Shown one piece after another: positions 1 through 64,000 of a stretch of 64,000 nucleotides of DNA. The position numbers and the translations under genes are program-made. The DNA is from Stenomitos frigidus ULC18 (lineage in GTDB: Bacteria; Cyanobacteriota; Cyanobacteriia; Leptolyngbyales; Leptolyngbyaceae). The number at the start of each line of letters is the position of its first letter. The stretch's first letter is position 1. The notes under the pieces were generated by a model. The model had not been told where the DNA came from and searched no databases. It was given only the letters and a program-made list of their open reading frames with translations. Where the stretch lies: positions 1 to 64,000 of the forward strand of contig NZ_PVWK01000099.1 in the NCBI RefSeq assembly GCF_003003795.1. The letters run 5' to 3'.

Positions 1-95
1 GCGTTCTGAAAGCTTACCTAAATGGGATATTTCAATTGCCCCAACCTAATCGGTACCTTATTTGTTTGCTAGTCCCTAAGCTCTCAGTCGTAACC

Positions 96-1058
96 TTAAG
101 CACTCATTGCTAGCATCCGTTGAATCGGTTTGAGTGCGGCCTGTTGAGTCGCTTCGGGTAGCGTAATTTCGGGTATCTGGTGCTTCATGCACAGATAGAG
201 TTTTTCTAACGTGTTCAGGCGCATGTGAGGACACTCGTTGCAAGCACAGTTGTTCAGCGGCGGCGCAGGAATAAACTGCTTGTGAGGAGCCACTTTCGCC
301 ATTTGGTGAATGATGCCGGGTTCAGTTGCCACAATGAAGCTCTGGCTCGAACTCTGCTGGATGTAGTTGAGTAGAGCCGTTGTAGAACCGATATAGCGGG
401 CATGTCGTAAGACCGCTGGTTCGCATTCGGGATGAGCGATCGTCTCGGCATCGGGATGCTGGATCTGCAGCTGCACCATCTTTTTTTCCGAAAACGTTTC
501 GTGCACCATACAGCTTCCCTGCCACAGCACCATTTCTCGTCCCGTCTGTGCCATCACATATTTACCCAGGTTGCGATCGGGCGCAAAGATGATGGGCCGA
601 TCGACGGGAATCTGATTCACAAGCTTAACCGCATTTGCGCTGGTGCAAATGATGTCGCTCATCGCCTTAATGTCAGCCGTGCAGTTTATGTAAGAAATTA
701 CCAAATGATCGGGATGTTTTGCTTTGAAAGCGGCAAAAGCATCGGGAGGGCAACTATCGGCCAGAGAGCAGCCAGCTTCTAAATCTGGCAGCAGCACAAG
801 CTTATTGGGGTTGAGAATCTTGGCTGTTTCCGCCATAAAATGAACGCCAGCAAAGACAATTACATCGGCATTGGTCTTAGCGGCCTCCTGCGACAAGCCT
901 AGCGAATCGCCCAAGTAGTCGGCAATGTCTTGAATATCAGCGTCTTGATAGTAGTGCGCCAGAATGACAGCATTGAGTTCTCGCTTTAGATCAGCGATCG
1001 CCCCAAATAGATCACCAGGAAGCTCAGTTTTGGGAGCGAGAAGAGTACTTGTAAACAC
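96..1058 (-). CDS. nadA: Quinolinate synthase NadA
   Basis: Condenses iminoaspartate with dihydroxyacetone phosphate to quinolinate in de novo NAD synthesis, using an oxygen-sensitive 4Fe-4S cluster. The 320-residue protein has the family hallmarks: HYYQ near residue 35, GCSLADSC (Cys97), WQGSCMVHE (Cys183), HPEC (Cys212) and CNECPHM (Cys276). By comparison with the E. coli enzyme, Cys97, Cys183 and Cys276 are the likely cluster ligands. The start is a GTG with no clear Shine-Dalgarno sequence. It stands alone; the divergent and downstream space is short. Length is normal for the cyanobacterial form. Confidence 0.96.
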
Positions 1059-1203
1059 GGTGGCAACCAGTGAGCGTACAATTTCAATCCCTCAATTATA
1101 GTCTTATCTACCAAAACTAGCAAACACTTTCTATCTTTTCACACCAAAACGTATCTCAATATGACCTGCATCTAAACGCAAAATGGACAAAGGTGGTTAG
1201 TAG

Positions 1204-2235
1204 TCAGGGGTGAGCGGTCAGCGGGCAGCACCAACTCAAAACTCCCCCATCCCCTTTTATCAATGCCGCCAGTTTACGCCGCATCACAATTCCGGGTTTA
1301 TCGGTCATCATGTGTTGCTCTTCGCTGGTGCTCAACGGGACATCGTAGTCTGTGCCTTCTAGAATGAGGCGATCTTCAAGCGTGACGGCCCGATCGAAAG
1401 CAACGACGCTTTCAGCAGTGACTGCCTCTTCAGTATCGTTCCGCAAGCAAAATTGCACGATCTGTGAAGAGCGATCGTCAATTGGCGTTGCGGCTGTAAA
1501 GATCAGATGCACCAGACCATTGGGGTAGGTAATCTTGAGCGTACGGATAAACGGCATATACCAGGTGCCTTCGCTAATGCGTACAGTCCGAACTGCTTCC
1601 ATCTGCAAATTTTGCTTCTGGATATCGCTGTTAAAGACTGGCAGCACATAGCGCATGCGCAGTCCGAAGTCAGTTTCTTCAAAGTCGTCAGGCTGAGGTG
1701 GTACGGGTTCCTGCTCGACACCAAACGTTTTGGCATGGACGAAGTGCGGATGAGCATTGTCAAACGAGTTCTCCATCAGTCGCAAGCCAGCGCAATGCCA
1801 CACTTCATAGAATTCGGGGATCTGGCGGAACTGTGGATCGATCGCTTCGGGAATTTCTGGGAGTGGCAGCAGCGGTTCGTCCAGACAGACCCATACGTAG
1901 CCATAGCGTTCTTGGCAGCGGTAAGCGTTGACACGGTAGGTTTTGGAAACGCTTCCACTCGCTAGTTGTGGCACATGGGTACAGAGGCCCTCGGCATTAA
2001 ACGACCAGCCATGATACGGGCAGCGAAGCGATCCATCGATCGCCTCGCCTTTCGATAGTTTGGCAGAGCGGTGACAGCAGCGATCGCGCACAGCCGCTGG
2101 GCGTCCATCATGATCCAACCACAAAGCCAGGTTTTCACCTAAGAGTTGAAACGGCTGTGGCCCCGCTGCCAAAGCTGATATGGGCATGACGGGATACCAA
2201 AAGCGCTTCAGGATGGGCTGTTGTGTGACAAGCAT
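1204..2235 (-). CDS. Rieske 2Fe-2S oxygenase of the pheophorbide/chlorophyllide oxygenase type
   Basis: An aromatic-ring-type oxygenase with an N-terminal Rieske domain: CCHRSA followed by CPYHGW supplies the two Cys and two His ligands, and NSFDNAHPHFVH supplies the mononuclear iron site. This arrangement matches the cyanobacterial PaO/CAO-like group, which acts on chlorophyll-type or other large substrates; the actual substrate cannot be told. The open frame extends to 2343, but the Rieske family normally begins near LKRFWYPVMP, so I use the internal ATG at 2235. The upstream 36 residues are hydrophobic and may not be translated. The last about 15 residues and the stop lie in an intergenic-type repeat, so the true C-terminus may have been altered. 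Confidence 0.85.
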   Translation of the reverse strand: MLVTQQPILKRFWYPVMPISALAAGPQPFQLLGENLALWLDHDGRPAAVRDRCCHRSAKLSKGEAIDGSLRCPYHGWSFNAEGLCTHVPQLASGSVSKTYRVNAYRCQERYGYVWVCLDEPLLPLPEIPEAIDPQFRQIPEFYEVWHCAGLRLMENSFDNAHPHFVHAKTFGVEQEPVPPQPDDFEETDFGLRMRYVLPVFNSDIQKQNLQMEAVRTVRISEGTWYMPFIRTLKITYPNGLVHLIFTAATPIDDRSSQIVQFCLRNDTEEAVTAESVVAFDRAVTLEDRLILEGTDYDVPLSTSEEQHMMTDKPGIVMRRKLAALIKGDGGVLSWCCPLTAHP

Positions 2236-2343
2236 GAATGTTGCGATGGCGAATTGGATGCAGATTGAAAGACTAAGAAGCCAGTACTCACTAAACAGCA
2301 CTTTTAAAAAGTACTCTTTAGAGCCTTGGTGGAGAAGCTTCAA

Positions 2344-2648
2344 GAATTTTTGCTTAGCCGCATGGCGATCGCTGTAGCTCTCAACACGGTATAGAGGCGA
2401 TCTTTGCCTTGCCTACATTTCAGCAAAGGCTTAAAGTCAAAATCATTCTTTTGATTCGTAAAGCTCACTTCTACAGACAGAGTGGCTTTGTTTTAGTAAA
2501 GACTAAGTTTGTGATAGCTAAAAAACAGTGAACAAAAAAGCAAATTAAAAGCGGGTGCTGAATAACCTGGAGACTTCCTTTCTGTAAGCCTTCAATGACC
2601 TTTGTTCACGTTAGAAGTGCTCTTTCAAAATGAGTTCAACCGCAAAAA
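2344..2648. other. Intergenic region between divergent genes
   Basis: About 300 bases between the Rieske gene (minus) and the small membrane protein gene (plus). It is AT-rich in its middle part and must hold both promoters, but I see no convincing operator, RNA gene or ORF in it. Confidence 0.4.
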
Positions 2649-3110
2649 ATGTCAAACTTTAATCCTAATCCTACTGATCCTACTGATCCCAACCGCGTTA
2701 GAGCAAGTCGTGATGTTGTCCGGGACAACCAGGCAATCCGCGAGCAAAATATTGCTATGCGTGAGCAAAACCGCGACATCCGTGAAAACGATAGTGCTGC
2801 TACAGGCTTGATGCTCGGTGTCTTACTACTGGGTCTCGCTGCGTTAGGTTTCGGTGTTTATTTCATGACTCAGCGTCCAGCGCCTGCTCCAACGCGGACG
2901 ATTATTGAGAGAGATCGAACAACAACGGTTCCTGCTCAACCGTCAGCGCCGCCCAACGTGAATGTTACAGTGCCTAATCCTGCGCCGCCCAACGTGAATG
3001 TCACAATTCCTGAGTCTGCTCCTAGGGTAGCGCCATCGGCTGCACCATCCCCCGTTCCATCGACTGCTCCTTCTAATGCTGACCCACAAACAGCGCCCAC
3101 TAATCCATAG
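2649..3110 (+). CDS. Small single-pass membrane protein with Pro-rich tail
   Basis: Function unknown. The 153-residue protein has an N-terminal charged helix with heptad-like repeats (residues 15-50, REQN repeated), one transmembrane helix at about 52-73 (LMLGVLLLGLAALGFGVYF), then an arginine patch and a Pro/Ala/Val tail in which the unit PPNVNVTVPN appears twice (about residues 98-120). The likely topology is a cytoplasmic coiled coil and a periplasmic linker reaching toward peptidoglycan. No Shine-Dalgarno sequence precedes the ATG. A strong terminator follows at 3181, so it is probably monocistronic. Composition is like that of cell-envelope linkers; no domain is recognised. Confidence 0.7.
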   Translation: MSNFNPNPTDPTDPNRVRASRDVVRDNQAIREQNIAMREQNRDIRENDSAATGLMLGVLLLGLAALGFGVYFMTQRPAPAPTRTIIERDRTTTVPAQPSAPPNVNVTVPNPAPPNVNVTIPESAPRVAPSAAPSPVPSTAPSNADPQTAPTNP

Positions 3111-3180
3111 GTTGTCGTGGGGGCTCGAAAGCAGCCTTGTTGTATGACTTGACGCTGCCGCTAAATTTAGTTCAGCGATC

Positions 3181-3212
3181 GACCATCTCGTTTAACGGGG
3201 TGGTCATTTTTT
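3181..3212 (+). terminator. Rho-independent terminator
   Basis: A ten-base-pair stem (GACCATCTCG with CGGGGTGGTC, two G-U pairs) closes a TTTAA loop and is followed by A and six T. It lies 70 bases after the stop of the small membrane protein gene and fits as its terminator. Confidence 0.8.
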
Positions 3213-3290
3213 AGCGGACGCGAGGTTGGAAGACAGTGCGATTGGCTGTGATAACCTTGCCTTATTGATGCTTTTTCTGATTGATTGTGT

Positions 3291-4535
3291 ATGGGATGGC
3301 TAGAGAAACTGCTGCTCTTCTTTCTATGCCTGCCGCTTTCAAGCAGTCTCTGTTCTGCCAGCACAACCGAGACCCCGATCGCCCCTGCGTCTAACAAAGA
3401 GAATCAACGCCTATTTCAAGCAGCGTCTTTAGCCAGCATGACTTCTGTCCAACCCATACCTAGCGGCAGACGACCTCATATCAAGGCCTCAGTATCACCA
3501 CGTCCGCTGACTACTGCCGCTCTTAGCTTTAACAGCCAGCAATTTGATCAGCAACTACAGCGTTACCTCCGTTTCCTTGCCCAAGCAGGGCAGCCAGATA
3601 TCCTCATTGTTGGTAGTTCGCGAGCGTTACAAGGCATTGATCCGATCGTCCTCCAGCAAACCCTCAGCGGTCGAGGCCATCCCAAGTTAAAGATTTTCAA
3701 CTTTGGGATTAATGGAGCCACCGCGCAATTAGTTGACTTGCTGTTGCGCCAGATTCTCACTCCTGACCAGCTACCACGCTTAATTGTGTGGGGCGATGGT
3801 GTGAGGGCGTTCAACAGCGGCCGGATCGATATTACCTATAACCGCGCGATCGCGTCCCAGGGATACCAACTGCTGGAGTTTGGCATTCGTCCGACGCTGC
3901 TTACAGAGTCCTTACCGATCGTACAATCCTGCGCGGCCTTCTCACTGAACCTCGTTGCCGATAAATCCATCCACCAACCGAAATCTTTCACCATTGCGCC
4001 ATCGCTCGAACCACCGTCGAAACGGCCACACCTGTGTTGGGAAGCGCTCAAGTTGCTGCTTGCACCTGAGTCAGGTGCCAGGTTAGAGGCTCTAACGCTG
4101 GCTAAACGTCAGGAAGCAGTCGGCTTTCAAGCGGCATCAGAACAATTCAACCCGAAGCAGTATTTTCAACGGTATCCTCAAGTCCAGGGTCAGTATGATG
4201 CCGATTACCGCAACTTCACTCTGGATGGGAAGCAAACCGAGGCGTTCGCTAACGTTGTGAAGTTTGCGAAGACACACCAGATTCCACTGGTCTTTGTGAA
4301 TCTGCCTCTCACGCAAACTTATTTAGACGAAATGCGCACAGTGAATGAACAGCAATTTCGTGCCTATCTACAGCGTTTTGCGCGATCGCAGGCGCTTAGT
4401 GTGTATGATTTCAGCCAACGCTGGCCTCACCAAAACGATTACTTCACCGACCCTAGCCACTTAAACCGCTATGGAGCAGCAGCAGTTGCTACGGAGCTGG
4501 GCAAGTCACTGCTTGTCCCCAAAGTACGCCCTTAG
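3291..4535 (+). CDS. Secreted SGNH-hydrolase-like protein (DUF1574 type)
   Basis: A signal peptide (WLEKLLLFFLCLPLSSSLCSA) is followed by an SGNH-type domain. The nucleophile block is GSSRALQGIDP (about residue 105 onward) and the C-terminal catalytic block is FTDPSHLNRYGA, giving the Asp-x-x-His pair. Such proteins resemble AlgJ/AlgX and DltD and often acylate or deacylate cell-wall or extracellular polysaccharides; the substrate here is not known. The open frame can start at TTG 3285, but ATG 3291 two codons later is more likely. The next gene is an exopolysaccharide sugar transferase about 200 bases downstream, which supports a role in surface polysaccharide. Confidence 0.75.
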   Translation: MGWLEKLLLFFLCLPLSSSLCSASTTETPIAPASNKENQRLFQAASLASMTSVQPIPSGRRPHIKASVSPRPLTTAALSFNSQQFDQQLQRYLRFLAQAGQPDILIVGSSRALQGIDPIVLQQTLSGRGHPKLKIFNFGINGATAQLVDLLLRQILTPDQLPRLIVWGDGVRAFNSGRIDITYNRAIASQGYQLLEFGIRPTLLTESLPIVQSCAAFSLNLVADKSIHQPKSFTIAPSLEPPSKRPHLCWEALKLLLAPESGARLEALTLAKRQEAVGFQAASEQFNPKQYFQRYPQVQGQYDADYRNFTLDGKQTEAFANVVKFAKTHQIPLVFVNLPLTQTYLDEMRTVNEQQFRAYLQRFARSQALSVYDFSQRWPHQNDYFTDPSHLNRYGAAAVATELGKSLLVPKVRP

Positions 4536-4697
4536 TGCTTCGAAGGACGTTGCCTCTACGTAAAAATCCTGAGCACAGGTATCAATTGTGTTCAAATCGC
4601 AAAAAGAAAAAAGTCGTAACTTTATCGTATCTAGCAGTAGTTATAAAGATTGAGCAAACGTGGTGGGATAGGCTGTGCAATGCCAAGGGAGTTACGT

Positions 4698-4760
4698 ATG
4701 TTTGTGGAAGGCAAAGTGAACCCTAGTAAAGCCAACTACGAACGTGACTACTACATCTGA
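4698..4760 (+). CDS. Candidate 20-residue leader peptide overlapping the sugar transferase start
   Basis: A short frame, MFVEGKVNPSKANYERDYYI, has a good Shine-Dalgarno sequence (AAGGGAG at 4685-4691) spaced properly from its ATG. It ends 16 bases inside the next gene, in another frame. The following GTG start at 4744 has no Shine-Dalgarno sequence of its own, so translation of this peptide could deliver ribosomes to it. It might instead mean that the true N-terminus of the transferase is here and a frameshift separates the two. Not recognised as any known peptide. Confidence 0.35.
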   Translation: MFVEGKVNPSKANYERDYYI

Positions 4761-5460
4761 TACACCCACCGCTCTTTATCTCGCTTTGGCTGAGCGCGCC
4801 AAAGAAGCAAGTCAGGCTAACAACGATCCTCCTCAGGAACTTGTTCGTACTGTCCACCCATCCGTTACCAGTAAAGTCAAGCGACTCATCGACATCGTTG
4901 GTGCCTTGGTTGGGCTTTCCATTACAGGCATGGTAGCCATTCCAGTTGCGATCGCCGTTCGATTCGACAACCCCGGTCCCATCTTTTACAGCCAACTTCG
5001 GTGCGGGCTGAAAGGTAAAACCTTCCGCATCTGGAAGTTTCGGTCAATGGTGACGAATGCTGACAAACTGAAGCATCTCGTTAACAACGAAGCGAAAGGC
5101 GGCATCTTCAAGAATAAGAATGATCCTCGTATTACGCGCGTCGGCCGCTTCCTGCGCCGTACCAGCCTTGATGAGCTACCTCAATTCTGGAACGTGCTGA
5201 AGGGTGATATGAGCCTGGTTGGAACGCGTCCACCCACCGTGGATGAAGTCATCCGTTACAAAAAGCACCACTGGGAACGCCTCAACGTCAAACCTGGTAT
5301 TACAGGCGAGTGGCAGGCAAACGGACGCTCCACTGTCATCGACTTTGAGGACATCGTGAAAATGGATGTCGAGTATCAGCACAAGTGGTCGATTACCTAT
5401 GATTTGTATCTGATTGTAAAAACGATTCTCGTCGTATTAGATAAGAAGGGTGCGTGCTAA
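4744..5460 (+). CDS. Undecaprenyl-phosphate sugar phosphotransferase (bacterial sugar transferase)
   Basis: Initiates exopolysaccharide or lipid-linked glycan assembly by moving a sugar phosphate from a nucleotide sugar to undecaprenyl phosphate at the inner face of the plasma membrane. The 238-residue protein is the short, single-helix form of the family (WbaP/PssY type without the four-helix N-terminus): one membrane helix at about 44-70, then the catalytic block KFRSMVTNAD, DELPQFWNVLKGDMSLVGTRP and PGITGEWQANGR. The DE pair in the DELPQ motif is catalytic in the family. The start is GTG with no Shine-Dalgarno sequence; see the overlapping leader peptide. A terminator lies at 5650. Confidence 0.92.
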   Translation: MTTTSDTPTALYLALAERAKEASQANNDPPQELVRTVHPSVTSKVKRLIDIVGALVGLSITGMVAIPVAIAVRFDNPGPIFYSQLRCGLKGKTFRIWKFRSMVTNADKLKHLVNNEAKGGIFKNKNDPRITRVGRFLRRTSLDELPQFWNVLKGDMSLVGTRPPTVDEVIRYKKHHWERLNVKPGITGEWQANGRSTVIDFEDIVKMDVEYQHKWSITYDLYLIVKTILVVLDKKGAC

Positions 5461-5551
5461 GAAGCGAAAGACTGCCGACAGCGATCGATAGGCTCTGCTA
5501 CTAACCAGGCAATAGCCGCGCTGTGCAAATGTCCTGCCTTCATAACACAGT

Positions 5552-5589
5552 TATTCGTTTGGGGTATCTATATTCGTTTGGGGTATCTA
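5552..5589 (+). repeat. Tandem duplication of a 19-base unit
   Basis: Two perfect adjacent copies of TATTCGTTTGGGGTATCTA lie between the sugar transferase and its terminator. Function unknown; it looks like a replication-slippage duplication. Confidence 0.85.
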
Positions 5590-5649
5590 TTAGGTTATTC
5601 AACTGCCGTTTCTCCTGAAAAGTAATTTCTCCTGAGAACATAAAACGAT

Positions 5650-5680
5650 AAGACAGTCTTTAACAGGCTGTCTTTTTTTT
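5650..5680 (+). terminator. Rho-independent terminator
   Basis: Stem AAGACAG with CTGTCTT, eleven-base loop, then a run of eight T. It is placed between the sugar transferase and pgsA and would end the former. Confidence 0.85.
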
Positions 5681-5729
5681 GGGCGCTGGGGTTTAGACTG
5701 TGGACTGGAAGTTTAGACTTTGGCCTTGA

Positions 5730-6287
5730 ATGAATTTGCCAACCTGGATTACGGCCTCTCGCCTGCTAGCAGTCCCCCTGCTGCTCTATGGTTTACACAA
5801 CCCAACGACAGCCCAGCGTTGGGTCGTGCTAGTAGTGTTTTTAGTCGCTGCAGGCACCGATTGGTTAGACGGCTATCTTGCTCGCAAGCTCAACCAGGTA
5901 ACGGAGTTGGGCAAATTTCTCGATCCATTGGTTGACAAACTCCTGGTGCTAGCGCCGCTGGTAGCGCTGGTAGAATTGGGTCAGGTGCCTGCCTGGGGCG
6001 TGTTTTTGATTTTGGCGCGGGAGCTGACGATCGCTGGCTGGCGAGTCAACCCAAACCTTCAGGGCAGTACGGAAATCCAGGGCGCGAACCTGTGGGGCAA
6101 GCTAAAAACGGTGAGCCAAATTGTGGCGATCGCCCTTTTGGTCGCACCCCTTGCTGAACCTTGGCAGTTGCCTGCGATCGCTGCCTTCTGGGTCTCTGTA
6201 GCACTGACCTGGATTTCAGGAGCCATTTATCTGCTGCCTCCAAAACAGCAGCCAGCATCAGACACGGCTCCAGCAGCTAAGAAATAA
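5730..6287 (+). CDS. pgsA: CDP-diacylglycerol--glycerol-3-phosphate 3-phosphatidyltransferase PgsA
   Basis: Makes phosphatidylglycerol phosphate from CDP-diacylglycerol and glycerol 3-phosphate in the membrane; phosphatidylglycerol is essential for cyanobacterial photosystems. The CDP-alcohol phosphotransferase signature is complete: D47-G48, A51-R52, G61, D65 and D69 (WLDGYLARKLNQVTELGKFL then DPLVD). The 185-residue length and several hydrophobic helices fit the family. It lies just after a terminator, so it has its own promoter. A perfect inverted repeat follows at 6311. Confidence 0.95.
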   Translation: MNLPTWITASRLLAVPLLLYGLHNPTTAQRWVVLVVFLVAAGTDWLDGYLARKLNQVTELGKFLDPLVDKLLVLAPLVALVELGQVPAWGVFLILARELTIAGWRVNPNLQGSTEIQGANLWGKLKTVSQIVAIALLVAPLAEPWQLPAIAAFWVSVALTWISGAIYLLPPKQQPASDTAPAAKK

Positions 6288-6310
6288 AGCACAACGGCAT
6301 CGAAAACAGC

Positions 6311-6338
6311 GTAGGGGCGGTTCTCGAACCGCCCCTAC
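6311..6338. repeat. Perfect inverted repeat of a dispersed cyanobacterial type
   Basis: GTAGGGGCGGTTC and its exact complement lie two bases apart. Short GTAGGGGCG palindromes of this sort are scattered in many cyanobacterial genomes. Placed between convergent genes it could also stop transcription from either side, but there is no T run. Confidence 0.7.
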
Positions 6339-6391
6339 AGCAGAGACAAGAAGGCACAAGGAATCCCCCAATTCAGCAGTGCCGATCATTT

Positions 6392-7978
6392 TTACTGAGC
6401 GGTACAAACTAAGCCAAACACATAGTTTTGAATCGTAGTTTTAAAGTCGGGGTCGCCACTGGCTGGTTTGGTCGTCAGCGCTAGCTTAACTGGATTATTT
6501 ACTTGCCCACGTCTAAAGAGGCTGCCAATGTCTCGCCGAAAGAGTTCTGCAGCCGTTAGTTGACCCGTCACAGTCGTTGGATCACCGTTGGTTAGGGTTG
6601 TAATTTCGAGATCATGAAAGTTCTCGAAATTGACGAAATCGTTCCAAAGGCTGGTTGCAGTCAGCGTGTCCCAAAGGAACAGGGTATCAAAGACAAAAAC
6701 CCCTGGAGCGGGACTGTTAGCAAATTGTAGCGTTTGGATAAATTGGGCGGGTGCTGTCGCGCACTTAGATGGATTGTTTTTGAGGCGATCGGCAAACCCT
6801 TGTAGTCTGGCAGAGTCGGTTGCGTTTAAGGGCACGATCGACACAGGAATGCCTGAATTTAAGGCTTTAGCCATTGCTAGCGCATCAATCCAGAAATTGA
6901 ACTCGGCGTTGTTCAGCGAGTTAAAGGCTTTTTTTTGTTCGCCAGTCTGAATAGCTTGGAAATTTGTACCAGGGAACGGTAGGTGGTGCATCCCAAAAAT
7001 GTGTTCGCCTGCCTGGAAATAGATGTTGCCGGCAGTCCAGGTTGGGAATGGTTCATTCAAACGATAATTGCCGTTTGCATCAAAGTTATCTGCCTTGTTG
7101 GTGTCCCAGGCTCCACCCATAAAGCGCGTTGAAAGGACCGACTTTAAGTCAGAGAGCTTAATTTTACGAGGACAGCCATACTCTTTAGGGCTGCGCTCAA
7201 TTTTTATATAAGCTCTTGCCAGATTTGTTACAGGACCAACAGAAAGAATTGTCAGCGGTTTCTTGCTGCGGTAGGCGTCACAAATGGACTCTGCAATAAA
7301 GTCGGGAGCCTTCTTTTTAGGACGAATAAGATCTAGCTCTGGCAAACTAAATTGGTTAAGAGCATCTTGAGCTTTGGGCAACACATACTTCAATGTTTCA
7401 TCACGGAATGGTCGGTTAAACTCATTCCAGCAAACAATATCGCGTTCAGAGAAAACGAACTCTTTATGAAAGAGACAAGGTTCTAAAGCGGGTTTACCTG
7501 CGATCGGAAGCTGAACTCGAATTGGTGTATACCCGGTTCCAGCAAGCGGTTTTCCAAACTCGTCAGTTTCATTTGGCACTGAAAGTGTGGTTGTTCTCAC
7601 ATCACATCCAGAATAAATCTTCGCTTTGCTATATTGAGCAACCGATAGAATTTTCTGCGTAATACCATCAATTGTTCCTTCAGCCGCGCTGAACGTTCCT
7701 AAAACCGTTTGCTTTAACTCTGGATAGCCATGGGAATTGTTGCAGTAGGATTCACCATTGGGTGCTGTCGTCACACCAATCAGCTTCACTGGAGGCGTTT
7801 TTCCCTGTGATGCAAGCGCTACCACTAACACGGCATAGTAATCCTCAAAGCCGCCGTCATGATCAAGAATGACGCGAATCGGCTCGCTAGCAAGGGCTGC
7901 TGGCGGCAAGCAGACGATCCCTGAAAGTCCTGTTAGCAGTAAACTCGAAAAAAGATGCTTGAGTGTGAAACGAACCAT
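6392..7978 (-). CDS. Secreted nucleoside-hydrolase-like protein
   Basis: A signal peptide (SSLLLTGLSGIVCLPPAALA, ending near residue 30) precedes a domain resembling inosine/uridine-preferring nucleoside hydrolases. The family's calcium-binding DTDxxxDD motif appears as DHDGGFEDYYAV (residues 39-50), so the third acidic position is Glu. The segment TILSVGPVTNLARAY matches the conserved SxGPxTNLA motif. At 528 residues it is much longer than the usual 310-350, with insertions and an extra C-terminal part. It would work in the periplasm or outside the cell. The true substrate is unclear because the motif is altered. Confidence 0.7.
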   Translation of the reverse strand: MVRFTLKHLFSSLLLTGLSGIVCLPPAALASEPIRVILDHDGGFEDYYAVLVVALASQGKTPPVKLIGVTTAPNGESYCNNSHGYPELKQTVLGTFSAAEGTIDGITQKILSVAQYSKAKIYSGCDVRTTTLSVPNETDEFGKPLAGTGYTPIRVQLPIAGKPALEPCLFHKEFVFSERDIVCWNEFNRPFRDETLKYVLPKAQDALNQFSLPELDLIRPKKKAPDFIAESICDAYRSKKPLTILSVGPVTNLARAYIKIERSPKEYGCPRKIKLSDLKSVLSTRFMGGAWDTNKADNFDANGNYRLNEPFPTWTAGNIYFQAGEHIFGMHHLPFPGTNFQAIQTGEQKKAFNSLNNAEFNFWIDALAMAKALNSGIPVSIVPLNATDSARLQGFADRLKNNPSKCATAPAQFIQTLQFANSPAPGVFVFDTLFLWDTLTATSLWNDFVNFENFHDLEITTLTNGDPTTVTGQLTAAELFRRDIGSLFRRGQVNNPVKLALTTKPASGDPDFKTTIQNYVFGLVCTAQ

Positions 7979-8320
7979 TTTAAAGCCTCACGGATTGCGA
8001 TCGCGCTCGATTGATTGAGCACTAAATGATGCTCGTCTGTTCAGCACGATCGCCCTGTTCGCAACTAACTCAATTAGAAAAGACGACTATTTGCCTAATC
8101 AAGTCAACGCTTCTTCTAAGTAGTAATCGAAAGGGAAATGCACCAGCAGGCGAGTATGAGCAGAATCATAGACTTAAAAGCCGCAAAATAAAGTTCAGGT
8201 GATAACAAATCCTTTGATTTTAGAGCATTGAATCCGTTTCAAAGCTGGCTGAAGCATCAAGTTTGACGTTTAGCGAAAAGCCTCGCTTTGCGTGCTCTTA
8301 ATCATTCCTTAATCAAGAAT
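7979..8320. other. Intergenic region, nothing recognised
   Basis: About 340 bases between two minus-strand genes. It holds the promoter of the nucleoside-hydrolase-like gene and the 3' flank of the GspE-like gene. An imperfect hairpin (around 8274-8293, GCGAAAAGC with GCTTTGCG) has no T run. No ORF or RNA recognised. Confidence 0.35.
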
Positions 8321-10543
8321 TTAGACGCTGACTGCAAGTTTGCTCGCAGGTAAAACACGGCGAATTTCGGCGATCGTGGTTACACCTGTCGTAACTTTGG
8401 CGATCGCGGCTTTGCGGAACGAATCAAACTCGCTCTCGTTTAAATAGTTTGTTAGCTCAGTCAGCGACCCTTCATAAATCAACTGACGGATCGTGGCGTC
8501 CACATGCAAAAGTTCAATAATGGCTTCCCGCCCTAAATAACCGGACTGGAAACAATGGGAGCAGCCTTTTCCCTGTCGCCACGCCTGCGGATTGGCGTCT
8601 ACCAGATCCAGACCCAGCGTACGTAAGTCGGTTTCTGTTGGGGTGTAGGGTTCCGCGCAATGTGGGCAAACACGACGTACCAGGCGTTGCGCGACCACAC
8701 CCAGCAGCGCATCACTAATCAAACCGGGATCAGGCCCCACATCCTTCAGCCGTGGAATGGCACCGATCGCATCATTCGTGTGCAGTGTTGTGAGTACCAA
8801 ATGTCCTGTTAGAGCCGCTCTCACAGCCGTTTCCGCCGTTTCACCATCCCGAATTTCACCCACCATGATAATGTCTGGATCTTGCCGCAGAATGGCTCGT
8901 AGCCCTGCTGGAAAGGTCATACCAGCGGTCTCATTCACCTGCGTTTGCGTGATGCAGGGGAGGATATATTCCACCGGATCTTCAACGGTGACAACATTGA
9001 CATGCTCTGTGGCGATCGTCTGCAAGCTGGTATACAACGTGCTAGTCTTCCCAGAGCCCGTCGGACCTGTGAAGATAATCATGCCTTGAGGCTGCTGTAA
9101 CCAACTTTTGTAGAGTGCCAGTGCCCGTTCGGTAAAGCCCAATTCATCCATTTGAGAGAATGGATTTTGTCGGGGCAGCAGGCGAATCACGGCTTTTTCA
9201 CCCCCGACACATGGCAACGTACTCACCCGTAAATCTAGATCCAGGTTGGCTGCTGTTGCTGAGGTGTACTGTTCACTAATGCGGGCATCTTGAGGGCGAC
9301 GGCTCTCGGAAATGTCCATATCGGCCATGACTTTGAGCGCCACGATCGTGCGCCGACTAACGTCCAGTGGCAGCATGGTGACATCGCGCAAAATACCATC
9401 AATGCGGTAGCGTACCCGTAAGCCTTCTGTGGTTGGTTCGAGGTGGATATCGCTGACACGATTGCGAACTGCACTGGCAAGCAGTACTTTGATTTGAGCA
9501 ATTTGGTTGTCAGCTTGCGACAGATGGTATTCTGCCGCTTCGGTAATGTTTTCGGGCTCTGATCCGGTCAGCGGGACGGTCGCCACAGTTGTTTGCACCT
9601 CTACGCTCTCATCAACGTGAGCCGCATCCCATTCGCCAAGCAACCGTCCGCCAGAAGGTTGCAACTGAGTCTTGCTGGCTGCTGGCTGCAAAGGTTTGGT
9701 TTGAGACTTGCGTTTTTGGGTCTTGGGTCGCGATCGCTGGTCGATCGCGACCTTCAGCAGCGGTACCTGAAGAAAAAGCACCCAAAAAAGGTACAGGTAC
9801 TTTTGTGCCAATAAGTGCTGAAACAGCGTTTCGACTGGGGAAGGCTGCGGCTGCGCTGTTGGTGTCTTCGCTGTTGGTGTTTTAAGACTGAAGTCTGTAA
9901 CTGGAGGAAGCGGTGATGCTTGGGTGACTGGAACGCGCGGTCGCAGTTTGAGAGTTGCTTGCGGTTGGGTTGCTTGCGGTTGGTTTCTCTGCGGTGGTTT
10001 AAGTGCAGCAACGGTTTGCTTCTGGGGGCGCGATCGGGGATTGGGTTTGGCTGCAACTTTGCTTTTCTGGGTTGGCTGCAGCGGTCGGTTTGCAGGCAGC
10101 GTTGGAACAGGCAGGAGGTCAGGCTCGCTATCCGGAGTTTGGTTGGGAGCAACCTTACCTGGCAAAGGGCTCTTGGGTGTTTCTGTTACAGGCGGTCGCG
10201 CTGGCGCTGCAGCGGATGGGAATCGCGTTGACGGAATCGACGATCGCGGCGTGGGAGTCGTCGCTGCTTCATCGTCGTCATCAGGAGATGAATCCGGATC
10301 GACTGCCGACAATGGCTGAGCTGAAGGTGCTGTTGGATTGTTTCGAGTGGGTTGCCGATCCGACTGGGTTGTTTTTTTGCCGCACAGACGAGACAGATCT
10401 TGAGTACTGCGCCCTTCAATGCGGAGATAGCAGGTGGCATTGTAGTCACCCGTTTCTTGCGCTGAGATTTGAAGCGCGATCGCAAGCAGCACCGTCTGTA
10501 TAACCGTGCCCGTGACAATCATGAAGCGAAGGAATCTCAGCAT
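8321..10543 (-). CDS. GspE/PilB-family secretion ATPase with membrane-anchored N-terminus
   Basis: The C-terminal half is a complete type II secretion/type IV pilus assembly ATPase: Walker A GPTGSGKTSTLY (about residue 490), Asp box and Walker B DPDIIMVGEIRD, His box LTTLHTNDA, and a tetracysteine zinc site (VCPHC, GCSHC). The N-terminal half is unusual. It begins with a hydrophobic helix (MIVTGTVIQTVLLAIAL), continues with about 200 Pro/Gln/Lys-rich residues, then has a second hydrophobic segment (YLYLFWVLFLQVPLLKVAI), and lacks the MshEN domain that usually binds the inner-membrane platform. The frame can extend to a TTG at 10594, but that codon sits in a dispersed repeat, so ATG 10543 is preferred. 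No pilus genes adjoin it, so its partner machine is unknown. Confidence 0.85.
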   Translation of the reverse strand: MLRFLRFMIVTGTVIQTVLLAIALQISAQETGDYNATCYLRIEGRSTQDLSRLCGKKTTQSDRQPTRNNPTAPSAQPLSAVDPDSSPDDDDEAATTPTPRSSIPSTRFPSAAAPARPPVTETPKSPLPGKVAPNQTPDSEPDLLPVPTLPANRPLQPTQKSKVAAKPNPRSRPQKQTVAALKPPQRNQPQATQPQATLKLRPRVPVTQASPLPPVTDFSLKTPTAKTPTAQPQPSPVETLFQHLLAQKYLYLFWVLFLQVPLLKVAIDQRSRPKTQKRKSQTKPLQPAASKTQLQPSGGRLLGEWDAAHVDESVEVQTTVATVPLTGSEPENITEAAEYHLSQADNQIAQIKVLLASAVRNRVSDIHLEPTTEGLRVRYRIDGILRDVTMLPLDVSRRTIVALKVMADMDISESRRPQDARISEQYTSATAANLDLDLRVSTLPCVGGEKAVIRLLPRQNPFSQMDELGFTERALALYKSWLQQPQGMIIFTGPTGSGKTSTLYTSLQTIATEHVNVVTVEDPVEYILPCITQTQVNETAGMTFPAGLRAILRQDPDIIMVGEIRDGETAETAVRAALTGHLVLTTLHTNDAIGAIPRLKDVGPDPGLISDALLGVVAQRLVRRVCPHCAEPYTPTETDLRTLGLDLVDANPQAWRQGKGCSHCFQSGYLGREAIIELLHVDATIRQLIYEGSLTELTNYLNESEFDSFRKAAIAKVTTGVTTIAEIRRVLPASKLAVSV

Positions 10544-10576
10544 TAGACCATGAAAAGGCTCAATGAAAACTGACAC

Positions 10577-10595
10577 AGAAACCGGATTTCTCAAT
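10577..10595. repeat. Dispersed repeat AGAAACCGGATTTCTCAAT
   Basis: A short inverted-repeat element, nearly identical to one at 15782, sits directly upstream of the GspE-like gene. The two copies bracket the helicase region. Confidence 0.6.
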
Positions 10596-10771
10596 CGAGG
10601 TCAGAACCAGGTTACTTGATGAAACGATCGACTCACTCATTCTGACAAGTCCAAAATCCGGTTGCTTGACATTGAGCAACTAAGGGATCTGACTTTTCAG
10701 ACTACCAGAACAACATTAAATCTAAGTAAGCGCGTGAACACGGATTCAGCAGAGTATTTTTGTAGAAAGAA

Positions 10772-11632
10772 TTAAAGCGGGCTTTTGGTTCTAACCTGGT
10801 CATAGAGAGTCTCCATTGCTTCAAAGAACGAGTTTTCGCGCCTCCAAAAGGCAGGGAAATCACCTTGCTTCTTGATGGGAATGCCAGCTACCAGGGTTTG
10901 AGGCAGCGGATCGATCGTCTGCGGGAGGCGTTTGGCACCATGCCAGAAGTCGCGCAAATGGTCGATCGCTTCAGGCGGCAAAGTGACAGGTCGCGTGTGA
11001 TAAGACGCTGTGACGTGAGGGGGACGTTGCGCCAGTTGCAGCTCAGCGGCAAGTGCCTGCCCTAACGGCGATTTAGCGAGTTCTTTGTGTAAGTCCTCTC
11101 GCGACAAACCCCGCAACTCAAACAGCAAAAACGGATCGCGATCGAGTGCCGCCGCCACCAGGTAATAAACACCTGCAACGTGTTTACAGGGATTGCCCCA
11201 ATCCGGGCAGGAGCATGTAGTAGAAAAGTCTTTTTTCCCACCCGGAAGAAAGTTCAACCCCAGCGTTTTGAAGGAGTCTTCGATGTTGTCGGGAATTTCG
11301 TTGAGCAGTAAGCGAGAGATGAGACTGGCTCTGGAGGCGATCAAGGCGATCGCGGCTGCCCATTTTGCGGCACTAATGGGATGAAACTCGATCGTGGTGA
11401 TATAAAGCGGCTCTTTATAAACGCCAAAATAAGGATTCACGGAACCTCGCACGGTCGCAGAAACAACACCGTCCTTAATCTTAAAGCTAGTGACTTTGCC
11501 GTTGTTCGCATAAGAACGCCCGCGACTTAACCGACCCTCATCGGAAAATTGTTCCAACGCTTCAATGAACTTTTTGCCCCACCAGGTACGACTGAACTTA
11601 CTCATAAAGTTACTCATCAAAGAATTTTTCAA
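10772..11632 (-). CDS. SWIM zinc finger protein
   Basis: The 286-residue protein carries a SWIM zinc finger, CSCPDWGNPCKHVAGV (around residues 142-157), which gives the CxC...CxH ligands. SWIM proteins of this kind are commonly encoded beside a SNF2 helicase in bacteria and are thought to work with it on DNA or protein. The helicase here is upstream on the same strand, separated only by a Uma2-type nuclease gene. The N-terminal half (WWGKKFIEALEQF, RGRSYANNGKV) is typical of the family. Function in detail is not known. Confidence 0.85.
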   Translation of the reverse strand: MKNSLMSNFMSKFSRTWWGKKFIEALEQFSDEGRLSRGRSYANNGKVTSFKIKDGVVSATVRGSVNPYFGVYKEPLYITTIEFHPISAAKWAAAIALIASRASLISRLLLNEIPDNIEDSFKTLGLNFLPGGKKDFSTTCSCPDWGNPCKHVAGVYYLVAAALDRDPFLLFELRGLSREDLHKELAKSPLGQALAAELQLAQRPPHVTASYHTRPVTLPPEAIDHLRDFWHGAKRLPQTIDPLPQTLVAGIPIKKQGDFPAFWRRENSFFEAMETLYDQVRTKSPL

Positions 11633-11648
11633 TAGAGCCTAGATGACA

Positions 11649-12272
11649 TTATTGCAATGCTTCTCTAATTGCAGATCGGAAGGCAATGATGGCATCTAAC
11701 GGTTCAGGGGATTGCACATGAGTTGCCAGCAATGCTAAGTCTAAATTGGGTAGAAACTCGCTGTGATCGCTCTGTTCATACCCGTTTGATCGCAGGTGAT
11801 AAATTACAAAACCACCTCTTTGCCAAAACCAAACTTCGGGGACATCTAGACCCTGATAAATGTCCAGTTTATTAATACCGCCGTCAGTCTGCACGACCTC
11901 AACGGCGATATCAGGAAACTCTTTATCGGTCTCCACACAAAAGGAAACATCTGGCTCGGCTCCTCGACGCTTCGCCTCTCGTCTAAACGTGGTTGATCCC
12001 AAGCCATAAAAACGCGTTCGGGTTTCTTCAAAATAAATTCTTAGTAATCCCGAAATATTGTCCTTGCTAACTTCGTGTTTGCGTCCCGGCATAGTGATTT
12101 CAAGTGTACCCTCAAGGTAGTGAACCCGAAAACCGGGAAAGTCATCGCCGAGATCAGCCAAGAACGCTTCGTATGCCTGCCAGCTCACATCGGCAATGGT
12201 GTACTGCTGATCAGTTGCATCCGAAATTAAGTCGGGATGTTCTTTAAGTTTGTCAATCAAATTAAGATTCAT
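11649..12272 (-). CDS. Uma2-family putative endonuclease (DUF820)
   Basis: Belongs to the Uma2 family, which has a PD-(D/E)XK nuclease fold and is hugely expanded in cyanobacteria. Visible core: EPDVSFCVE (catalytic Asp), DIAVEVVQTDGG (catalytic Glu in EV) and INKLDIYQGLDVPEVWFW (Lys and hydrophobic strand). The 207-residue length is normal. It lies between the SWIM gene (16 bases away) and the SNF2 helicase gene on the same strand, so the three may be co-transcribed. The biological role of Uma2 proteins is not established. Confidence 0.88.
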   Translation of the reverse strand: MNLNLIDKLKEHPDLISDATDQQYTIADVSWQAYEAFLADLGDDFPGFRVHYLEGTLEITMPGRKHEVSKDNISGLLRIYFEETRTRFYGLGSTTFRREAKRRGAEPDVSFCVETDKEFPDIAVEVVQTDGGINKLDIYQGLDVPEVWFWQRGGFVIYHLRSNGYEQSDHSEFLPNLDLALLATHVQSPEPLDAIIAFRSAIREALQ

Positions 12273-12362
12273 TGCTTCTGCCGCGTCGTCTTTTTACTGT
12301 AGCGAATTACTGAGGACTTACCAAACAATTGACTAGAGTGGAAACTAAACAGGGCTTCCATT

Positions 12363-15300
12363 TCATTCCAGAATCGCACTTTTATTTAGGGCAATCAGCT
12401 TCTTAAACGCGTTGCTATCTAGCTCTGTTAACCAGGATTCATCGGCACCCACGATCGAGCCTGCCAGCTTTTTCTTATCTTCAATCATTGCGTCGATGCG
12501 TTCTTCTAGTGTCCCCATTGCCACAAATTTGTGGACGAACACATTCCGCTTTTGACCAATCCGAAACGCGCGATCGGTAGCTTGATCTTCGACTGCTGGA
12601 TTCCACCAGCGATCGAAATGAAACACATGATTCGCTTTAGTGAGCGTAATGCCCACACCACCCGCCTTCAGTGACAACACAAAAATCGACGGTTCTGTTT
12701 CGGGGTCTTGAAACTCGGTGATCATCTGCTCTCGTTTCTTACGAGATGTGCTGCCAGACAGATAGTAGGTGTTGTAGTGACAGGCTTGCCGCAGATATTT
12801 TTCTAGAGCCTGACCCAGTTCATTAAATTGAGTGAAGATCAGCATACTTTCACCTTCTTCCATCGCTTCTTCGACCATTTCACTGAGGCGGGTGAGCTTG
12901 TGCGATCGCTCTGGTGTAAAGTTGCTGCCATCCTGAAGAAACTGCATGGGATGGTTACAAACCTGTTTGAGTTTGGTCAGCGTTGCCAGGATCAGACCTT
13001 TGCGTTGAATGCCTTCTAATTCGTTAATCTTTGCTTCGACATCTTTGACCACCGCTTCGTAGAGAGAAGCCTGTTCTTTGGTGAGATTGCAAAAGAGCTT
13101 TTGCTCTACTTTATCTGGTAAGTCTTTGATGATGGATTGATCGGTTTTAACGCGCCGCAAAATAAATGGTTCCACCAGTTTTTTCAGTGTAGCGGATTGG
13201 CGTGGATCATTGTTTTTTTGAATCGGCAATTCAAAGTTACGGCGAAATTGAGTTTGATTGCCCAGATAACCCGGATTGAGAAAATTAAAGATCGACCAGA
13301 GATCCAATAAACGGTTTTCGATCGGTGTTCCTGTCAACGCTAACCGATGCGGCGCATTCAATTTCAGAATGGCTTTCGTTAGGGCAGCTTTGGGATTTTT
13401 GATGTTTTGCGCTTCATCCAGCACAATGCGATGCCATTTGATTTCATCCAACAGCTTGGCATCCAGTCTTGCTAAGGCGAAGGATGTGATCAACAAATCA
13501 TTTTCGCGGCAGGCTTGCTTGAAGGCTTTGCTCTCTTTGGCCCGTTCCGTACCGTGATGGACGATCGCCTTTAGCTGTGGTGCGAATTTTTGGATTTCGT
13601 GATGCCAGTTGCCGACCACTGAAGTTGGCGCGATCAGTAAGGTCGGTGGCAGATGAGTCTGTCCAGCTTGTTGCATCAACTCCCGCTCCTGAAGCAGTCG
13701 AGCGATGACCTGAATCGTTTTACCCAAGCCCATATCATCAGCAAGGCAGCCGTTTAAACCCAGCTGTTCCAGATAGTGCAACCAGGACACACCGCGTTTT
13801 TGATAGTCTCGCAGATTGCCCTGCAGGTGCTGGGGATTATCGACAGGTTGCAGTTGGCTCTTGTCACCCAGCTTCTCCAGCATCTCGGCTAGATTGCTAG
13901 AGCGATCGACCTGCAACTCCAGGTTCTCATCGTCGCTGGCAGTGAGCTTGAGGAAGTCCAGCAGGCTCAGTTCTGGGTTCTCTTGCTGCTGTGTTTTCCA
14001 GAACTCCAGCATTTGTCGCATTTTGGCCTGATCCAGTTCCAACCACTGTCCCCGGAACTGGACGAGAGGCGTTTTGGCGCTGACCAGTTGGTTCCATTCC
14101 TGCTCGTTGACAGGCTCGCCGCCAATCGCCAGTTCGTACTGGTACTCCACCAAACTCTCAAACGAGAAGTATTGCTTCGCCTTGTCTTCGCCACCTGTCA
14201 GCGATTTACCTTTGGCTTTGAGCCGGACTTTGGCCCGTTGCCGTCCCTGCGGTGTCCACCAGGCAGGCACGATCACCTTGTAGCCAGCATTCTCCAGCAC
14301 CCAGGCAGACTCTTTCAGAAACGTAAAGGCCGATTCCAGATCCAGCGTGATGCCAACGGGTTGATCGGTTTCCAAGCCTTGCCACAGCGCCGGATAGATG
14401 CGAGCCGCATAGCCCAAATTCATCAGCAAATGTTGTTCAAACTCCTGCCCCATTTGCTTCTGGACTTGCTTTTGCTGTGGCGATCGCATCCGCCAGTAGT
14501 CTTGCAGCGACACGCGCAGGGATGGATCGCTCTTGGGCGCAACTTGAAACTGAAGTTCCCAGGGGTCGTCTGGGTTCGCTGGATCTTGCAGCTTGAAGCA
14601 CAGGTAGAACGGTTGATCGGACTGGGTTCGCACAATGCGATCGCGCCACGCCTGCCATTGCTTGTACTCTTCCAGGCTCGTTGCTGTCGTCCAGGGCTTG
14701 CCAGGATGCAAACAACTATAGAGAAGGGAATCAAAAATGGTCTTTTCGAACGCTTGCGTGGTGGGCGTATGAGTCAGCAGATCGGTCAACAAACATTCAG
14801 AAAAGTGACGCAGAAGAGTCGCGCGATCGTAGAACTCTGGCGTCTCACGCGGTTCTGCCACACCAGCCACACAGACCAACGGCATGTAGTCCACATACTG
14901 CTGAATGGTGGCGTCGTACTCTTCACCAATGAACTCCCAGCCAGGATAGATTTCAAAGTTGCCTGTGGGTGTTGCCACCGAGACATCAATGGTTTGAGTC
15001 GCAGCCGTTTGTGTTTTTGACTTTGCCGCCGATCTCGCTGTCCGTCGAGTAGTGGTGGTGGTAGTGGCTTTAGTTCGTTTGCCAGCAGTTGCCGATGGGG
15101 AAGCGATCGCCTCATCAACTGCTTTCGTCGTGCGCTTAGTCCTGGATGCTTTCGGAGCCTCTAACTCCCGGTAGATCAGCGCGGGAATGTACTGATCTTT
15201 GAAGATGATGCGTTTAAGCGCCTGCGTGTAGTGAAACCAGAACAGCAGATCAGACCCCAGTTGAATGTCTGCCAGGTTATGCAGCGCCAGAAAGTGTAAC

Positions 15301-15704
15301 TCGTTGATCAGAGTAACAACGTTATTAACAAAGCCGCCCGTTTTGGCTGATGCCACCGTTTGATAGCAATCGATCTGCCAGTACTGCAACTCAAAGGTTT
15401 CTGGTAATTCTGCTTCTAAATAGCGAGAGAGCTCCAACGAGGGCAACGGTTGATTATCAACGGTAGGCAACAAGAAAAATTGTGGCGAAATCAAGTCCTG
15501 AAGTTTGCGGTAAGTCGGTGGTTGAATGCCTAATTCTTTAGTGAGCCACTCAGCTAAATCAGCCGCAGCAATGTGTCGCGGATGTCGCTGAGTGGGCTTC
15601 CGAGATTGCTTTCGTTCTGTCGTTTCAACCCACAGGTAGAAGGCTCCATTCTGGATAAAAGCCTCTTCCGTTTGAGGAATCCAGGTGCCGTGAAGAATTT
15701 GCAT
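12363..15704 (-). CDS. SNF2-family DEAD/DEAH-box helicase
   Basis: A 1113-residue ATP-dependent DNA translocase of the bacterial SNF2 (HepA-like) group. Order: a long N-terminal SNF2-associated region, interrupted at about 185-240 by a basic Lys/Thr/Ala-rich linker; Walker A DDMGLGKTIQ (about 655-664); DEAQ box (about 760); LTGTPIENRL; and the C-terminal helicase half with SLKAGGVGITLTKANHVFH and DQATDRAFRIGQ, which is motif VI. It heads a probable operon with Uma2 and SWIM genes. Such helicase/SWIM pairs are widespread in cyanobacteria; remodelling of transcription or replication complexes is a reasonable inference, not shown. Confidence 0.93.
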   Translation of the reverse strand: MQILHGTWIPQTEEAFIQNGAFYLWVETTERKQSRKPTQRHPRHIAAADLAEWLTKELGIQPPTYRKLQDLISPQFFLLPTVDNQPLPSLELSRYLEAELPETFELQYWQIDCYQTVASAKTGGFVNNVVTLINELHFLALHNLADIQLGSDLLFWFHYTQALKRIIFKDQYIPALIYRELEAPKASRTKRTTKAVDEAIASPSATAGKRTKATTTTTTRRTARSAAKSKTQTAATQTIDVSVATPTGNFEIYPGWEFIGEEYDATIQQYVDYMPLVCVAGVAEPRETPEFYDRATLLRHFSECLLTDLLTHTPTTQAFEKTIFDSLLYSCLHPGKPWTTATSLEEYKQWQAWRDRIVRTQSDQPFYLCFKLQDPANPDDPWELQFQVAPKSDPSLRVSLQDYWRMRSPQQKQVQKQMGQEFEQHLLMNLGYAARIYPALWQGLETDQPVGITLDLESAFTFLKESAWVLENAGYKVIVPAWWTPQGRQRAKVRLKAKGKSLTGGEDKAKQYFSFESLVEYQYELAIGGEPVNEQEWNQLVSAKTPLVQFRGQWLELDQAKMRQMLEFWKTQQQENPELSLLDFLKLTASDDENLELQVDRSSNLAEMLEKLGDKSQLQPVDNPQHLQGNLRDYQKRGVSWLHYLEQLGLNGCLADDMGLGKTIQVIARLLQERELMQQAGQTHLPPTLLIAPTSVVGNWHHEIQKFAPQLKAIVHHGTERAKESKAFKQACRENDLLITSFALARLDAKLLDEIKWHRIVLDEAQNIKNPKAALTKAILKLNAPHRLALTGTPIENRLLDLWSIFNFLNPGYLGNQTQFRRNFELPIQKNNDPRQSATLKKLVEPFILRRVKTDQSIIKDLPDKVEQKLFCNLTKEQASLYEAVVKDVEAKINELEGIQRKGLILATLTKLKQVCNHPMQFLQDGSNFTPERSHKLTRLSEMVEEAMEEGESMLIFTQFNELGQALEKYLRQACHYNTYYLSGSTSRKKREQMITEFQDPETEPSIFVLSLKAGGVGITLTKANHVFHFDRWWNPAVEDQATDRAFRIGQKRNVFVHKFVAMGTLEERIDAMIEDKKKLAGSIVGADESWLTELDSNAFKKLIALNKSAILE

Positions 15705-15781
15705 GGCCAGAACTCACTGACACGGTTACGTTTGCTTTTCAGCGTATCAGAAGTTTTGAGAAGCGCGATCGCCCAACCGCA

Positions 15782-15847
15782 AGAAACCGGGTTTCTCAAT
15801 CAATACGGTTATCTAAATGTCTCTAAGTCATCAGAATCCCGGTTTCT
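15782..15847. repeat. Dispersed inverted-repeat element with two copies of the AGAAACCGGG unit
   Basis: AGAAACCGGGTTTCT (15782-15796) and a reversed partner GAATCCCGGTTTCT (15834-15847) lie just upstream of the helicase gene. Directly after it the twelve-base unit CAGCCGGTAGAG occurs twice. The first unit also occurs at 10577. Confidence 0.6.
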
Positions 15848-15960
15848 GCGCAGCCGGTAGAGCTCCTGCTCAGCCGGTAGAGCGATCACCCCTCACCTCG
15901 CTCTGCGATCGCTCGTTATGATCAAGGCGTCGTCTTGACAATCTTCAGGAGTGAATCACT

Positions 15961-16131
15961 ATGCCTTCGATCACGATCGAGATTTCAGAAGACCAATTGC
16001 AAAAGCTACGAGCGCTGGCGCATGAACAAGGTCTATCTCCAGAAGCATTGTTGCGTGACCATCTTGAAGAGTGGCTCAGTGCTCCAAAAAGTAAGTTCGC
16101 AAGAGTCAGAGCGTCAAATTCAGAGCGTTAA
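15961..16131 (+). pseudogene. Truncated small antitoxin-like gene
   Basis: A 56-residue frame with a good Shine-Dalgarno sequence (AGGAG) starts MPSITIEISEDQLQKLRALA and continues through SPEALLRDHLEEWLSAP. This is the N-terminal part of a cyanobacterial antitoxin family that partners PIN-type toxins. From family knowledge the intact form continues with a Tyr/Leu-rich C-terminal tail; here the last 12 residues (KFARVRASNSER) do not resemble it, and no toxin gene follows. I read it as a 3'-truncated orphan. It may still make a short DNA-binding peptide. Confidence 0.55.
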
Positions 16132-16138
16132 ACACTAA

Positions 16139-16700
16139 TGTTGTCCTCCTAGCAAACCACTTGGACGCGCAAGCGACATCCTAGTCGGTGATTAGTAACC
16201 AGTTGTTAGAAAAAGCGATTCAGCCCGCCGTTGGAATCAGCTACGTAATAACGTTAAAGGTTAGTATCTTAACGGATCAGTATTTGGCAATCACGACGGA
16301 TAGATTGTGTTTTTAGCAAGTCTAATTTGCTACTTTGCTTCATCTCTTAAGCATGTCAAGCCAACCATTACAGTGCAGCAATTCCAAATCCAAAAAATCC
16401 GTGACCAGAAAATAATCACCTCTGCTTTTGAAATAGTACCCTTGTTCAAAATAATGCCGGAAATCTACATTTTTAGTTGAGCTTACTGCGTCAATTCTCA
16501 ATAAGCTGCTGGCGCAAGTCGCTGAAAGGGCTTCTTAGAGCCGAATTTGGAATTGTTGATTACAGTGTGTCTGTAGACCGAGCTAAAGGCTAAATGTTGA
16601 ACAATTAGTTTATGTGCACAAAAAATAGGACGGCCATATCTGATTTCTTTTGCATTACGTAGCCTCTCTAAAACACTGGCTAGAATGACACACTGAAGCC
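16139..16700. other. Gene-poor stretch, nothing recognised
   Basis: About 560 bases without a supported gene, more AT-rich than its surroundings. No RNA gene, terminator or repeat recognised. It probably carries the promoter of the coiled-coil membrane protein gene. Confidence 0.3.
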
Positions 16701-16721
16701 TATTTGCACTTACGTAAAGGT

Positions 16722-16898
16722 ATGAGGACTTACATTAACTTTATTCATGAATCAATTTCTTCAAGTGATGAAGAAGCCCACGCTCAAGCAGTAGCCTTAC
16801 TGGTTTTAGAAGGCTACTTTAGGGTCATGCAATGGTTTGCAGTGCAGAGATCTACCCATCGCCTTAGCTCTAAAGCTTATTGTCACATCAACTACTAG
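16722..16898 (+). CDS. Possible 58-residue hypothetical protein
   Basis: A short frame MRTYINFIHESISSSDEEAH onward ends 12 bases before the next gene. The closely spaced, same-strand position and the acidic and hydrophobic mixture make it possible, but no family is recognised and the Shine-Dalgarno sequence is weak (AAAGG very close to the ATG). It may be chance. Confidence 0.25.
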   Translation: MRTYINFIHESISSSDEEAHAQAVALLVLEGYFRVMQWFAVQRSTHRLSSKAYCHINY

Positions 16899-16910
16899 AG
16901 GGTACCTAGA

Positions 16911-17750
16911 ATGTCAGTCTCTCCACTGAAAAACCCAGTATTACCTGCTGCTGTACTTGCTAGTGCAGTGTTCTCCTCACTAACAGTGCCTCTAGCCGTC
17001 TTAGGTTCGGGGCCAGTCGATATCCAATTGAACCAGGAGCCTGTTTTCTCCGGAACCATCAAGGATTTTGCAGCACCCTACGTAGGAGTTGTCGGCATCC
17101 TGAGTATCGGAGCAGGCGTCGCTGGGGTTGCGATCGCTGGATGGCAGCAGTCATCCCGCAAATCTGGGCAAGTGGAAGCGAAACTCTCCAGCTTGCAACG
17201 AAAACTAGAAGCAAAGGAATTGCAACTCCAGGCTGCAATGCTATCAGAGCAACGACTAGAAGCATCTGGGCTAGACTTTTTTCTTGAAGATGAAACGCGA
17301 CCCGAAGCAGCACTACTAGCGACAGCGACCCCACCCAGAGTAAGTGTCACTCAAGCAAAAGCACCAGTTAATCAGACTCGCATCAGTCAGGCTCAGTCCC
17401 TTCAGCCTGCGATCGATCCAGAGCAAACTCAAGCAACAGCACAATCAGTGGTTTCTACTCTGGCTGCTGCCCAAGCCTTCTTAAGCTTTACCCGCTCTAA
17501 CGGCTCAATGTTGCCCAGCGATGACGGCCAGTTGATGGCGAAGAAATTGCCCGCTGCCAATACTAGTTTGCAAGAACTGCAAGATCAGCTTAAGCAAATC
17601 ATGTCTCAAGTGGAGACTCTCCGTTATTCGCTAGAGGCTGAACCTGTCGTCAAGCCTCAGCAGTCAACCTATACTGTCAACGCTACTGAGCATCTACATC
17701 ATCGACCAGCAGCGAAGTCACAATGGATCATGCAATCGATGGCGTCCTAA
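16911..17750 (+). CDS. Membrane protein with coiled coil, unknown function
   Basis: Not recognised as a named family. The 279-residue protein has an N-terminal hydrophobic segment that could be a signal anchor (PAAVLASAVFSSLTVPLAVLG), a second helix at about 58-80 (YVGVVGILSIGAGVAGVAIAGW), then a coiled coil at about 85-120 (VEAKLSSLQRKLEAKELQLQ) and a low-complexity Gln/Ala-rich region. A second short heptad stretch lies near the C-terminus (LQELQDQLKQIMSQVETLR). Likely plasma or thylakoid membrane protein with a soluble helical tail. Confidence 0.65.
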   Translation: MSVSPLKNPVLPAAVLASAVFSSLTVPLAVLGSGPVDIQLNQEPVFSGTIKDFAAPYVGVVGILSIGAGVAGVAIAGWQQSSRKSGQVEAKLSSLQRKLEAKELQLQAAMLSEQRLEASGLDFFLEDETRPEAALLATATPPRVSVTQAKAPVNQTRISQAQSLQPAIDPEQTQATAQSVVSTLAAAQAFLSFTRSNGSMLPSDDGQLMAKKLPAANTSLQELQDQLKQIMSQVETLRYSLEAEPVVKPQQSTYTVNATEHLHHRPAAKSQWIMQSMAS

Positions 17751-17796
17751 GCGGTTGATGAAAACGCCAAATTGTCTAAAATTTGGACTGCATGTA

Positions 17797-17833
17797 GGAG
17801 TCAGAGGGCAAGATCAGCAGTCCGCCTGACTCC
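17797..17833 (+). repeat. Hairpin with 8-bp stem after the coiled-coil protein gene
   Basis: GGAGTCAG and CTGACTCC form a perfect stem with a 21-base loop 46 bases after the stop. There is no T run, so it is only a possible terminator. Confidence 0.4.
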
Positions 17834-18097
17834 CAATCTTCTCATAGCTTGAAGATTCTATTTACCAATTGAATAAGCGTCTTCAAACCATACATTCAAG
17901 GGGATTCATCTATCTAGAGAGAAGAATGTAGTCTTTGGATAAGCCATACAACTAGGGACACACGGCGGTACACCCCTACCAAAAATAAAAATTATCGACT
18001 TTATTAAAGTGGCACTTCTTAGTGTTCAAATGCGTTTTATTTTGCCGGAGTTATAGCTGTTGTCACAAAGCTTAGGCCATTGGGATCAAAGGGGGAG

Positions 18098-18132
18098 TGG
18101 GGGCGTGCCCCCAGCCAGGGGTTCCACCCCTG
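18098..18132. repeat. Pair of GC-rich hairpins in a dispersed element
   Basis: Two adjacent palindromes, TGGGGGCGTGCCCCCA and CAGGGGTTCCACCCCTG, lie between convergent genes. They are followed by GCACCCCGTCCTAACC and an AT-rich TATGGCTATAGCTATAAC tail. The arrangement resembles an interspersed repeat and may also separate the two transcription units. Confidence 0.6.
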
Positions 18133-18197
18133 CACCCCGTCCTAACCAGTATGGCTATAGCTATAACTATTGCTGATCGTTAACGTGATTGTGATCC

Positions 18198-18953
18198 TTA
18201 ACGAAGGTGCTGCGCGAAGGATAGAGGTGCTGTGGTTTGCTTATCCTTCAACACTGGGAGATTAGCCGACGTAGCGTTAATTGGCACGTTATTCAACTCC
18301 GATCGCAGGCTCAAACCTTCGTTTAGATCATTCACATTCAAGACTAATGAAGCCGTTTTGACGATCGGTGGAGTCACTGTTAGCGTTTGTTTGGTCTGGA
18401 GATACCATTGCCCATCCGTTGCAAAGCGGATATTAGCTCCTTGCAACTGCTTGCCCTGGTTGTCTAATGGTTGTGCCAGCGCTTTGGGTTGACTGGCTGA
18501 GTCGATCGCGGCGACGAAAACAACATCAGCATCAGGTTTCAGCCGACGCATTTGAGCCTGGTTCGTTTGCCAAACTTCCTGATATTGACCGTCAGTCGTA
18601 CTTTGCCAGAGTTTGAGAGTCGCTTGCCATTGCCCCTGCGAGACCACGACTGCTTGACGATCCAAAATGGCGTAGTTAGACGGTTCGCCTGGACTGGCAG
18701 GCTGAGCAGAGGACGTCAACGGACGGATGCCTTGAACAATGATGCGACTTTGATCAGGAAGGTTTGTCTTACCTGAAACGATATAGACACCGGGACGATT
18801 AGCCGCTTCAACCTTCATATTCAACTCTGCTTGCAGCGATCGCTCCCTACTACAGCCCACAGTCAGCAGCAGTAAGAAGACACTCATGGCTTTCACGTAA
18901 GGCTGAAAAGAAGCATTACGGCAGAGGGCACGTGGCGATAGAACATTAGACAT
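18198..18953 (-). CDS. Putative lipoprotein, unknown function
   Basis: Starts at ATG 18953 rather than the longer frame's start at 19019. A signal peptide with lipobox (SVFLLLLTVGC, Cys near residue 34) predicts a lipid-anchored periplasmic protein. The mature part is about 215 residues, mostly beta-type, with GVYIVSGKTNLPDQSRIIVQGIRPL resembling surface beta-sandwich repeats and a segment rich in Gln/Thr. No known domain is recognised. It lies divergent from the first gene of the cellulose cluster across a 395-base gap, so shared regulation is possible but not shown. Confidence 0.65.
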   Translation of the reverse strand: MSNVLSPRALCRNASFQPYVKAMSVFLLLLTVGCSRERSLQAELNMKVEAANRPGVYIVSGKTNLPDQSRIIVQGIRPLTSSAQPASPGEPSNYAILDRQAVVVSQGQWQATLKLWQSTTDGQYQEVWQTNQAQMRRLKPDADVVFVAAIDSASQPKALAQPLDNQGKQLQGANIRFATDGQWYLQTKQTLTVTPPIVKTASLVLNVNDLNEGLSLRSELNNVPINATSANLPVLKDKQTTAPLSFAQHLR

Positions 18954-19019
18954 TACATATCCTTGGGTTTCAGTTGTCACCGTAGACTCTATAGCTAGGT
19001 CTCTTATTACAAGGAACAA

Positions 19020-19348
19020 ATCTTTTAAGCATTCCTCCGGAGCTTATTCAATTGGGTACGTAAAGATTCGGAAGAACAGCGAACCGTTCAGCAGGCACTT
19101 AACGCCTTCTTCATCTAACTCAGTTGAACGATGAGTAATCTAGATTTTTTTAGGCAATACGCCAGGCATTTTTCAACTGTCAAACTTAGGTTATTAGCGC
19201 CTATTCCTGCTTCAGAAGACTGTTCAGACTGCATCTAGAGCTGCCTCGTTAAGTTGACAGTTTAGTTGATCGCTCTTGTCGCCAAAGTGACGGCCAACCC
19301 AATTGAGAGAGTGGAAGTTAGCGTTTAGTTAATTGTGGTGTGAATTGA
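19020..19348. other. Upstream region of the cellulose cluster
   Basis: About 330 bases between the divergent lipoprotein gene and the first cluster gene. It should hold the cluster promoter; no clear operator, riboswitch or repeat is seen. Confidence 0.35.
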
Positions 19349-21172
19349 ATGACTCTTGAGCCTTTGCAGTCTAATGTATCCACATTTCTTCCACCCTGGA
19401 AGGTTGGTTTAACAGGGTCACTGTCTCTAACTGCATTTCTAGCAGTAGGGGTGGCACAAGCCAAACCAGTGCCAGTTCACCTGCACGATCGCATAGCACA
19501 ATCCCCCCAGCAAGTCATGGCTGACGAACAAGCCAAACTTGCAGATGCGCGGATCGGCCGTCAGGAAGAACTCCAACCTCCAGCGTCTGCGATCGCAGCA
19601 AGGGCGATCGCGCCACCCCAGTCCATGCCATCCATGGAATCGTCCCGGTCTGGCTATACCAACGAAGATGAGTTAATTCAACAAATGGGTGGCAAGGCGA
19701 GAACGACCAGGGCAACACCGGCCAGGGTGCACCCAGTCAAAGTGAGACCGCCTGCTTTTTTGCCACCATCCACTCCCATAACGGCAGCGAAACAGGCAGC
19801 TCCAGCGACTAAAGCGGCACGGCAAAAGCCTTCCTTTTTGATTACGGTTGGCACCAATTCTGATCTAGGACTGAGCCTATTTGCCCCTGCGCCGAGCGAT
19901 CGCTGTAGTGGAGCCTGTGGTGGCTCGCCGCTGTTAGTGCCATCCTTGCCTCGGATGGGTGGGCGGACAATAGCGCAATCGACGCCACCGCCACCCTACA
20001 CAACGCTGCCAACACCCAGTCTGTTAGATGGCGCAGTGCCGCCTGGGTCATTAACGAATGGCACAACGCCGACGGAACCGCTGCTCTTGCCAACCACCAG
20101 CAGTCCAGCCAGCATTCAACCCCCAACCTTTCGAGCGCAGTCTGCAACAACGCCCCCAGCACGACGGACGCTCTTACGCACCACTGCCCTCAGTGACCCG
20201 TCGATCAAACTGCAAGGTGTGTACCTCTATCAAGGCGATCAATCGTCAGCAAGAGCACGCCTATCGATTTCATATCCGTTAACGCCCCATCTCCTCTTTG
20301 GCGCCACGTTTGACCTGACGGATGGCAATGCCTTTGCCGATTCGCAGACTCAGGGCTTTAGCGTGAACGAGCTGTATTTTGCGGCGTCGCTACCGGAATT
20401 GCCCAATCTTCGTTTAGTGGTTGGGCAATTGGATTTGACCTCGTATTTCGATCGCAACAGTTTTGCGAAAGATGGCGCAACTCATTTCTTCAACCCGGTA
20501 TTTCAAACCAATCCAGCACTCAGCGCTACGGGCATTGCGTCTCGCCCAGCGGCACTCGTGAACTGGACGTTGACGGACAACATTGAGGCGAAAGCAGCGG
20601 TCTTCTCATCGTCACGTAATCTAGGTGACTTTAGTTTGGATGGATTCGCTGGTGAAATTGGCATTCGCTACGGCAATGCGGTGATTCGAGGCACCTATGT
20701 CACCGATCGCGATGCCGGTTCACGCGATGGCTTTCGGGAGATTTTCCAGGTTGCCCGTGGAAACGGTGTGACAGGCTTCCTGAAGGGCGATCGCGAAGAA
20801 TCGTATGGGTTGAACGGGGAGTTCTTCATTCCGAAGCTGAAAATGGGTCTCTTCGCCCGCTATGGACGCTATAACAACGACGCGATTAATCGCAGCGCCG
20901 AAACCTATAGCCTCGGCTTCAACTTTCTGGATGTCTTCGCTCCAGACGATCGCCTGGGATTGGCGTATGGTCGTGGTCTTTCCAACGAGTCACTACGGCG
21001 TCAAATTGGCGACAAAAATCCTGACGTTCTAGAACTCTTCTACGATTTTCGCTTCTTACCAAATTTGAGGCTTGGTTTTTCCATTCAGGAGCGTAATGAC
21101 TTCTCAGAAATCATTGCAGGCGTCCGGGTGAAAACCGAATTTGATGTAACTCCTAAAGGAAAGGGGCTTTAG
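19349..21172 (+). CDS. Outer-membrane beta-barrel protein of the cellulose cluster (probable BcsC barrel half)
   Basis: A 607-residue protein with an N-terminal hydrophobic signal (VGLTGSLSLTAFLAVGVAQA), a long disordered Pro/Thr/Ala linker (about 50-275) and a C-terminal beta-barrel region. The barrel part shows alternating strands and turns like carbohydrate porins (RLVVGQLDLTSYFDRNSF, FAGEIGIRYGNAVIRGTYV, FARYGRYNNDAI). It starts a five-gene run with a TPR protein, GH8 cellulase, BcsB and BcsA. In Proteobacteria one protein, BcsC, has TPRs followed by a barrel that lets cellulose through the outer membrane; here the two parts seem to be separate genes. That role is inferred from position and architecture. 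Confidence 0.72.
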   Translation: MTLEPLQSNVSTFLPPWKVGLTGSLSLTAFLAVGVAQAKPVPVHLHDRIAQSPQQVMADEQAKLADARIGRQEELQPPASAIAARAIAPPQSMPSMESSRSGYTNEDELIQQMGGKARTTRATPARVHPVKVRPPAFLPPSTPITAAKQAAPATKAARQKPSFLITVGTNSDLGLSLFAPAPSDRCSGACGGSPLLVPSLPRMGGRTIAQSTPPPPYTTLPTPSLLDGAVPPGSLTNGTTPTEPLLLPTTSSPASIQPPTFRAQSATTPPARRTLLRTTALSDPSIKLQGVYLYQGDQSSARARLSISYPLTPHLLFGATFDLTDGNAFADSQTQGFSVNELYFAASLPELPNLRLVVGQLDLTSYFDRNSFAKDGATHFFNPVFQTNPALSATGIASRPAALVNWTLTDNIEAKAAVFSSSRNLGDFSLDGFAGEIGIRYGNAVIRGTYVTDRDAGSRDGFREIFQVARGNGVTGFLKGDREESYGLNGEFFIPKLKMGLFARYGRYNNDAINRSAETYSLGFNFLDVFAPDDRLGLAYGRGLSNESLRRQIGDKNPDVLELFYDFRFLPNLRLGFSIQERNDFSEIIAGVRVKTEFDVTPKGKGL

Positions 21173-21176
21173 GGGA

Positions 21177-21203
21177 AAGGCTAAAGGCTAAAGGCTAAAG
21201 GCT
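21177..21203 (+). repeat. Tandem AAGGCTA repeat
   Basis: Four copies of the seven-base unit AAGGCTA, the last ending in G, begin a few bases after the barrel gene stop and lead into the AACTCAAAAC-type repeat. Confidence 0.8.
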
Positions 21204-21300
21204 GAACTCAAAACTTGCCCTCACTCTGTCTGTTTCAACTCAAAACTCAAAACTTAAAACTCAAAACTTTTTATCCTTCATCCTTCATCCTTTCCCCCTC
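21204..21300 (+). repeat. Dispersed AACTCAAAAC/pyrimidine-tract repeat
   Basis: Reiterated AACTCAAAAC-like units followed by TTTTTATCCTTCATCC and a C/T tract. Related sequences occur at about 1233, 45300, 47966 and 61690. It separates the barrel gene from the TPR gene. Confidence 0.75.
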
Positions 21301-21330
21301 AATGTCGTCCTAGCCATACTGGTAAAGCCA

Positions 21331-23652
21331 ATGATTCAGGGTAGTCGAACGAAAAACTTAATCAGTGCTGTCTGTCTGGGGGGATTGCTCATCGGCGTTC
21401 CTTTAATGCAGCCGTTGGGAATGCCGATCGCGCAGGCTCAGGAAGCAGTTCCGGCGGCCGTGCGGCAGGGCTTTACCTTACTAGGGCAGGGATTGGTCAA
21501 CGATGCGATCGCGACGTTTCGGAGTGCAATTCGACAGTATCCCGGCTCAATCGAGGCAAAGCTAGGGCTGGCGATCGCCTACCGTCGCGCTGGACGTGAT
21601 GCTGACGCGTGGCAAACTTACCAGCAAGTGTTGGCACAGGAACCCAACAATCAACTGGCGCTCAAGACGATCGGCATTCTCGGCGGTTTTCGTGCGGAAT
21701 GGCAGCAGACGGGCATTGAAGCACTGACCACACTGCTCACCCTTAACCCAAATGATTTGGATACTCGTGCTCAACGTGCCTTGTTGTATGGCTATCAAGG
21801 GCAATTTGCCGACGCTCTAACCGACTATGAGCTGGTGTTACAGCGCAACCCAACGCCAGACGTGTTGCTTGGTGCAGCCCAGGTTTACACCTACAGCGGT
21901 AACTACGCTCAAGGGTTAGCACTGTTCAATCGCTATCAGTCAACCGGCAAACCAATTACAGGTAAGGCGTCGATCGCCTATACCCGTGCGTTACGAGGTA
22001 CGGGTAATGCGGCCCAAGCCATCGCCATTCTCCAGGCCCAACTGCCGCCGCAAATTAATACAACGTCTATCCAACTGCGATCGGAACTTTCGCAGGCATA
22101 CCTGGCGAATGGACAACCGACCGAAGCGCTGGCAGTGCTCGATCCCTTACGCGGTCGATCAGATGCCCGGCTGCCGTTAGCGCGTGCGCTGAATGAAATT
22201 GGGCAGCGGCAAAATCTGTCCGCGTTGCTGAGTCAGTCCGCTGACCTGTATCGGCAGGTGGTGCTTAGCACTCCCAACCCATCGCCCCTTTTGCTGCGTG
22301 AAGCAGCAGATGTGTTGAGCGGGGTTCCGACGCAGCGCCAGTCTGCACTCCAGCTATACAACCAGTTGGTGAAACTACAGCCCAACGATCGCGTGCTGTC
22401 CTTGCAGAAGCTGACGCTAGAAAACCAGCTAGGGTTACTATCCAGAGGTGATTTACACCAACAGCAGCGATCGCTATTGCAACCGCTGCCGAGCAACCCA
22501 GCCGAACAACAGGCGATCGCGCAGGCGCTATCTCGTATTGATCCTGATCCCGATCTGCTGCCCATTTATCAAAGTTTGCTGCAAGCCAAGGTCAACGAAC
22601 CGTTTCTCAACTTCCGACTGGCGCAGTTGCTCATTGAGAAGAATGACCTCAATGGAGCCAAAGCGGCATTGGTCGCTTATCAGGCAACGGCTGTGGGCGC
22701 AAATGATCAAGCCCCTCAGTTGTTGCTGGCAGAAATCGATCGTCGTCAAGGCAACCTGGACGCCGCCGCCCAGCGGTATCAAGCCCTAACCACTAACAGC
22801 AGCGCCGATCTCGACGTACAGGTAGCCGCTTTGCGTGGGTTAGCGGGCATTCGGTTAACGCAGGGTCGTCCGGGTGATGCCCTTGCCCTTTATGAGCAGC
22901 TTTTGGCAAAAAATCCCCAGGACTTGCAGGTGCAGTTAGGGCGTACCAGTGTGGCGTATCAGGCCGGGCGAGTTTCCGCGACTGAAGCTGAAGCCGCTCT
23001 CAATGCCTGGCTGCAAGCGCATTCTCCAGGCGATACACCACCCGAACTTTACAGCCTGGTGGGTGCGTTGCCAGCAGCGCCGCAGCGAGAAGCGCTCTAC
23101 ACCAAGCTCATCGAAGCAAACCCCAGCAATGTGCAGGTGCAGGTACGGTTGGTGCAAGTACTGGCACAGCGTGATCCCAATCTGGCGCAGGCGCAGGTAA
23201 ATCGATTGCTGGCTCGTGTGCGATCGACGGCATCGGACGATCGTAACAACGTCGGGCTGTACTTTTTGCAAGGACAACTCGCACAAGCATTAGGCAACCT
23301 GACTCAGGCGGATGCTGCCTATCAAGCCATTCTGGCGCAGCAACCAGAGAATGCCGATGCCTTAGCAGCCCTGGGTGGCATTCACTTTCAGCAACGCCGC
23401 TTTGACTCTGCCAGCAGTCTCTATAGTCAGGTGCTGACCTTTCGCCCCGATGATCTTGAAGCTCGGAAATCGTTGGCAGAGCTAGCCGCTGCACAAGGTA
23501 ACTCCTTAGAAGCCATGCAACAGTTTGAGCAGCTTCAACTGCAACAAGCCGCAACGGGTAGTGCAGACCCCAACCTATCGCGTCGGATGCAACAAATTCA
23601 GGAAGACTTTCTCAAACAACGAGGTTTTCAGCCTGCTTGGGAGCGCTATTGA
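21331..23652 (+). CDS. Periplasmic TPR protein of the cellulose cluster (probable BcsC TPR half)
   Basis: A cleavable signal peptide (CLGGLLIGVPLMQPLGMPIAQA) is followed by about 740 residues made almost wholly of tetratricopeptide repeats, for instance AIATFRSAIRQYPGSIEAKL, ALTDYELVLQRNPTPDVLL and ALALYEQLLAKNPQDLQVQL. It ends soon after the last TPR (FEQLQLQQAATG) and carries no beta-barrel. In BcsC of Proteobacteria such a TPR superhelix spans the periplasm and the barrel follows on the same chain; here the barrel is the preceding gene. Its predicted job is to link the inner-membrane synthase to the outer-membrane pore. Confidence 0.82.
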   Translation: MIQGSRTKNLISAVCLGGLLIGVPLMQPLGMPIAQAQEAVPAAVRQGFTLLGQGLVNDAIATFRSAIRQYPGSIEAKLGLAIAYRRAGRDADAWQTYQQVLAQEPNNQLALKTIGILGGFRAEWQQTGIEALTTLLTLNPNDLDTRAQRALLYGYQGQFADALTDYELVLQRNPTPDVLLGAAQVYTYSGNYAQGLALFNRYQSTGKPITGKASIAYTRALRGTGNAAQAIAILQAQLPPQINTTSIQLRSELSQAYLANGQPTEALAVLDPLRGRSDARLPLARALNEIGQRQNLSALLSQSADLYRQVVLSTPNPSPLLLREAADVLSGVPTQRQSALQLYNQLVKLQPNDRVLSLQKLTLENQLGLLSRGDLHQQQRSLLQPLPSNPAEQQAIAQALSRIDPDPDLLPIYQSLLQAKVNEPFLNFRLAQLLIEKNDLNGAKAALVAYQATAVGANDQAPQLLLAEIDRRQGNLDAAAQRYQALTTNSSADLDVQVAALRGLAGIRLTQGRPGDALALYEQLLAKNPQDLQVQLGRTSVAYQAGRVSATEAEAALNAWLQAHSPGDTPPELYSLVGALPAAPQREALYTKLIEANPSNVQVQVRLVQVLAQRDPNLAQAQVNRLLARVRSTASDDRNNVGLYFLQGQLAQALGNLTQADAAYQAILAQQPENADALAALGGIHFQQRRFDSASSLYSQVLTFRPDDLEARKSLAELAAAQGNSLEAMQQFEQLQLQQAATGSADPNLSRRMQQIQEDFLKQRGFQPAWERY

Positions 23653-23752
23653 CAGCCAGCCTCTGACACTCACCCCATGCCATCCAGGCAGTCATCAAAC
23701 CAGCAGTTTTTGCGGTGCAGCAAGCGAACATTACTTTAAAAATCTACCTACC

Positions 23753-25054
23753 ATGCGGCTGAATTTCACCATGCCATTGGTCATTGTGACGCTAATACTC
23801 TTATCTGGACTGATTAGCGGTTGCCGTGGTGGTACACAGTCGCAAGCTGAGAATGTACCGTCTCCTGTCAATTCGACCAGCCCGATCGCCTCGATTCAAG
23901 TCACTCCAAACCTGATCACTCCAAGCCCGATCGCTCAATCACCGTCTCCCGCACCACCTGTTGACATGGCGTTGCTCAAGCAAAGCTGGGCAGCCTACCG
24001 TCAGCGCTTTATCCAGGCAGATGGGCGAGTGATTGATTGGGAAGCAGACGCTCGCTCAACCTCAGAGGGACAGGCGTATGCCATGCTGCGATCGGTCATG
24101 ATCGATGACCCTCAAACGTTTGCTCTGACGCTTGCCTGGGCAGAAAAGAATCTGAAACGTGGCAATCAGCCTTCAGAGGCGCTGTGGGCATGGAAATGGG
24201 GACGTAATGCGAAAAAACAGTGGGGTATTCTCGATCGCAACTTTGCCAGTGATGCAGACATTGATGCGATTACAGCGCTGATTTTGGCAGGTCGCCGCTG
24301 GAATCGATCGGCTTACCTCACCCTGGCTCAAACGAAACTACGAGCGTTGTGGGCGCTGTCAGTCGTGCCTGTTGGGAAGCAGCCTTATCTCCTACCCGGG
24401 CCACGCGAGGCGTTTCAGCAGCCAAACAAGCTGTTGCTCAATCCGTCCTATCTTTCACCCGCGGCCTTCCGTCTGTTCGCGCAGGTCGATCGCGCCCACG
24501 ATTGGTTGAGTTTAGTCAGTAGCAGCTATCAGTTACTGGAGCGGTCGGCAGCGCTTTCGACCATCCAGTTACCCAGTGATTGGCTGGCGCTGGATACAGA
24601 AACCGCACAGTTTCAACCGCTTTTAGGAGCAGAGCCGCTTGTCAGCCGCTACGGCTTTGATGCCTATCGCGTGTGGTGGCGACTTGCCCTGGATGCGTCC
24701 TGGTATGGCGAACCGAGAGCCAGAAGCTACTTGCAGCAGCGTTTGGTTTCGTTGCAGGAGCTGTGGCGATCGCAGCAAACCATTCCGGCCCAGATCGATC
24801 TGCAAGGCAAGCCTGTAGTCGCCTATGAAGCGTCCTCTCAATATGGCGTGCTTTATGCCGCTTTTCGCCTGATTGATCCAAAGACGGCTGAAGAAATCTA
24901 TCAGAAGAAAATAGCGCCCCAGTATCGCAACGGTATTTGGGATAACAGCTCTGCTTACTACACCCAAAATTTAGTCTGGTTTGGATTGATACCCTCAACC
25001 GCTATTTCAACTCAGCTCCTGCACCCTGCCAACGTTAGCCCTACCCATCCATGA
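23753..25054 (+). CDS. bcsZ: Glycosyl hydrolase family 8 cellulase, lipoprotein (BcsZ)
   Basis: Endo-beta-1,4-glucanase that trims or edits nascent cellulose in the periplasm. The frame is open from 23525 but would overlap the TPR gene; ATG 23753 gives a proper lipoprotein signal (VIVTLILLSGLISGC, lipobox ending at Cys23). The GH8 acid is the Glu in TSEGQAYAM (about residue 105). The segment SRYGFDAYRVWW (about 300) is the other conserved block and carries the likely Asp. The protein is 433 residues, a little longer than E. coli BcsZ because of the lipid-anchored Pro/Ser linker. The stop overlaps the bcsB start by four bases (ATGA). Confidence 0.9.
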   Translation: MRLNFTMPLVIVTLILLSGLISGCRGGTQSQAENVPSPVNSTSPIASIQVTPNLITPSPIAQSPSPAPPVDMALLKQSWAAYRQRFIQADGRVIDWEADARSTSEGQAYAMLRSVMIDDPQTFALTLAWAEKNLKRGNQPSEALWAWKWGRNAKKQWGILDRNFASDADIDAITALILAGRRWNRSAYLTLAQTKLRALWALSVVPVGKQPYLLPGPREAFQQPNKLLLNPSYLSPAAFRLFAQVDRAHDWLSLVSSSYQLLERSAALSTIQLPSDWLALDTETAQFQPLLGAEPLVSRYGFDAYRVWWRLALDASWYGEPRARSYLQQRLVSLQELWRSQQTIPAQIDLQGKPVVAYEASSQYGVLYAAFRLIDPKTAEEIYQKKIAPQYRNGIWDNSSAYYTQNLVWFGLIPSTAISTQLLHPANVSPTHP

Positions 25055-27552
25055 AACGCTTTTTTCACCAGCTTCGACAGTTCGCTCGATCGCCCGGTCA
25101 TCGTCTCAACCCAAGGCCCCTGGGTTGGTTACTGCTGCTCTGTTGTAGCGTTTTTATGACTGGCCTTGGCATCCCGCTATTGCATGGACAATGGGCAGAA
25201 CCGGTGGTCGCTCAGTCTACCAATGTCCAAAAGCAGGAAGATCAAGTCATTCGGAACTTCACGCTGCCTAAAGCACCGAGCGACGCCCCTGTCTATCGTC
25301 CCGCGCCTCCTGTAGAAGACGTCCCGGCTCCGTCAGTCCCGGAACCAGTAACATCGACCCCAGCACCAGCAAAACCTGAGCCCGCCAAAGCAGAGGCAAA
25401 GCCCAGCAGCACCCCAACGAAGAAAACGCCAGCCAGCCAGTACGTTTTGGAGTTTAACCGGAGCCCGATCGTGGGTAACCGTCTCCGGCTGCAAGGGGTT
25501 TATGCTGAAAGCCAACTGGCCTTTACTCGTCCTCGCAATTGGAACCTGCAGTCAGCAAAGGCACTCATTCGCTTTCAGCACTCTCCTGCACTCCTGGCGA
25601 GCCGATCGAACTTAACGGTGCGTGTGAATGGCACCAGCGTTGGCAGCACGTCACTGAATCGCAAGCAGTCCCAAATTGGTCAGGTTCTAGTCGATATTCC
25701 GACCAGCCTGATTCAGGATACGAACGACATTGTGATCGTCGCGCAGCAGAATACCGACTCTAAATGCTCTAACCCAGCCGACCCAGCGCTTTGGACAGAA
25801 GTGCTTCCCGACTCCAAGCTGCTGTTTAACTACCAGCCTCAAGCCGTACCGCTGGATCTAAGCCGCTTCCCTTATCCCTTCTTCGATCACCTGAGTCTGG
25901 ATGCCAATCGGTTAGCGTATGTACGCCCCACAACAGTGAGCGAGTCCTGGCTCACCGCAGCCGGACGGTTTCAAACCGCGATGGGGCGACTGGCCGATTT
26001 TCGTCCGTTGAGCACTCGCTTTGTGAAGACGGTTGATGATTTGCAGTGGAACGATCGCCTGGTCATTCTGGGTACACCTGCCGAGCAACCACTTTTAAAA
26101 ACGCTCAAGCTTCCGTTCACTGTCTCTGGCAATCAAATCATCGACGGCTCGAAAAATGCGCTTCCGGCGGATGTAGGCGTGTTAATGCTGGCAGCAACGC
26201 CCAAAGGCGGCAATCCCATTCTGGTCGTCACAGGCAACGGCCCCGATGGCGTGGCGAAAGCGGCACAGTTTCTTGTGCAGCCCCAAAACCGCCGCATTGG
26301 TGCGGGACAAGCCGTTCTGGTCGATAATCTGGATGATGTCCCCACTCCACCCACACGGCAATGGGAACGGGCACTACCAGATGCAAATGAATTTAAGCTG
26401 AGTGCCTTAAAGGGATCGGATCAGGAGCCACTCAAAGACACAACCGTGCGGGGTGCGTCGGCACCCTCTGTAGAGTTCAACTTTCATGCCCTCCCCGATG
26501 ACCACTTTACGCGGGGCAGTGCGATGGAGCTGGTCTACAGCTACAGCCCCCAGGTGAATCCCAGAACGTCGGCGATCGAAGTGCTGTTAGACGGCGTTGT
26601 CGTTGGCGGCAAGCGGCTGACCTCAGAAACAGGTGCCAGCAGAGAATCGGTCAACGTGAATCTGCCTGAGAACTTGATCACGCCGACCTCTAAGCTGGCG
26701 ATCGCGTTTCGCCTGAGTGCCCGCGAACAAGCGCAGTGCGGTGTTGTCACCGATCAGCAACTTTGGGGCACCGTCCATGCCGACGAGACGAGGTTTAAGC
26801 TGAAGCGCGATCAATCCGTGCAGTTACCGGATCTGAAGCTGCTCCAGGTGGGGTATCCCTTTGCTGCACCACAGGATTTGTCGGGTACGGCGATTGTCGT
26901 ACCAGATTCACCCTCCGAAACGGAACTGCTGACGATGCTGGCCTTCAGCGAACGCATGGGACGTCTGAGTCAGGCAGAATCGGTGAAGCTGGGTGTTTAC
27001 ACGACAGGAACCTTGCCCGACGACGTCCGCAGGCAACGCCATCTGGTAGGCATCGGCACCCGCGATAAGTTTCCTTTTAATGAAGCCTTTGATACCAAGC
27101 AAGGGTTCAGCTTAGGTGGCGCATTTTCTCGCCTATGGCACCAGCAAACCATCCAGACGTTGCCCGATAAAGGTGGGGTCATTAAAGAAGTGATCTCGCC
27201 CTGGAACGACAAGCGCACCGTACTGGCACTCAGTGGTCAGCAGGCAAGCGGTCTAAGCACAGTGAAAGACGTGTTGAATCAAGATCCCTGGTTCTTTCAA
27301 GTCAAAGGGGATACGGTGCTGATTAGCGCCAATGCTCAAGCCACCTCTATGTTTGACTCTGACGCCTATCAGCTGGAATCGTTGCAGCAAGAACCGCAAC
27401 GTCGGCTCGCACAGACCAATCTGCTCGCAACGACATCCCGCTTTCTTCAAGACAATTGGTTCTTGCTGCCAGCGGGCATGGTGACGGTATGCCTGTTGCT
27501 CTATGGCATTGCTCAGCTGTACATTAAACGCCTTGAGGGAGAGAAAAGATGA
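25051..27552 (+). CDS. bcsB: Cellulose synthase regulatory/guide subunit BcsB
   Basis: Periplasmic partner of BcsA that holds the catalytic subunit and guides the glucan through the periplasm. The 833-residue protein has a signal peptide (WLLLLCCSVFMTGLGIPLLHG), a Pro/Ala linker, two repeated carbohydrate-binding-like/ferredoxin-like units (one beginning near LEFNRSPIVGNRLRLQGV, another near EFNFHALPDDHFTRGSAMEL), and the family's single C-terminal anchor (PAGMVTVCLLLYGIAQLYI, about 807-825). The gene overlaps its neighbours on both sides by four bases, so bcsZ, bcsB and bcsA are translationally coupled. Confidence 0.92.
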   Translation: MKRFFHQLRQFARSPGHRLNPRPLGWLLLLCCSVFMTGLGIPLLHGQWAEPVVAQSTNVQKQEDQVIRNFTLPKAPSDAPVYRPAPPVEDVPAPSVPEPVTSTPAPAKPEPAKAEAKPSSTPTKKTPASQYVLEFNRSPIVGNRLRLQGVYAESQLAFTRPRNWNLQSAKALIRFQHSPALLASRSNLTVRVNGTSVGSTSLNRKQSQIGQVLVDIPTSLIQDTNDIVIVAQQNTDSKCSNPADPALWTEVLPDSKLLFNYQPQAVPLDLSRFPYPFFDHLSLDANRLAYVRPTTVSESWLTAAGRFQTAMGRLADFRPLSTRFVKTVDDLQWNDRLVILGTPAEQPLLKTLKLPFTVSGNQIIDGSKNALPADVGVLMLAATPKGGNPILVVTGNGPDGVAKAAQFLVQPQNRRIGAGQAVLVDNLDDVPTPPTRQWERALPDANEFKLSALKGSDQEPLKDTTVRGASAPSVEFNFHALPDDHFTRGSAMELVYSYSPQVNPRTSAIEVLLDGVVVGGKRLTSETGASRESVNVNLPENLITPTSKLAIAFRLSAREQAQCGVVTDQQLWGTVHADETRFKLKRDQSVQLPDLKLLQVGYPFAAPQDLSGTAIVVPDSPSETELLTMLAFSERMGRLSQAESVKLGVYTTGTLPDDVRRQRHLVGIGTRDKFPFNEAFDTKQGFSLGGAFSRLWHQQTIQTLPDKGGVIKEVISPWNDKRTVLALSGQQASGLSTVKDVLNQDPWFFQVKGDTVLISANAQATSMFDSDAYQLESLQQEPQRRLAQTNLLATTSRFLQDNWFLLPAGMVTVCLLLYGIAQLYIKRLEGEKR

Positions 27553-30119
27553 CGAATCCAGCGGCTGAAGTGCAATCTGAGCGTCGTCGAGGGAAAGCAG
27601 AGCGGCTGACAATCTGGCTTACGGAGTCGCTCCCCAATGGGTTCGATCGCGTCTTTCGCTATGCCCCCAACGTCCAGTTGTTCTGGCTAGCAATACTGCT
27701 ACTGCTGCTATCCATCCCACTGATCATTACCCCGTTGACCACCTGGCAGCAGACGATCGCAGCCTTGATGCTCATTCTATTGGGCTGGGCGATCGTGCAG
27801 ATTGAGCAACGGTATGGCGATCGCCACACTAGCGAATACCTGCATTTATTTATGGTGTGGCTCAGCCTGCTCACCACGTTCCGCTACGTCTATTACCGCA
27901 GCAGCTATACGCTCAACCTGGATGGATGGCTCGATGGCACGTTTAGTATCTTGCTGTTTGGGGCAGAGCTCTACGCCATCATGACGCTGGCGCTCGCTTT
28001 TTTTCAGACGCTGAAGCTGAAAGATCGACAGCCGCCCAGTCTGGCAGGGATTCCAGAGCAACAGTTGCCGACAGTCGATGTCTACATCCCGACCTACAAC
28101 GAGGATGTAGAGATTGTGCGTAAAACGGCACTGGGGGCACTGGCGATCGACTATCCCGCCAACAAAAAGCGCGTTTACATCCTGGATGATGGTCGAGCAG
28201 AGAAGTACCGGGCACGTCGAGAAGCATTGCGTCAGATGTGTGCCGAACTCGGTTGCACGCTGATGACGCGGGACAATAATGACCATGCGAAAGCAGGCAA
28301 CATCAATACCGCCATGCGCAAGACGTACGGCGATTTGATCCTGATCCTGGACTGCGACCACATCCCAACGCGAGACTTTTTACAAAATACGATCGGCTTT
28401 TTCCGCAATCCTAAAGTGGCACTGGTGCAAACCCCTCACTGGTTCTACAATCCCGACCCGTTTGAGCGCAACTTGCTGACGGCTGGTAAAGTGCCAGTGG
28501 GCAACGAGTTGTTCTACAAGGTGCTGCAAAAGGGTAATGACTTTTGGAATGCGGCATTCTTCTGTGGTTCGGCGGCGGTCATCCGCAAAGATTACGTGCT
28601 GCAAATTGGCGGCATTGCTACCGAGACGGTCACGGAGGACTGTCACACATCGTTTCGCCTGCATTCGTTGGGCTACGAGTCGGTCTACTACGACAAGATA
28701 ATGGTGGCAGGGCTGGCACCGGAAAAATTCTCCGCCTATGTGGGACAGCAGGTGCGTTGGGCACGGGGGATGGCGCAAATTCTGCGGCTTGAAAATCCCT
28801 TGCTCAATCCCCGTCTGCGGTTGAGCATTCCTCAACGGCTGTGTTACTTCAGCGCGACCTCTCACTTTTTCTACGGCTTTCCGCGCTTGATGTACGCGAT
28901 CGCCCCCACCCTTTTCCTCCTCTTCGGTATCAATCCCATTCGTGGTTTGGGTCTGGAAACGCTGGCGTATGCGATGCCGCACATCTTCCTGTCTACTTAC
29001 GCCAACCACATCACGTATAAAAATGTCCGCTTTTCCTTCTGGAACGAGATCTACGAATTTGCGATGTCCTTCCAGGCAGGGCTGGTAACGCTGCTGGCGT
29101 TGATTAACCCCAAACTCGGTAGCTTTAATGTGACCGATAAGGGCGCATCCGTTACCAAGCGGAGCTTTGACTGGCAGTCTGCTCGTGCGCTGGTGATCGT
29201 GACGGTGCTGGTTGGGCTGTCGGTGCTGGCTGTCCCGCTATGGCTGATCTTGCGACCAGAAGATACGGAAGCGGTGCTCACCAATATGTTCTGGTGCTTT
29301 TTTAATCTGGTGCTGCTGATTTCAGCGCTGCTAGTTGCTTTCGAGCAACCCCAGCTACGACGGGCACATCGGCTCGATCGCAAGTTGGGCACCATCATCT
29401 ACAGCCAGGGACAAGAGTGGCGGGGGCAAACCATCAACGTCAGTGAAACGGGCTGTCAACTGCTGTTGGATAGCTGGCTGAACCTACCCGATGAAATTGA
29501 GCTGGAGTTAATTGGCGATTACGGCACGCGTGCGTTTGTGAATGGTCGCATTATCCGGGTCACGCTGATCAACGAAACCCAGGTGGTAATGGCGATCGAC
29601 TTTCTGGAACCCAGCCGCGCCCAACTGGATGCCCTCAGCCTGGTCATCTATTCTGATGTCCGGGAATGGTACTCCCAAACGCGCGGCATCGTCGATGACC
29701 CGATGGAATCGTTCAAGTTCATTATGACCAGCGTGTCGCGATCGTTCCGGGAACCAAAACCTGCACCCCCTACGCCATCGATACGCAAACAGATCCGAGC
29801 CATGGCACAACTGTATTGGGAAGGACAGTTCTATACGGCGATCGCGACCGAAATTGGGGTTCGCAGCCTCAAGCTAGAGCTAGACGGCACTGCTATTCAA
29901 AACCTGGAGGCAATGGAGCGGACAAAAGCGCTCGTCGGGCTACTCCTGAGTCAGACCGACAGTGACGCGTTACCAAAACGCTTGTTGGCTCAGGTACAAA
30001 CCATCGAAACCGTTAGCGATGCGTCGGGCAGCAAAATCGCGATCGAAGTCAGCTTTCCAGAGCACTTGCGCGATCGACAGGGTGGCAAAATCAAGGAACT
30101 GGTCGAGACGTTGAATTAG
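27549..30119 (+). CDS. bcsA: Cellulose synthase catalytic subunit BcsA with PilZ domain
   Basis: Inner-membrane GT2 enzyme that polymerises UDP-glucose to cellulose and extrudes it. Three N-terminal helices are followed by the catalytic domain: DDG (about 213), DCD (about 268), FFCGSAAV, TED (about 363) and QQVRW (about 400-404), then five membrane helices. A C-terminal PilZ domain carries the c-di-GMP motif RRAHR (about 603-607) and NVSETG (about 630-635), so activation by c-di-GMP is expected. The 856-residue length, full motif set and bcsB neighbour make this a proteobacterial-type synthase. Remnants of this gene's 3' end recur at 30942 and 31661. Confidence 0.96.
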   Translation: MTNPAAEVQSERRRGKAERLTIWLTESLPNGFDRVFRYAPNVQLFWLAILLLLLSIPLIITPLTTWQQTIAALMLILLGWAIVQIEQRYGDRHTSEYLHLFMVWLSLLTTFRYVYYRSSYTLNLDGWLDGTFSILLFGAELYAIMTLALAFFQTLKLKDRQPPSLAGIPEQQLPTVDVYIPTYNEDVEIVRKTALGALAIDYPANKKRVYILDDGRAEKYRARREALRQMCAELGCTLMTRDNNDHAKAGNINTAMRKTYGDLILILDCDHIPTRDFLQNTIGFFRNPKVALVQTPHWFYNPDPFERNLLTAGKVPVGNELFYKVLQKGNDFWNAAFFCGSAAVIRKDYVLQIGGIATETVTEDCHTSFRLHSLGYESVYYDKIMVAGLAPEKFSAYVGQQVRWARGMAQILRLENPLLNPRLRLSIPQRLCYFSATSHFFYGFPRLMYAIAPTLFLLFGINPIRGLGLETLAYAMPHIFLSTYANHITYKNVRFSFWNEIYEFAMSFQAGLVTLLALINPKLGSFNVTDKGASVTKRSFDWQSARALVIVTVLVGLSVLAVPLWLILRPEDTEAVLTNMFWCFFNLVLLISALLVAFEQPQLRRAHRLDRKLGTIIYSQGQEWRGQTINVSETGCQLLLDSWLNLPDEIELELIGDYGTRAFVNGRIIRVTLINETQVVMAIDFLEPSRAQLDALSLVIYSDVREWYSQTRGIVDDPMESFKFIMTSVSRSFREPKPAPPTPSIRKQIRAMAQLYWEGQFYTAIATEIGVRSLKLELDGTAIQNLEAMERTKALVGLLLSQTDSDALPKRLLAQVQTIETVSDASGSKIAIEVSFPEHLRDRQGGKIKELVETLN

Positions 30120-30266
30120 GCGATCGGGCTAGTGCGGCGTGGCGCTCAGGATCTCTCCATAAAGCCACCAAAGCTAAGTTTTCTGAGTCCTCATAAATTC
30201 TGCATGAATAACGCTTCGATCGCTCAGGCTAAAATGCAAGAGTAACCTTGCAATAAGGTCAAAGCC

Positions 30267-30566
30267 ATGACAGTTTCTCCAGAGGAGAGGGTCCACCAAC
30301 GTCAACCCCGTTATGCGAAAGAAGAATACGCCCATCGTGGCAATGAGCTTTACGAGTCTCAGGTGCGATCTCAGGTTGAGGACGGCAATCATGGCAAGAT
30401 TGTAGCGATCGACATTGAAACCGGAGCGTTTGAAGTGGCAGAGGATACGATCACCGCTACCGATCGCCTCTATGAACGTGTCCCGGATGCCCAGCCTTGG
30501 GTGATTCGGATTGGGCATCGCACAGTGTATCGTTTTGGTTCGCGCAGCTTGAAGCCGTCAGCATGA
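30267..30566 (+). CDS. Conserved small hypothetical protein paired with an aspartic protease
   Basis: A 99-residue acidic soluble protein. Its central part, GKIVAIDIETGAFEVAEDTITA, suggests a small beta domain. It overlaps or abuts the next gene (aspartic protease relic at 30563) by four bases, and this pairing is frequent in cyanobacteria. ATG with AAGG upstream. Its job is unknown; a role as partner or regulator of the protease is only an inference from the pairing. Confidence 0.7.
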   Translation: MTVSPEERVHQRQPRYAKEEYAHRGNELYESQVRSQVEDGNHGKIVAIDIETGAFEVAEDTITATDRLYERVPDAQPWVIRIGHRTVYRFGSRSLKPSA

Positions 30567-30918
30567 TGCAAGGTTGGGTGAATCAGAACTGTGAAGCAAT
30601 GCTGCCGATCGTGGTTGGTCATGACAATGCGTCGAAGCAAATGATTGAGGCATTGATTGACACGGGATTTTCAGGCTTTCTATCCCTGCCATTATCTATG
30701 ATTGAATCACTGGAACTGCCTTGGATATTCAGTGATTTTGTTACCTTGGGCGATGGCAGTGAAGTCATTTTTCAGATGTATCGAGCCATCGTCATTTGGG
30801 ATGGACAGTATAAGCATCAGAATCGGAGCCTCTTTTAGGCATGAGTTTGCTGTATGGATTCAAGCTGCAAATTGAAGCAAGGGAGCGCGGCATCGTGACG
30901 ATCGCAGCCTTGCAGTAG
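30563..30918 (+). pseudogene. Clan AA (retropepsin-like) aspartic protease, frameshifted
   Basis: The first frame (MMQGWVNQNCEAMLPIVVGH onward) has the retropepsin active site ALIDTGFSGFLSLP and runs to a stop at 30838 after IWDGQYKHQNRSLF. The missing C-terminus continues in another frame with ESEPLLGMSLLYGFKLQIEA and ends IVTIAALQ at 30918. The conserved PLLGMSLL block identifies the second part. A small deletion between about 30812 and 30820 explains the change of frame. It follows the 99-residue gene with a four-base overlap. Either inactive or a sequencing error. Confidence 0.7.
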
Positions 30919-30941
30919 AGCATGGTAGTCAGTGAGGGGCG

Positions 30942-31025
30942 ATCGCTCACCCATACATCCAGCCACAACCGCGCGATCGGCAGGGCAGCAAAATTAAGGA
31001 ATTGGTCGAAACGTTGAGTTAACGT
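30942..31025 (+). repeat. Degenerate copy of the bcsA 3' end (copy 2)
   Basis: Bases 30973-31022 match the last codons of bcsA, so that in frame they would still read RDRQGSKIKELVETLS followed by a stop. The matching bcsA end (30070-30119) reads RDRQGGKIKELVETLN. The sequence just before it (GATCGCTCACCC to CCAGCCACAACC) is shared with copy 3. It forms the left border of the DUF433/DUF5615 cassette. Confidence 0.85.
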
Positions 31026-31094
31026 TGGCATAGATGATTTACTTGAATCAGCTAGAGACAGACGTTTAATTTCAGTTCATGATTGTGAGAACCT

Positions 31095-31325
31095 ATGAAC
31101 TACCGAGACATCATCACAATCGAGCCTGGAAAGCGTGGTGGCAAACCCTGTGTCCGTGGCTTGCGAATTACGGTGTATGAAGTGCTTGAGTACCTGGCTT
31201 CCGAGATGACTGAAGCAGAAATTCTCGACGACTTTCCCGATCTGACGCGAGACGATTTGAAAGCCTGCATTGCGTATGCCGCTGATCGTGAGCGTCGGTT
31301 TATGACGGCTCCATTCTCTGCATGA
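31095..31325 (+). CDS. DUF433 antitoxin
   Basis: A 76-residue protein of the DUF433 family, with the typical GGKPCVRGLRITVYEVLEYL and DFPDLTRDDLKACIAYAADR, giving a winged-helix DNA-binding fold. These proteins are antitoxins for DUF5615 PIN-like toxins. It overlaps the toxin gene downstream by four bases (ATGA). The module lies between two copies of the bcsA 3' end. Confidence 0.9.
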   Translation: MNYRDIITIEPGKRGGKPCVRGLRITVYEVLEYLASEMTEAEILDDFPDLTRDDLKACIAYAADRERRFMTAPFSA

Positions 31326-31654
31326 AACTACTTTTCGATGAAAACCTATCACCTAAGTTACCGAGCCGTTTAAGCGATCGTTTCCCAAATTCGCTTCATG
31401 TTCGAGATATAGGCATGAAAGCAACGATCGACTCAATCGTTTGGGATTATGCAAAAGACAACAATTTGATGATTGTCTCGAAAGATGCGGATATGCACGA
31501 CTTGAGCCTGGTGTTGGGAAAGCCACCGAAAGTGATTTGGCTTCGTCTTGGAAACTGTTCGACACGACAAGTTGAAAATTTGCTACGTCGGGAATTTAAC
31601 GCTATTCGGTTATTTTATGAAGATGAGAGCTTATCGCTGCTTGCGTTATCCTGA
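31322..31654 (+). CDS. DUF5615 PIN-like toxin
   Basis: A 110-residue PIN-like ribonuclease-type protein: MKLLFDENLSPKLPSRL carries the first acidic residue, then SIVWDYAKDNNLMIVSKDADMHD the second acidic cluster, and VIWLRLGN the core strand. This matches the DUF5615 toxin partner of DUF433 antitoxins. Translationally coupled to the antitoxin. Appears intact. Confidence 0.9.
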   Translation: MKLLFDENLSPKLPSRLSDRFPNSLHVRDIGMKATIDSIVWDYAKDNNLMIVSKDADMHDLSLVLGKPPKVIWLRLGNCSTRQVENLLRREFNAIRLFYEDESLSLLALS

Positions 31655-31660
31655 TGCACT

Positions 31661-31865
31661 GATCGCTCACCCGTCTCTCCAGCCACAACCGCGCGATCGC
31701 GGTCAGATTTGCAGAATGTTGGCGCGATCGGCAAGTTGGCAAAATCAAAGAACTGGTCGAAACATTGAGTTAGTCGATCGCGGTGGTACGGCAAAGCGAT
31801 CGTTGTCTCTCCACAAACCCACTAAAGCTAAGTTTTCTTCGCCCTGAAAGATTCTGTATGGTTAA
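31661..31865 (+). repeat. Degenerate copy of the bcsA 3' end and its downstream flank (copy 3)
   Basis: Bases 31661-31700 match the start of copy 2. After a roughly 30-base insertion, 31721-31772 match the bcsA end and would read ARDRQVGKIKELVETLS then stop. The following 31773-31865 match the normal downstream flank of bcsA (30119-30210), including AAAGCTAAGTTTTCT and ATTCTG-ATG. It is the right border of the toxin-antitoxin cassette. Confidence 0.85.
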
Positions 31866-32155
31866 CCATTCTCTCGAAAAAGGGTAGTTATACTGGCAAC
31901 ATCCACCTAAATCTCCTCTTGAGGGGTTTAGACAGATCTCTGTCCGCCTAAATGCCCAGTTTAGGATCTTAGACTGAATCTTATCTGCCTAATCAGCCAA
32001 TCCGGGATCTTAGGCTGAAAGTTTCTGTCTAAATATTAGTTACACCGCCTTGTCCTTGGTGGTGGCGCGGCCGAGAGGTTATCTGTCATTGCCTTAGACC
32101 CAAATGGGAGTGAGGTCATCGGTGAAGAAAGTATTTTGAGGATAAGGGATAAAAA
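31866..32155. repeat. Intergenic region with imperfect direct repeats
   Basis: About 290 bases without a gene. GGATCTTAGACTGAA near 31963 recurs as GGATCTTAGGCTGAA near 32008, each followed by a TCTGYCTAA motif, and a related TTAGACAGATCTCTGTC lies before them. The function is unknown. Confidence 0.5.
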
Positions 32156-32995
32156 ATGAGATTGCCAACTACCTACTTCAGATATTCTCTCTTAGTGTCA
32201 TTTTTGCTTTTTATAGGTCTTACTCCATTAAGTTTACTCATTTCCTTTTTTGTCCCCAGCATGTGGAAACTTGGAGTTTACTCACTGTTTTTCGTCGCAC
32301 TAATAAATTTGGCTTTTACCACTGGTTTTATCTTTTACTACAGGGTCTCTATTAATCCCCAAGGACTGAGATGTACAAGCTTTTGGGGCAAGCTTTATTT
32401 TATAGAATGGTCAACCATAACTGGTGCGAGATCCTATGGTGGACTTTGGACGTTTGGATTCAAGTTTCTTTTACTATCGACTACTAAATTTTCAAGCGCA
32501 TTATGGCTGCCCTTATTTCTGCATGATATGCCTCGGCTTAAGCAAATAGTTTCTGACTATGCAGGCACAAGCAATCCACTTGCCATTCAATTAAAGGAGC
32601 AAAATACCCCAGTTAGCAAGGGAAAGAAAGCAGAGGATCAGATTAAATTTGCGTGGCAAGGAGGAATAGTTCACGGCACTATAAATTTAGTATTTATACT
32701 TTTGGCTTTAACAGGCTACGATTTTTTTATTAGACTCACTGAGTTAATAGACATATCAAAACTTTTAATATCAGTACTTTTAAATGTTTGCCTAATTTTT
32801 GTTCTATCATTTGGCATCTACAAAAAAAGCAGAGTTTCTGCTGTAGTCATACTAATTTACCTTGCCTCAAGCCAAGCTTGGGAAGTAATTGAACTTAGAA
32901 GAATTCCAGGGATACTATCGTGGTTTTTTCTTATTGCCTACGTGGGCGGAGTTCAAGGTACTTTTTCTTATCATAAACTGCGAGGAAATCGTTGA
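32156..32995 (+). CDS. AT-rich multi-pass membrane protein, unknown function
   Basis: A 279-residue protein with two N-terminal hairpin helices (about 10-60: YSLLVSFLLFIGLTPLSLLI and LGVYSLFFVALINLAFTTGF), a soluble central part with a WSTITGARSYGG strand pattern like bacterial PH domains, and three or four C-terminal helices. Base composition is clearly lower in G+C than its neighbours and nearly free of the GCGATCGC octamer, which suggests recent acquisition. Not recognised as a named family. Confidence 0.65.
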   Translation: MRLPTTYFRYSLLVSFLLFIGLTPLSLLISFFVPSMWKLGVYSLFFVALINLAFTTGFIFYYRVSINPQGLRCTSFWGKLYFIEWSTITGARSYGGLWTFGFKFLLLSTTKFSSALWLPLFLHDMPRLKQIVSDYAGTSNPLAIQLKEQNTPVSKGKKAEDQIKFAWQGGIVHGTINLVFILLALTGYDFFIRLTELIDISKLLISVLLNVCLIFVLSFGIYKKSRVSAVVILIYLASSQAWEVIELRRIPGILSWFFLIAYVGGVQGTFSYHKLRGNR

Positions 32996-33047
32996 GTAAG
33001 CCGTTGAGCTACGATATGGATGAAGCCGTGACTCAAGGAGTTTTAAG

Positions 33048-33422
33048 GTGGATGCATCCAGTGCTGGGCAAGCAGAAATTATCCGGACAGAGCGCGGACT
33101 GACGATCGCAGGCACCCGCATCACGCTTTACGATGTGATGGACTATGTGACAGCTCAGTACCCTCCGAAATTCATCCGCTCCTTGTTTAACCTGACAGAG
33201 GAGCAGATCAATGCTGCTTTATCCTACATTGAGGCAAATCGTTCTGAAGTCGAAGCAGAATATCAGCTTGTTCTGAAGCAATCTGAGGAAAATCGGCAGT
33301 ACTGGGAGGAACGTAAGCGTGAGCATTTTGCTCGTGTTGCAGCAATGCCACCCAGACCGGGTCGAGAGGCTCTCTGGGCAAAACTTCAAGAGCAGAAAGC
33401 TAGGCATAAGCTAGAAGCATGA
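33048..33422 (+). CDS. DUF433-type antitoxin, long form
   Basis: A 124-residue protein whose N-terminal half has the DUF433 core (IIRTERGLTIAGTRITLYDVMDY and FNLTEEQINAALSYIEAN), followed by a helical charged C-terminal extension (about 70-124) absent from the shorter antitoxin at 31095. Start is GTG 33048 with AAGGAG eight bases upstream. Its last codons overlap the following toxin-like gene (ATGA). The partner is frameshifted. Confidence 0.82.
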   Translation: MDASSAGQAEIIRTERGLTIAGTRITLYDVMDYVTAQYPPKFIRSLFNLTEEQINAALSYIEANRSEVEAEYQLVLKQSEENRQYWEERKREHFARVAAMPPRPGREALWAKLQEQKARHKLEA

Positions 33423-33813
33423 ACTTCTTGATTGATCACAACTTGGGGGGACATGCAGAGATTTTATTGGGCAGTATTGCGAGTCAAGGTTGGTTAGAGC
33501 TTCTCTCGATTCGTTTTGTCACCTTCAAGGAGATGAATCTAGCGATCGACAGTAGAGATCGAATCGTTTGGCAACTTGCTCAGGCAAATCAGATGATTTT
33601 GCTGACTGCCAACCGTAGTATGAAAGGTGAAGACTCCCTGAACAAGTTCTTCGAGAAGACAATACTCTGGATTCCTTCCCTGTCATGACAATTGGAGACG
33701 CTAATCGATTTTTATCCGATCGAGTCTATCGAAACCGTTGTGCTGACCGTATCCTCGAAATCTTGTTAGATATTGAAACCTGGATGGGTGTTGGTCGTCT
33801 TTTTATCCCATGA
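33419..33813 (+). pseudogene. DUF5615-like toxin with single-base frameshift
   Basis: The first frame starts MNFLIDHNLGGHAEILLGSI, has the acidic core IDSRDRIVWQLAQANQMILLTANRSMKGEDSL, and stops at 33688. The lost C-terminus follows in the next frame: REDNTLDSFPVMTIGDANR, then RCADRILEILLDIETW, ending GVGRLFIP at 33813. Insertion of one base near 33650 would restore one 131-residue protein, so the break is precise. It may be a recent inactivation or a sequencing error. The upstream antitoxin overlaps it by four bases. Confidence 0.75.
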
Positions 33814-33855
33814 CGTAGCTAAATCAATTGGGTTAAGCCGCTAACAAAAGACCAA

Positions 33856-33909
33856 GATCTTTATTTCACTCAAGGTTTTAACGATCGCGCTCCTTCCAGC
33901 GATCGCAAT
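33856..33909 (+). repeat. Left member of an imperfect direct repeat flanking the SH3 gene
   Basis: TTATTTCACTCAAGGTTTT followed by a GATCGCG and a second GCGATCGC resembles the block at 34613-34665 (TTATTTCACTCAGTTTTTT with the same two octamer-like sites). Confidence 0.6.
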
Positions 33910-33935
33910 CAGACCTAGCAAATGGAAAGTAACTG

Positions 33936-34568
33936 ATGCAACGTGGTTTTCAAGTGCTGTTATTAAGCACGATCGCCCTTTCTCTAACCATACCAACCCA
34001 AGCAGCAGAACCGAATCCCAATGGCTCCCGCAATCCACCGGAACCCGGTTGGAGCCTATGGCGACCCAAAGCTGAAATTCCTACGGCAGGGTTTAGTGCA
34101 GGGTTTTCCAACATGGAGTTAGGCGGATTCCTGGATTTTGAACACTCCTGTGCCGAAGCGATCGGTGTTCCTGTAGAAGAAACACCTTACTGGTTTCGGC
34201 TCAGCAACTCGATCGACCAAATCGGCACGGGCACGGCTGAGTTTGGCTGCTGGAAGAATGGCGCGTTGATCAACACGATCGTCAATACAGCTGTTAGCAC
34301 AAAACTGGAAAACGTCACCTGTCTCCGAGTACGGGTTCCTACAGGAGACGATCTCCGCATTCGTGTCGAGCCGAGTTTGAAGGCGACCATTATTGGCGCG
34401 GTCAGCAATGGGGCAACGGTCAAACCTGACAGTTTTCCAGCGACGATCATTCAAGAAGACAACCGCAATTGGGTGGCAATCCAAGCGCCACGAAAAGTTT
34501 GGGTTTCCAATGATCGCCCAGAGACACCCGGCAACCTAACGTTATGTAAGGCAGTGACGGGGCGTTAG
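33936..34568 (+). CDS. Secreted protein with C-terminal SH3-like domain
   Basis: A 210-residue protein with a signal peptide (VLLLSTIALSLTIPTQAAEP). The middle region (about 50-120) is unrecognised and contains several Cys. The C-terminal part LRIRVEPSLKATIIGAVSNG resembles a bacterial SH3 domain, often used to bind peptidoglycan or peptides. The gene is flanked by direct repeats. Function unknown. Confidence 0.68.
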   Translation: MQRGFQVLLLSTIALSLTIPTQAAEPNPNGSRNPPEPGWSLWRPKAEIPTAGFSAGFSNMELGGFLDFEHSCAEAIGVPVEETPYWFRLSNSIDQIGTGTAEFGCWKNGALINTIVNTAVSTKLENVTCLRVRVPTGDDLRIRVEPSLKATIIGAVSNGATVKPDSFPATIIQEDNRNWVAIQAPRKVWVSNDRPETPGNLTLCKAVTGR

Positions 34569-34612
34569 ATGCGATCGCTCCCTTACAATTAAGTTAACGA
34601 TAGAAAAATCAA

Positions 34613-34665
34613 TATCTTATTATTTCACTCAGTTTTTTGGCGATCGCGGAAGAACAGCGATCGCC
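34613..34665 (+). repeat. Right member of the imperfect direct repeat flanking the SH3 gene
   Basis: Matches 33856-33909 in TTATTTCACTCA, a T run and two GCGATCGC-type sites in the same order. See the left member. Confidence 0.6.
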
Positions 34666-34723
34666 GAAGATCTGAAGTAGACTTTCAATACTGGCAGCAT
34701 CAAACCCAGGATTCAAAGTAGAC

Positions 34724-35113
34724 ATGAGTACCGAAATCACGATCACGTTGCCCGATGAGGTTTATCAGCGCGCTGAGCGGTTTGCACGGTTAGCGAATCG
34801 GGATGTGGCGGGAGTTTTAGCCGATACTATTCAACTTTCAATGCCACCGGTCAGGGCTGATCTTAGTGAACTTGAGCCTCTTTCGGCGCTCTCTGACAAA
34901 CAGGTTTTAACGCTGGCAGAATTACAAATGGAGCCGGAGCAAGATGCCCGACTGAGTGAGTTGCTCGATCGGCAGCAGGCAGGCACTCTTGCTGAAAATG
35001 AGCATTCAGAGCTACAAACGCTCATGCAGATTTATCAAGAAGGGCTACTGCGAAAAGCCACTGCCCTGAGTGAAGCTGTCAAGCGTGGACTCCTCGCTCC
35101 CCTGAGCCAGTGA
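34724..35113 (+). CDS. RHH-like small protein paired with an HNH endonuclease
   Basis: A 129-residue protein: ITITLPDEVYQRAERFARLA at the start looks like a ribbon-helix-helix DNA-binding element, followed by a helical region (AELQMEPEQDARLSELLDRQ and HSELQTLMQIYQEGLLRKAT). It overlaps the HNH gene (TGA/GTG). The pairing recurs in cyanobacteria and resembles a toxin-antitoxin arrangement in which this would be the antitoxin-like partner; that is inference. A relic of the 3' end of a similar gene is at 38182. Confidence 0.75.
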   Translation: MSTEITITLPDEVYQRAERFARLANRDVAGVLADTIQLSMPPVRADLSELEPLSALSDKQVLTLAELQMEPEQDARLSELLDRQQAGTLAENEHSELQTLMQIYQEGLLRKATALSEAVKRGLLAPLSQ

Positions 35114-35538
35114 GCCAACTTTCTGAAGCCGTCCGAACACGAGTGCAGCAGCAGGCGAACCATCAGTGCGGCTACTGCCTTAGCCTGCAAAAGTATGTTT
35201 TAGGGATTCTAGAGATCGACCACATAACCCCTAAAGCAGCAGGTGGCTCTGACAACGAAGAAAACCTGTGGCTTGCCTGCCGTCTATGCAATGCTTACAA
35301 AGGCACCCAAACCCACGCAAGAGATCCGGTGACCAATCGCAATACCAAACTATTTAATCCACGGCAACAGAAGTGGGTACGGCATTTTGTTTGGTCAGAG
35401 GACAGTGCTTGTATCGTCGGTTTAACTGCTTGTGGGCGTGCTACTGTTCTGGCGCTCCAATTAAACAATCCCTATGCCGTTACAGTCAGGCAAGCTTGGA
35501 AAGCTGCTGGTTGGCATCCACCGAATTTCAAATACTAA
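35110..35538 (+). CDS. HNH endonuclease
   Basis: A 142-residue HNH nuclease. CGYCLSLQKY supplies the first zinc cysteines, IDHITPKAAGGSDNEENLWL is the HNH core with His and Asn, and CRLCNAYKG gives the second cysteine pair and the final Lys/His-position element. Starts with GTG overlapping the upstream stop. The C-terminal part (WSEDSACIVGLTACGRATV) is not catalytic. Probably acts on DNA, with the upstream RHH-like protein as partner. Confidence 0.88.
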   Translation: MSQLSEAVRTRVQQQANHQCGYCLSLQKYVLGILEIDHITPKAAGGSDNEENLWLACRLCNAYKGTQTHARDPVTNRNTKLFNPRQQKWVRHFVWSEDSACIVGLTACGRATVLALQLNNPYAVTVRQAWKAAGWHPPNFKY

Positions 35539-35541
35539 TTT

Positions 35542-35566
35542 GTAGAGTGGGCATGGCCCACCCTAC
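35542..35566. repeat. Short inverted repeat GTAGAGTGGGCATGGCCCACCCTAC
   Basis: A near-perfect palindrome lies between the convergent HNH and DUF3352 genes. It belongs to the GTAGGGTGGGC-type dispersed palindromes of cyanobacteria and may serve as a bidirectional stop. Confidence 0.65.
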
Positions 35567-35596
35567 GTTATACCGTTTTTACAGAAGCCGTACTGA

Positions 35597-37225
35597 CTAC
35601 TTGGCAGGCTTAAGTGCCAGCAACATCTCAACCTGAACCGTTGTTTTGTCCGCCTGGGTAGATGCCAGGCCAATGCCCCGAATTGAGTTCAGTACCGCAG
35701 CCGTTTCTGGCGGGATGGAGCTCTTTTGAGCTACGAGCATCGTGCGATTTACCAGCGACATGGTTTGATCCATATCCAGATAGAAGGAACCCACGTTTTG
35801 CTTGGGTAAGCCACCCATCACGGTTTTGTAAGCGTCACTGCTATCGAGCGCTTTCGCGGGTTTGGTTGCCATCACGTTGACCAACGGTTCCCCGATCGCC
35901 ACGAAAACCGAATCCTGATCGAGCCAACCGTGGCCTACCAGCACACCTTGAGGCGATTGCCATTCTGTGATTTTCTTACCTTGCACGTCGCGATCGGCAA
36001 CCTGCACAAACCCATTGCCCTTCACCAAACCATCAATTTTGCTCAACGTGGCTTCAGCCGTTTTACGATCGCTGGTATCAAAGACCATCACGCCACCGAA
36101 GCCAAACTGAGCCAACATCCCCTCATTCAAGGTAATGAAGCTTAAGGAAAAATCACCGTCCATCCAGCCAAAAATGTCTTTGTCGAGATCCAAATTGGCA
36201 GCTTGCATTGATTGCCGCATCTGGGCGATCGCTTGCTCCATTGGCGGGTTGGACTTGGATTGCTCCACTGTTTCTGCCCAGTAGCGGCTGATGCCAGCAC
36301 CATTCAGCATCGCAAAAGTCTCTGTGGGAAATTGCGCTACAACGGAGCCTGCAACGGGTTTATACTCCAGGGTTTTTGCCTGTGGGTCGAGGTTAGCGAT
36401 GGTTTTCATGCGTATGCCAGCATCGTCAATGCCAATCCCTGCGACGATCGATTTCACTTTTTTGAGTTGATCCAGACTGGCGGCAGGTAAGGGAGCCGCT
36501 TTCGACTGGCTCGCGATGAGCTGCTGCACGGTGCCTGCATAGTCCGGGACGTAGATACGCGCGATCGTATTGGGCATCTCAACACCCTTAGACAAAAGCG
36601 CACCAAACTCTGCCTTTGATGCTAACGATGGTTCTCCTTTGACGGTATCGATCGCTTGCTCGACGGCTTTTTTCTCAGGTGCAAGCACTAAATAATTTTT
36701 CACGACAGCCGTGTAGCTGGAGCTTTTTGCACCCGGATAATCTGTAATTTTGATGCCTTTATAGTCGCTTTCGATCGCTTTTGTTTTACTCTCACTCTGG
36801 AGCTTCTGGGCAAAACTCAACGCTTTTGTCTTATCTTTAATGCCAACCACTAACAAAACATTCGATTCTTTGACTGGTTTTGCCGCATCGGTTGGCAGTA
36901 CCGCCAGCATGACGTTACCAACCCAGGGTTTTACATCGGCGTCGTAGTTGATTTTGCTGTCAGTCAACAACTTTTGTTGGAAGTCTGTGAAACCTTTGCC
37001 CACCACAGCCTGTGCTTCGGGAGTGCCAAATTTTTGCAGCTTCGCCCAGTTTTGCGGCTCCATCGAAATAAAGGCGGTCATGTAGGCGTCGTCGGGTACC
37101 ACTTTCGCCAGCGCTTGCGGACTCAGCTCATCGCCGGACGCCCCGTTGAAGTGGACGTACGCGATCGCCCCCCCTGCCACTGCGGTGATCGCCAGTGCAG
37201 GCACGAGTAACTTTTTCCCAACCAT
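35597..37225 (-). CDS. DUF3352 domain protein, membrane-anchored
   Basis: A 542-residue protein with an N-terminal signal anchor (LLVPALAITAVAGGAIAYVHF) and a large periplasmic or lumenal DUF3352 region: VPDDAYMTAFISMEPQNWAK, LLVVGIKDKTKALSFAQKL and LAPEKKAVEQAIDTVKGEPS recur with the alternating pattern of this family. DUF3352 proteins are widespread in cyanobacteria without a known function. The gene stands alone on the minus strand. Confidence 0.82.
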   Translation of the reverse strand: MVGKKLLVPALAITAVAGGAIAYVHFNGASGDELSPQALAKVVPDDAYMTAFISMEPQNWAKLQKFGTPEAQAVVGKGFTDFQQKLLTDSKINYDADVKPWVGNVMLAVLPTDAAKPVKESNVLLVVGIKDKTKALSFAQKLQSESKTKAIESDYKGIKITDYPGAKSSSYTAVVKNYLVLAPEKKAVEQAIDTVKGEPSLASKAEFGALLSKGVEMPNTIARIYVPDYAGTVQQLIASQSKAAPLPAASLDQLKKVKSIVAGIGIDDAGIRMKTIANLDPQAKTLEYKPVAGSVVAQFPTETFAMLNGAGISRYWAETVEQSKSNPPMEQAIAQMRQSMQAANLDLDKDIFGWMDGDFSLSFITLNEGMLAQFGFGGVMVFDTSDRKTAEATLSKIDGLVKGNGFVQVADRDVQGKKITEWQSPQGVLVGHGWLDQDSVFVAIGEPLVNVMATKPAKALDSSDAYKTVMGGLPKQNVGSFYLDMDQTMSLVNRTMLVAQKSSIPPETAAVLNSIRGIGLASTQADKTTVQVEMLLALKPAK

Positions 37226-37392
37226 GCTTCATTCCTCATATTTTTACAATCAGTCCCCCGCTTTGATAAATGTCCCTATGCAAGCGGATTTCAGGGATTG
37301 CCACCCTACAAAAGATGCCCCGATCGCGTCTTCAACCATCAGTACGTCAGCGGAACGTTCTACCAAGTAACACTCCGACGATGCAGTCTACT

Positions 37393-37503
37393 GATCAGGA
37401 CTGACGCAACCCTTTAGCGGTTTTAACCACGCATTGAACCGCATGACCAACCTCAATGCTGAAACCTCCGAGGTTTTGGCAAACTACGTCAGTCCTACTG
37501 ATG
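37393..37503. mobile_element. MITE-like element with terminal inverted repeats
   Basis: ATCAGGACTGACG at the left (37394-37406) is complementary to CGTCAGTCCTACTGAT at the right (37487-37502) apart from a three-base gap. About 80 bases with no coding capacity lie between, including a hairpin AAACCTC/GAGGTTT. The ends resemble terminal repeats of transposons in cyanobacteria. No transposase is present. Confidence 0.5.
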
Positions 37504-37528
37504 AGTAGAAACACTTTGAGACGATCGA

Positions 37529-37843
37529 TTACGGAGAGGGCATTGAAGGTGAGAGAGCTTGAGGAATACGACTATACGTTTCTGCATTTTCTGCTTGCGC
37601 TTGACGTAAGTCATACTGTGTTTGTAAGTTCAGCCAGAACTGAGCGCTATTACCGAAGTAACGAGCTAACCGTAGAGCGGTATCTGCCGTCACACTGCGC
37701 TTTGCAGCCAAAATCTCGCTCACACGCGTTTGGGCTACACCAATGTCCTTGCTTAGTCGATAAGGCGTAATATCGAGTGGTTCCAGAAATTCTAGACGTA
37801 GAATCTCGCCAGGATGGATGTTAGGTAACCGATCGTTACTCAT
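37529..37843 (-). CDS. higA: HigA-family antitoxin
   Basis: A 104-residue HigA-type protein: HPGEILRLEFLEPLDITPYRL, then the helix-turn-helix SKDIGVAQTRVSEILAAKRSVTADTALRLARYF. It neutralises HigB and represses its own operon. It lies 13 bases downstream of higB on the same strand, the toxin-first order typical of this family. A MITE-like element lies just beyond its 3' end. Confidence 0.93.
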   Translation of the reverse strand: MSNDRLPNIHPGEILRLEFLEPLDITPYRLSKDIGVAQTRVSEILAAKRSVTADTALRLARYFGNSAQFWLNLQTQYDLRQAQAENAETYSRIPQALSPSMPSP

Positions 37844-37855
37844 GACAGTTTTTTC

Positions 37856-38140
37856 TCAGTGGTAGTCTACAATCTCAACCTGAACGGCATTGTTTTCATT
37901 CGTCCAGACAAACCAAATTCGCCACTGGTGATTGATACGGATACTATGCTGCCCCTGGCGATCACCCACTAATTTTTCTAACCGATTTCCAGGTGGCACG
38001 CGCAAATCATTCAGCGATGTCGCAGCGTCCAAGATGAGCAGTTTGCGTAAAGCAATCCTTTGAATATCAGGCGGGTAATGTCGAGATTTAAACCCATCGA
38101 AAATCAGCTTTGTCTCATCAGACCTAAAATGAACAATCAC
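37856..38140 (-). CDS. higB: HigB-family ribonuclease toxin
   Basis: A 94-residue RelE/HigB-superfamily toxin: IRINHQWRIWFVWTNENNAV is the conserved C-terminal part with the active-site Arg and Trp, and LNDLRVPPGNRLEKLVGDR is the family core. It cleaves mRNA on the ribosome in characterised members. It precedes higA. Appears intact. Confidence 0.93.
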   Translation of the reverse strand: MIVHFRSDETKLIFDGFKSRHYPPDIQRIALRKLLILDAATSLNDLRVPPGNRLEKLVGDRQGQHSIRINHQWRIWFVWTNENNAVQVEIVDYH

Positions 38141-38181
38141 AATTCAATACTACTGCACAACATTACTACCGCCAAGCAGTA

Positions 38182-38268
38182 GCATATCAAGAAAGGCTAC
38201 TACGAAAAGTCACGGTTCACAGTGAAGCCGCTAAACGAGGGTTCGTTGACGAGCAGCTCACCAACTTA
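38182..38268 (+). pseudogene. Relic of the 3' end of an RHH-like gene
   Basis: In frame these bases read AYQERLLRKVTVHSEAAKRG, close to the C-terminal YQEGLLRKATALSEAVKRGL of the gene at 34724. Nothing of the rest of that gene or of an HNH partner is present. It is a remnant of a lost copy of the module. Confidence 0.65.
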
Positions 38269-38358
38269 CACAAATCACCGCTCATTTGTCCACAAAGCCC
38301 CAGTTAGTGGTTTAAACTGCGTGGGAACCCTGGTTTCAAGTGCATCCAGTAACCCTTC

Positions 38359-40611
38359 ATGACAGTCAGCATTCCCTACTCCACGACTCAATTTGCGTCC
38401 TTAGAGCAGGCGCTCAAACATTACTTCGGCTACGACAGCTTTCGTCCGGGGCAGCGCCAGATCATTGAATACACCCTGCACGATCGCGACCTTCTCGTCA
38501 TCATGCCGACGGGGGGCGGCAAGTCTCTCTGCTTCCAGCTACCCGCATTGCTAAAAGAAGGCGTGATGATCGTTGTGTCGCCGCTGATTGCGCTGATGCA
38601 AGACCAGGTGCAGGCGCTACAAAACAACGGTATTCCTGCCACATTGCTCAATAGCAGCATCGGTTTCGGTGAATCACAATCGCGCCAGGCTGCCATTCTC
38701 GATCGCAAAATCAAGCTGGTCTACGTCGCTCCCGAACGGCTGCTCAGCGAATCGTTTTTGGGCTTTATGGATCAGGTGAAAGCGCGAGTCGGCATCTCGG
38801 CGTTTGCGATCGATGAAGCCCACTGCGTCTCCGAATGGGGACATGACTTTCGCCCCGAATATCGTCAGCTTCAGCGTTTGCGGCAACGGTATCAAAACGA
38901 CGATCGTGTCATTCCCATCCTGGCGCTGACTGCCACAGCTACAGAACGCGTCCGCCATGACATTCTCGGCCAGCTAGAGCTACAAGACCCACACGTTCAC
39001 GTTGCCAGCTTCAACCGCCCCAACCTGTATTACGAAGTGCGACCCAAAGGTAGCCAAAAACAGGCGTATGTCGAACTGTTTCAGCAGGTGCAGCAGACCC
39101 AAGGCGCAGGCATTATCTATTGCTTGAGCCGCAAGCGCGTGGATGAAGTTACGGCCCGATTGCAACAGGACGGCATTTCCGCACTGCCCTATCATGCAGG
39201 CTTGAGCGATGCCGTGCGGCGAGAGAATCAGGATAAATTTATTCGAGATGATGCACGGGTAATGGTTGCCACGGTTGCCTTTGGGATGGGCATCAACAAA
39301 CCCGATGTGCGCTTCGTCATCCACTACGACCTGCCCCGCAACATCGAAGGCTACTATCAAGAATCGGGCAGAGCCGGACGCGATGGTGAACCGTCTCGCT
39401 GTACTCTTTTCTACGGTGCGGGAGATATTAAGACCGTTGAGTTTCTCATCGCTCAGAAGGTCGACCCGGCGTCGGGCGAACCGCTGGAAGAAGAACAGCG
39501 CATTGCTACCCAACAGCTTCGACGAGTGATTAACTATGCCGAGGCAACGGAATGCCGTCGCACGATTCAGCTTGGCTACTTCGGCGAAGACTTTCCTGGC
39601 AACTGCGGCACGTGTGACAACTGCTGTCACCCCAAACCGATCGAAGACTGGACGCTAGAAGCCCAAAAGTTTCTGTCCTGTGTCGCTCGATTTGCCCAAC
39701 GCGATCAGCGGTTTGGCCTTAACCATACGATCGACGTGCTGCGTGGTTCTAAAAACGATCGCGTGCTGAAAAACGGGCACGATAAACTCTCTACCTATGG
39801 CATTGGCAAAGACCGCAGTGCGGAACAGTGGCGACTGCTGGGTCGATCGCTCATCCATCAACGACTGCTGGATGAAACCTCTGATGGCTATTCGATGCTG
39901 CAACTCAACGATCTAAGTTGGGACATATTGCGTAAGCAGCGGAGTGTGATGGTTGCCATTGATCCGGTCAAACCAGGCGATGTCCTTGCACCCTCTAAGG
40001 TCGATGCTGCTGAGGTTGAAGCACTCTACGATCGCCTCCAGAAACTTCGCAAACATCTGGCAGACGAGCAATCGGTGCCGCCGTACGTGGTGTTCCCCAA
40101 CTCCAGTCTGCGATCGATGGCAACCGCGCAGCCCCAAACCCTTGCCCAATTCGCCAAAATTTCGGGCGTGGGGAGCCGCAAGCTAGCGCAATACAGCGAA
40201 CCATTCATTACCGAAATTCGAGCGTTCCGAACCGAGCGTGGATTGCCTCTGCAAACTGAAACGGGTACAGTTCCCCAGGCAACACCTTCGACCGCCCCAC
40301 CAACCCGTGCCTCAGAAACCCAACTGCAAACCCTGGCGCTCTATCAAGAAGGACTGGAACCTGCCGACATTGCCGAACGGCGTAACTTTCGCCTCGGCAC
40401 CATTATGAGTCATCTGGCTGAGCTACTAGAGTTAGGTTATCCCATTGATCTGGATGATTTGGTACCGCTTGATCGCCAGGATAAAATCATGCACGCCATC
40501 AACACAGTAGGCCCCGATGCGCTGGGCAGCATTCGCGAACATCTCGGCGAAATGTACGGATATGACGAGATTCGACTGGTGCGATCGCGCTGGCGACGCG
40601 AAACTGCATGA
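38359..40611 (+). CDS. recQ: ATP-dependent DNA helicase RecQ
   Basis: A 750-residue RecQ. Walker A MPTGGGKS (about 50), DEAHCVSEWGHDFRPEY (about 151), motif VI QESGRAGRDG, the zinc-binding CRRTIQLGYFGEDF with CGTCDNCC (about 400-425), RQC winged helix, an HRDC-like domain (LYDRLQKLRKHLADEQSVPP), and a C-terminal helix-turn-helix extension (LALYQEGLEPADIAERRNFR). It works in recombination and repair of replication forks. It marks the right edge of the accessory island. Confidence 0.96.
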   Translation: MTVSIPYSTTQFASLEQALKHYFGYDSFRPGQRQIIEYTLHDRDLLVIMPTGGGKSLCFQLPALLKEGVMIVVSPLIALMQDQVQALQNNGIPATLLNSSIGFGESQSRQAAILDRKIKLVYVAPERLLSESFLGFMDQVKARVGISAFAIDEAHCVSEWGHDFRPEYRQLQRLRQRYQNDDRVIPILALTATATERVRHDILGQLELQDPHVHVASFNRPNLYYEVRPKGSQKQAYVELFQQVQQTQGAGIIYCLSRKRVDEVTARLQQDGISALPYHAGLSDAVRRENQDKFIRDDARVMVATVAFGMGINKPDVRFVIHYDLPRNIEGYYQESGRAGRDGEPSRCTLFYGAGDIKTVEFLIAQKVDPASGEPLEEEQRIATQQLRRVINYAEATECRRTIQLGYFGEDFPGNCGTCDNCCHPKPIEDWTLEAQKFLSCVARFAQRDQRFGLNHTIDVLRGSKNDRVLKNGHDKLSTYGIGKDRSAEQWRLLGRSLIHQRLLDETSDGYSMLQLNDLSWDILRKQRSVMVAIDPVKPGDVLAPSKVDAAEVEALYDRLQKLRKHLADEQSVPPYVVFPNSSLRSMATAQPQTLAQFAKISGVGSRKLAQYSEPFITEIRAFRTERGLPLQTETGTVPQATPSTAPPTRASETQLQTLALYQEGLEPADIAERRNFRLGTIMSHLAELLELGYPIDLDDLVPLDRQDKIMHAINTVGPDALGSIREHLGEMYGYDEIRLVRSRWRRETA

Positions 40612-41299
40612 GCCTTTCTAACATGAACCATGACACACAAGCGCTAGCGAGAGATGACTGGATCGAATGTCCGAATCCAGCGACCAAGCTATAAGGCGTG
40701 GGCTTCGGACAATCTAGCTGTTCGCTGGCTCTCACCGTCAGCACTGAGTATAATCAAATCTTAGATTTCAGCCAGAGTCTGTATTTCTAAGGACGGGTGT
40801 AGTTTGTCACAGCTTCTTTCAAGGTTGAGCAAGGTCTCTAAATCCACCATTACACGGGAGGTAGCGTAAACCTATCCCTAACCTGAAAGGGTTAATCGAT
40901 CGCTGATAGCTGTGCACATGATTAATCCCCAACCATGCAACGCTTTAAAGATAAACCTTAAAGCTTTTGATAAGCAAATTGCCTTTCGCCAAAATTTAAT
41001 AGCCAGGGTGCGGTCACTTTAGAATCGCCTTTTAAGGCAAGTCTTTATACTGGGCAGGTACCCTTACTATGCATAAAAAGGCAAGCCGTTTGTGACAACG
41101 ATCATCTTCTAGCCCGGCCATGATCACAGGCTCAAGTTGTATCTCGTCACCCGGTACTGTGGACAAACACTCCATTATCATGAGACGCTTAGCTCTCTCG
41201 TCCAGCAGGCTTTGAGCACAAACAGCTTGAGAGCCCAGACGTCAAAGCAAAGCTTTACCTTCTTCATTTGTCGAATCTATTGATTAATCCTGAGTACAT
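40612..41299. other. Intergenic region, nothing recognised
   Basis: About 690 bases without a supported gene. No RNA gene, terminator or clear repeat seen. The part near 41280 should contain the promoter of the following gene. Confidence 0.3.
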
Positions 41300-42706
41300 A
41301 TGATGATCAGGGATGCTCTAGACGATGCTCACCAAAATGAAACACCGATTAGATTAAACAGGCTGAATCGGAACATTCAGCAGGCTCAGGAGACGGTCTA
41401 CAATTTCCTCCTGGAAATTGTCAAGAAATGGCCTCCTGAAGAGGTTTTGCTTGAGTTCAAACGCTTGTTCATCTATCACGTTGAATCGATCAGCGCTGAT
41501 GCGATGCAGGCAATTTATGACATTGTTTTTTCAAACAATGAAGAAGAATTCAGAAATACGCTCAAACGCTGCTGTTACATCTTAGTGAACAACTGGGATG
41601 CAACCCGCAACTATAAGCCGATTCAGGATCTGGTCGTCGTCTTTACCGATCCCTCCATCAACCGGAACACAGCCTCCCCCACATTAAAGCGACTGCGTCA
41701 CTGGCTGGATGAGTTTGTCAAAAGTAGTGATTACGAAGAACTAAAGCTCTTTGTCTCGCGCTACGAAGAAAAAGAACGAGGGCCCTGGGTATCGCGGTAT
41801 ACATCCTATTTACTCGTGCCTCAATACATCGATCTAAAAAATCCGATCGAGCAGCGGGAGGCAGCCAGAGCTCTATCAAAGCAGCTGAAAGATCGCTTTA
41901 AGTTTGACCTGGCAATGTATATTGCACGATCGCAGAGCAATGCCCCTAGTAAGCGGATTCCCAAAAACCCAACGGCTTTAGGGGAGGAAGTGCTGCGACT
42001 CATTAAGGCGATCGTGGCTAAGCGAGGTCCCTTCAGCTATGCTAATTTGGCAAATATTTTTGTTAACCAAACGCAAAATCTTCCCTACAGCAAATTTAAG
42101 CAAAGCATACAGCAGTATTTAATTTTTTCTGTGGAGAATCAGGAGTTTGTTGAGACCTTACGTGCAAAATTAACAGAGAAATTAGATACCCTTTACGAAA
42201 GTCATGATGATGAGATTGTCACGAGTGCTCTGACGTTACGCACGTGCAATCGGGTCATTGATTACTTGACCACCGAGAATCAAACAGAGCCCTCCCAGCT
42301 TTTTGTGCTGCTGCTTTCGCAAGGAAATCCTATTACTCTAGTCGTCGCACTCCTCAAAATCATTCTGATTTGCAAGCATTCACGCACTCATTTAGAAGCG
42401 CGGATTGCCGAACTCATTCGGTATTACCAAAACTATCCTGAAGATGAATGCGCCTGGGTCGTGAATTTTTTGGAAGTCTTTACCGTAACGTTCGCGATTC
42501 ATGCCGAAAACGTTCAATACAATCTCATTAAGATGAAAGTTGATGAAGTACAGCTTTCACCAAATATTTTTGACCCAGACAAATACCGCATCTTTTCTCA
42601 GCTCAAACGCGAAATCAAGACAGACTTGCTTCCGTTATTGCTTAACCCAGAAGCAGACGTCATCGACTCTGAGACGAATGGCACCGGAGAAGCGTTGCTG
42701 GAGTAG
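41300..42706 (+). CDS. Large hypothetical protein, all-helical
   Basis: Not recognised. The 468-residue soluble protein has no signal peptide or membrane helix. It is rich in amphipathic helices; sections such as AQETVYNFLLEIVKKWPPEE and LNRNIQQAQET look like alpha-helical repeats, and the last 40 residues are acidic and probably disordered. It stands alone with its own promoter. The 468-residue size and helical pattern suggest a scaffold or regulator, but no function can be assigned. Confidence 0.7.
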   Translation: MMIRDALDDAHQNETPIRLNRLNRNIQQAQETVYNFLLEIVKKWPPEEVLLEFKRLFIYHVESISADAMQAIYDIVFSNNEEEFRNTLKRCCYILVNNWDATRNYKPIQDLVVVFTDPSINRNTASPTLKRLRHWLDEFVKSSDYEELKLFVSRYEEKERGPWVSRYTSYLLVPQYIDLKNPIEQREAARALSKQLKDRFKFDLAMYIARSQSNAPSKRIPKNPTALGEEVLRLIKAIVAKRGPFSYANLANIFVNQTQNLPYSKFKQSIQQYLIFSVENQEFVETLRAKLTEKLDTLYESHDDEIVTSALTLRTCNRVIDYLTTENQTEPSQLFVLLLSQGNPITLVVALLKIILICKHSRTHLEARIAELIRYYQNYPEDECAWVVNFLEVFTVTFAIHAENVQYNLIKMKVDEVQLSPNIFDPDKYRIFSQLKREIKTDLLPLLLNPEADVIDSETNGTGEALLE

Positions 42707-42787
42707 CAACCGCTTTGAGGACTCGGTATTGCTGAATTTGGGGATGCTTGGTGCCTTTCGATCGCTACTGTAACGGCGCTATAGCCT

Positions 42788-42804
42788 GCGGTTGCAAGAA
42801 CCGC
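42788..42804 (+). repeat. Small hairpin GCGGTT/AACCGC
   Basis: A six-base perfect stem with a five-base loop 80 bases after the 468-residue gene. No T run follows, so it is a weak terminator candidate. The rest of the 42707-43074 gap shows nothing else. Confidence 0.4.
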
Positions 42805-43074
42805 GAAAAGCCTCTACGAAATTTCTTCCTTAAAGCAGGAACGCCTATCCCTTCTCTGTTTTAATGCCCTCTCTCTGTGTAAAGGCATTTCTCGTTGATT
42901 TGGATCACAGTGGAAACTTATAGACGGAGCTAGCAGTCTCAACTTGAACCCAGCTAAGTGGTTAAACACTCGATCAGTGCTGGGTTCTCATTCACCGCTT
43001 TGACCACAGTGATGTGCATTACACTGAAGGCAATTCGTCTTCAGTCGAACTGTTAAGCATTAGGAGTCTTGATC

Positions 43075-43419
43075 ATGAAACGAATGATGGCGGCAGCGAT
43101 CGGCCTACTTCCGATCATTGCTGTATCGCTCTTACCTCAGGTAGCCTCTGCCCAAGCAGCACTGCGAGCAGCTACCGTTAGTCCCTGGACTATTGCCGAT
43201 CGCTACGATAACGATGATCGCCGTGATCATGATGATCATCGTGACGGTTGGCGCAACCGCAACATAGACTACCAACGTGCGAATGACCGTCGTGACAATG
43301 ATCGTTGGAACAACAATCGTCGTGACCAACAGCGCCGAGTCTGGATTCCCGGTCATTGGGAAAGTGGCTTCTTGGGGATTGGTCGCAAATGGGTCGAGGG
43401 TCACTACGAAAATCGGTAA
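43075..43419 (+). CDS. Small secreted basic/acidic protein with W-x-P-G-H-W/Y motif
   Basis: ATG 43075 follows TAGGAG at the right spacing; the frame could also start at TTG 43069. A signal peptide (IGLLPIIAVSLLPQVASA) precedes a highly charged Asp/Arg/Asn-rich repeat section (DRYDNDDRRDHDDHRDGWRN) and the C-terminal block VWIPGHWESG with VEGHYENR. This C-terminal motif is known from small envelope proteins of unknown role. A terminator follows at 43452. Confidence 0.68.
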   Translation: MKRMMAAAIGLLPIIAVSLLPQVASAQAALRAATVSPWTIADRYDNDDRRDHDDHRDGWRNRNIDYQRANDRRDNDRWNNNRRDQQRRVWIPGHWESGFLGIGRKWVEGHYENR

Positions 43420-43451
43420 TGTACCTGTGATGTTAGTTTAGGCATTCAGAA

Positions 43452-43473
43452 GGGGCTGACAGCAGCCTCTTTT
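43452..43473 (+). terminator. Rho-independent terminator
   Basis: Stem GGGGCTG with CAGCCTC (one G-U pair), four-base loop, then TTTT. It lies 33 bases after the small secreted protein gene. Confidence 0.7.
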
Positions 43474-43494
43474 GCCATGTGAAAGGACTTGAAA

Positions 43495-44427
43495 TTAAGC
43501 AAAACGCTGCTCATCAAGCCATGCCAATCCACCACCAGCCGCTTCAGCGAGAATACTGATCAGCCGATAGAGTGCCACCACGCTGAGAATTAAGCCTGGA
43601 GAGAACGTCTCACCGAGTAGAGCGATCGCCGTTGCCTCAAATACGCCAATGCCGCCCGGTGCACCCGGAACCACTAAACCCAGTAGCCAGGCCAAACTAA
43701 AGGCACTTAGCAGTAATGGCAGTTGTCCAGGTGCGATGGGGCTGATTGCCAGGAAGGTTAGCAGAAAACCCAGGCTGCGTAGAAGCAAAAAGCCAACCTC
43801 TCCAACCAGCGGCAAAAGCGGATAATGTTCTAACCGAGGCGGAAGCGAATCAATGGCAGTTCTGGTCGCTTTCTGCTTGAGTTTGCTAACATAACCAACC
43901 AGCCGATTAATAATGCGAGGGTGCACCGAAGCTAGGACAAGGATCAGGCTCAGCCATTGCAGTGAGATGATAGCTAGCCCATAGCGTGCCGCGATCGGTT
44001 GACTGCACAACAACGTCACTAGCAACGCCGCCGCTGCCATCAAAAGTGGTTCCAGTAAGACACTGATGGTTGCGGTTTCGAGCGTTGCCCCGGCCTTAGT
44101 AGCTGCCGTCACGCGCCCATAGTAATGCCAGACATTACCAGGAAGATATTTGGCGATCGTCGTTTTCAAATAAGCTTGTACCAGCCCAATACCGTTCACA
44201 GGCTGTTTCAAGTCTTGCAACAGGCGACTCCACACACCACCCGCGCAAATGTGGGCGAGTAGAGTGACTCCAAGCGCGATCGCCAGACAGGCTACCCCCG
44301 TGTTGCCCAGACGAATAGAAACAACCTTCTGCCAGTGCTGCTTGAGGACGGTGCCTAAAAAGAACAGGGTCCCACCGAGAATAGCCCAGCGTAGAAAGGG
44401 TTTTAAGCGTGCTCGGATCTGCTTCAT
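43495..44427 (-). CDS. UPF0104/lysylphosphatidylglycerol synthase-type membrane protein
   Basis: A 310-residue polytopic membrane protein of the UPF0104 (flippase-like) family. Conserved blocks: YLKTTIAKYLPGNVWHYYGR near residue 88 and VVPGAPGGIGVFEATAIAL near residue 255. About seven to eight helices. Members of this superfamily include the flippase half of MprF; this protein has no transferase domain, and its substrate is unknown. Confidence 0.85.
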   Translation of the reverse strand: MKQIRARLKPFLRWAILGGTLFFLGTVLKQHWQKVVSIRLGNTGVACLAIALGVTLLAHICAGGVWSRLLQDLKQPVNGIGLVQAYLKTTIAKYLPGNVWHYYGRVTAATKAGATLETATISVLLEPLLMAAAALLVTLLCSQPIAARYGLAIISLQWLSLILVLASVHPRIINRLVGYVSKLKQKATRTAIDSLPPRLEHYPLLPLVGEVGFLLLRSLGFLLTFLAISPIAPGQLPLLLSAFSLAWLLGLVVPGAPGGIGVFEATAIALLGETFSPGLILSVVALYRLISILAEAAGGGLAWLDEQRFA

Positions 44428-44455
44428 CGATTCCCAGCGGGTTGCAGTTGAATAG

Positions 44456-44586
44456 TCAGCCGTCAGCCGTCAGTGGCCACTGACTAAACGTGTTGCCATT
44501 GACTAAATCTATTGATACACAACACAGTACCGCTAGCACTCAATCCATCGCTGACCGCTGGCCACTGATGACTGACCGCTTCTTCC
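44456..44586. repeat. GTCAGC-type dispersed repeat with perfect palindrome
   Basis: Repeated GTCAGCC units lead to the perfect sixteen-base palindrome GTCAGTGGCCACTGAC (44469-44484), and further GACTAAA and CCACTGA/TGACTGACCGC units continue up to the recR stop. Related sequence occurs at 1200-1240 and 47880. Confidence 0.65.
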
Positions 44587-45183
44587 CTAATCCAACTCGC
44601 GCCGACCTTCCAAAGCTCTCGCCAGCGTAACTTCATCGGCATATTCCAGATCACCACCCATCGGTAGCCCAAAGGCAATGCGCGTCACTTTTGTAAAATG
44701 CTTCAACAAATGCCCGACGTAAAGGGTGGTTGTCTCACCTTCAACACTTGGGCTAATTGCCATAATGACTTCGGCAATATTTTGCTGCTTCACCCGACGT
44801 ATCAGTGGTTGGATATGCAGTTGCTCTGGGCCAATGCCGTCCATTGGAGAAATCAGCCCACCCAGAACGTGATACTTGCCTCGATATTCGCGGGTTTTTT
44901 CCAGCGCGATGACATCTCTAGAATCAGCGACTACGCAGATGGTTTGGCTATCGCGACTAGGGGTACGACAAATTTCGCAGACAGGTTCTGCTGACAAGTG
45001 AAAGCAAACAGAGCAATACCCAACCTGTTGCTTAGCTTCCATCAACGCATTCGCCAGCGCTTTCACCTCATCCTCAGATCGCTTGAGGATATGAAGTGCT
45101 AGCCGCTGTGCTGTTTTAGGACCCACACCAGGAAGATGCTGCAGTTGCTCAATTAAGCGGGCAAGGGGGCGTGTGTAAACCGT
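44587..45183 (-). CDS. recR: Recombination protein RecR
   Basis: Mediator of RecA loading in the RecFOR pathway. Visible: HhH element [15 protein letters not shown], zinc finger [16 protein letters not shown], and the Toprim region [18 protein letters not shown] with [13 protein letters not shown] standard start codon (GTG 45126) would remove the N-terminus. The family N-terminus [20 protein letters not shown] is encoded in frame upstream with no ATG, GTG or TTG; the codon where relatives have Met is ACG (45181-45183), and a GGAGGA lies six bases before it. I therefore extend the gene to ACG. That start choice is inferred, not proved. Confidence 0.9.
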
Positions 45184-45224
45184 TGGAGTTCCTCCGAATC
45201 TAGATCAATTTTAGCGCGGACGGG

Positions 45225-45836
<612 letters not shown>

Positions 45837-45977
45837 CTAAGGCGAAGACAGCTTGCTAGAAGCGAGAAACCGTTAGCTACCAGGTATCAATGCGATCGAC
45901 GAATTTGGGTAAGACAGGGTAAGCTTGAGTGACTTCACATCAGTCACCGCTTTTCGGTGTAAGGCACAGCTACATTA

Positions 45978-47573
45978 ATGAAAGTTTTACTTCTATACCC
46001 CCTTTTCCCAGAATCATTTTGGTCTTTTGATAAAGCACTTGAACTCATTGATCGCAAAGCCTCATTACCACCGCTGGGCATGATTACTGTGGCTGCTATC
46101 TTGCCGCAAACATGGGAATTTCGCTTAATTGACCGCAACGTGCGATCGCAGACCGAAGCCGATTGGGCCTGGGCTGAGCTGGTGATTCTATCGGGCATGA
46201 TTGTCCAAAAGCCTGACCTGCTCCACCTTATTCAAGAAGCCAAGCAACGGGGCAAACTGGTTGCGGTTGGTGGGCCTTACGTCACCTCCGTACCCGATGC
46301 CGCACATAAGGCAGGCGCCGACTTTTTAGTTTTGGATGAAGGGGAAATCACCCTACCGATGCTAGTAGACGCGCTCAACAGAGGCGAACGATCGGGCATT
46401 TTGCGTGCGCCTGAAGGTGAAAAACCGGACGTTTCCGGTACCCCTGTGCCACGGTTTGACCTGCTGGATCTCGATGCCTACATCGAAATGTCGGTACAGT
46501 TTTCACGGGGTTGCCCGTTCCAGTGCGAGTTTTGCGACATTATTGTGCTCTACGGGCGGAAGCCTCGCACGAAAACACCCACTCAGCTACTGGCAGAGCT
46601 ACAGGCTTTGTATGACTTGGGCTGGCGACGAGCAGTCTTCATGGTCGATGACAACTTCATTGGCAACAAACGCAACGTCAAGCTGCTGCTGCGCGAACTG
46701 GTGCCCTGGATGGCGGCACATAACTATCCGTTCCGGTTGAGCACCGAAGCTTCTGTTGATCTTGCTCAAGATGAAGAACTGCTGGAGCTGATGGTGCGGG
46801 CTAATTTTACAAGTGTGTTCCTGGGGATTGAAACACCAGACACCGAAAGCCTCGCGATGACCCAGAAGTTTCAGAATACGCGCAATTCGCTGGTCGAATC
46901 GGTGCAAACCATTAACCGGATGGGGCTGTCAGTTATGGCAGGCTTTATTTTGGGCTTTGATGGTGAAAAACCTGGGGCCGGCGATCGCATCATCGAGTTT
47001 GTCGAAGCCACTGCCATTCCGAAAGCGATGTTTGGGATGCTCCATGCGCTACCGAACACAGCATTGTGGCATCGCCTAGAAAAAGAAGGTCGGCTGCTGG
47101 AGTCTAGTCAGGACTTGAGCGGACAGCAAATGGGGCTGATGAACTTTATTCCCACACGCCCGATCGAAGCGTTAGCCAGAGAATACGTCAGCTGCTTTTG
47201 GGAACTGTATGAACCCAGCCGCTACCTCGCACGGGTTTATCGCCATTTCATGAACATGGAGCCAGCACCCCACAAACGACCCTTTCAAATGCTGGAATGG
47301 GTTGAACTACGAGCCGTGCTGACCATTTGTTGGCGACAAGGCATCAAACGCCCTACCCGTAAGCAATTCTGGCAGCAGCTTTTTTCGATCCTACGGCGCA
47401 ATCCGGAGGTGTTCGTGCCTTATATGAGCAACTGCGGTTTACTAGAGCATTTTCTCCATTACCGCCAACTGGTGCGCAGCCAGGTAGAAGCACAGCTAGC
47501 AGACTCTTTGGCGCATGAAATTGCCCACCAGCAGGCTGAGGCTGAAAATGTGGTGAGCGCGATCGCCAGGTAG
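45978..47573 (+). CDS. B12-binding radical SAM protein
   Basis: A 531-residue enzyme with an N-terminal cobalamin-binding domain (LLLYPLFPESFWSFDKAL to about 130), a radical SAM domain whose 4Fe-4S motif is SRGCPFQCEFCDI (CxxxCxxC, about residues 175-187), and a C-terminal helical DUF4070-like region. This architecture is that of the HpnP and related methylases and of cyanobacterial cobalamin radical SAM proteins of unknown substrate. The hopanoid methylase role is possible but not indicated by neighbours. Confidence 0.9.
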   Translation: MKVLLLYPLFPESFWSFDKALELIDRKASLPPLGMITVAAILPQTWEFRLIDRNVRSQTEADWAWAELVILSGMIVQKPDLLHLIQEAKQRGKLVAVGGPYVTSVPDAAHKAGADFLVLDEGEITLPMLVDALNRGERSGILRAPEGEKPDVSGTPVPRFDLLDLDAYIEMSVQFSRGCPFQCEFCDIIVLYGRKPRTKTPTQLLAELQALYDLGWRRAVFMVDDNFIGNKRNVKLLLRELVPWMAAHNYPFRLSTEASVDLAQDEELLELMVRANFTSVFLGIETPDTESLAMTQKFQNTRNSLVESVQTINRMGLSVMAGFILGFDGEKPGAGDRIIEFVEATAIPKAMFGMLHALPNTALWHRLEKEGRLLESSQDLSGQQMGLMNFIPTRPIEALAREYVSCFWELYEPSRYLARVYRHFMNMEPAPHKRPFQMLEWVELRAVLTICWRQGIKRPTRKQFWQQLFSILRRNPEVFVPYMSNCGLLEHFLHYRQLVRSQVEAQLADSLAHEIAHQQAEAENVVSAIAR

Positions 47574-47684
47574 AAAGGCTGTTGTTGGTTGCTACTGATT
47601 AGCTGATTCAGCTCAACTGTTGCAGATGCATCTAGCGCCGTTCGCCAGATACCCCACTTTTTCTAGCAACCAACCACCTAAAAC

Positions 47685-47777
47685 CTAGATCAGCTTGACT
47701 GCTCGCAGCGTAAAGAACAGACCGATCGCCAAAACAAAAACCGCACCTAACAGTAAAGGAAAAAGCAGCAATGCCAT
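47685..47777 (-). CDS. petL: Candidate cytochrome b6f subunit PetL (30 residues)
   Basis: A 30-residue frame, MALLLFPLLLGAVFVLAIGL then FFTLRAVKLI, with a good Shine-Dalgarno sequence (GGAGAG, seven bases before ATG). It is one transmembrane helix ending in LRAVKLI. PetL subunits are about 31 residues, one helix, and end with a similar LR-x-x-KLI. I take it as PetL with moderate confidence; another small photosynthetic subunit is the main alternative. Confidence 0.5.
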   Translation of the reverse strand: MALLLFPLLLGAVFVLAIGLFFTLRAVKLI

Positions 47778-47890
47778 TTGTTATCTCTCCACGGATCTAG
47801 CAAAACTATACAAAATAATGAGCCGCATAAGGTGACTAGAGACAAATAAACTTAGAAGAAGGCAGAATAGAGCGGTCAGGGGTCAGCGGT

Positions 47891-47918
47891 CAGCCATCAG
47901 CCATCAGCCATCAGCCAT
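47891..47918 (+). repeat. Tandem repeat of CAGCCAT
   Basis: Four perfect copies of the seven-base unit, with GGTCAGCGGT before and CAGCAGTCAGTG after. It is a member of the GTCAGC-type repeats upstream of aroB. Confidence 0.85.
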
Positions 47919-47965
47919 CAGCAGTCAGTGGGCAACGGAACAGCACAGAGTGGGGGAGTAGAGCC

Positions 47966-48051
47966 AGTCAACTCAAAGCTTAAAACTCTCACCGCTTCCT
48001 CCGCTTCCCCTCCCTCTCATCTTCCTTATTCCCTCTCCCCTCCTCCCTCCC
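47966..48051 (+). repeat. AACTCAAA/pyrimidine-tract repeat upstream of aroB
   Basis: AACTCAAAGCTTAAAACTC followed by a long C/T tract (CCGCTTCCTCCGCTTCCCCT onward) runs right up to the aroB ATG at 48052 and replaces any Shine-Dalgarno sequence. Confidence 0.75.
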
Positions 48052-49167
48052 ATGCAGTCTGTTATTCCCGTCAACTTACCCCAGCATTCCTACAACATCG
48101 CGATCGCCCCCGGCAGCTTAGATCAGCTTGGCACCTGGATGCAGGGCACAGAAGCGTACCCATTAAAGTTGGGTAAGAAGGTTTTGCTGGTGTCGAATCC
48201 AACCGTGTTTCAGCACTACGGCGAGCGGGCGATCGCATCGCTAGAACAAGCAGGCTTTGCGGTCGCGACGTGCCTCCTCTCTGATGGCGAGCGGCACAAA
48301 ACCCTGGAAACGCTGAGTCAGATTTATGATGCAGCGTTGACCAATCGGTTGGAGCGCTCGTCAACCTTTGTGGCTCTTGGTGGTGGCATCATTGGCGACA
48401 TGACGGGTTTTGCGGCGGCGACCTGGCTGCGCGGTGTGAATGTTGTGCAGGTACCAACCTCGCTGCTAGCAATGGTCGATGCCGCGATCGGTGGCAAAAC
48501 AGGGGTTAACCATCCCAACGGTAAGAATCTGATTGGAGCCTTTCATCAACCGCGCCTGGTGCTGATTGACCCACAGGTATTGCAAACCTTGCCTGTAAGG
48601 GAATTTCGAGCAGCGATCGCAGAAGTCATTAAATACGGCGTCATCTGGGATGCAGATCTCTTCACTCAGCTCGAAGCCGCGCCCCAACTTGACCAGCTTT
48701 CCAATCTAAGTGCGGAACTATTGCAGGCGATGTTGACCCATTCCTGTCAGGCGAAAGCGCATGTGGTCAGCAAGGATGAAAAAGAAGCCGGACTACGGGC
48801 AATTCTCAACTATGGGCACACGATCGGGCATGCGGTCGAAAGCTTAACGGGTTATCAAGTTGTAAATCATGGCGAAGCAGTGGCGATCGGCATGGTTGCT
48901 GCAGCACAAATCGCGGTAGCCCTCCAGCTCTGGCAGGGCACGGATGCCCAACGCCAGCTCAAGCTTTTACACAACGCTCACTTGCCAACCCGTTTGCCCA
49001 GCGGAATTGATCTGGATGCAATTTTGACATCCCTACAAGTAGACAAGAAAGTCGAAGCCGGACAGGTACGGTTTGTGCTGCCAACTCAAATTGGAGCAGC
49101 GATCGTCACCAACCAAGTAAGCACAACGGTCATCCAACAGGTTTTAGAGCACATGCAGGCTGTTTAA
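48052..49167 (+). CDS. aroB: 3-dehydroquinate synthase AroB
   Basis: Converts DAHP to 3-dehydroquinate in the shikimate pathway, with NAD and a divalent metal. Conserved: [39 protein letters not shown] and [21 protein letters not shown], then the zinc ligand region [13 protein letters not shown] and HGEAVAIGM. The 371-residue length is normal. A pyrimidine-tract repeat occupies the position of the ribosome binding site. Confidence 0.97.
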
Positions 49168-49661
49168 AGGCAGTCACTTTTGAAGTCAGTACTGTTGAAA
49201 AGTAGCGAATTGATCTTACTCTCACTGCGTTCAGACGCCAATCTTTACCGTGTTGACTGACTTCCGGTGAAGAAAGATCAACGCACTCAGAAACTGATTT
49301 TGATTTTCAAATCAGCATCGTAATACCAATTCTTTTTGAAGAGGCATAAAACCATGCATTGTCGGTTGGGTTGAACAACGTGAAACTCCTAGCGCAACTA
49401 TGCCAAAGGCTTTACGCCAGCATTAGGTTGGGTTTCGTCAGACTCAACTCAACCTACAGTTCGATGCAGAGTCATACGAAATTGGTCTTACACAGTGTCG
49501 TTCGACAGCAGTTAACCTGTATTGGGCGCTGAGTTAGCGTGCCTCTGCGGCTTCAACCAGTCAAGCATCGTTTAACCAGTCACAGAAGGTTTTCTCCAGG
49601 CCGATATAATTGATCAAAGGAAAGCGGCTTCGCGATGCCTTATCAGTTATGAGCCTCACGC
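49168..49661. repeat. Intergenic region with an imperfect inverted repeat
   Basis: About 490 bases with no gene. TAGGTTGGGTT (49424-49434) and AACTCAACCTA (49446-49456) form an inverted repeat of the GGTTGGGTT kind that is dispersed in cyanobacteria. Nothing else is recognised. Confidence 0.5.
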
Positions 49662-50786
49662 ATGAATCAGTATTTTGCAACAGTGGCACGGGGGCTGGAA
49701 CCGCTTGCAGCTAAAGAGCTAGAGCAATTGGGAGCCCATGCTGTAGAACCAGGGTTTTGTGGGGTTGCCTTTGCGGGCGATCGCACTCTACTTTATCGCG
49801 TCAACCTCTGGGCACGTTTGCCGTTCCGCATCTTAATGAAGCTACATGAGTTTCCTTGTAAGGATGCGGAGGAGCTCTATCACGGCATTCAGACGATTGA
49901 TTGGTCGATTTACCTTACCCCCGATCTGACGCTGGCAGTGAACGCGACGGGGAAAAGTGAACAGCTTAACCATACCCATTTCACTGCACTCCAGGTCAAA
50001 ACAGCGATCGTCGAGCAGCAGCAAGAAACGGTGGGCGATCGCTCCGATGTAGAGCTGCAATCGCCGGACCTACAGATCAGCATCCATATCGATCGCGATG
50101 TCTGTACTGTCAGCCTTGATAGTTCTGGCAAGAGTTTGCACCGTCGGGGGTATCGTCCGGCCGTTGGTTCTGCACCGCTGAAAGAATCACTGGCAGCGGC
50201 GCTCATTCAACTGTCGGGCTGGCAGCCAGAGCAAATGTTTTACGATCCGCTGTGTGGCTCTGGTACGTTACCGTTGGAAGCCAGCCTGAAGGCGCTCAAC
50301 ATTGCACCAGGGCTGTTTCGAGAGCATTTCGGGTTTGAAACCTGGTTAGACGCTGACCTGTCGCTTCTGGAGCAACTGATTCAGGAGGCGGAAGCCAGCC
50401 AACGAGATAGTCTTCCTGCACCAATTTGGGGTAGCGATCGCGATGAAGCGGTAATTGATCAAGCGATCGTCAATGCCACTAACTGCGGTGTCCTCAACCA
50501 CGTTTATTTCGCTGCAATTGACCTTGAAGACGTTGCTGCCCCTGCCGATAACGGTGTCTTATTTTGCAATCCACCCTACGGCGAACGGTTGGGACGCGAT
50601 AGTGATTTGGGTGCTTTCTACAAACAGTTAGGCGATGTGCTGAAACAACGCTTCAAAGGCTGGACGGCGTTTGTGCTGAGTGGCAATAAGGAACTCTCGC
50701 AGTCAATCGGGCTGAAATCATCCCAGCGGTTTGCGGTTTACAATGGCACGTTGCCCTGTCAGTTGATGAAGTATGAACTGTACTGA
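49662..50786 (+). CDS. THUMP-domain class I SAM-dependent methyltransferase (RlmL N-terminal type)
   Basis: A 374-residue RNA methyltransferase. An N-terminal ferredoxin-like/THUMP region (to about 165) binds RNA. The methyltransferase region has DPLCGSGTLPLEASL (SAM site), WGSDRDEAVIDQA and the catalytic FCNPPYGERLG (NPPY), typical of N2-guanine or N6-adenine methylation. It resembles the RlmL N-terminal half and the YpsC group; the target is not certain. Confidence 0.92.
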   Translation: MNQYFATVARGLEPLAAKELEQLGAHAVEPGFCGVAFAGDRTLLYRVNLWARLPFRILMKLHEFPCKDAEELYHGIQTIDWSIYLTPDLTLAVNATGKSEQLNHTHFTALQVKTAIVEQQQETVGDRSDVELQSPDLQISIHIDRDVCTVSLDSSGKSLHRRGYRPAVGSAPLKESLAAALIQLSGWQPEQMFYDPLCGSGTLPLEASLKALNIAPGLFREHFGFETWLDADLSLLEQLIQEAEASQRDSLPAPIWGSDRDEAVIDQAIVNATNCGVLNHVYFAAIDLEDVAAPADNGVLFCNPPYGERLGRDSDLGAFYKQLGDVLKQRFKGWTAFVLSGNKELSQSIGLKSSQRFAVYNGTLPCQLMKYELY

Positions 50787-50869
50787 ATCAAATGGCTCTT
50801 TGCCACCAATTGCACTCGCCCTTCAGAAAAAGCACACCCTCAATAGATTCATCCTGCGATGTGCCGAAT

Positions 50870-51955
50870 CTACTGTTCCACGCGATAGCCTAGCTCAGCA
50901 AGTCGAGCGCTCGATTGCCGCCATTTGGGTTGCACTTTGACAAACAGTTCCAAATAAACTTTACCCGCAACTAATTTTTGAATTTGCTGCCGCGCCGCAG
51001 AGCCGATCGCCTTGAGCATCTCGCCCCGCCGACCAATCAAAATCCCTTTTTGGGACGGACGCTCGATATAAATCGTTGCCAGAATGCGAGTAATGGTCGG
51101 TTCTTCCTCCACGCGATCGATGCCGATCGCCGTTGAATGAGGCACTTCTTCCCGCGTCAGCAATAACACCTGCTCTCGAATCAACTCGCCCATAATGAAG
51201 CGCTCTGGCTGATCCGTGACCAAATCAGGCGGATAGTAGTAAGGCCCCGGTTCTAGATGCTGAATGAGCTGTTGCTGTAATGCCTCTACCCCTTCTCCAG
51301 TGAGCGCCGAAAACTTAGCAATTTCCCACTGTTGGCTGGCTGCGAGTTCCTGGTAGCTGCGATCGAAGGGATGAGGAGAGAGGGGTAAGGAGGGAGGGGA
51401 AGCGGTTTGAGTAAATTCTGCTGGATCGGCTTGTAAGCCTTGATCGTCTGCTTCTAGATCTCCCTCTGCTTCCCCTACTCCCTCGCTCTCCTGCTCTTGC
51501 ACACCCTCCTGCCCTGGCTGCTGATCGGCCTTGTTAATGCCCAGGATGATTGGCATTTGGCATTTGGTTAGCCAGTTGGCAATAAAGCGATCGCCGCCGC
51601 CCGCTTCTACAGACCCATCGACGACAAACAGCAAAACGTCTACCGATTGAATGGCAACTTGGGCATTTTTGACCAGCACTTTGCCAAGTTGATGGTGCGG
51701 CTTGTGAATGCCGGGAGTATCGACAAAAATAAGTTGAGCCGTTGGGGTGGTCAGAATGCCCCGCAGACGGTTGCGTGTGGTCTGCGCGATGGGTGAAGTA
51801 ATGGCAATTTTTTGCCCGACCAGATAATTCATCAGGGTCGATTTGCCGACATTCGGGCGACCAATAATACCCACGAAGCCCGATCGAAACCCAGGTGGCG
51901 AGGCAGGAATGAGTCCAGACAGTCCCGTTTGATCGTAGTCGTTAAGCTCACTCAT
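50870..51955 (-). CDS. era: GTPase Era with a low-complexity insertion
   Basis: Ribosome-assembly GTPase for the 30S subunit. G1 GRPNVGKS, G2 region TRNRLRGIL, G3 DTPG, G4 NKAD, then SALTGEG as G5, and a C-terminal KH domain (IGRRGEMLKAIGSAARQQIQ). ATG 51955 is preferred to the frame start at 52000. Between G4 and G5 is an insertion of about 45 residues, first acidic (QEQESEGVGEAEGDLEADDQ) and then PPSLPLSPHP, encoded by a C/T-rich tract (51360-51520) like the intergenic repeats. Catalytic motifs on either side are intact. Confidence 0.93.
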   Translation of the reverse strand: MSELNDYDQTGLSGLIPASPPGFRSGFVGIIGRPNVGKSTLMNYLVGQKIAITSPIAQTTRNRLRGILTTPTAQLIFVDTPGIHKPHHQLGKVLVKNAQVAIQSVDVLLFVVDGSVEAGGGDRFIANWLTKCQMPIILGINKADQQPGQEGVQEQESEGVGEAEGDLEADDQGLQADPAEFTQTASPPSLPLSPHPFDRSYQELAASQQWEIAKFSALTGEGVEALQQQLIQHLEPGPYYYPPDLVTDQPERFIMGELIREQVLLLTREEVPHSTAIGIDRVEEEPTITRILATIYIERPSQKGILIGRRGEMLKAIGSAARQQIQKLVAGKVYLELFVKVQPKWRQSSARLAELGYRVEQ

Positions 51956-52074
51956 GCAGTCCCTAACCTGTACCTTGTTACTAGAAGCGCGATCGTCCAT
52001 CCGTCAGTCATTTTAGTGTACGCACTAACGCCCATCCGCAACGCCCAACACTCAAACCGTTTCTTACTTACCCC

Positions 52075-52761
52075 ATGACTTTAATTTTGACTAATGATGA
52101 TGGCATCGATGCACCTGGAATCCAATCGCTGCTGCAAGCCGTGAGTCAGTTTGACCGCAAAGCGATCATTGTGGCCCCTCAAGCGCCTCATTCTGGCTGT
52201 GGCCATCAGGTAACAACAACGAAACCGATTCATGTACAGCAGCGATCGACCATCGAATATGCGATCGGTGGTACGCCAGCAGACTGTGTACGCATTGCTC
52301 TGAACCACCTGGCACCTAAGACCGCCTGGGTGCTCTCTGGCATCAATGCTGGTGGCAACTTAGGGTCGGATGTTTATGTCTCCGGAACCGTAGCCGCCGT
52401 GCGTGAAGCCGCGCTTTACCGGATTCCCGGTGTTGCTCTTTCCCAATATCGACGGAGTGGACATGCGATCGATTGGGCGATCGCTACCGAGCTAACGACT
52501 CGCGTTTTACTCACTCTTTTTGATCGTGTTTGGGAACCTGGAACCTATTGGAACGTCAACCTACCTCATCTGGATACGGACGCACCCACACCAGATATCG
52601 TTTTTTGTCAGCCATGTACGCAGCCATTACCCGGAAATTACCGAGTTGATGGTGATTACTTCTATTATGCAGGGGAGTATGCTGGGAGACGACGAGATAT
52701 CGACAGTGATGTCGACATGTGCTTCTCTGGACGCATCGCCATCACGCAGATCAGGCTTTAG
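52075..52761 (+). CDS. surE: 5'/3'-nucleotidase SurE
   Basis: A 228-residue survival protein phosphatase that dephosphorylates nucleoside monophosphates with a divalent metal. Metal site NDDGIDAPG (residues 7-15), APQAPHSGCGHQVT with the conserved Ser, and GINAGGNLGSDVYVSGTVAA with the Asn and Asp ligands. Slightly shorter than E. coli SurE (253). Divergent from era across about 120 bases. Confidence 0.96.
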   Translation: MTLILTNDDGIDAPGIQSLLQAVSQFDRKAIIVAPQAPHSGCGHQVTTTKPIHVQQRSTIEYAIGGTPADCVRIALNHLAPKTAWVLSGINAGGNLGSDVYVSGTVAAVREAALYRIPGVALSQYRRSGHAIDWAIATELTTRVLLTLFDRVWEPGTYWNVNLPHLDTDAPTPDIVFCQPCTQPLPGNYRVDGDYFYYAGEYAGRRRDIDSDVDMCFSGRIAITQIRL

Positions 52762-52986
52762 CGTTCAGGCAAACAATGGTGGTGGACTGGGATACCCTTT
52801 TGTTACCTGTTGAACAGGAACTTTTTAGAAAGGCTTTATCTAGTAACCTTACGTTAACAAAGCCACCCTTTGCTAGCAAAGCATCGTTTGAGACTCGTCC
52901 GCGACCAAACAACCTCATGCAGGGTCAAACCGCCCGATCGGGCTCAAGCTTGGCTCACTGCGTCCGGTAAAGTTTAGGGTTCTACC

Positions 52987-53217
52987 ATGATTCTGATCCG
53001 TGAAATCGTCCAACAAGCGCTTATCACTGGTTACCTAACCATTGACGCCGAGAACCAACTGCGTCAGCTCCTGCGCACCAAATATGATGTTAACGATTTG
53101 AATGCCTTCATGTTGCTACAGCAGGCAGCAATGTCGGGCTCCATCCGGCAAGAATCACGCGATCGAGCCAAGAACGATCACGTGATGGCGTCGATGCTCG
53201 TGTCAAGGCAAGAATGA
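52987..53217 (+). CDS. Small conserved cyanobacterial protein
   Basis: A 76-residue soluble helical protein (IREIVQQALITGYLTIDAEN and QLLRTKYDVNDLNAFMLLQQ). Not recognised as a named family beyond a feel for short cyanobacterial proteins. The terminator at 53220 follows directly. It probably has its own promoter in the 225-base gap after surE. Confidence 0.6.
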   Translation: MILIREIVQQALITGYLTIDAENQLRQLLRTKYDVNDLNAFMLLQQAAMSGSIRQESRDRAKNDHVMASMLVSRQE

Positions 53218-53219
53218 CA

Positions 53220-53249
53220 AACCAGGACATTCATAGTTATGTCCTGGTT
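53220..53249 (+). terminator. Strong hairpin after the small protein gene
   Basis: AACCAGGACAT pairs perfectly with ATGTCCTGGTT (11 bp) around an eight-base loop. A T-rich stretch (CATATGTCTTTT) follows. It sits between convergent genes and could serve both. Confidence 0.75.
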
Positions 53250-53283
53250 CATATGTCTTTTGCGACAGTAGACGGCTAGCCTA

Positions 53284-55053
53284 CTACGATGCGATCGCAG
53301 GAGTGCGTCGTTCGCGGCTGACTTCCCGCACAGACGGTTCTTCAGGATTTTGCATCAAAAATACTAGCATTGGATTGCTTTGCAAGTCGCGTCGCAGCGT
53401 CCGTTGAATTTCGCGTTCAATCTGCGTCTGCAGCCCTACCCAGTCAATTTCAAGCTGTGCATCCTTACCTACGGGACGGGCGAATTCGTTCCAGCGATCG
53501 CGCAAGATCGTACCAATGGCGGTTTCGATCGAAGCTTGTAGTTTCGATCGCTCCAGCGAGGTGACCACACCGCTTAAATGAATTTGAGGCTTCGCTATCA
53601 GCGCCCCTGTCCAGCCGATCGCCGCTGCTACCGTCACAATGCCATCTCCTGCCAACTGCTGGCGTTCTTTCAACACTTTACTGTTGACCACACCAGAGCG
53701 AGAAGTGTCAACCAGCTCAATACCAGACGGCACTTTACCTGCAATACGCATTGAGGTTGCAGTCAACTCGACCACATCGCCGTTGTCAATAATCACCATA
53801 TTTTCGGCAGGCACACCCACGCTTTGAGCCGTCTGAGAATGCTTCACCAGCATCCGGTGCTCACCATGAACAGGCAAGAAAAATTTGGGCCGGGTCAAGC
53901 CAAGCATCAGCTTTTGGTCTTCCTGACAGCCATGACCAGAAACATGAATGCCATGCTCCTTGCCGTAAATCACCTTGGCGCCTTTCATCATCAGCTTGTC
54001 GATCGTGTTTACAACCGCGATCGTGTTACCCGGAATCGGGTTCGCCGAAAAGACAACGGTATCGCCCTCACGGACTTTCACCTGACGATGTTCGCCATTC
54101 GCAATGCGAGTCATCGCCGACATGGGTTCACCCTGCGAGCCCGTGGTGAGAATCAAAACATGCTCATCCGATAGTTTTTGGAGCACCTGCAGTGGCTGAA
54201 ACAAGCTTTCTTCACACTTGATGTAGCCCAGGGTACGAGCATGAGCAATGAGGTTGAGCATCGATCGCCCCACTACCGATACCACACGTCCATTTTTCTT
54301 CGCGAGTTCCAGAATCATATTGATGCGGTGGACTGATGATGCAAACGTTGTCACCAGCAAGCGACCTTTTGCCTGAGCAAAAATGCGATCCAGGTTAGGA
54401 AACACCGCTCGCTCGGAGGGTGTGCTTCCCGGAAGCTCAGAGTTGGTTGAGTCGCTGATCAGGCATTGCACGCCTTTTTCGCCGTATTCTGCCAGGCGTT
54501 GAAAGTCAAAGTATTCGCCATCAACAGGCGTATGATCAACTTTGAAATCGCCCGTATGAATAACCACACCCACTGGGGTACGAATGGCAACGGTAAAGCT
54601 ATCCGCCATCGAGTGGGTGTTACGGATAAATTCTACGAAAAACGATTTACCGAGGCGCACCGTTTCACGCGGCCCCACAGTGCGCAGTTCGGTTCGCTTG
54701 GTGACGCCAGCTTCGCTCAATTTGTCTTTGAGGAGTGCCATCGCCAAGCGAGGGCCATAAATGATGGGAATTTCGAATTGTTTGAGGTGAAACGCAATAC
54801 CGCCAATATGGTCTTCGTGGCCATGTGTAACGATCATACCCTTGATTTTATGGCGATTTTCCCGCAGATAGGTCATATCCGGCAGGACGATATTCACCCC
54901 ATGCATGCCGTCTGTCGGGAATGCAAGACCTGCATCAAGCAAGATGATTTCGTCATTAATTTCAAAGACGCAGGTGTTTTTGCCGATTTCATGCAGCCCA
55001 CCAAGGGGGATGATTTTCAGCGCGGGTGAAGAGTTATTTTGAGTCATTGGCAT
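53284..55053 (-). CDS. rnj: Ribonuclease J
   Basis: Metallo-beta-lactamase-fold RNase with 5' exonuclease and endonuclease activity. Metal motif THGHEDHIGG (His77, His79, Asp81, His82), then GDFKVDHTP and NSELPGSTPSER, and a C-terminal beta-CASP region with GSQGEPMSAMTRI and IHVSGHGCQEDQ. The 589-residue length is normal for the cyanobacterial enzyme. Confidence 0.95.
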   Translation of the reverse strand: MPMTQNNSSPALKIIPLGGLHEIGKNTCVFEINDEIILLDAGLAFPTDGMHGVNIVLPDMTYLRENRHKIKGMIVTHGHEDHIGGIAFHLKQFEIPIIYGPRLAMALLKDKLSEAGVTKRTELRTVGPRETVRLGKSFFVEFIRNTHSMADSFTVAIRTPVGVVIHTGDFKVDHTPVDGEYFDFQRLAEYGEKGVQCLISDSTNSELPGSTPSERAVFPNLDRIFAQAKGRLLVTTFASSVHRINMILELAKKNGRVVSVVGRSMLNLIAHARTLGYIKCEESLFQPLQVLQKLSDEHVLILTTGSQGEPMSAMTRIANGEHRQVKVREGDTVVFSANPIPGNTIAVVNTIDKLMMKGAKVIYGKEHGIHVSGHGCQEDQKLMLGLTRPKFFLPVHGEHRMLVKHSQTAQSVGVPAENMVIIDNGDVVELTATSMRIAGKVPSGIELVDTSRSGVVNSKVLKERQQLAGDGIVTVAAAIGWTGALIAKPQIHLSGVVTSLERSKLQASIETAIGTILRDRWNEFARPVGKDAQLEIDWVGLQTQIEREIQRTLRRDLQSNPMLVFLMQNPEEPSVREVSRERRTPAIAS

Positions 55054-55334
55054 CCTTATCGAACGTGTAGAGAATAAAAAACTGGTTGGTTGAGCTTGGT
55101 TGTAAAGACATACACCCGTCGCTTCAGGCCTATGAGAGGGCGGTTGGACAAAATGTTTAATGCAGTTAGGGCAACAGAGGCAGGGTATGGCCTTTCAAGG
55201 GTGATTCAGTGCATGGAATACCTTGATCAGTAAGAACTGCCGCTTGCCAATTGCTTAAACGTGTTTGACAGCAACCGTTAGAGCAAGTAAAGACTTATTC
55301 AGTTGTAGAGAAACTTTTGTGGCGCTATTAATGC
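55054..55334. other. Intergenic region, nothing recognised
   Basis: About 280 bases between dapA's 3' end and RNase J's 5' end, both on the minus strand. It should hold the RNase J promoter and leader. No stable hairpin or repeat noticed. Confidence 0.35.
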
Positions 55335-56219
55335 CTAGAGTAGGGATAGCTGTGTCATCACTGACGTTAATATTTTCGTTAAATCAGTCGAGCTATCAGC
55401 CAATGGTGGACGGGTAGAACCCACTGACCAACCTTGTAGCCTTAGAGCGGCCTTGACAGGAATAGGATTGGCTGTGACGAACAAGGCTTTGAACAATGGC
55501 AAAAGCTCAAGATGAGTTTTGGTAGCCACTTGATGCTGACCCGCTTCAAAGGCCTGAATCATCTGTTGGAGCTGCAAGCCAACCAGATGACTGGCAACAC
55601 TAACGACACCTTTACCACCGAGCGCTAACAGTGGCAAAGTAATCGAGTCATCTCCAGAGTAGAGTGCAAATTCGGGTGGTGTCAAACGTTGAATCTCACT
55701 AGCTTGATCAAGATTCCCCGTTGATTCTTTGATCGCAACAATATTTTCGATTGTTGCAAGGCGACCGACTGTTTCAGCCTGCATGTTCTGCCCCGTGCGC
55801 CCAGGTACATTGTAAAGCATCATCGGCAGATGGGGCGCAGCTTCCGCGATCGCCTTGAAATGCTGATAAAGCCCTTCTTGGGGAGGCTTGTTGTAGTACG
55901 GGACGACTTGCAAAGAACCATCTAACCCTAGTTTAGCTGCTTTTTGGGTTGCTGCGATCGCTTCTTGTGTCGAATTTGAGCCCGTGCCTGCTATAACCTT
56001 CGCTTTGCCCGCTACCGCCTTCTGCACAACCTGAAACAGCTCGTACTCTTCAGCCCACGTCAAAGTCGGCGATTCTCCCGTTGTGCCGCAGACAACAAGC
56101 GTATCAGTGCCATGCTCTACCAAGTAGAACGCCAATTTCTCAGCGATCGCAAAATCGACGCTGCCATCGTCCTTGAATGGCGTGACCATTGCAGTTAAAA
56201 CACGTCCAAAATTCACCAC
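55335..56219 (-). CDS. dapA: 4-hydroxy-tetrahydrodipicolinate synthase DapA
   Basis: Condenses pyruvate with aspartate semialdehyde in lysine and diaminopimelate synthesis. The Schiff-base Lys is Lys164 in VAIKEST, the catalytic Tyr is Tyr136 in [11 protein letters not shown], and GTTGES (Thr46-Thr47) completes the site. It follows asd on the same strand, so the two probably form a lysine/threonine operon: Asd makes the substrate used by DapA. Confidence 0.97.
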
Positions 56220-56331
56220 ACTGTTTCAGTTGTTAGTTGTTATTAGAGAAGCGCAACGTTCAGTCAAAAGGCTAACGCGGATAGGCCTTTACAGACAGAA
56301 GTCAATAGCTAATAGCTAACCGCTAACGGCT

Positions 56332-57372
56332 CTAATTTGCAAGAGCGATCGACGGCTGGATGAGATTCTGTTGCGCTAAGAGTTCGGCAATCTGCACCGC
56401 ATTCAATGCTGCACCCTTACGGATTTGGTCACCGCATAACCAAAGTTCTAGCCCTGTTGGATGAGAAAGATCCTGTCGGATACGCCCGACTAGCACGTCA
56501 TCCTTCCCACTAGCGTCGATCGGCATGGGAAAGTAGTTTGCCTGCCAATCTTCCACCAGGGTCACTCCAGGAGCGTTGTTTAAGATGCTACGGGCTTGCG
56601 CCACATCAAACGGTTGATCAAACTCCAGGTTAATCGCTTCAGAGTGTGCCCGCAGTACGGGAACCCGAACACAGGTAGCGGTTACACGCAAAGTGGGCGC
56701 CTCGAAGATTTTGCGCGTTTCATTGATCATCTTCATCTCCTCTTCACAATACCCCTGCTCATTCAGCGCGGAGTTGTGCGGAAACAGATTAAATGCCAGC
56801 GGATAGGGAAAAAGTTCGGCTACAGGTGTTTGCCCCTGCAAGATGGCTTGCGCTTGCGTTTTAACCTCTTCCATTGCCCGTGCTCCAGCACCGCTGGCAG
56901 ACTGATAGGTGGCCGCAACGATCCGTCGAATCGGCTGCACCTGATGCAGTGGATAAACCGCGACCGCCATCAAAATCGTCGTACAGTTAGGGTTTGCAAT
57001 GAGTCCTCGATGTGCGGCGGCCGCTTGAGGATTCACTTCTGGCACCACCAGCGGTACGGTTGGGTCCATCCGAAAGGCGCTGGAGTTATCAATGACCACA
57101 GCACCAGAGGCGATCGCAGTAGGAGCCCAGGTCTTTGACACCGATCCACCCGCAGAAGCCAGCACCAGATCGATATTTTTGAAGCTTTTCTCATCAACGG
57201 CTTCGACCGGCAAGTGGTCGCCTTTAAACGAGAGCGTCTGCCCTGCCGATCGCGCCGACGCCAAAAGCTTTAGGCTTACCAGTGGAAAATCCCGCTGTTC
57301 AAGCAACTCCAACAATTCTGTCCCGACTGCACCCGTCGCTCCTAAAATAGCGACCCGATAGGGATGAACCAA
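56332..57372 (-). CDS. asd: Aspartate-semialdehyde dehydrogenase Asd
   Basis: Reduces aspartyl phosphate to aspartate semialdehyde. Dinucleotide site ILGATGAVGTELLELL, catalytic Cys130 in ANPNCTTI, and SASGAGARAMEE. A longer frame reaches ATG 57408, but TTG 57372 is preceded by GGAGG at the right distance and gives the normal family start (VHPYRVAILGATG). So a TTG start is inferred. dapA lies downstream with about 110 bases between. Confidence 0.95.
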   Translation of the reverse strand: MVHPYRVAILGATGAVGTELLELLEQRDFPLVSLKLLASARSAGQTLSFKGDHLPVEAVDEKSFKNIDLVLASAGGSVSKTWAPTAIASGAVVIDNSSAFRMDPTVPLVVPEVNPQAAAAHRGLIANPNCTTILMAVAVYPLHQVQPIRRIVAATYQSASGAGARAMEEVKTQAQAILQGQTPVAELFPYPLAFNLFPHNSALNEQGYCEEEMKMINETRKIFEAPTLRVTATCVRVPVLRAHSEAINLEFDQPFDVAQARSILNNAPGVTLVEDWQANYFPMPIDASGKDDVLVGRIRQDLSHPTGLELWLCGDQIRKGAALNAVQIAELLAQQNLIQPSIALAN

Positions 57373-57408
57373 TTTAATTTCCTCCGTTAATAAACATTTA
57401 ATAAACAT

Positions 57409-57832
57409 TCAACTTAAAGCGTTTTAGATTGAAATAATTAATCTCTAGCAATAAAAATAGTCTGACTTTTCTATAGCTCAGATTTTTAACCCGCACATCT
57501 AGTCGGTCGGTAAGATGACCAAACCCTAAAAATCAGCATACGACTGATAGCGATTCCCAAATTTTAGCGAAATCTTTCGTAAACCCAGCAAGATTTTTCA
57601 TGGAGCCAGGTGACAGCACGATTCCATAGACCGATTTTAAAGATTCACTGAAACAAATGAGCCACCCTTCAGCAGGATCAGTTACGATTACTTATTGCGG
57701 CGATGCAGTGAATGCGATCGCTACCTTTGACTGTCTGTCAATTCAGAACGTTGAGCGAGTGATTTTGTGCCCATAGAGCGGCTCGTTAAGCTGTTAACCC
57801 ACTAAAAGTAAGTGTCTGTAGCGAATATACCG
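57409..57832. other. Divergent promoter region of asd and tig
   Basis: About 420 bases, AT-rich near asd, containing both leaders. No riboswitch or operator could be recognised by eye. Confidence 0.35.
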
Positions 57833-59434
57833 ATGAAAGTTACCCAGGAAAAGCTTCCCGCCAGTCAGATTGGTTTGGAAATCGAAATTACACCGGAAAT
57901 GTCCCAAAAGGCTTACGAGCAGGTCATTCAAAAATTTACCCGCTCTGCCAATATTCCTGGGTTTCGCAAAGGTAAAGTGCCCCGACAGGTACTCATCCAG
58001 CGCTTTGGCTCGGTGCAGATCAAAGCAACGGCGCTCGAAGAACTCATCGACGAGACGCTGAAGCAGGCGATCGAGCAAGAAAAGATTGACGCCTTGGGGA
58101 ACTTTCAACTGCGATCGTCGTTTGATGACTTGGTCAGCCAGTTTGTACCAGGGTCAGCGCTCACCTTCTCTGCCTCCGTTGATGTACAGCCAGACGTCGC
58201 ACTCGCTCATTACACTGACTTTCAGCTTCAGGCAGAAGAAGTAAAGCCCGATGCTGAACAAGTAGACAAAGTGCTACAGCAATATCAAGAGCAAACCGCA
58301 ACCCTGATCCCCGTTGAAGGCCGTGCCGCACAACTGGGTGACACCACGGTTGTGGACTATAAAGGCGTCCTGTTGAGCGATGACCCTGAAGCCGAACCAG
58401 AGCCATTCCCCGGCGGTGAAGCTGAAGACTTTCAAGTCGAGCTGGCTGAAGGCAAGTTTATTGAAGGCTTTATCGACGGCATCGTGGGTATGACGCCGAG
58501 CGAAACAAAAGATATTTCCGTGCCCTTCCCAGACGAGTATGCGCAAGAAACGTTAGCCGGTCGAGCAGCCCGCTTCACTATCACTTTGAAAGAGATTAAG
58601 GAAAAGGAACTGCCTGCCCTTGATGATGACTTTGCCAAAGAAATCAGTGAGTTTGAAACACTGGCAGAACTGCGATCGTCCCTGGAAACTCGCTACAACG
58701 AAGAAGCTGAAGCCAAAACAACGGCCAATAAAGAGCAGGCCATCCTAGATGAGCTGCTGAAGCATATTGCAGTCGATTTGCCAGAAACCCTGATTGAACG
58801 GGAGCTGAGCTATCTCTTAAACCAGACAGCAATGCAGCTACAGAACCAGGGCATTGATGTCAAACGTCTGTTCAATCAAGATACGATTGGGATGCTCAAA
58901 GAGCGCTCTCGCCCAGAGGCGATCGATCGCATCAAACGTACGCTGGCATTGGGTGAAGTAGCTAAACGCGAGTCCGTCAAAGTCGAGCCCGAAGAAATTA
59001 GTGCAAGGGTGACTGAGTTGCTGGCAGAACTGGGCGATCGTGAGATTGATCCTGAACGGCTCCAGGCCGTCGTTGCCGAAGATCTACTCAAAGAGAAAAT
59101 TGTTGGCTGGCTGATTGAACGCTCGACGATCGAACTTGTGCCCGAAGGAACGCTAGCGAAGCCTGACGAAGCTGAGGAGACTTTAGACGCAGCGACTGTT
59201 GAGACTGATGGCACGGACACCAATACGGTGGATGTCACCGCATCGGTCGTCGAACCAACAGCAGAGGCCGAAGCCGCAACAGAGGCTGAAGCGTCGAAAG
59301 GCTCAGCTTCTGACACACCCGCGATCGCGGATGCAGAAGGAGAACCCGAACCAGTCGAAACAGCTGAAGCTGAAAAGCCGAAAAAAACGCGTAAACCGTC
59401 CAAGGCAAAAGCAGAGTCCACCGACAGCGAATAA
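57833..59434 (+). CDS. tig: Trigger factor
   Basis: Ribosome-associated chaperone and peptidyl-prolyl isomerase. ATG 57833 (KVTQEKLPASQIGLEIEI) is preferred to the frame start at 57812. Ribosome-binding signature in FRKGKVPRQVL, FKBP-like domain from GDTTVVDYKG (about 165-250), and a helical C-domain. The tail from about residue 440 is a long acidic Ala/Glu/Thr/Lys-rich extension ending in basic KKTRKPSKAKAE, longer than in E. coli. It leads the tig-clpP-clpX cluster. Confidence 0.95.
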   Translation: MKVTQEKLPASQIGLEIEITPEMSQKAYEQVIQKFTRSANIPGFRKGKVPRQVLIQRFGSVQIKATALEELIDETLKQAIEQEKIDALGNFQLRSSFDDLVSQFVPGSALTFSASVDVQPDVALAHYTDFQLQAEEVKPDAEQVDKVLQQYQEQTATLIPVEGRAAQLGDTTVVDYKGVLLSDDPEAEPEPFPGGEAEDFQVELAEGKFIEGFIDGIVGMTPSETKDISVPFPDEYAQETLAGRAARFTITLKEIKEKELPALDDDFAKEISEFETLAELRSSLETRYNEEAEAKTTANKEQAILDELLKHIAVDLPETLIERELSYLLNQTAMQLQNQGIDVKRLFNQDTIGMLKERSRPEAIDRIKRTLALGEVAKRESVKVEPEEISARVTELLAELGDREIDPERLQAVVAEDLLKEKIVGWLIERSTIELVPEGTLAKPDEAEETLDAATVETDGTDTNTVDVTASVVEPTAEAEAATEAEASKGSASDTPAIADAEGEPEPVETAEAEKPKKTRKPSKAKAESTDSE

Positions 59435-59567
59435 CGCTTTGTCTATTTTGTTTATTCTGCAAGGGAACGCGTTGCGCCTTGAAACACCCAGGCTACAATA
59501 GCAGAGCATTTCGCTTGAGGTACCCACAAGTCCCCGGTTAGTTGAGGCATAATGTTTGGATAGACAC

Positions 59568-59591
59568 ATGCGATTCCACTACGAATCGCAT
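59568..59591 (+). repeat. Nine-base-pair hairpin between tig and clpP
   Basis: ATGCGATTC and GAATCGCAT flank a six-base loop 50 bases before clpP. No T run follows. It could be a processing site or an attenuator in the tig-clpP leader; nothing proves it. Confidence 0.5.
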
Positions 59592-59642
59592 CTGCTGACC
59601 CACAAAATCGGTCTACAGTGATTTCAGGCGATAATACCGACT

Positions 59643-60335
59643 ATGTTTGTATCCCGCTCCGCTAACTACTCCATTAACAGCTTCAACTCCCTGGACGTCA
59701 CCTCAATGGGGCCTCACAACGTCGTGCCGATGGTGGTTGAGCAATCTGGTCGCGGCGATCGAGCCTTCGACATCTACTCCCGGTTGCTCAGAGAGCGCAT
59801 CGTTTTCCTGGGGACACCGATCGATGACACTGTTTCCGACTCTATTGTTGCTCAGCTGCTTTTTTTAGAAGCTGAAGAACCAGAGAAAGATATTCAGCTT
59901 TATATCAATTCCCCTGGCGGCTCTGTCACTGCAGGTATGGCAATTTATGACACCATGCAGCAAGTGCGTTCGGATGTTGTTACCATTTGCTTTGGTTTAG
60001 CCGCTAGTATGGGTGCGTTTCTCCTGGCAGCCGGTGCCCCGGGTAAGCGGATGTCTCTACCCAATTCTCGTATCATGATTCACCAACCCCTTGGTGGTGC
60101 GCAAGGACAAGCCGTTGATATCGAGATTCAGGCAAAAGAAATTCTTTACCACAAGCGCAAGTTGAGCGAACTGCTAGCGCTTCACACGGGTCAACCGTTG
60201 GAACGGGTAGAGATGGACACTGAGCGTGACTTTTTCATGTCCGCAGCCGAAGCCAAAGACTACGGGTTAGTTGATCAGGTTATTTCCAGACAAAATCTTC
60301 CTAAGGCGGGAGAGGCTGTTGCTGCAGTTAATTAA
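59643..60335 (+). CDS. clpP: ATP-dependent Clp protease proteolytic subunit ClpP
   Basis: Serine protease that forms the heptameric chamber with ClpX. Catalytic triad Ser122 in LAASMGAFL, His147 in IMIHQPLGG, and Asp196 in TERDFFMS. The N-terminal 30 residues extend beyond the usual start and may be a propeptide or a false start. clpX begins ten bases downstream, forming the standard pair. Confidence 0.96.
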
Positions 60336-60344
60336 GAGGCAGGT

Positions 60345-61688
60345 ATGTCTAAATACGACTCCCATCTCAAATGTTCCTTTTGTGGTAAGTCTCAGGAGCA
60401 GGTTCGCAAACTCATAGCTGGACCGGGAGTTTACATTTGCGACGAGTGCGTCGATCTGTGCAACGAAATTCTGGATGAAGAGCTGTTTGACTCTAGCGCT
60501 GCGGCACCGCAGCCTGTGCCACGACGGGAACAATCGCCCGAGAAGCGCAAGGCGCGGTCTGCAAGCCTTTCTCTCAGCCAGATTCCTAAGCCTAGAGAGA
60601 TCAAAAAATACCTTGACGAGCATGTCATTGGTCAGGACGATGCCAAAAAGGTGCTCTCGGTGGCGGTCTACAACCACTACAAGCGTCTTAGCTTTACACA
60701 GTCAAAGAGCAACGGTAAAGCCCAGACTGAAGATCCCGTTGAACTGCAAAAGTCCAACATCCTTTTGATCGGGCCTACGGGCTGCGGTAAGACACTGCTG
60801 GCTCAAACCCTGGCAGAGATTTTGGATGTGCCCTTTGCAGTGGCTGACGCAACAACACTAACGGAAGCAGGCTACGTAGGAGAAGATGTTGAGAACATTC
60901 TCTTGCGGTTATTACAGGTCGCTGACTTAGACGTAGAAGAAGCGCAGCGTGGCATCATCTACATTGACGAGATCGACAAAGTTGCACGCAAGAGCGAGAA
61001 CCCATCGATTACCCGCGATGTTTCTGGTGAAGGGGTTCAGCAAGCGCTGCTGAAAATGCTGGAAGGTACGGTTGCTAACGTGCCGCCACAGGGTGGACGC
61101 AAGCACCCCTATCAGGACTGCATTCAGATTGACACGAGCAACATTCTCTTTATCTGCGGTGGAGCTTTTGTTGGCTTAGACAAAGCGGTAGAGCAACGCA
61201 TCGGTAAAAAATCGATGGGCTTTATCCAACCTGGAGATGCGCAGCCAAAGGACAAGCGGACAGCCGACGTCTTGCGCCACATGGAGCCAGATGACCTGGT
61301 TAAATTTGGCATGATTCCGGAGTTTATTGGGCGCGTGCCTGTGATGGCGATCGTCAATCCGCTGGATGAGGATGCGCTGACAGCCATTCTGACGGAGCCT
61401 CGGAACGCCCTAGTGAAGCAGTATCAAAAGCTCTTGAAGATGGACAACGTTGCACTGGAATTTCGGCAGGAGGCGATACGCGCGATCGCCCAGGAAGCCT
61501 ACCGTCGCAAGACAGGTGCTCGTGCCCTCCGCAGTATTGTCGAAGAACTGATGCTAGACGTGATGTACGAATTGCCTTCGCGTAAAGATGTGACCCGCTG
61601 TAGCATTACTCGCGAGATGGTCGAGAAGCGATCGACGGCAGAACTCATTATTCATCCGTCTTCACTGCCCAAGCCCGAATCTGCTTAA
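60345..61688 (+). CDS. clpX: ATP-dependent Clp protease ATP-binding subunit ClpX
   Basis: AAA+ unfoldase for ClpP. N-terminal zinc finger (Cys10, Cys13, Cys32, Cys35), Walker [13 protein letters not shown], Walker [16 protein letters not shown], and the ClpP-contact region [12 protein letters not shown], in which MGF replaces the IGF loop of E. coli. Sensor 2 [12 protein letters not shown]. The 447-residue length is normal. Confidence 0.97.
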
Positions 61689-61689
61689 A

Positions 61690-61774
61690 TAGTTTTGAGT
61701 GATGAGTAGCGCTTTGCGCCGCTACTCTAGAGAGTGTTGAGTGGGATTTAACTCAAAACTCATCACTCAAAACT
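61690..61774. repeat. Long inverted repeat between clpX and the alpha/beta hydrolase
   Basis: AGTTTTGAGTGATGAGT (61690-61706) pairs perfectly, 17 bp, with ACTCATCACTCAAAACT (61758-61774). A nested smaller hairpin GTAGCG/CGCTAC lies inside. It belongs to the AACTCAAAAC family and would form a cruciform or a strong RNA hairpin. Confidence 0.8.
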
Positions 61775-61788
61775 TATCACTCTCAAGC

Positions 61789-62697
61789 ATGCCTTACATC
61801 ACTGTCCGAGGTTTTAATCACTACTACGAGTGGATTTCAGAGTCTGGAAACGAACCCTCTGACAAGCCAGTGCTCGTTTTTGTCCACGGTTGGGGCGGTT
61901 CTGCTCGTTACTGGGAGAGCACAGCAAGAGCTTTATGCGATCGCTTCGATTGCCTTCTCTATGACATGCGCGGCTTTGGGCGATCGCGCTCAAACACCAG
62001 CGAAACGTCCCCATTAGCAGAGCCACCTGAAACAGTCGTAGAACTGAGCTACGAGCTAGAAACCTACGCAGACGATCTTGCCGGGCTTTTGGATGTATTA
62101 GGGTTGCAGCGCGTTTGTCTAAACGCTCATTCAATGGGTGCTTCCGTTGCTGTCTTTTTTCTAAATCTGTATGCCGATCGTGTCGATCGCGCCATCCTCA
62201 CCTGTAGCGGCATCTTTGAGTACGACGAAAAAGCGTTCAATGCGTTTTACAAATTTGGTGGCTATGTCGTCAAGTTTCGCCCCCGTTGGCTATATGGGCT
62301 GCCGTTTGTCGATCGACTGTTTATGCAGCGCTTTCTCCATCGTTCCTTGCCCGGAGCCATTAGCCGCTCGTTTCTCAATGATTTCTTAATGGCGGACTAC
62401 GAGGCAGCGTTGGGAACCATTTTTACGTGTGTGAGCAAGAAAGCGACGGAAGTGATGCCTCAAGAGTTTGCGCAGATCACCGTGCCCACGCTGCTCATTT
62501 CGGGCGATCGCGACATCATTATTCCCGCCGAAATGGGGCGTCAAGCCGCCGCTTTGAATAACAACATTCAGTATGTCGTCATTCCCAATACAGCGCACTT
62601 CCCAATGCTAGAAGATGCGCCAACCTATCTTGAGCGTGTCCGAGAGTTTTTAGATGTCGGCGTTGTTCAACCATCGGTAGCTGGGAGTAGGGAGTAG
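61789..62697 (+). CDS. Alpha/beta-fold hydrolase
   Basis: ATG 61789 gives MPYITVRGFNHYYEW; the frame's earlier GTG at 61741 lies in a repeat. Oxyanion block HGWGGSARYWE and nucleophile elbow NAHSMGASVA, in which the first Gly of GxSxG is Ala. Late acid and His regions: LLISGDRDIIIPAEM and PNTAHFPMLED. A cytosolic hydrolase with undetermined substrate, 302 residues. The final codons lie in a GGGAGTAGGGAGTAG duplication. Confidence 0.88.
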   Translation: MPYITVRGFNHYYEWISESGNEPSDKPVLVFVHGWGGSARYWESTARALCDRFDCLLYDMRGFGRSRSNTSETSPLAEPPETVVELSYELETYADDLAGLLDVLGLQRVCLNAHSMGASVAVFFLNLYADRVDRAILTCSGIFEYDEKAFNAFYKFGGYVVKFRPRWLYGLPFVDRLFMQRFLHRSLPGAISRSFLNDFLMADYEAALGTIFTCVSKKATEVMPQEFAQITVPTLLISGDRDIIIPAEMGRQAAALNNNIQYVVIPNTAHFPMLEDAPTYLERVREFLDVGVVQPSVAGSRE

Positions 62698-62924
62698 AAC
62701 GGCAGAGGAAGCAGGAAAAGAGTTTTACAGCGTCTGCAAAGGGGTCAATCACAGTACGCAAAGCCTTGCGGCATACAAGAAACGCGAAGCGAGTGCTTTG
62801 CACTTACATCTTGCTCACAGGCGTAAGCGAGAGACTCACACTTAGTTGATGTGGCTGACTCAACCGAAAATTGCTGTAAGTTCCACAGTCTTCCCCCTTG
62901 TCTCCTCATCCGCTTCTCCTTCAC
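62698..62924. other. Intergenic region between convergent genes
   Basis: About 225 bases holding short inverted words and a C/T tract near 62890; nothing resembling a gene. No clear terminator with a T run was seen. Confidence 0.35.
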
Positions 62925-63773
62925 TTATGGCCCTCCCTCGACTGGCAAGACATCGTAACTGCCGAACACCTTCAGCGTCTCAGTATGGCGGGCAAGTTCT
63001 TCAAGGGTTGTTTGAACGGCAGGTTCGCGGGCATCGGCTTCTAGATCCACGAAAAACAAATAGTCGCCCAGCGATCGCTTCGTCGGACGCGACTCAATGT
63101 GACTAAGGTTAATGCCTTGATTGGCAAAAACTTGCAGGGGCTTGACTAAAGAACCCGGCAAATCGTGCACGGTGAAAGCTAGTGATGTATGACGCCCCCC
63201 AGAAGAGGGTTGTTTACTGAGAACCCAAAAGCGAGTGCAGTTATCAGGCTGATCGTTGATTGCTGTAGCCAGAACGGGCAGATTGTAAAGTTGCGCCGCA
63301 CGTTGAGAAGCGATCGCGGCAATCGTTGGATCGGTCTGTAGAGATTGCAGTGCTTCAGTGTTCGAGTTCGTGGGGATTAACTTAGCCGCAGGCAGGAATT
63401 TTTCTAACCATCGCTGGCATTGTGCTAACGCTTGCGGATGAGAGTAAACCGCCTGGATCGTTTCGATTGTCGCGGCATGAGACAACAGTGCGTGAGCAAT
63501 CGGCAAGATTAAGGCCCACTGAATTTGTAAGGTGCCCAACTGCCACAAGCTATCCAATGTCATCGCGACGCTACCTTCAGTCGAGTTTTCGACTGGGACA
63601 ACCGCGATCGCTACGGTCCCCTCAGCGACAGCTTGTAAAGACAGCGCGATGCTCGGGTAAGGACACAGCCACGTTTCTTGTTTGGTTGCTTGCGCTAACC
63701 AGTTTGCATAGGCTAGAGCTGCGGCTTCAGTATAAGTACCAGTGGGTCCCAAATGGGCGATCGATACTGCCAT
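62925..63773 (-). CDS. pheA: Prephenate dehydratase PheA
   Basis: Converts prephenate to phenylpyruvate in phenylalanine synthesis. The N-terminal domain starts HLGPTGTYTEAAALAYA; the catalytic TRF motif is Thr180-Arg181-Phe182, in DNCTRFWVLS; an ACT domain for phenylalanine feedback follows (residues about 196-270, with ESRPTK at 227-232). The 282-residue monofunctional form is usual for cyanobacteria. The upstream 230 bases show no clear regulatory element. Confidence 0.96.
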   Translation of the reverse strand: MAVSIAHLGPTGTYTEAAALAYANWLAQATKQETWLCPYPSIALSLQAVAEGTVAIAVVPVENSTEGSVAMTLDSLWQLGTLQIQWALILPIAHALLSHAATIETIQAVYSHPQALAQCQRWLEKFLPAAKLIPTNSNTEALQSLQTDPTIAAIASQRAAQLYNLPVLATAINDQPDNCTRFWVLSKQPSSGGRHTSLAFTVHDLPGSLVKPLQVFANQGINLSHIESRPTKRSLGDYLFFVDLEADAREPAVQTTLEELARHTETLKVFGSYDVLPVEGGP

Positions 63774-64000
63774 AGTGTCTATTCCGTAGATCAGCCTGCA
63801 CTAAACCTCACAATAGCAACAATTCTTCTCACACTTCTCAGACAAAAGGGGTTGGTGGTTCAGGAATTCTGCAAGAATAGTCTCTCATAGGGTAAAGCGT
63901 GTATCTACTGAAAATGGTGCAGCACCTTCCCTTTACATTTGTTTAGAATTAGATACATCTACTTAGAATTCCATCTACCTAGACTGCTTTACTGTCTACC

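Follow-up and report, generated by a model that had tools for sequence, protein, structure and literature searches.

A conserved cyanobacterial Bcs cluster with an OprB-type barrel and a separate TPR protein as its probable outer-membrane step

In many cyanobacteria, a c-di-GMP-responsive Bcs cluster probably carries out the outer-membrane step of cellulose secretion with two proteins, a barrel and a TPR scaffold. With somewhat less assurance, we lean toward a further reading: an OprB-type porin may have been recruited as a dedicated cellulose exporter, along with a free TPR scaffold and two additional proteins (UP1 and UP2), defining a separate Bcs class that occurs in filamentous and other cyanobacteria and is not among the operon types of the open literature. 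We describe this cluster from a window of 64,000 nucleotides (the whole stretch of DNA analyzed), positions 1 to 64,000 of contig NZ_PVWK01000099.1 of Stenomitos frigidus ULC18.

Five genes succeed one another on the plus strand of the window, and an ORF check confirmed the order given in a first-pass annotation: the barrel protein (BAR, 19349..21172, 607 aa), the TPR protein (21331..23652, 773 aa), a BcsZ-like GH8 endoglucanase (23753..25054), BcsB (25051..27552) and BcsA (27549..30119). The ATGA overlaps noted there among the last three genes are present at the GH8/BcsB and BcsB/BcsA junctions, and the reversed gene order is the exact mirror image of the E. coli order bcsA-bcsB-bcsZ-bcsC. 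That gene list held for all five genes but overlooked two conserved upstream neighbors: UP1 (18198..19019, minus strand), divergent to the barrel gene and encoding a predicted lipoprotein with an invariant Cys after a hydrophobic stretch, and UP2 (16911..17750, plus strand), whose 279-aa product has membrane segments at its N-terminus and a coiled-coil C-terminus. The GH8 start is most likely the ATG at 23753 (433 aa, lipobox LISGC), not the upstream TTG at 23525 within the TPR gene. Promoter and terminator scans of the locus gave no more matches than shuffled sequences, and we therefore left operon boundaries uncalled. A bacterial sugar transferase (PF02397) is also encoded upstream of the cluster, at window positions 4744-5460, and is possibly another exopolysaccharide gene.

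The synthase core is of the Bcs type known from Proteobacteria, and the BcsZ, BcsB and BcsA motifs previously described as clear are matched by family assignments. BcsA, a GT2 cellulose synthase, matches TIGR03030 (CelA) at 6e-210 and carries a PilZ (c-di-GMP) domain; in one search its score falls 0.2 bits short of the TIGR03030 equivalog cut-off, and in another it passes. It retains the D, D, TED, QxxRW signature as DDG, DCD, TED and QQVRW, as well as the PilZ motif RRAHR...NVSETG. BcsB, the periplasmic synthase subunit with a C-terminal TM helix, matches its family at 3.5e-101. BcsZ, a predicted lipoprotein, matches GH8 at 5e-41 and retains its catalytic Glu and Asp (equivalents of E55 and D243). 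Within the aligned parts, BcsA shares 39% identity with its E. coli K-12 counterpart, BcsB 25% and BcsZ 31%. Family searches of the locus returned no HlyD or BcsC match among the cluster proteins; likewise, no HlyD/TolC gene and no polymer-modification enzyme such as BcsG was recognized in the cluster. The same genome encodes two further BcsA-like synthases (G000:C61:623-2614 and G000:C35:45602-47209), well below the CelA cut-off and with no adjoining BcsB, which are possibly other cyanobacterial (XcsA-type) synthases.

The barrel protein opens with about 270 residues made up of a signal peptide and a Pro-rich linker of variable length (~240 aa), followed by the predicted barrel (residues ~285-600). 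OprB (PF04966) is the sole family matched (1.7e-10, 41.3 bits, for a curated cut-off of 22.9); there is no SLH domain, and NCBIfam holds no model for this protein. At E<=1, PF04966 is matched by 6 of 17 barrel-family members (the window protein and 5 of 16 relatives), while none of the 17 matches BcsC_C (PF05420) or, at the same threshold, Alginate_exp (PF13372). Profile comparison with hhalign gives E = 2e-4 to the OprB porins of the same genome versus 0.18 to the E. coli BcsC barrel. A structure model of the region after the first ~270 residues, built from 46 sequences, shows 16 predicted strands with a mean pLDDT of 88.5. Its best structural match by Foldseek and VIA-align is OprB of Pseudomonas putida (4gey; Z 27.4, rmsd 2.9 over 301 residues), followed by OprP (Z 23.7); BcsC is absent among the 50 structural matches listed for the model, which does not show that the two differ. 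Both its sequence and its predicted structure place the barrel in the OprB porin type. In porins, strands 5 and 6 are joined by the constriction loop L3. Here the corresponding loop (20435..20539, plus strand; LTSYFDRNSFAKDGATHFFNPVFQTNPALSATGIA), predicted to be long, is more conserved than any other part of the family, with 19 of its 35 residues invariant over 46 sequences.

In the TPR protein, a signal peptide precedes a TPR array that closes with the strongly conserved segment RGFQPxW (FQPxW in 75 of 79 sequences). Family searches find nothing but TPR in this protein and nothing but OprB in its neighbor, in line with the original observation that each lacks the domain of the other. The TPR protein scores 124 bits against PrsT and 43 bits against BcsC; since general TPR families score higher, the comparison with BcsC is uninformative. 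No fused TPR-barrel ORF occurs among 97 loci, and in 45 of 74 adjacent pairs the barrel stop and the TPR start overlap by 4 bp. In the window, a 158-bp gap (21173-21330) holding short repeats of the GGCTAAA and AACTCAAAACTTA type takes the place of the overlap seen in most relatives.

On the Allocoleopsis franciscana plasmid pMIC7113.02 (L170, 510-15320), BAR-TPR lies on the strand opposite BcsB-BcsA, with UP1 in between, and the barrel is annotated only as a hypothetical protein. The 4-bp overlap is kept despite this inversion, which indicates that the pair behaves as a unit. It seems that barrel and TPR genes move together and that the cluster can be plasmid-borne.

To survey its distribution, we searched 386 cyanobacterial genomes for BcsB: 22 matched, 17 of them with a full-length match. 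Barrel, TPR and UP1 profiles were built from the loci surrounding BcsB and run over the same 386 genomes. Each was found in the identical 16 genomes, all with a full-length BcsB; the genomes counted span seven families, although they are not independent in phylogenetic terms. The other 370 genomes gave no barrel, TPR or UP1 match, save three barrel trace matches near 1e-7 in small genomes. The barrel is therefore no common porin occurring without bcs genes. None of the 16 genomes encodes a BcsC_C protein above the cut-off; weak BcsC_C matches in ORFs of 385-487 aa (G338, G005, G167 and G060) all fall below it.

A scan of 84,980 species returned 203 barrel relatives, of which the 80 highest-ranking come from Leptolyngbya, Tildeniella, Stenomitos, Myxacorys, Nostoc, Calothrix, Scytonema, Brasilonema, Rivularia, Symploca and others. 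The order BAR-TPR-(GH8)-BcsB-BcsA recurs around BcsB genes, and synteny over 97 loci besides the window makes chance irrelevant as a source of the arrangement. For 66 named-genome loci that extend 8.5 kb or more downstream, we counted TPR in 65, BcsB in 65, BcsA in 65 (BcsB and BcsA together in 65 of 66) and GH8 in 62, and clusters without GH8 still keep BAR-TPR. The TPR gene is thus linked to bcs, and the placement of barrel and TPR on two polypeptides is conserved and specific to bcs loci.

Within the S. frigidus genome, the barrel model matches two genes alone, both of them located in bcs clusters, and leaves all other OprB-family genes unmatched. The second cluster (L057, G000:C9:8001-28000, at 8790-18211) reads BAR-TPR-BcsB-BcsA, with no GH8. 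The distances of BAR, TPR, BcsB and BcsA are strongly correlated across 77 loci (r 0.89-0.96). Three genomes with two clusters were checked: in two (L047/L049 and window/L057) the four proteins of each cluster share their nearest relatives, whereas L059/L067, from the third genome, agree less closely.

Some loci depart from the common organization. Two clusters appear to be decaying: one (L133:9596-15837) lacks a TPR gene and has a broken BcsA, and the other (L131:8108-14217) keeps UP1-barrel-TPR and has lost BcsB and BcsA. The 17th genome with a full-length BcsB (G343), from another class of the phylum, has two tandem BcsB genes with no adjoining barrel or synthase and, elsewhere, a 1454-aa ORF with a BcsC_C match (G343 coordinates: L051 / G343:C1:1151476-1155824; G343:C1:262256-262960).

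UP1 and UP2 belong to the cluster as conserved genes: among named loci whose upstream sequence spans 3.5 kb or more, UP1 is present in 62 of 69 and UP2 in 49 of 69. Against Pfam, UP1 gives only scattered sub-threshold matches and UP2 no convincing match. The UP1 model (pLDDT 79, moderate confidence) was assigned, with low confidence, an immunoglobulin-like beta-sandwich; the Ig-like matches returned by a fold search are all weak (Z 7.7 at best) and may reflect no more than a common arrangement. An unlinked UP1 paralog lies on contig C147 of the same genome.

Secreted cellulose needs an exit, no BcsC above the cut-off is present in the 16 genomes, and we recognized no linked outer-membrane channel other than the barrel. 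The barrel is therefore likely the cellulose channel and the TPR protein its scaffold, in agreement with their linkage and co-inheritance with the synthase genes. In the mechanism that we propose, BcsA, responding to c-di-GMP through PilZ, would polymerize the glucan and BcsB would take it up in the periplasm. The TPR protein would span the periplasm and dock on the 16-strand OprB-type barrel, perhaps via its conserved C-terminal motif; the barrel would let the chain out and BcsZ would trim it. UP1, as a lipoprotein, and UP2, as a membrane/coiled-coil protein, may be additional subunits. Two points count against the barrel as glucan channel. The OprB porins characterized in other systems take up sugars via a constricted pore, and the L3 loop predicted for the present family is long and conserved. 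Furthermore, genome G011 has one TPR-BcsB-BcsA locus without an adjoining barrel, though a barrel is present elsewhere in the genome.

Sugar uptake by other OprB family members also underlies the main rival explanation: the barrel may import cello-oligosaccharides or glucose produced by BcsZ, and cellulose would leave by another path such as TolC, as in the XcsA-HlyD-TolC tripartite route proposed for other cyanobacterial cellulose (PMC12430437). However, the barrel is kept in clusters without GH8 and is coupled to TPR, by the frequent 4-bp overlap, and to BcsB, which it tracks rather than GH8 or cellulose synthases generally. These observations weaken the uptake hypothesis, as does the lack of a recognized HlyD/TolC gene in the cluster, and we regard it as unlikely. 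Coming back to export through the barrel, we may also hypothesize that the polymer is a modified or mixed-linkage glucan to which the barrel is suited. Such a polymer might account for two extra proteins of no known family and for a BcsA that is 39% identical to its E. coli counterpart and borderline at the TIGR03030 cut-off; yet the retention of all cellulose synthase catalytic motifs and GH8 cellulase residues, and the lack of a BcsG-like enzyme in the cluster, make this quite improbable.

The first-pass annotation had seen here what seemed to be a single BcsC divided in two, and descent of both halves from one ancestral bcsC that broke and changed its order is highly doubtful: the same two functions do lie in the same cluster, the predicted strand number equals the 16 reported for the BcsC barrel, and the TPR model matches E. 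coli BcsC in a weak and general way, but BcsC_C is missing from all 17 barrels, profile and structural comparisons both favor OprB, no fused ORF is seen in any of the loci, and the barrel gene precedes the TPR gene. Replacement of BcsC by an OprB-type barrel and a free TPR protein, or independent assembly of the export step, looks like a better fit, and we reject "split BcsC" as a name because it implies a line of descent for which the data give no support.

The route by which cyanobacterial cellulose passes the outer membrane is not settled, and the cluster supplies a concrete exporter candidate. Maeda (2018) is said to have addressed tripartite secretion in T. vulcanus. A phylum survey from 2015 found the BcsC_C domain in no cyanobacterium and BcsB in very few (PMC4594306), and a 2025 review describes cyanobacterial operons without BcsB and a TolC route that is proposed and unproven (PMC12430437). 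We found no description of the barrel and TPR bcs arrangement in the open literature, to which our search was confined, so that novelty is provisional. The cluster is present in many sheath-forming and terrestrial genera, and two further gene families, UP1 and UP2, come with it. If our reading is correct, a different porin family can serve to rebuild the outer-membrane step of synthase-dependent secretion.

Among known systems, the E. coli bcsA-B-Z-C cluster similarly unites BcsA with PilZ, BcsB, GH8 BcsZ and TPR and barrel functions. Here the order is reversed, TPR and barrel genes are separate, the barrel is OprB-type instead of BcsC_C, and UP1 and UP2 are added. The barrel and TPR genes share with bcsC their location beside bcsA and bcsB; they share neither its BcsC_C domain nor its single polypeptide. 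OprB carbohydrate porins and cyanobacterial SLH-OprB porins resemble the barrel in their PF04966 match and offer its closest predicted fold, whereas the barrel has no SLH domain, has a long Pro-rich linker and its own strongly conserved L3, and was only found with bcs genes. In Komagataeibacter, OprB is discussed only for sugar uptake (PMC6528568). The proposed XcsA-XcsB(HlyD)-TolC system also has a PilZ-bearing synthase in cyanobacteria, but it combines an HlyD-like protein with TolC and has no BcsB, in contrast to the BcsB, TPR protein and OprB barrel found here without any HlyD match. In alginate export, a TPR scaffold, the lipoprotein AlgK, and an outer-membrane barrel, AlgE, are separate proteins from separate genes, as they are here. 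Differences are the type I signal of our TPR protein, a barrel with 16 predicted strands that is not Alginate_exp, and a cellulose-type polymer. BcsC has been described as combining the functions of AlgK and AlgE (PMC4594306); by analogy, the barrel and TPR layout looks like that of AlgE/AlgK rather than a BcsC cut in two.
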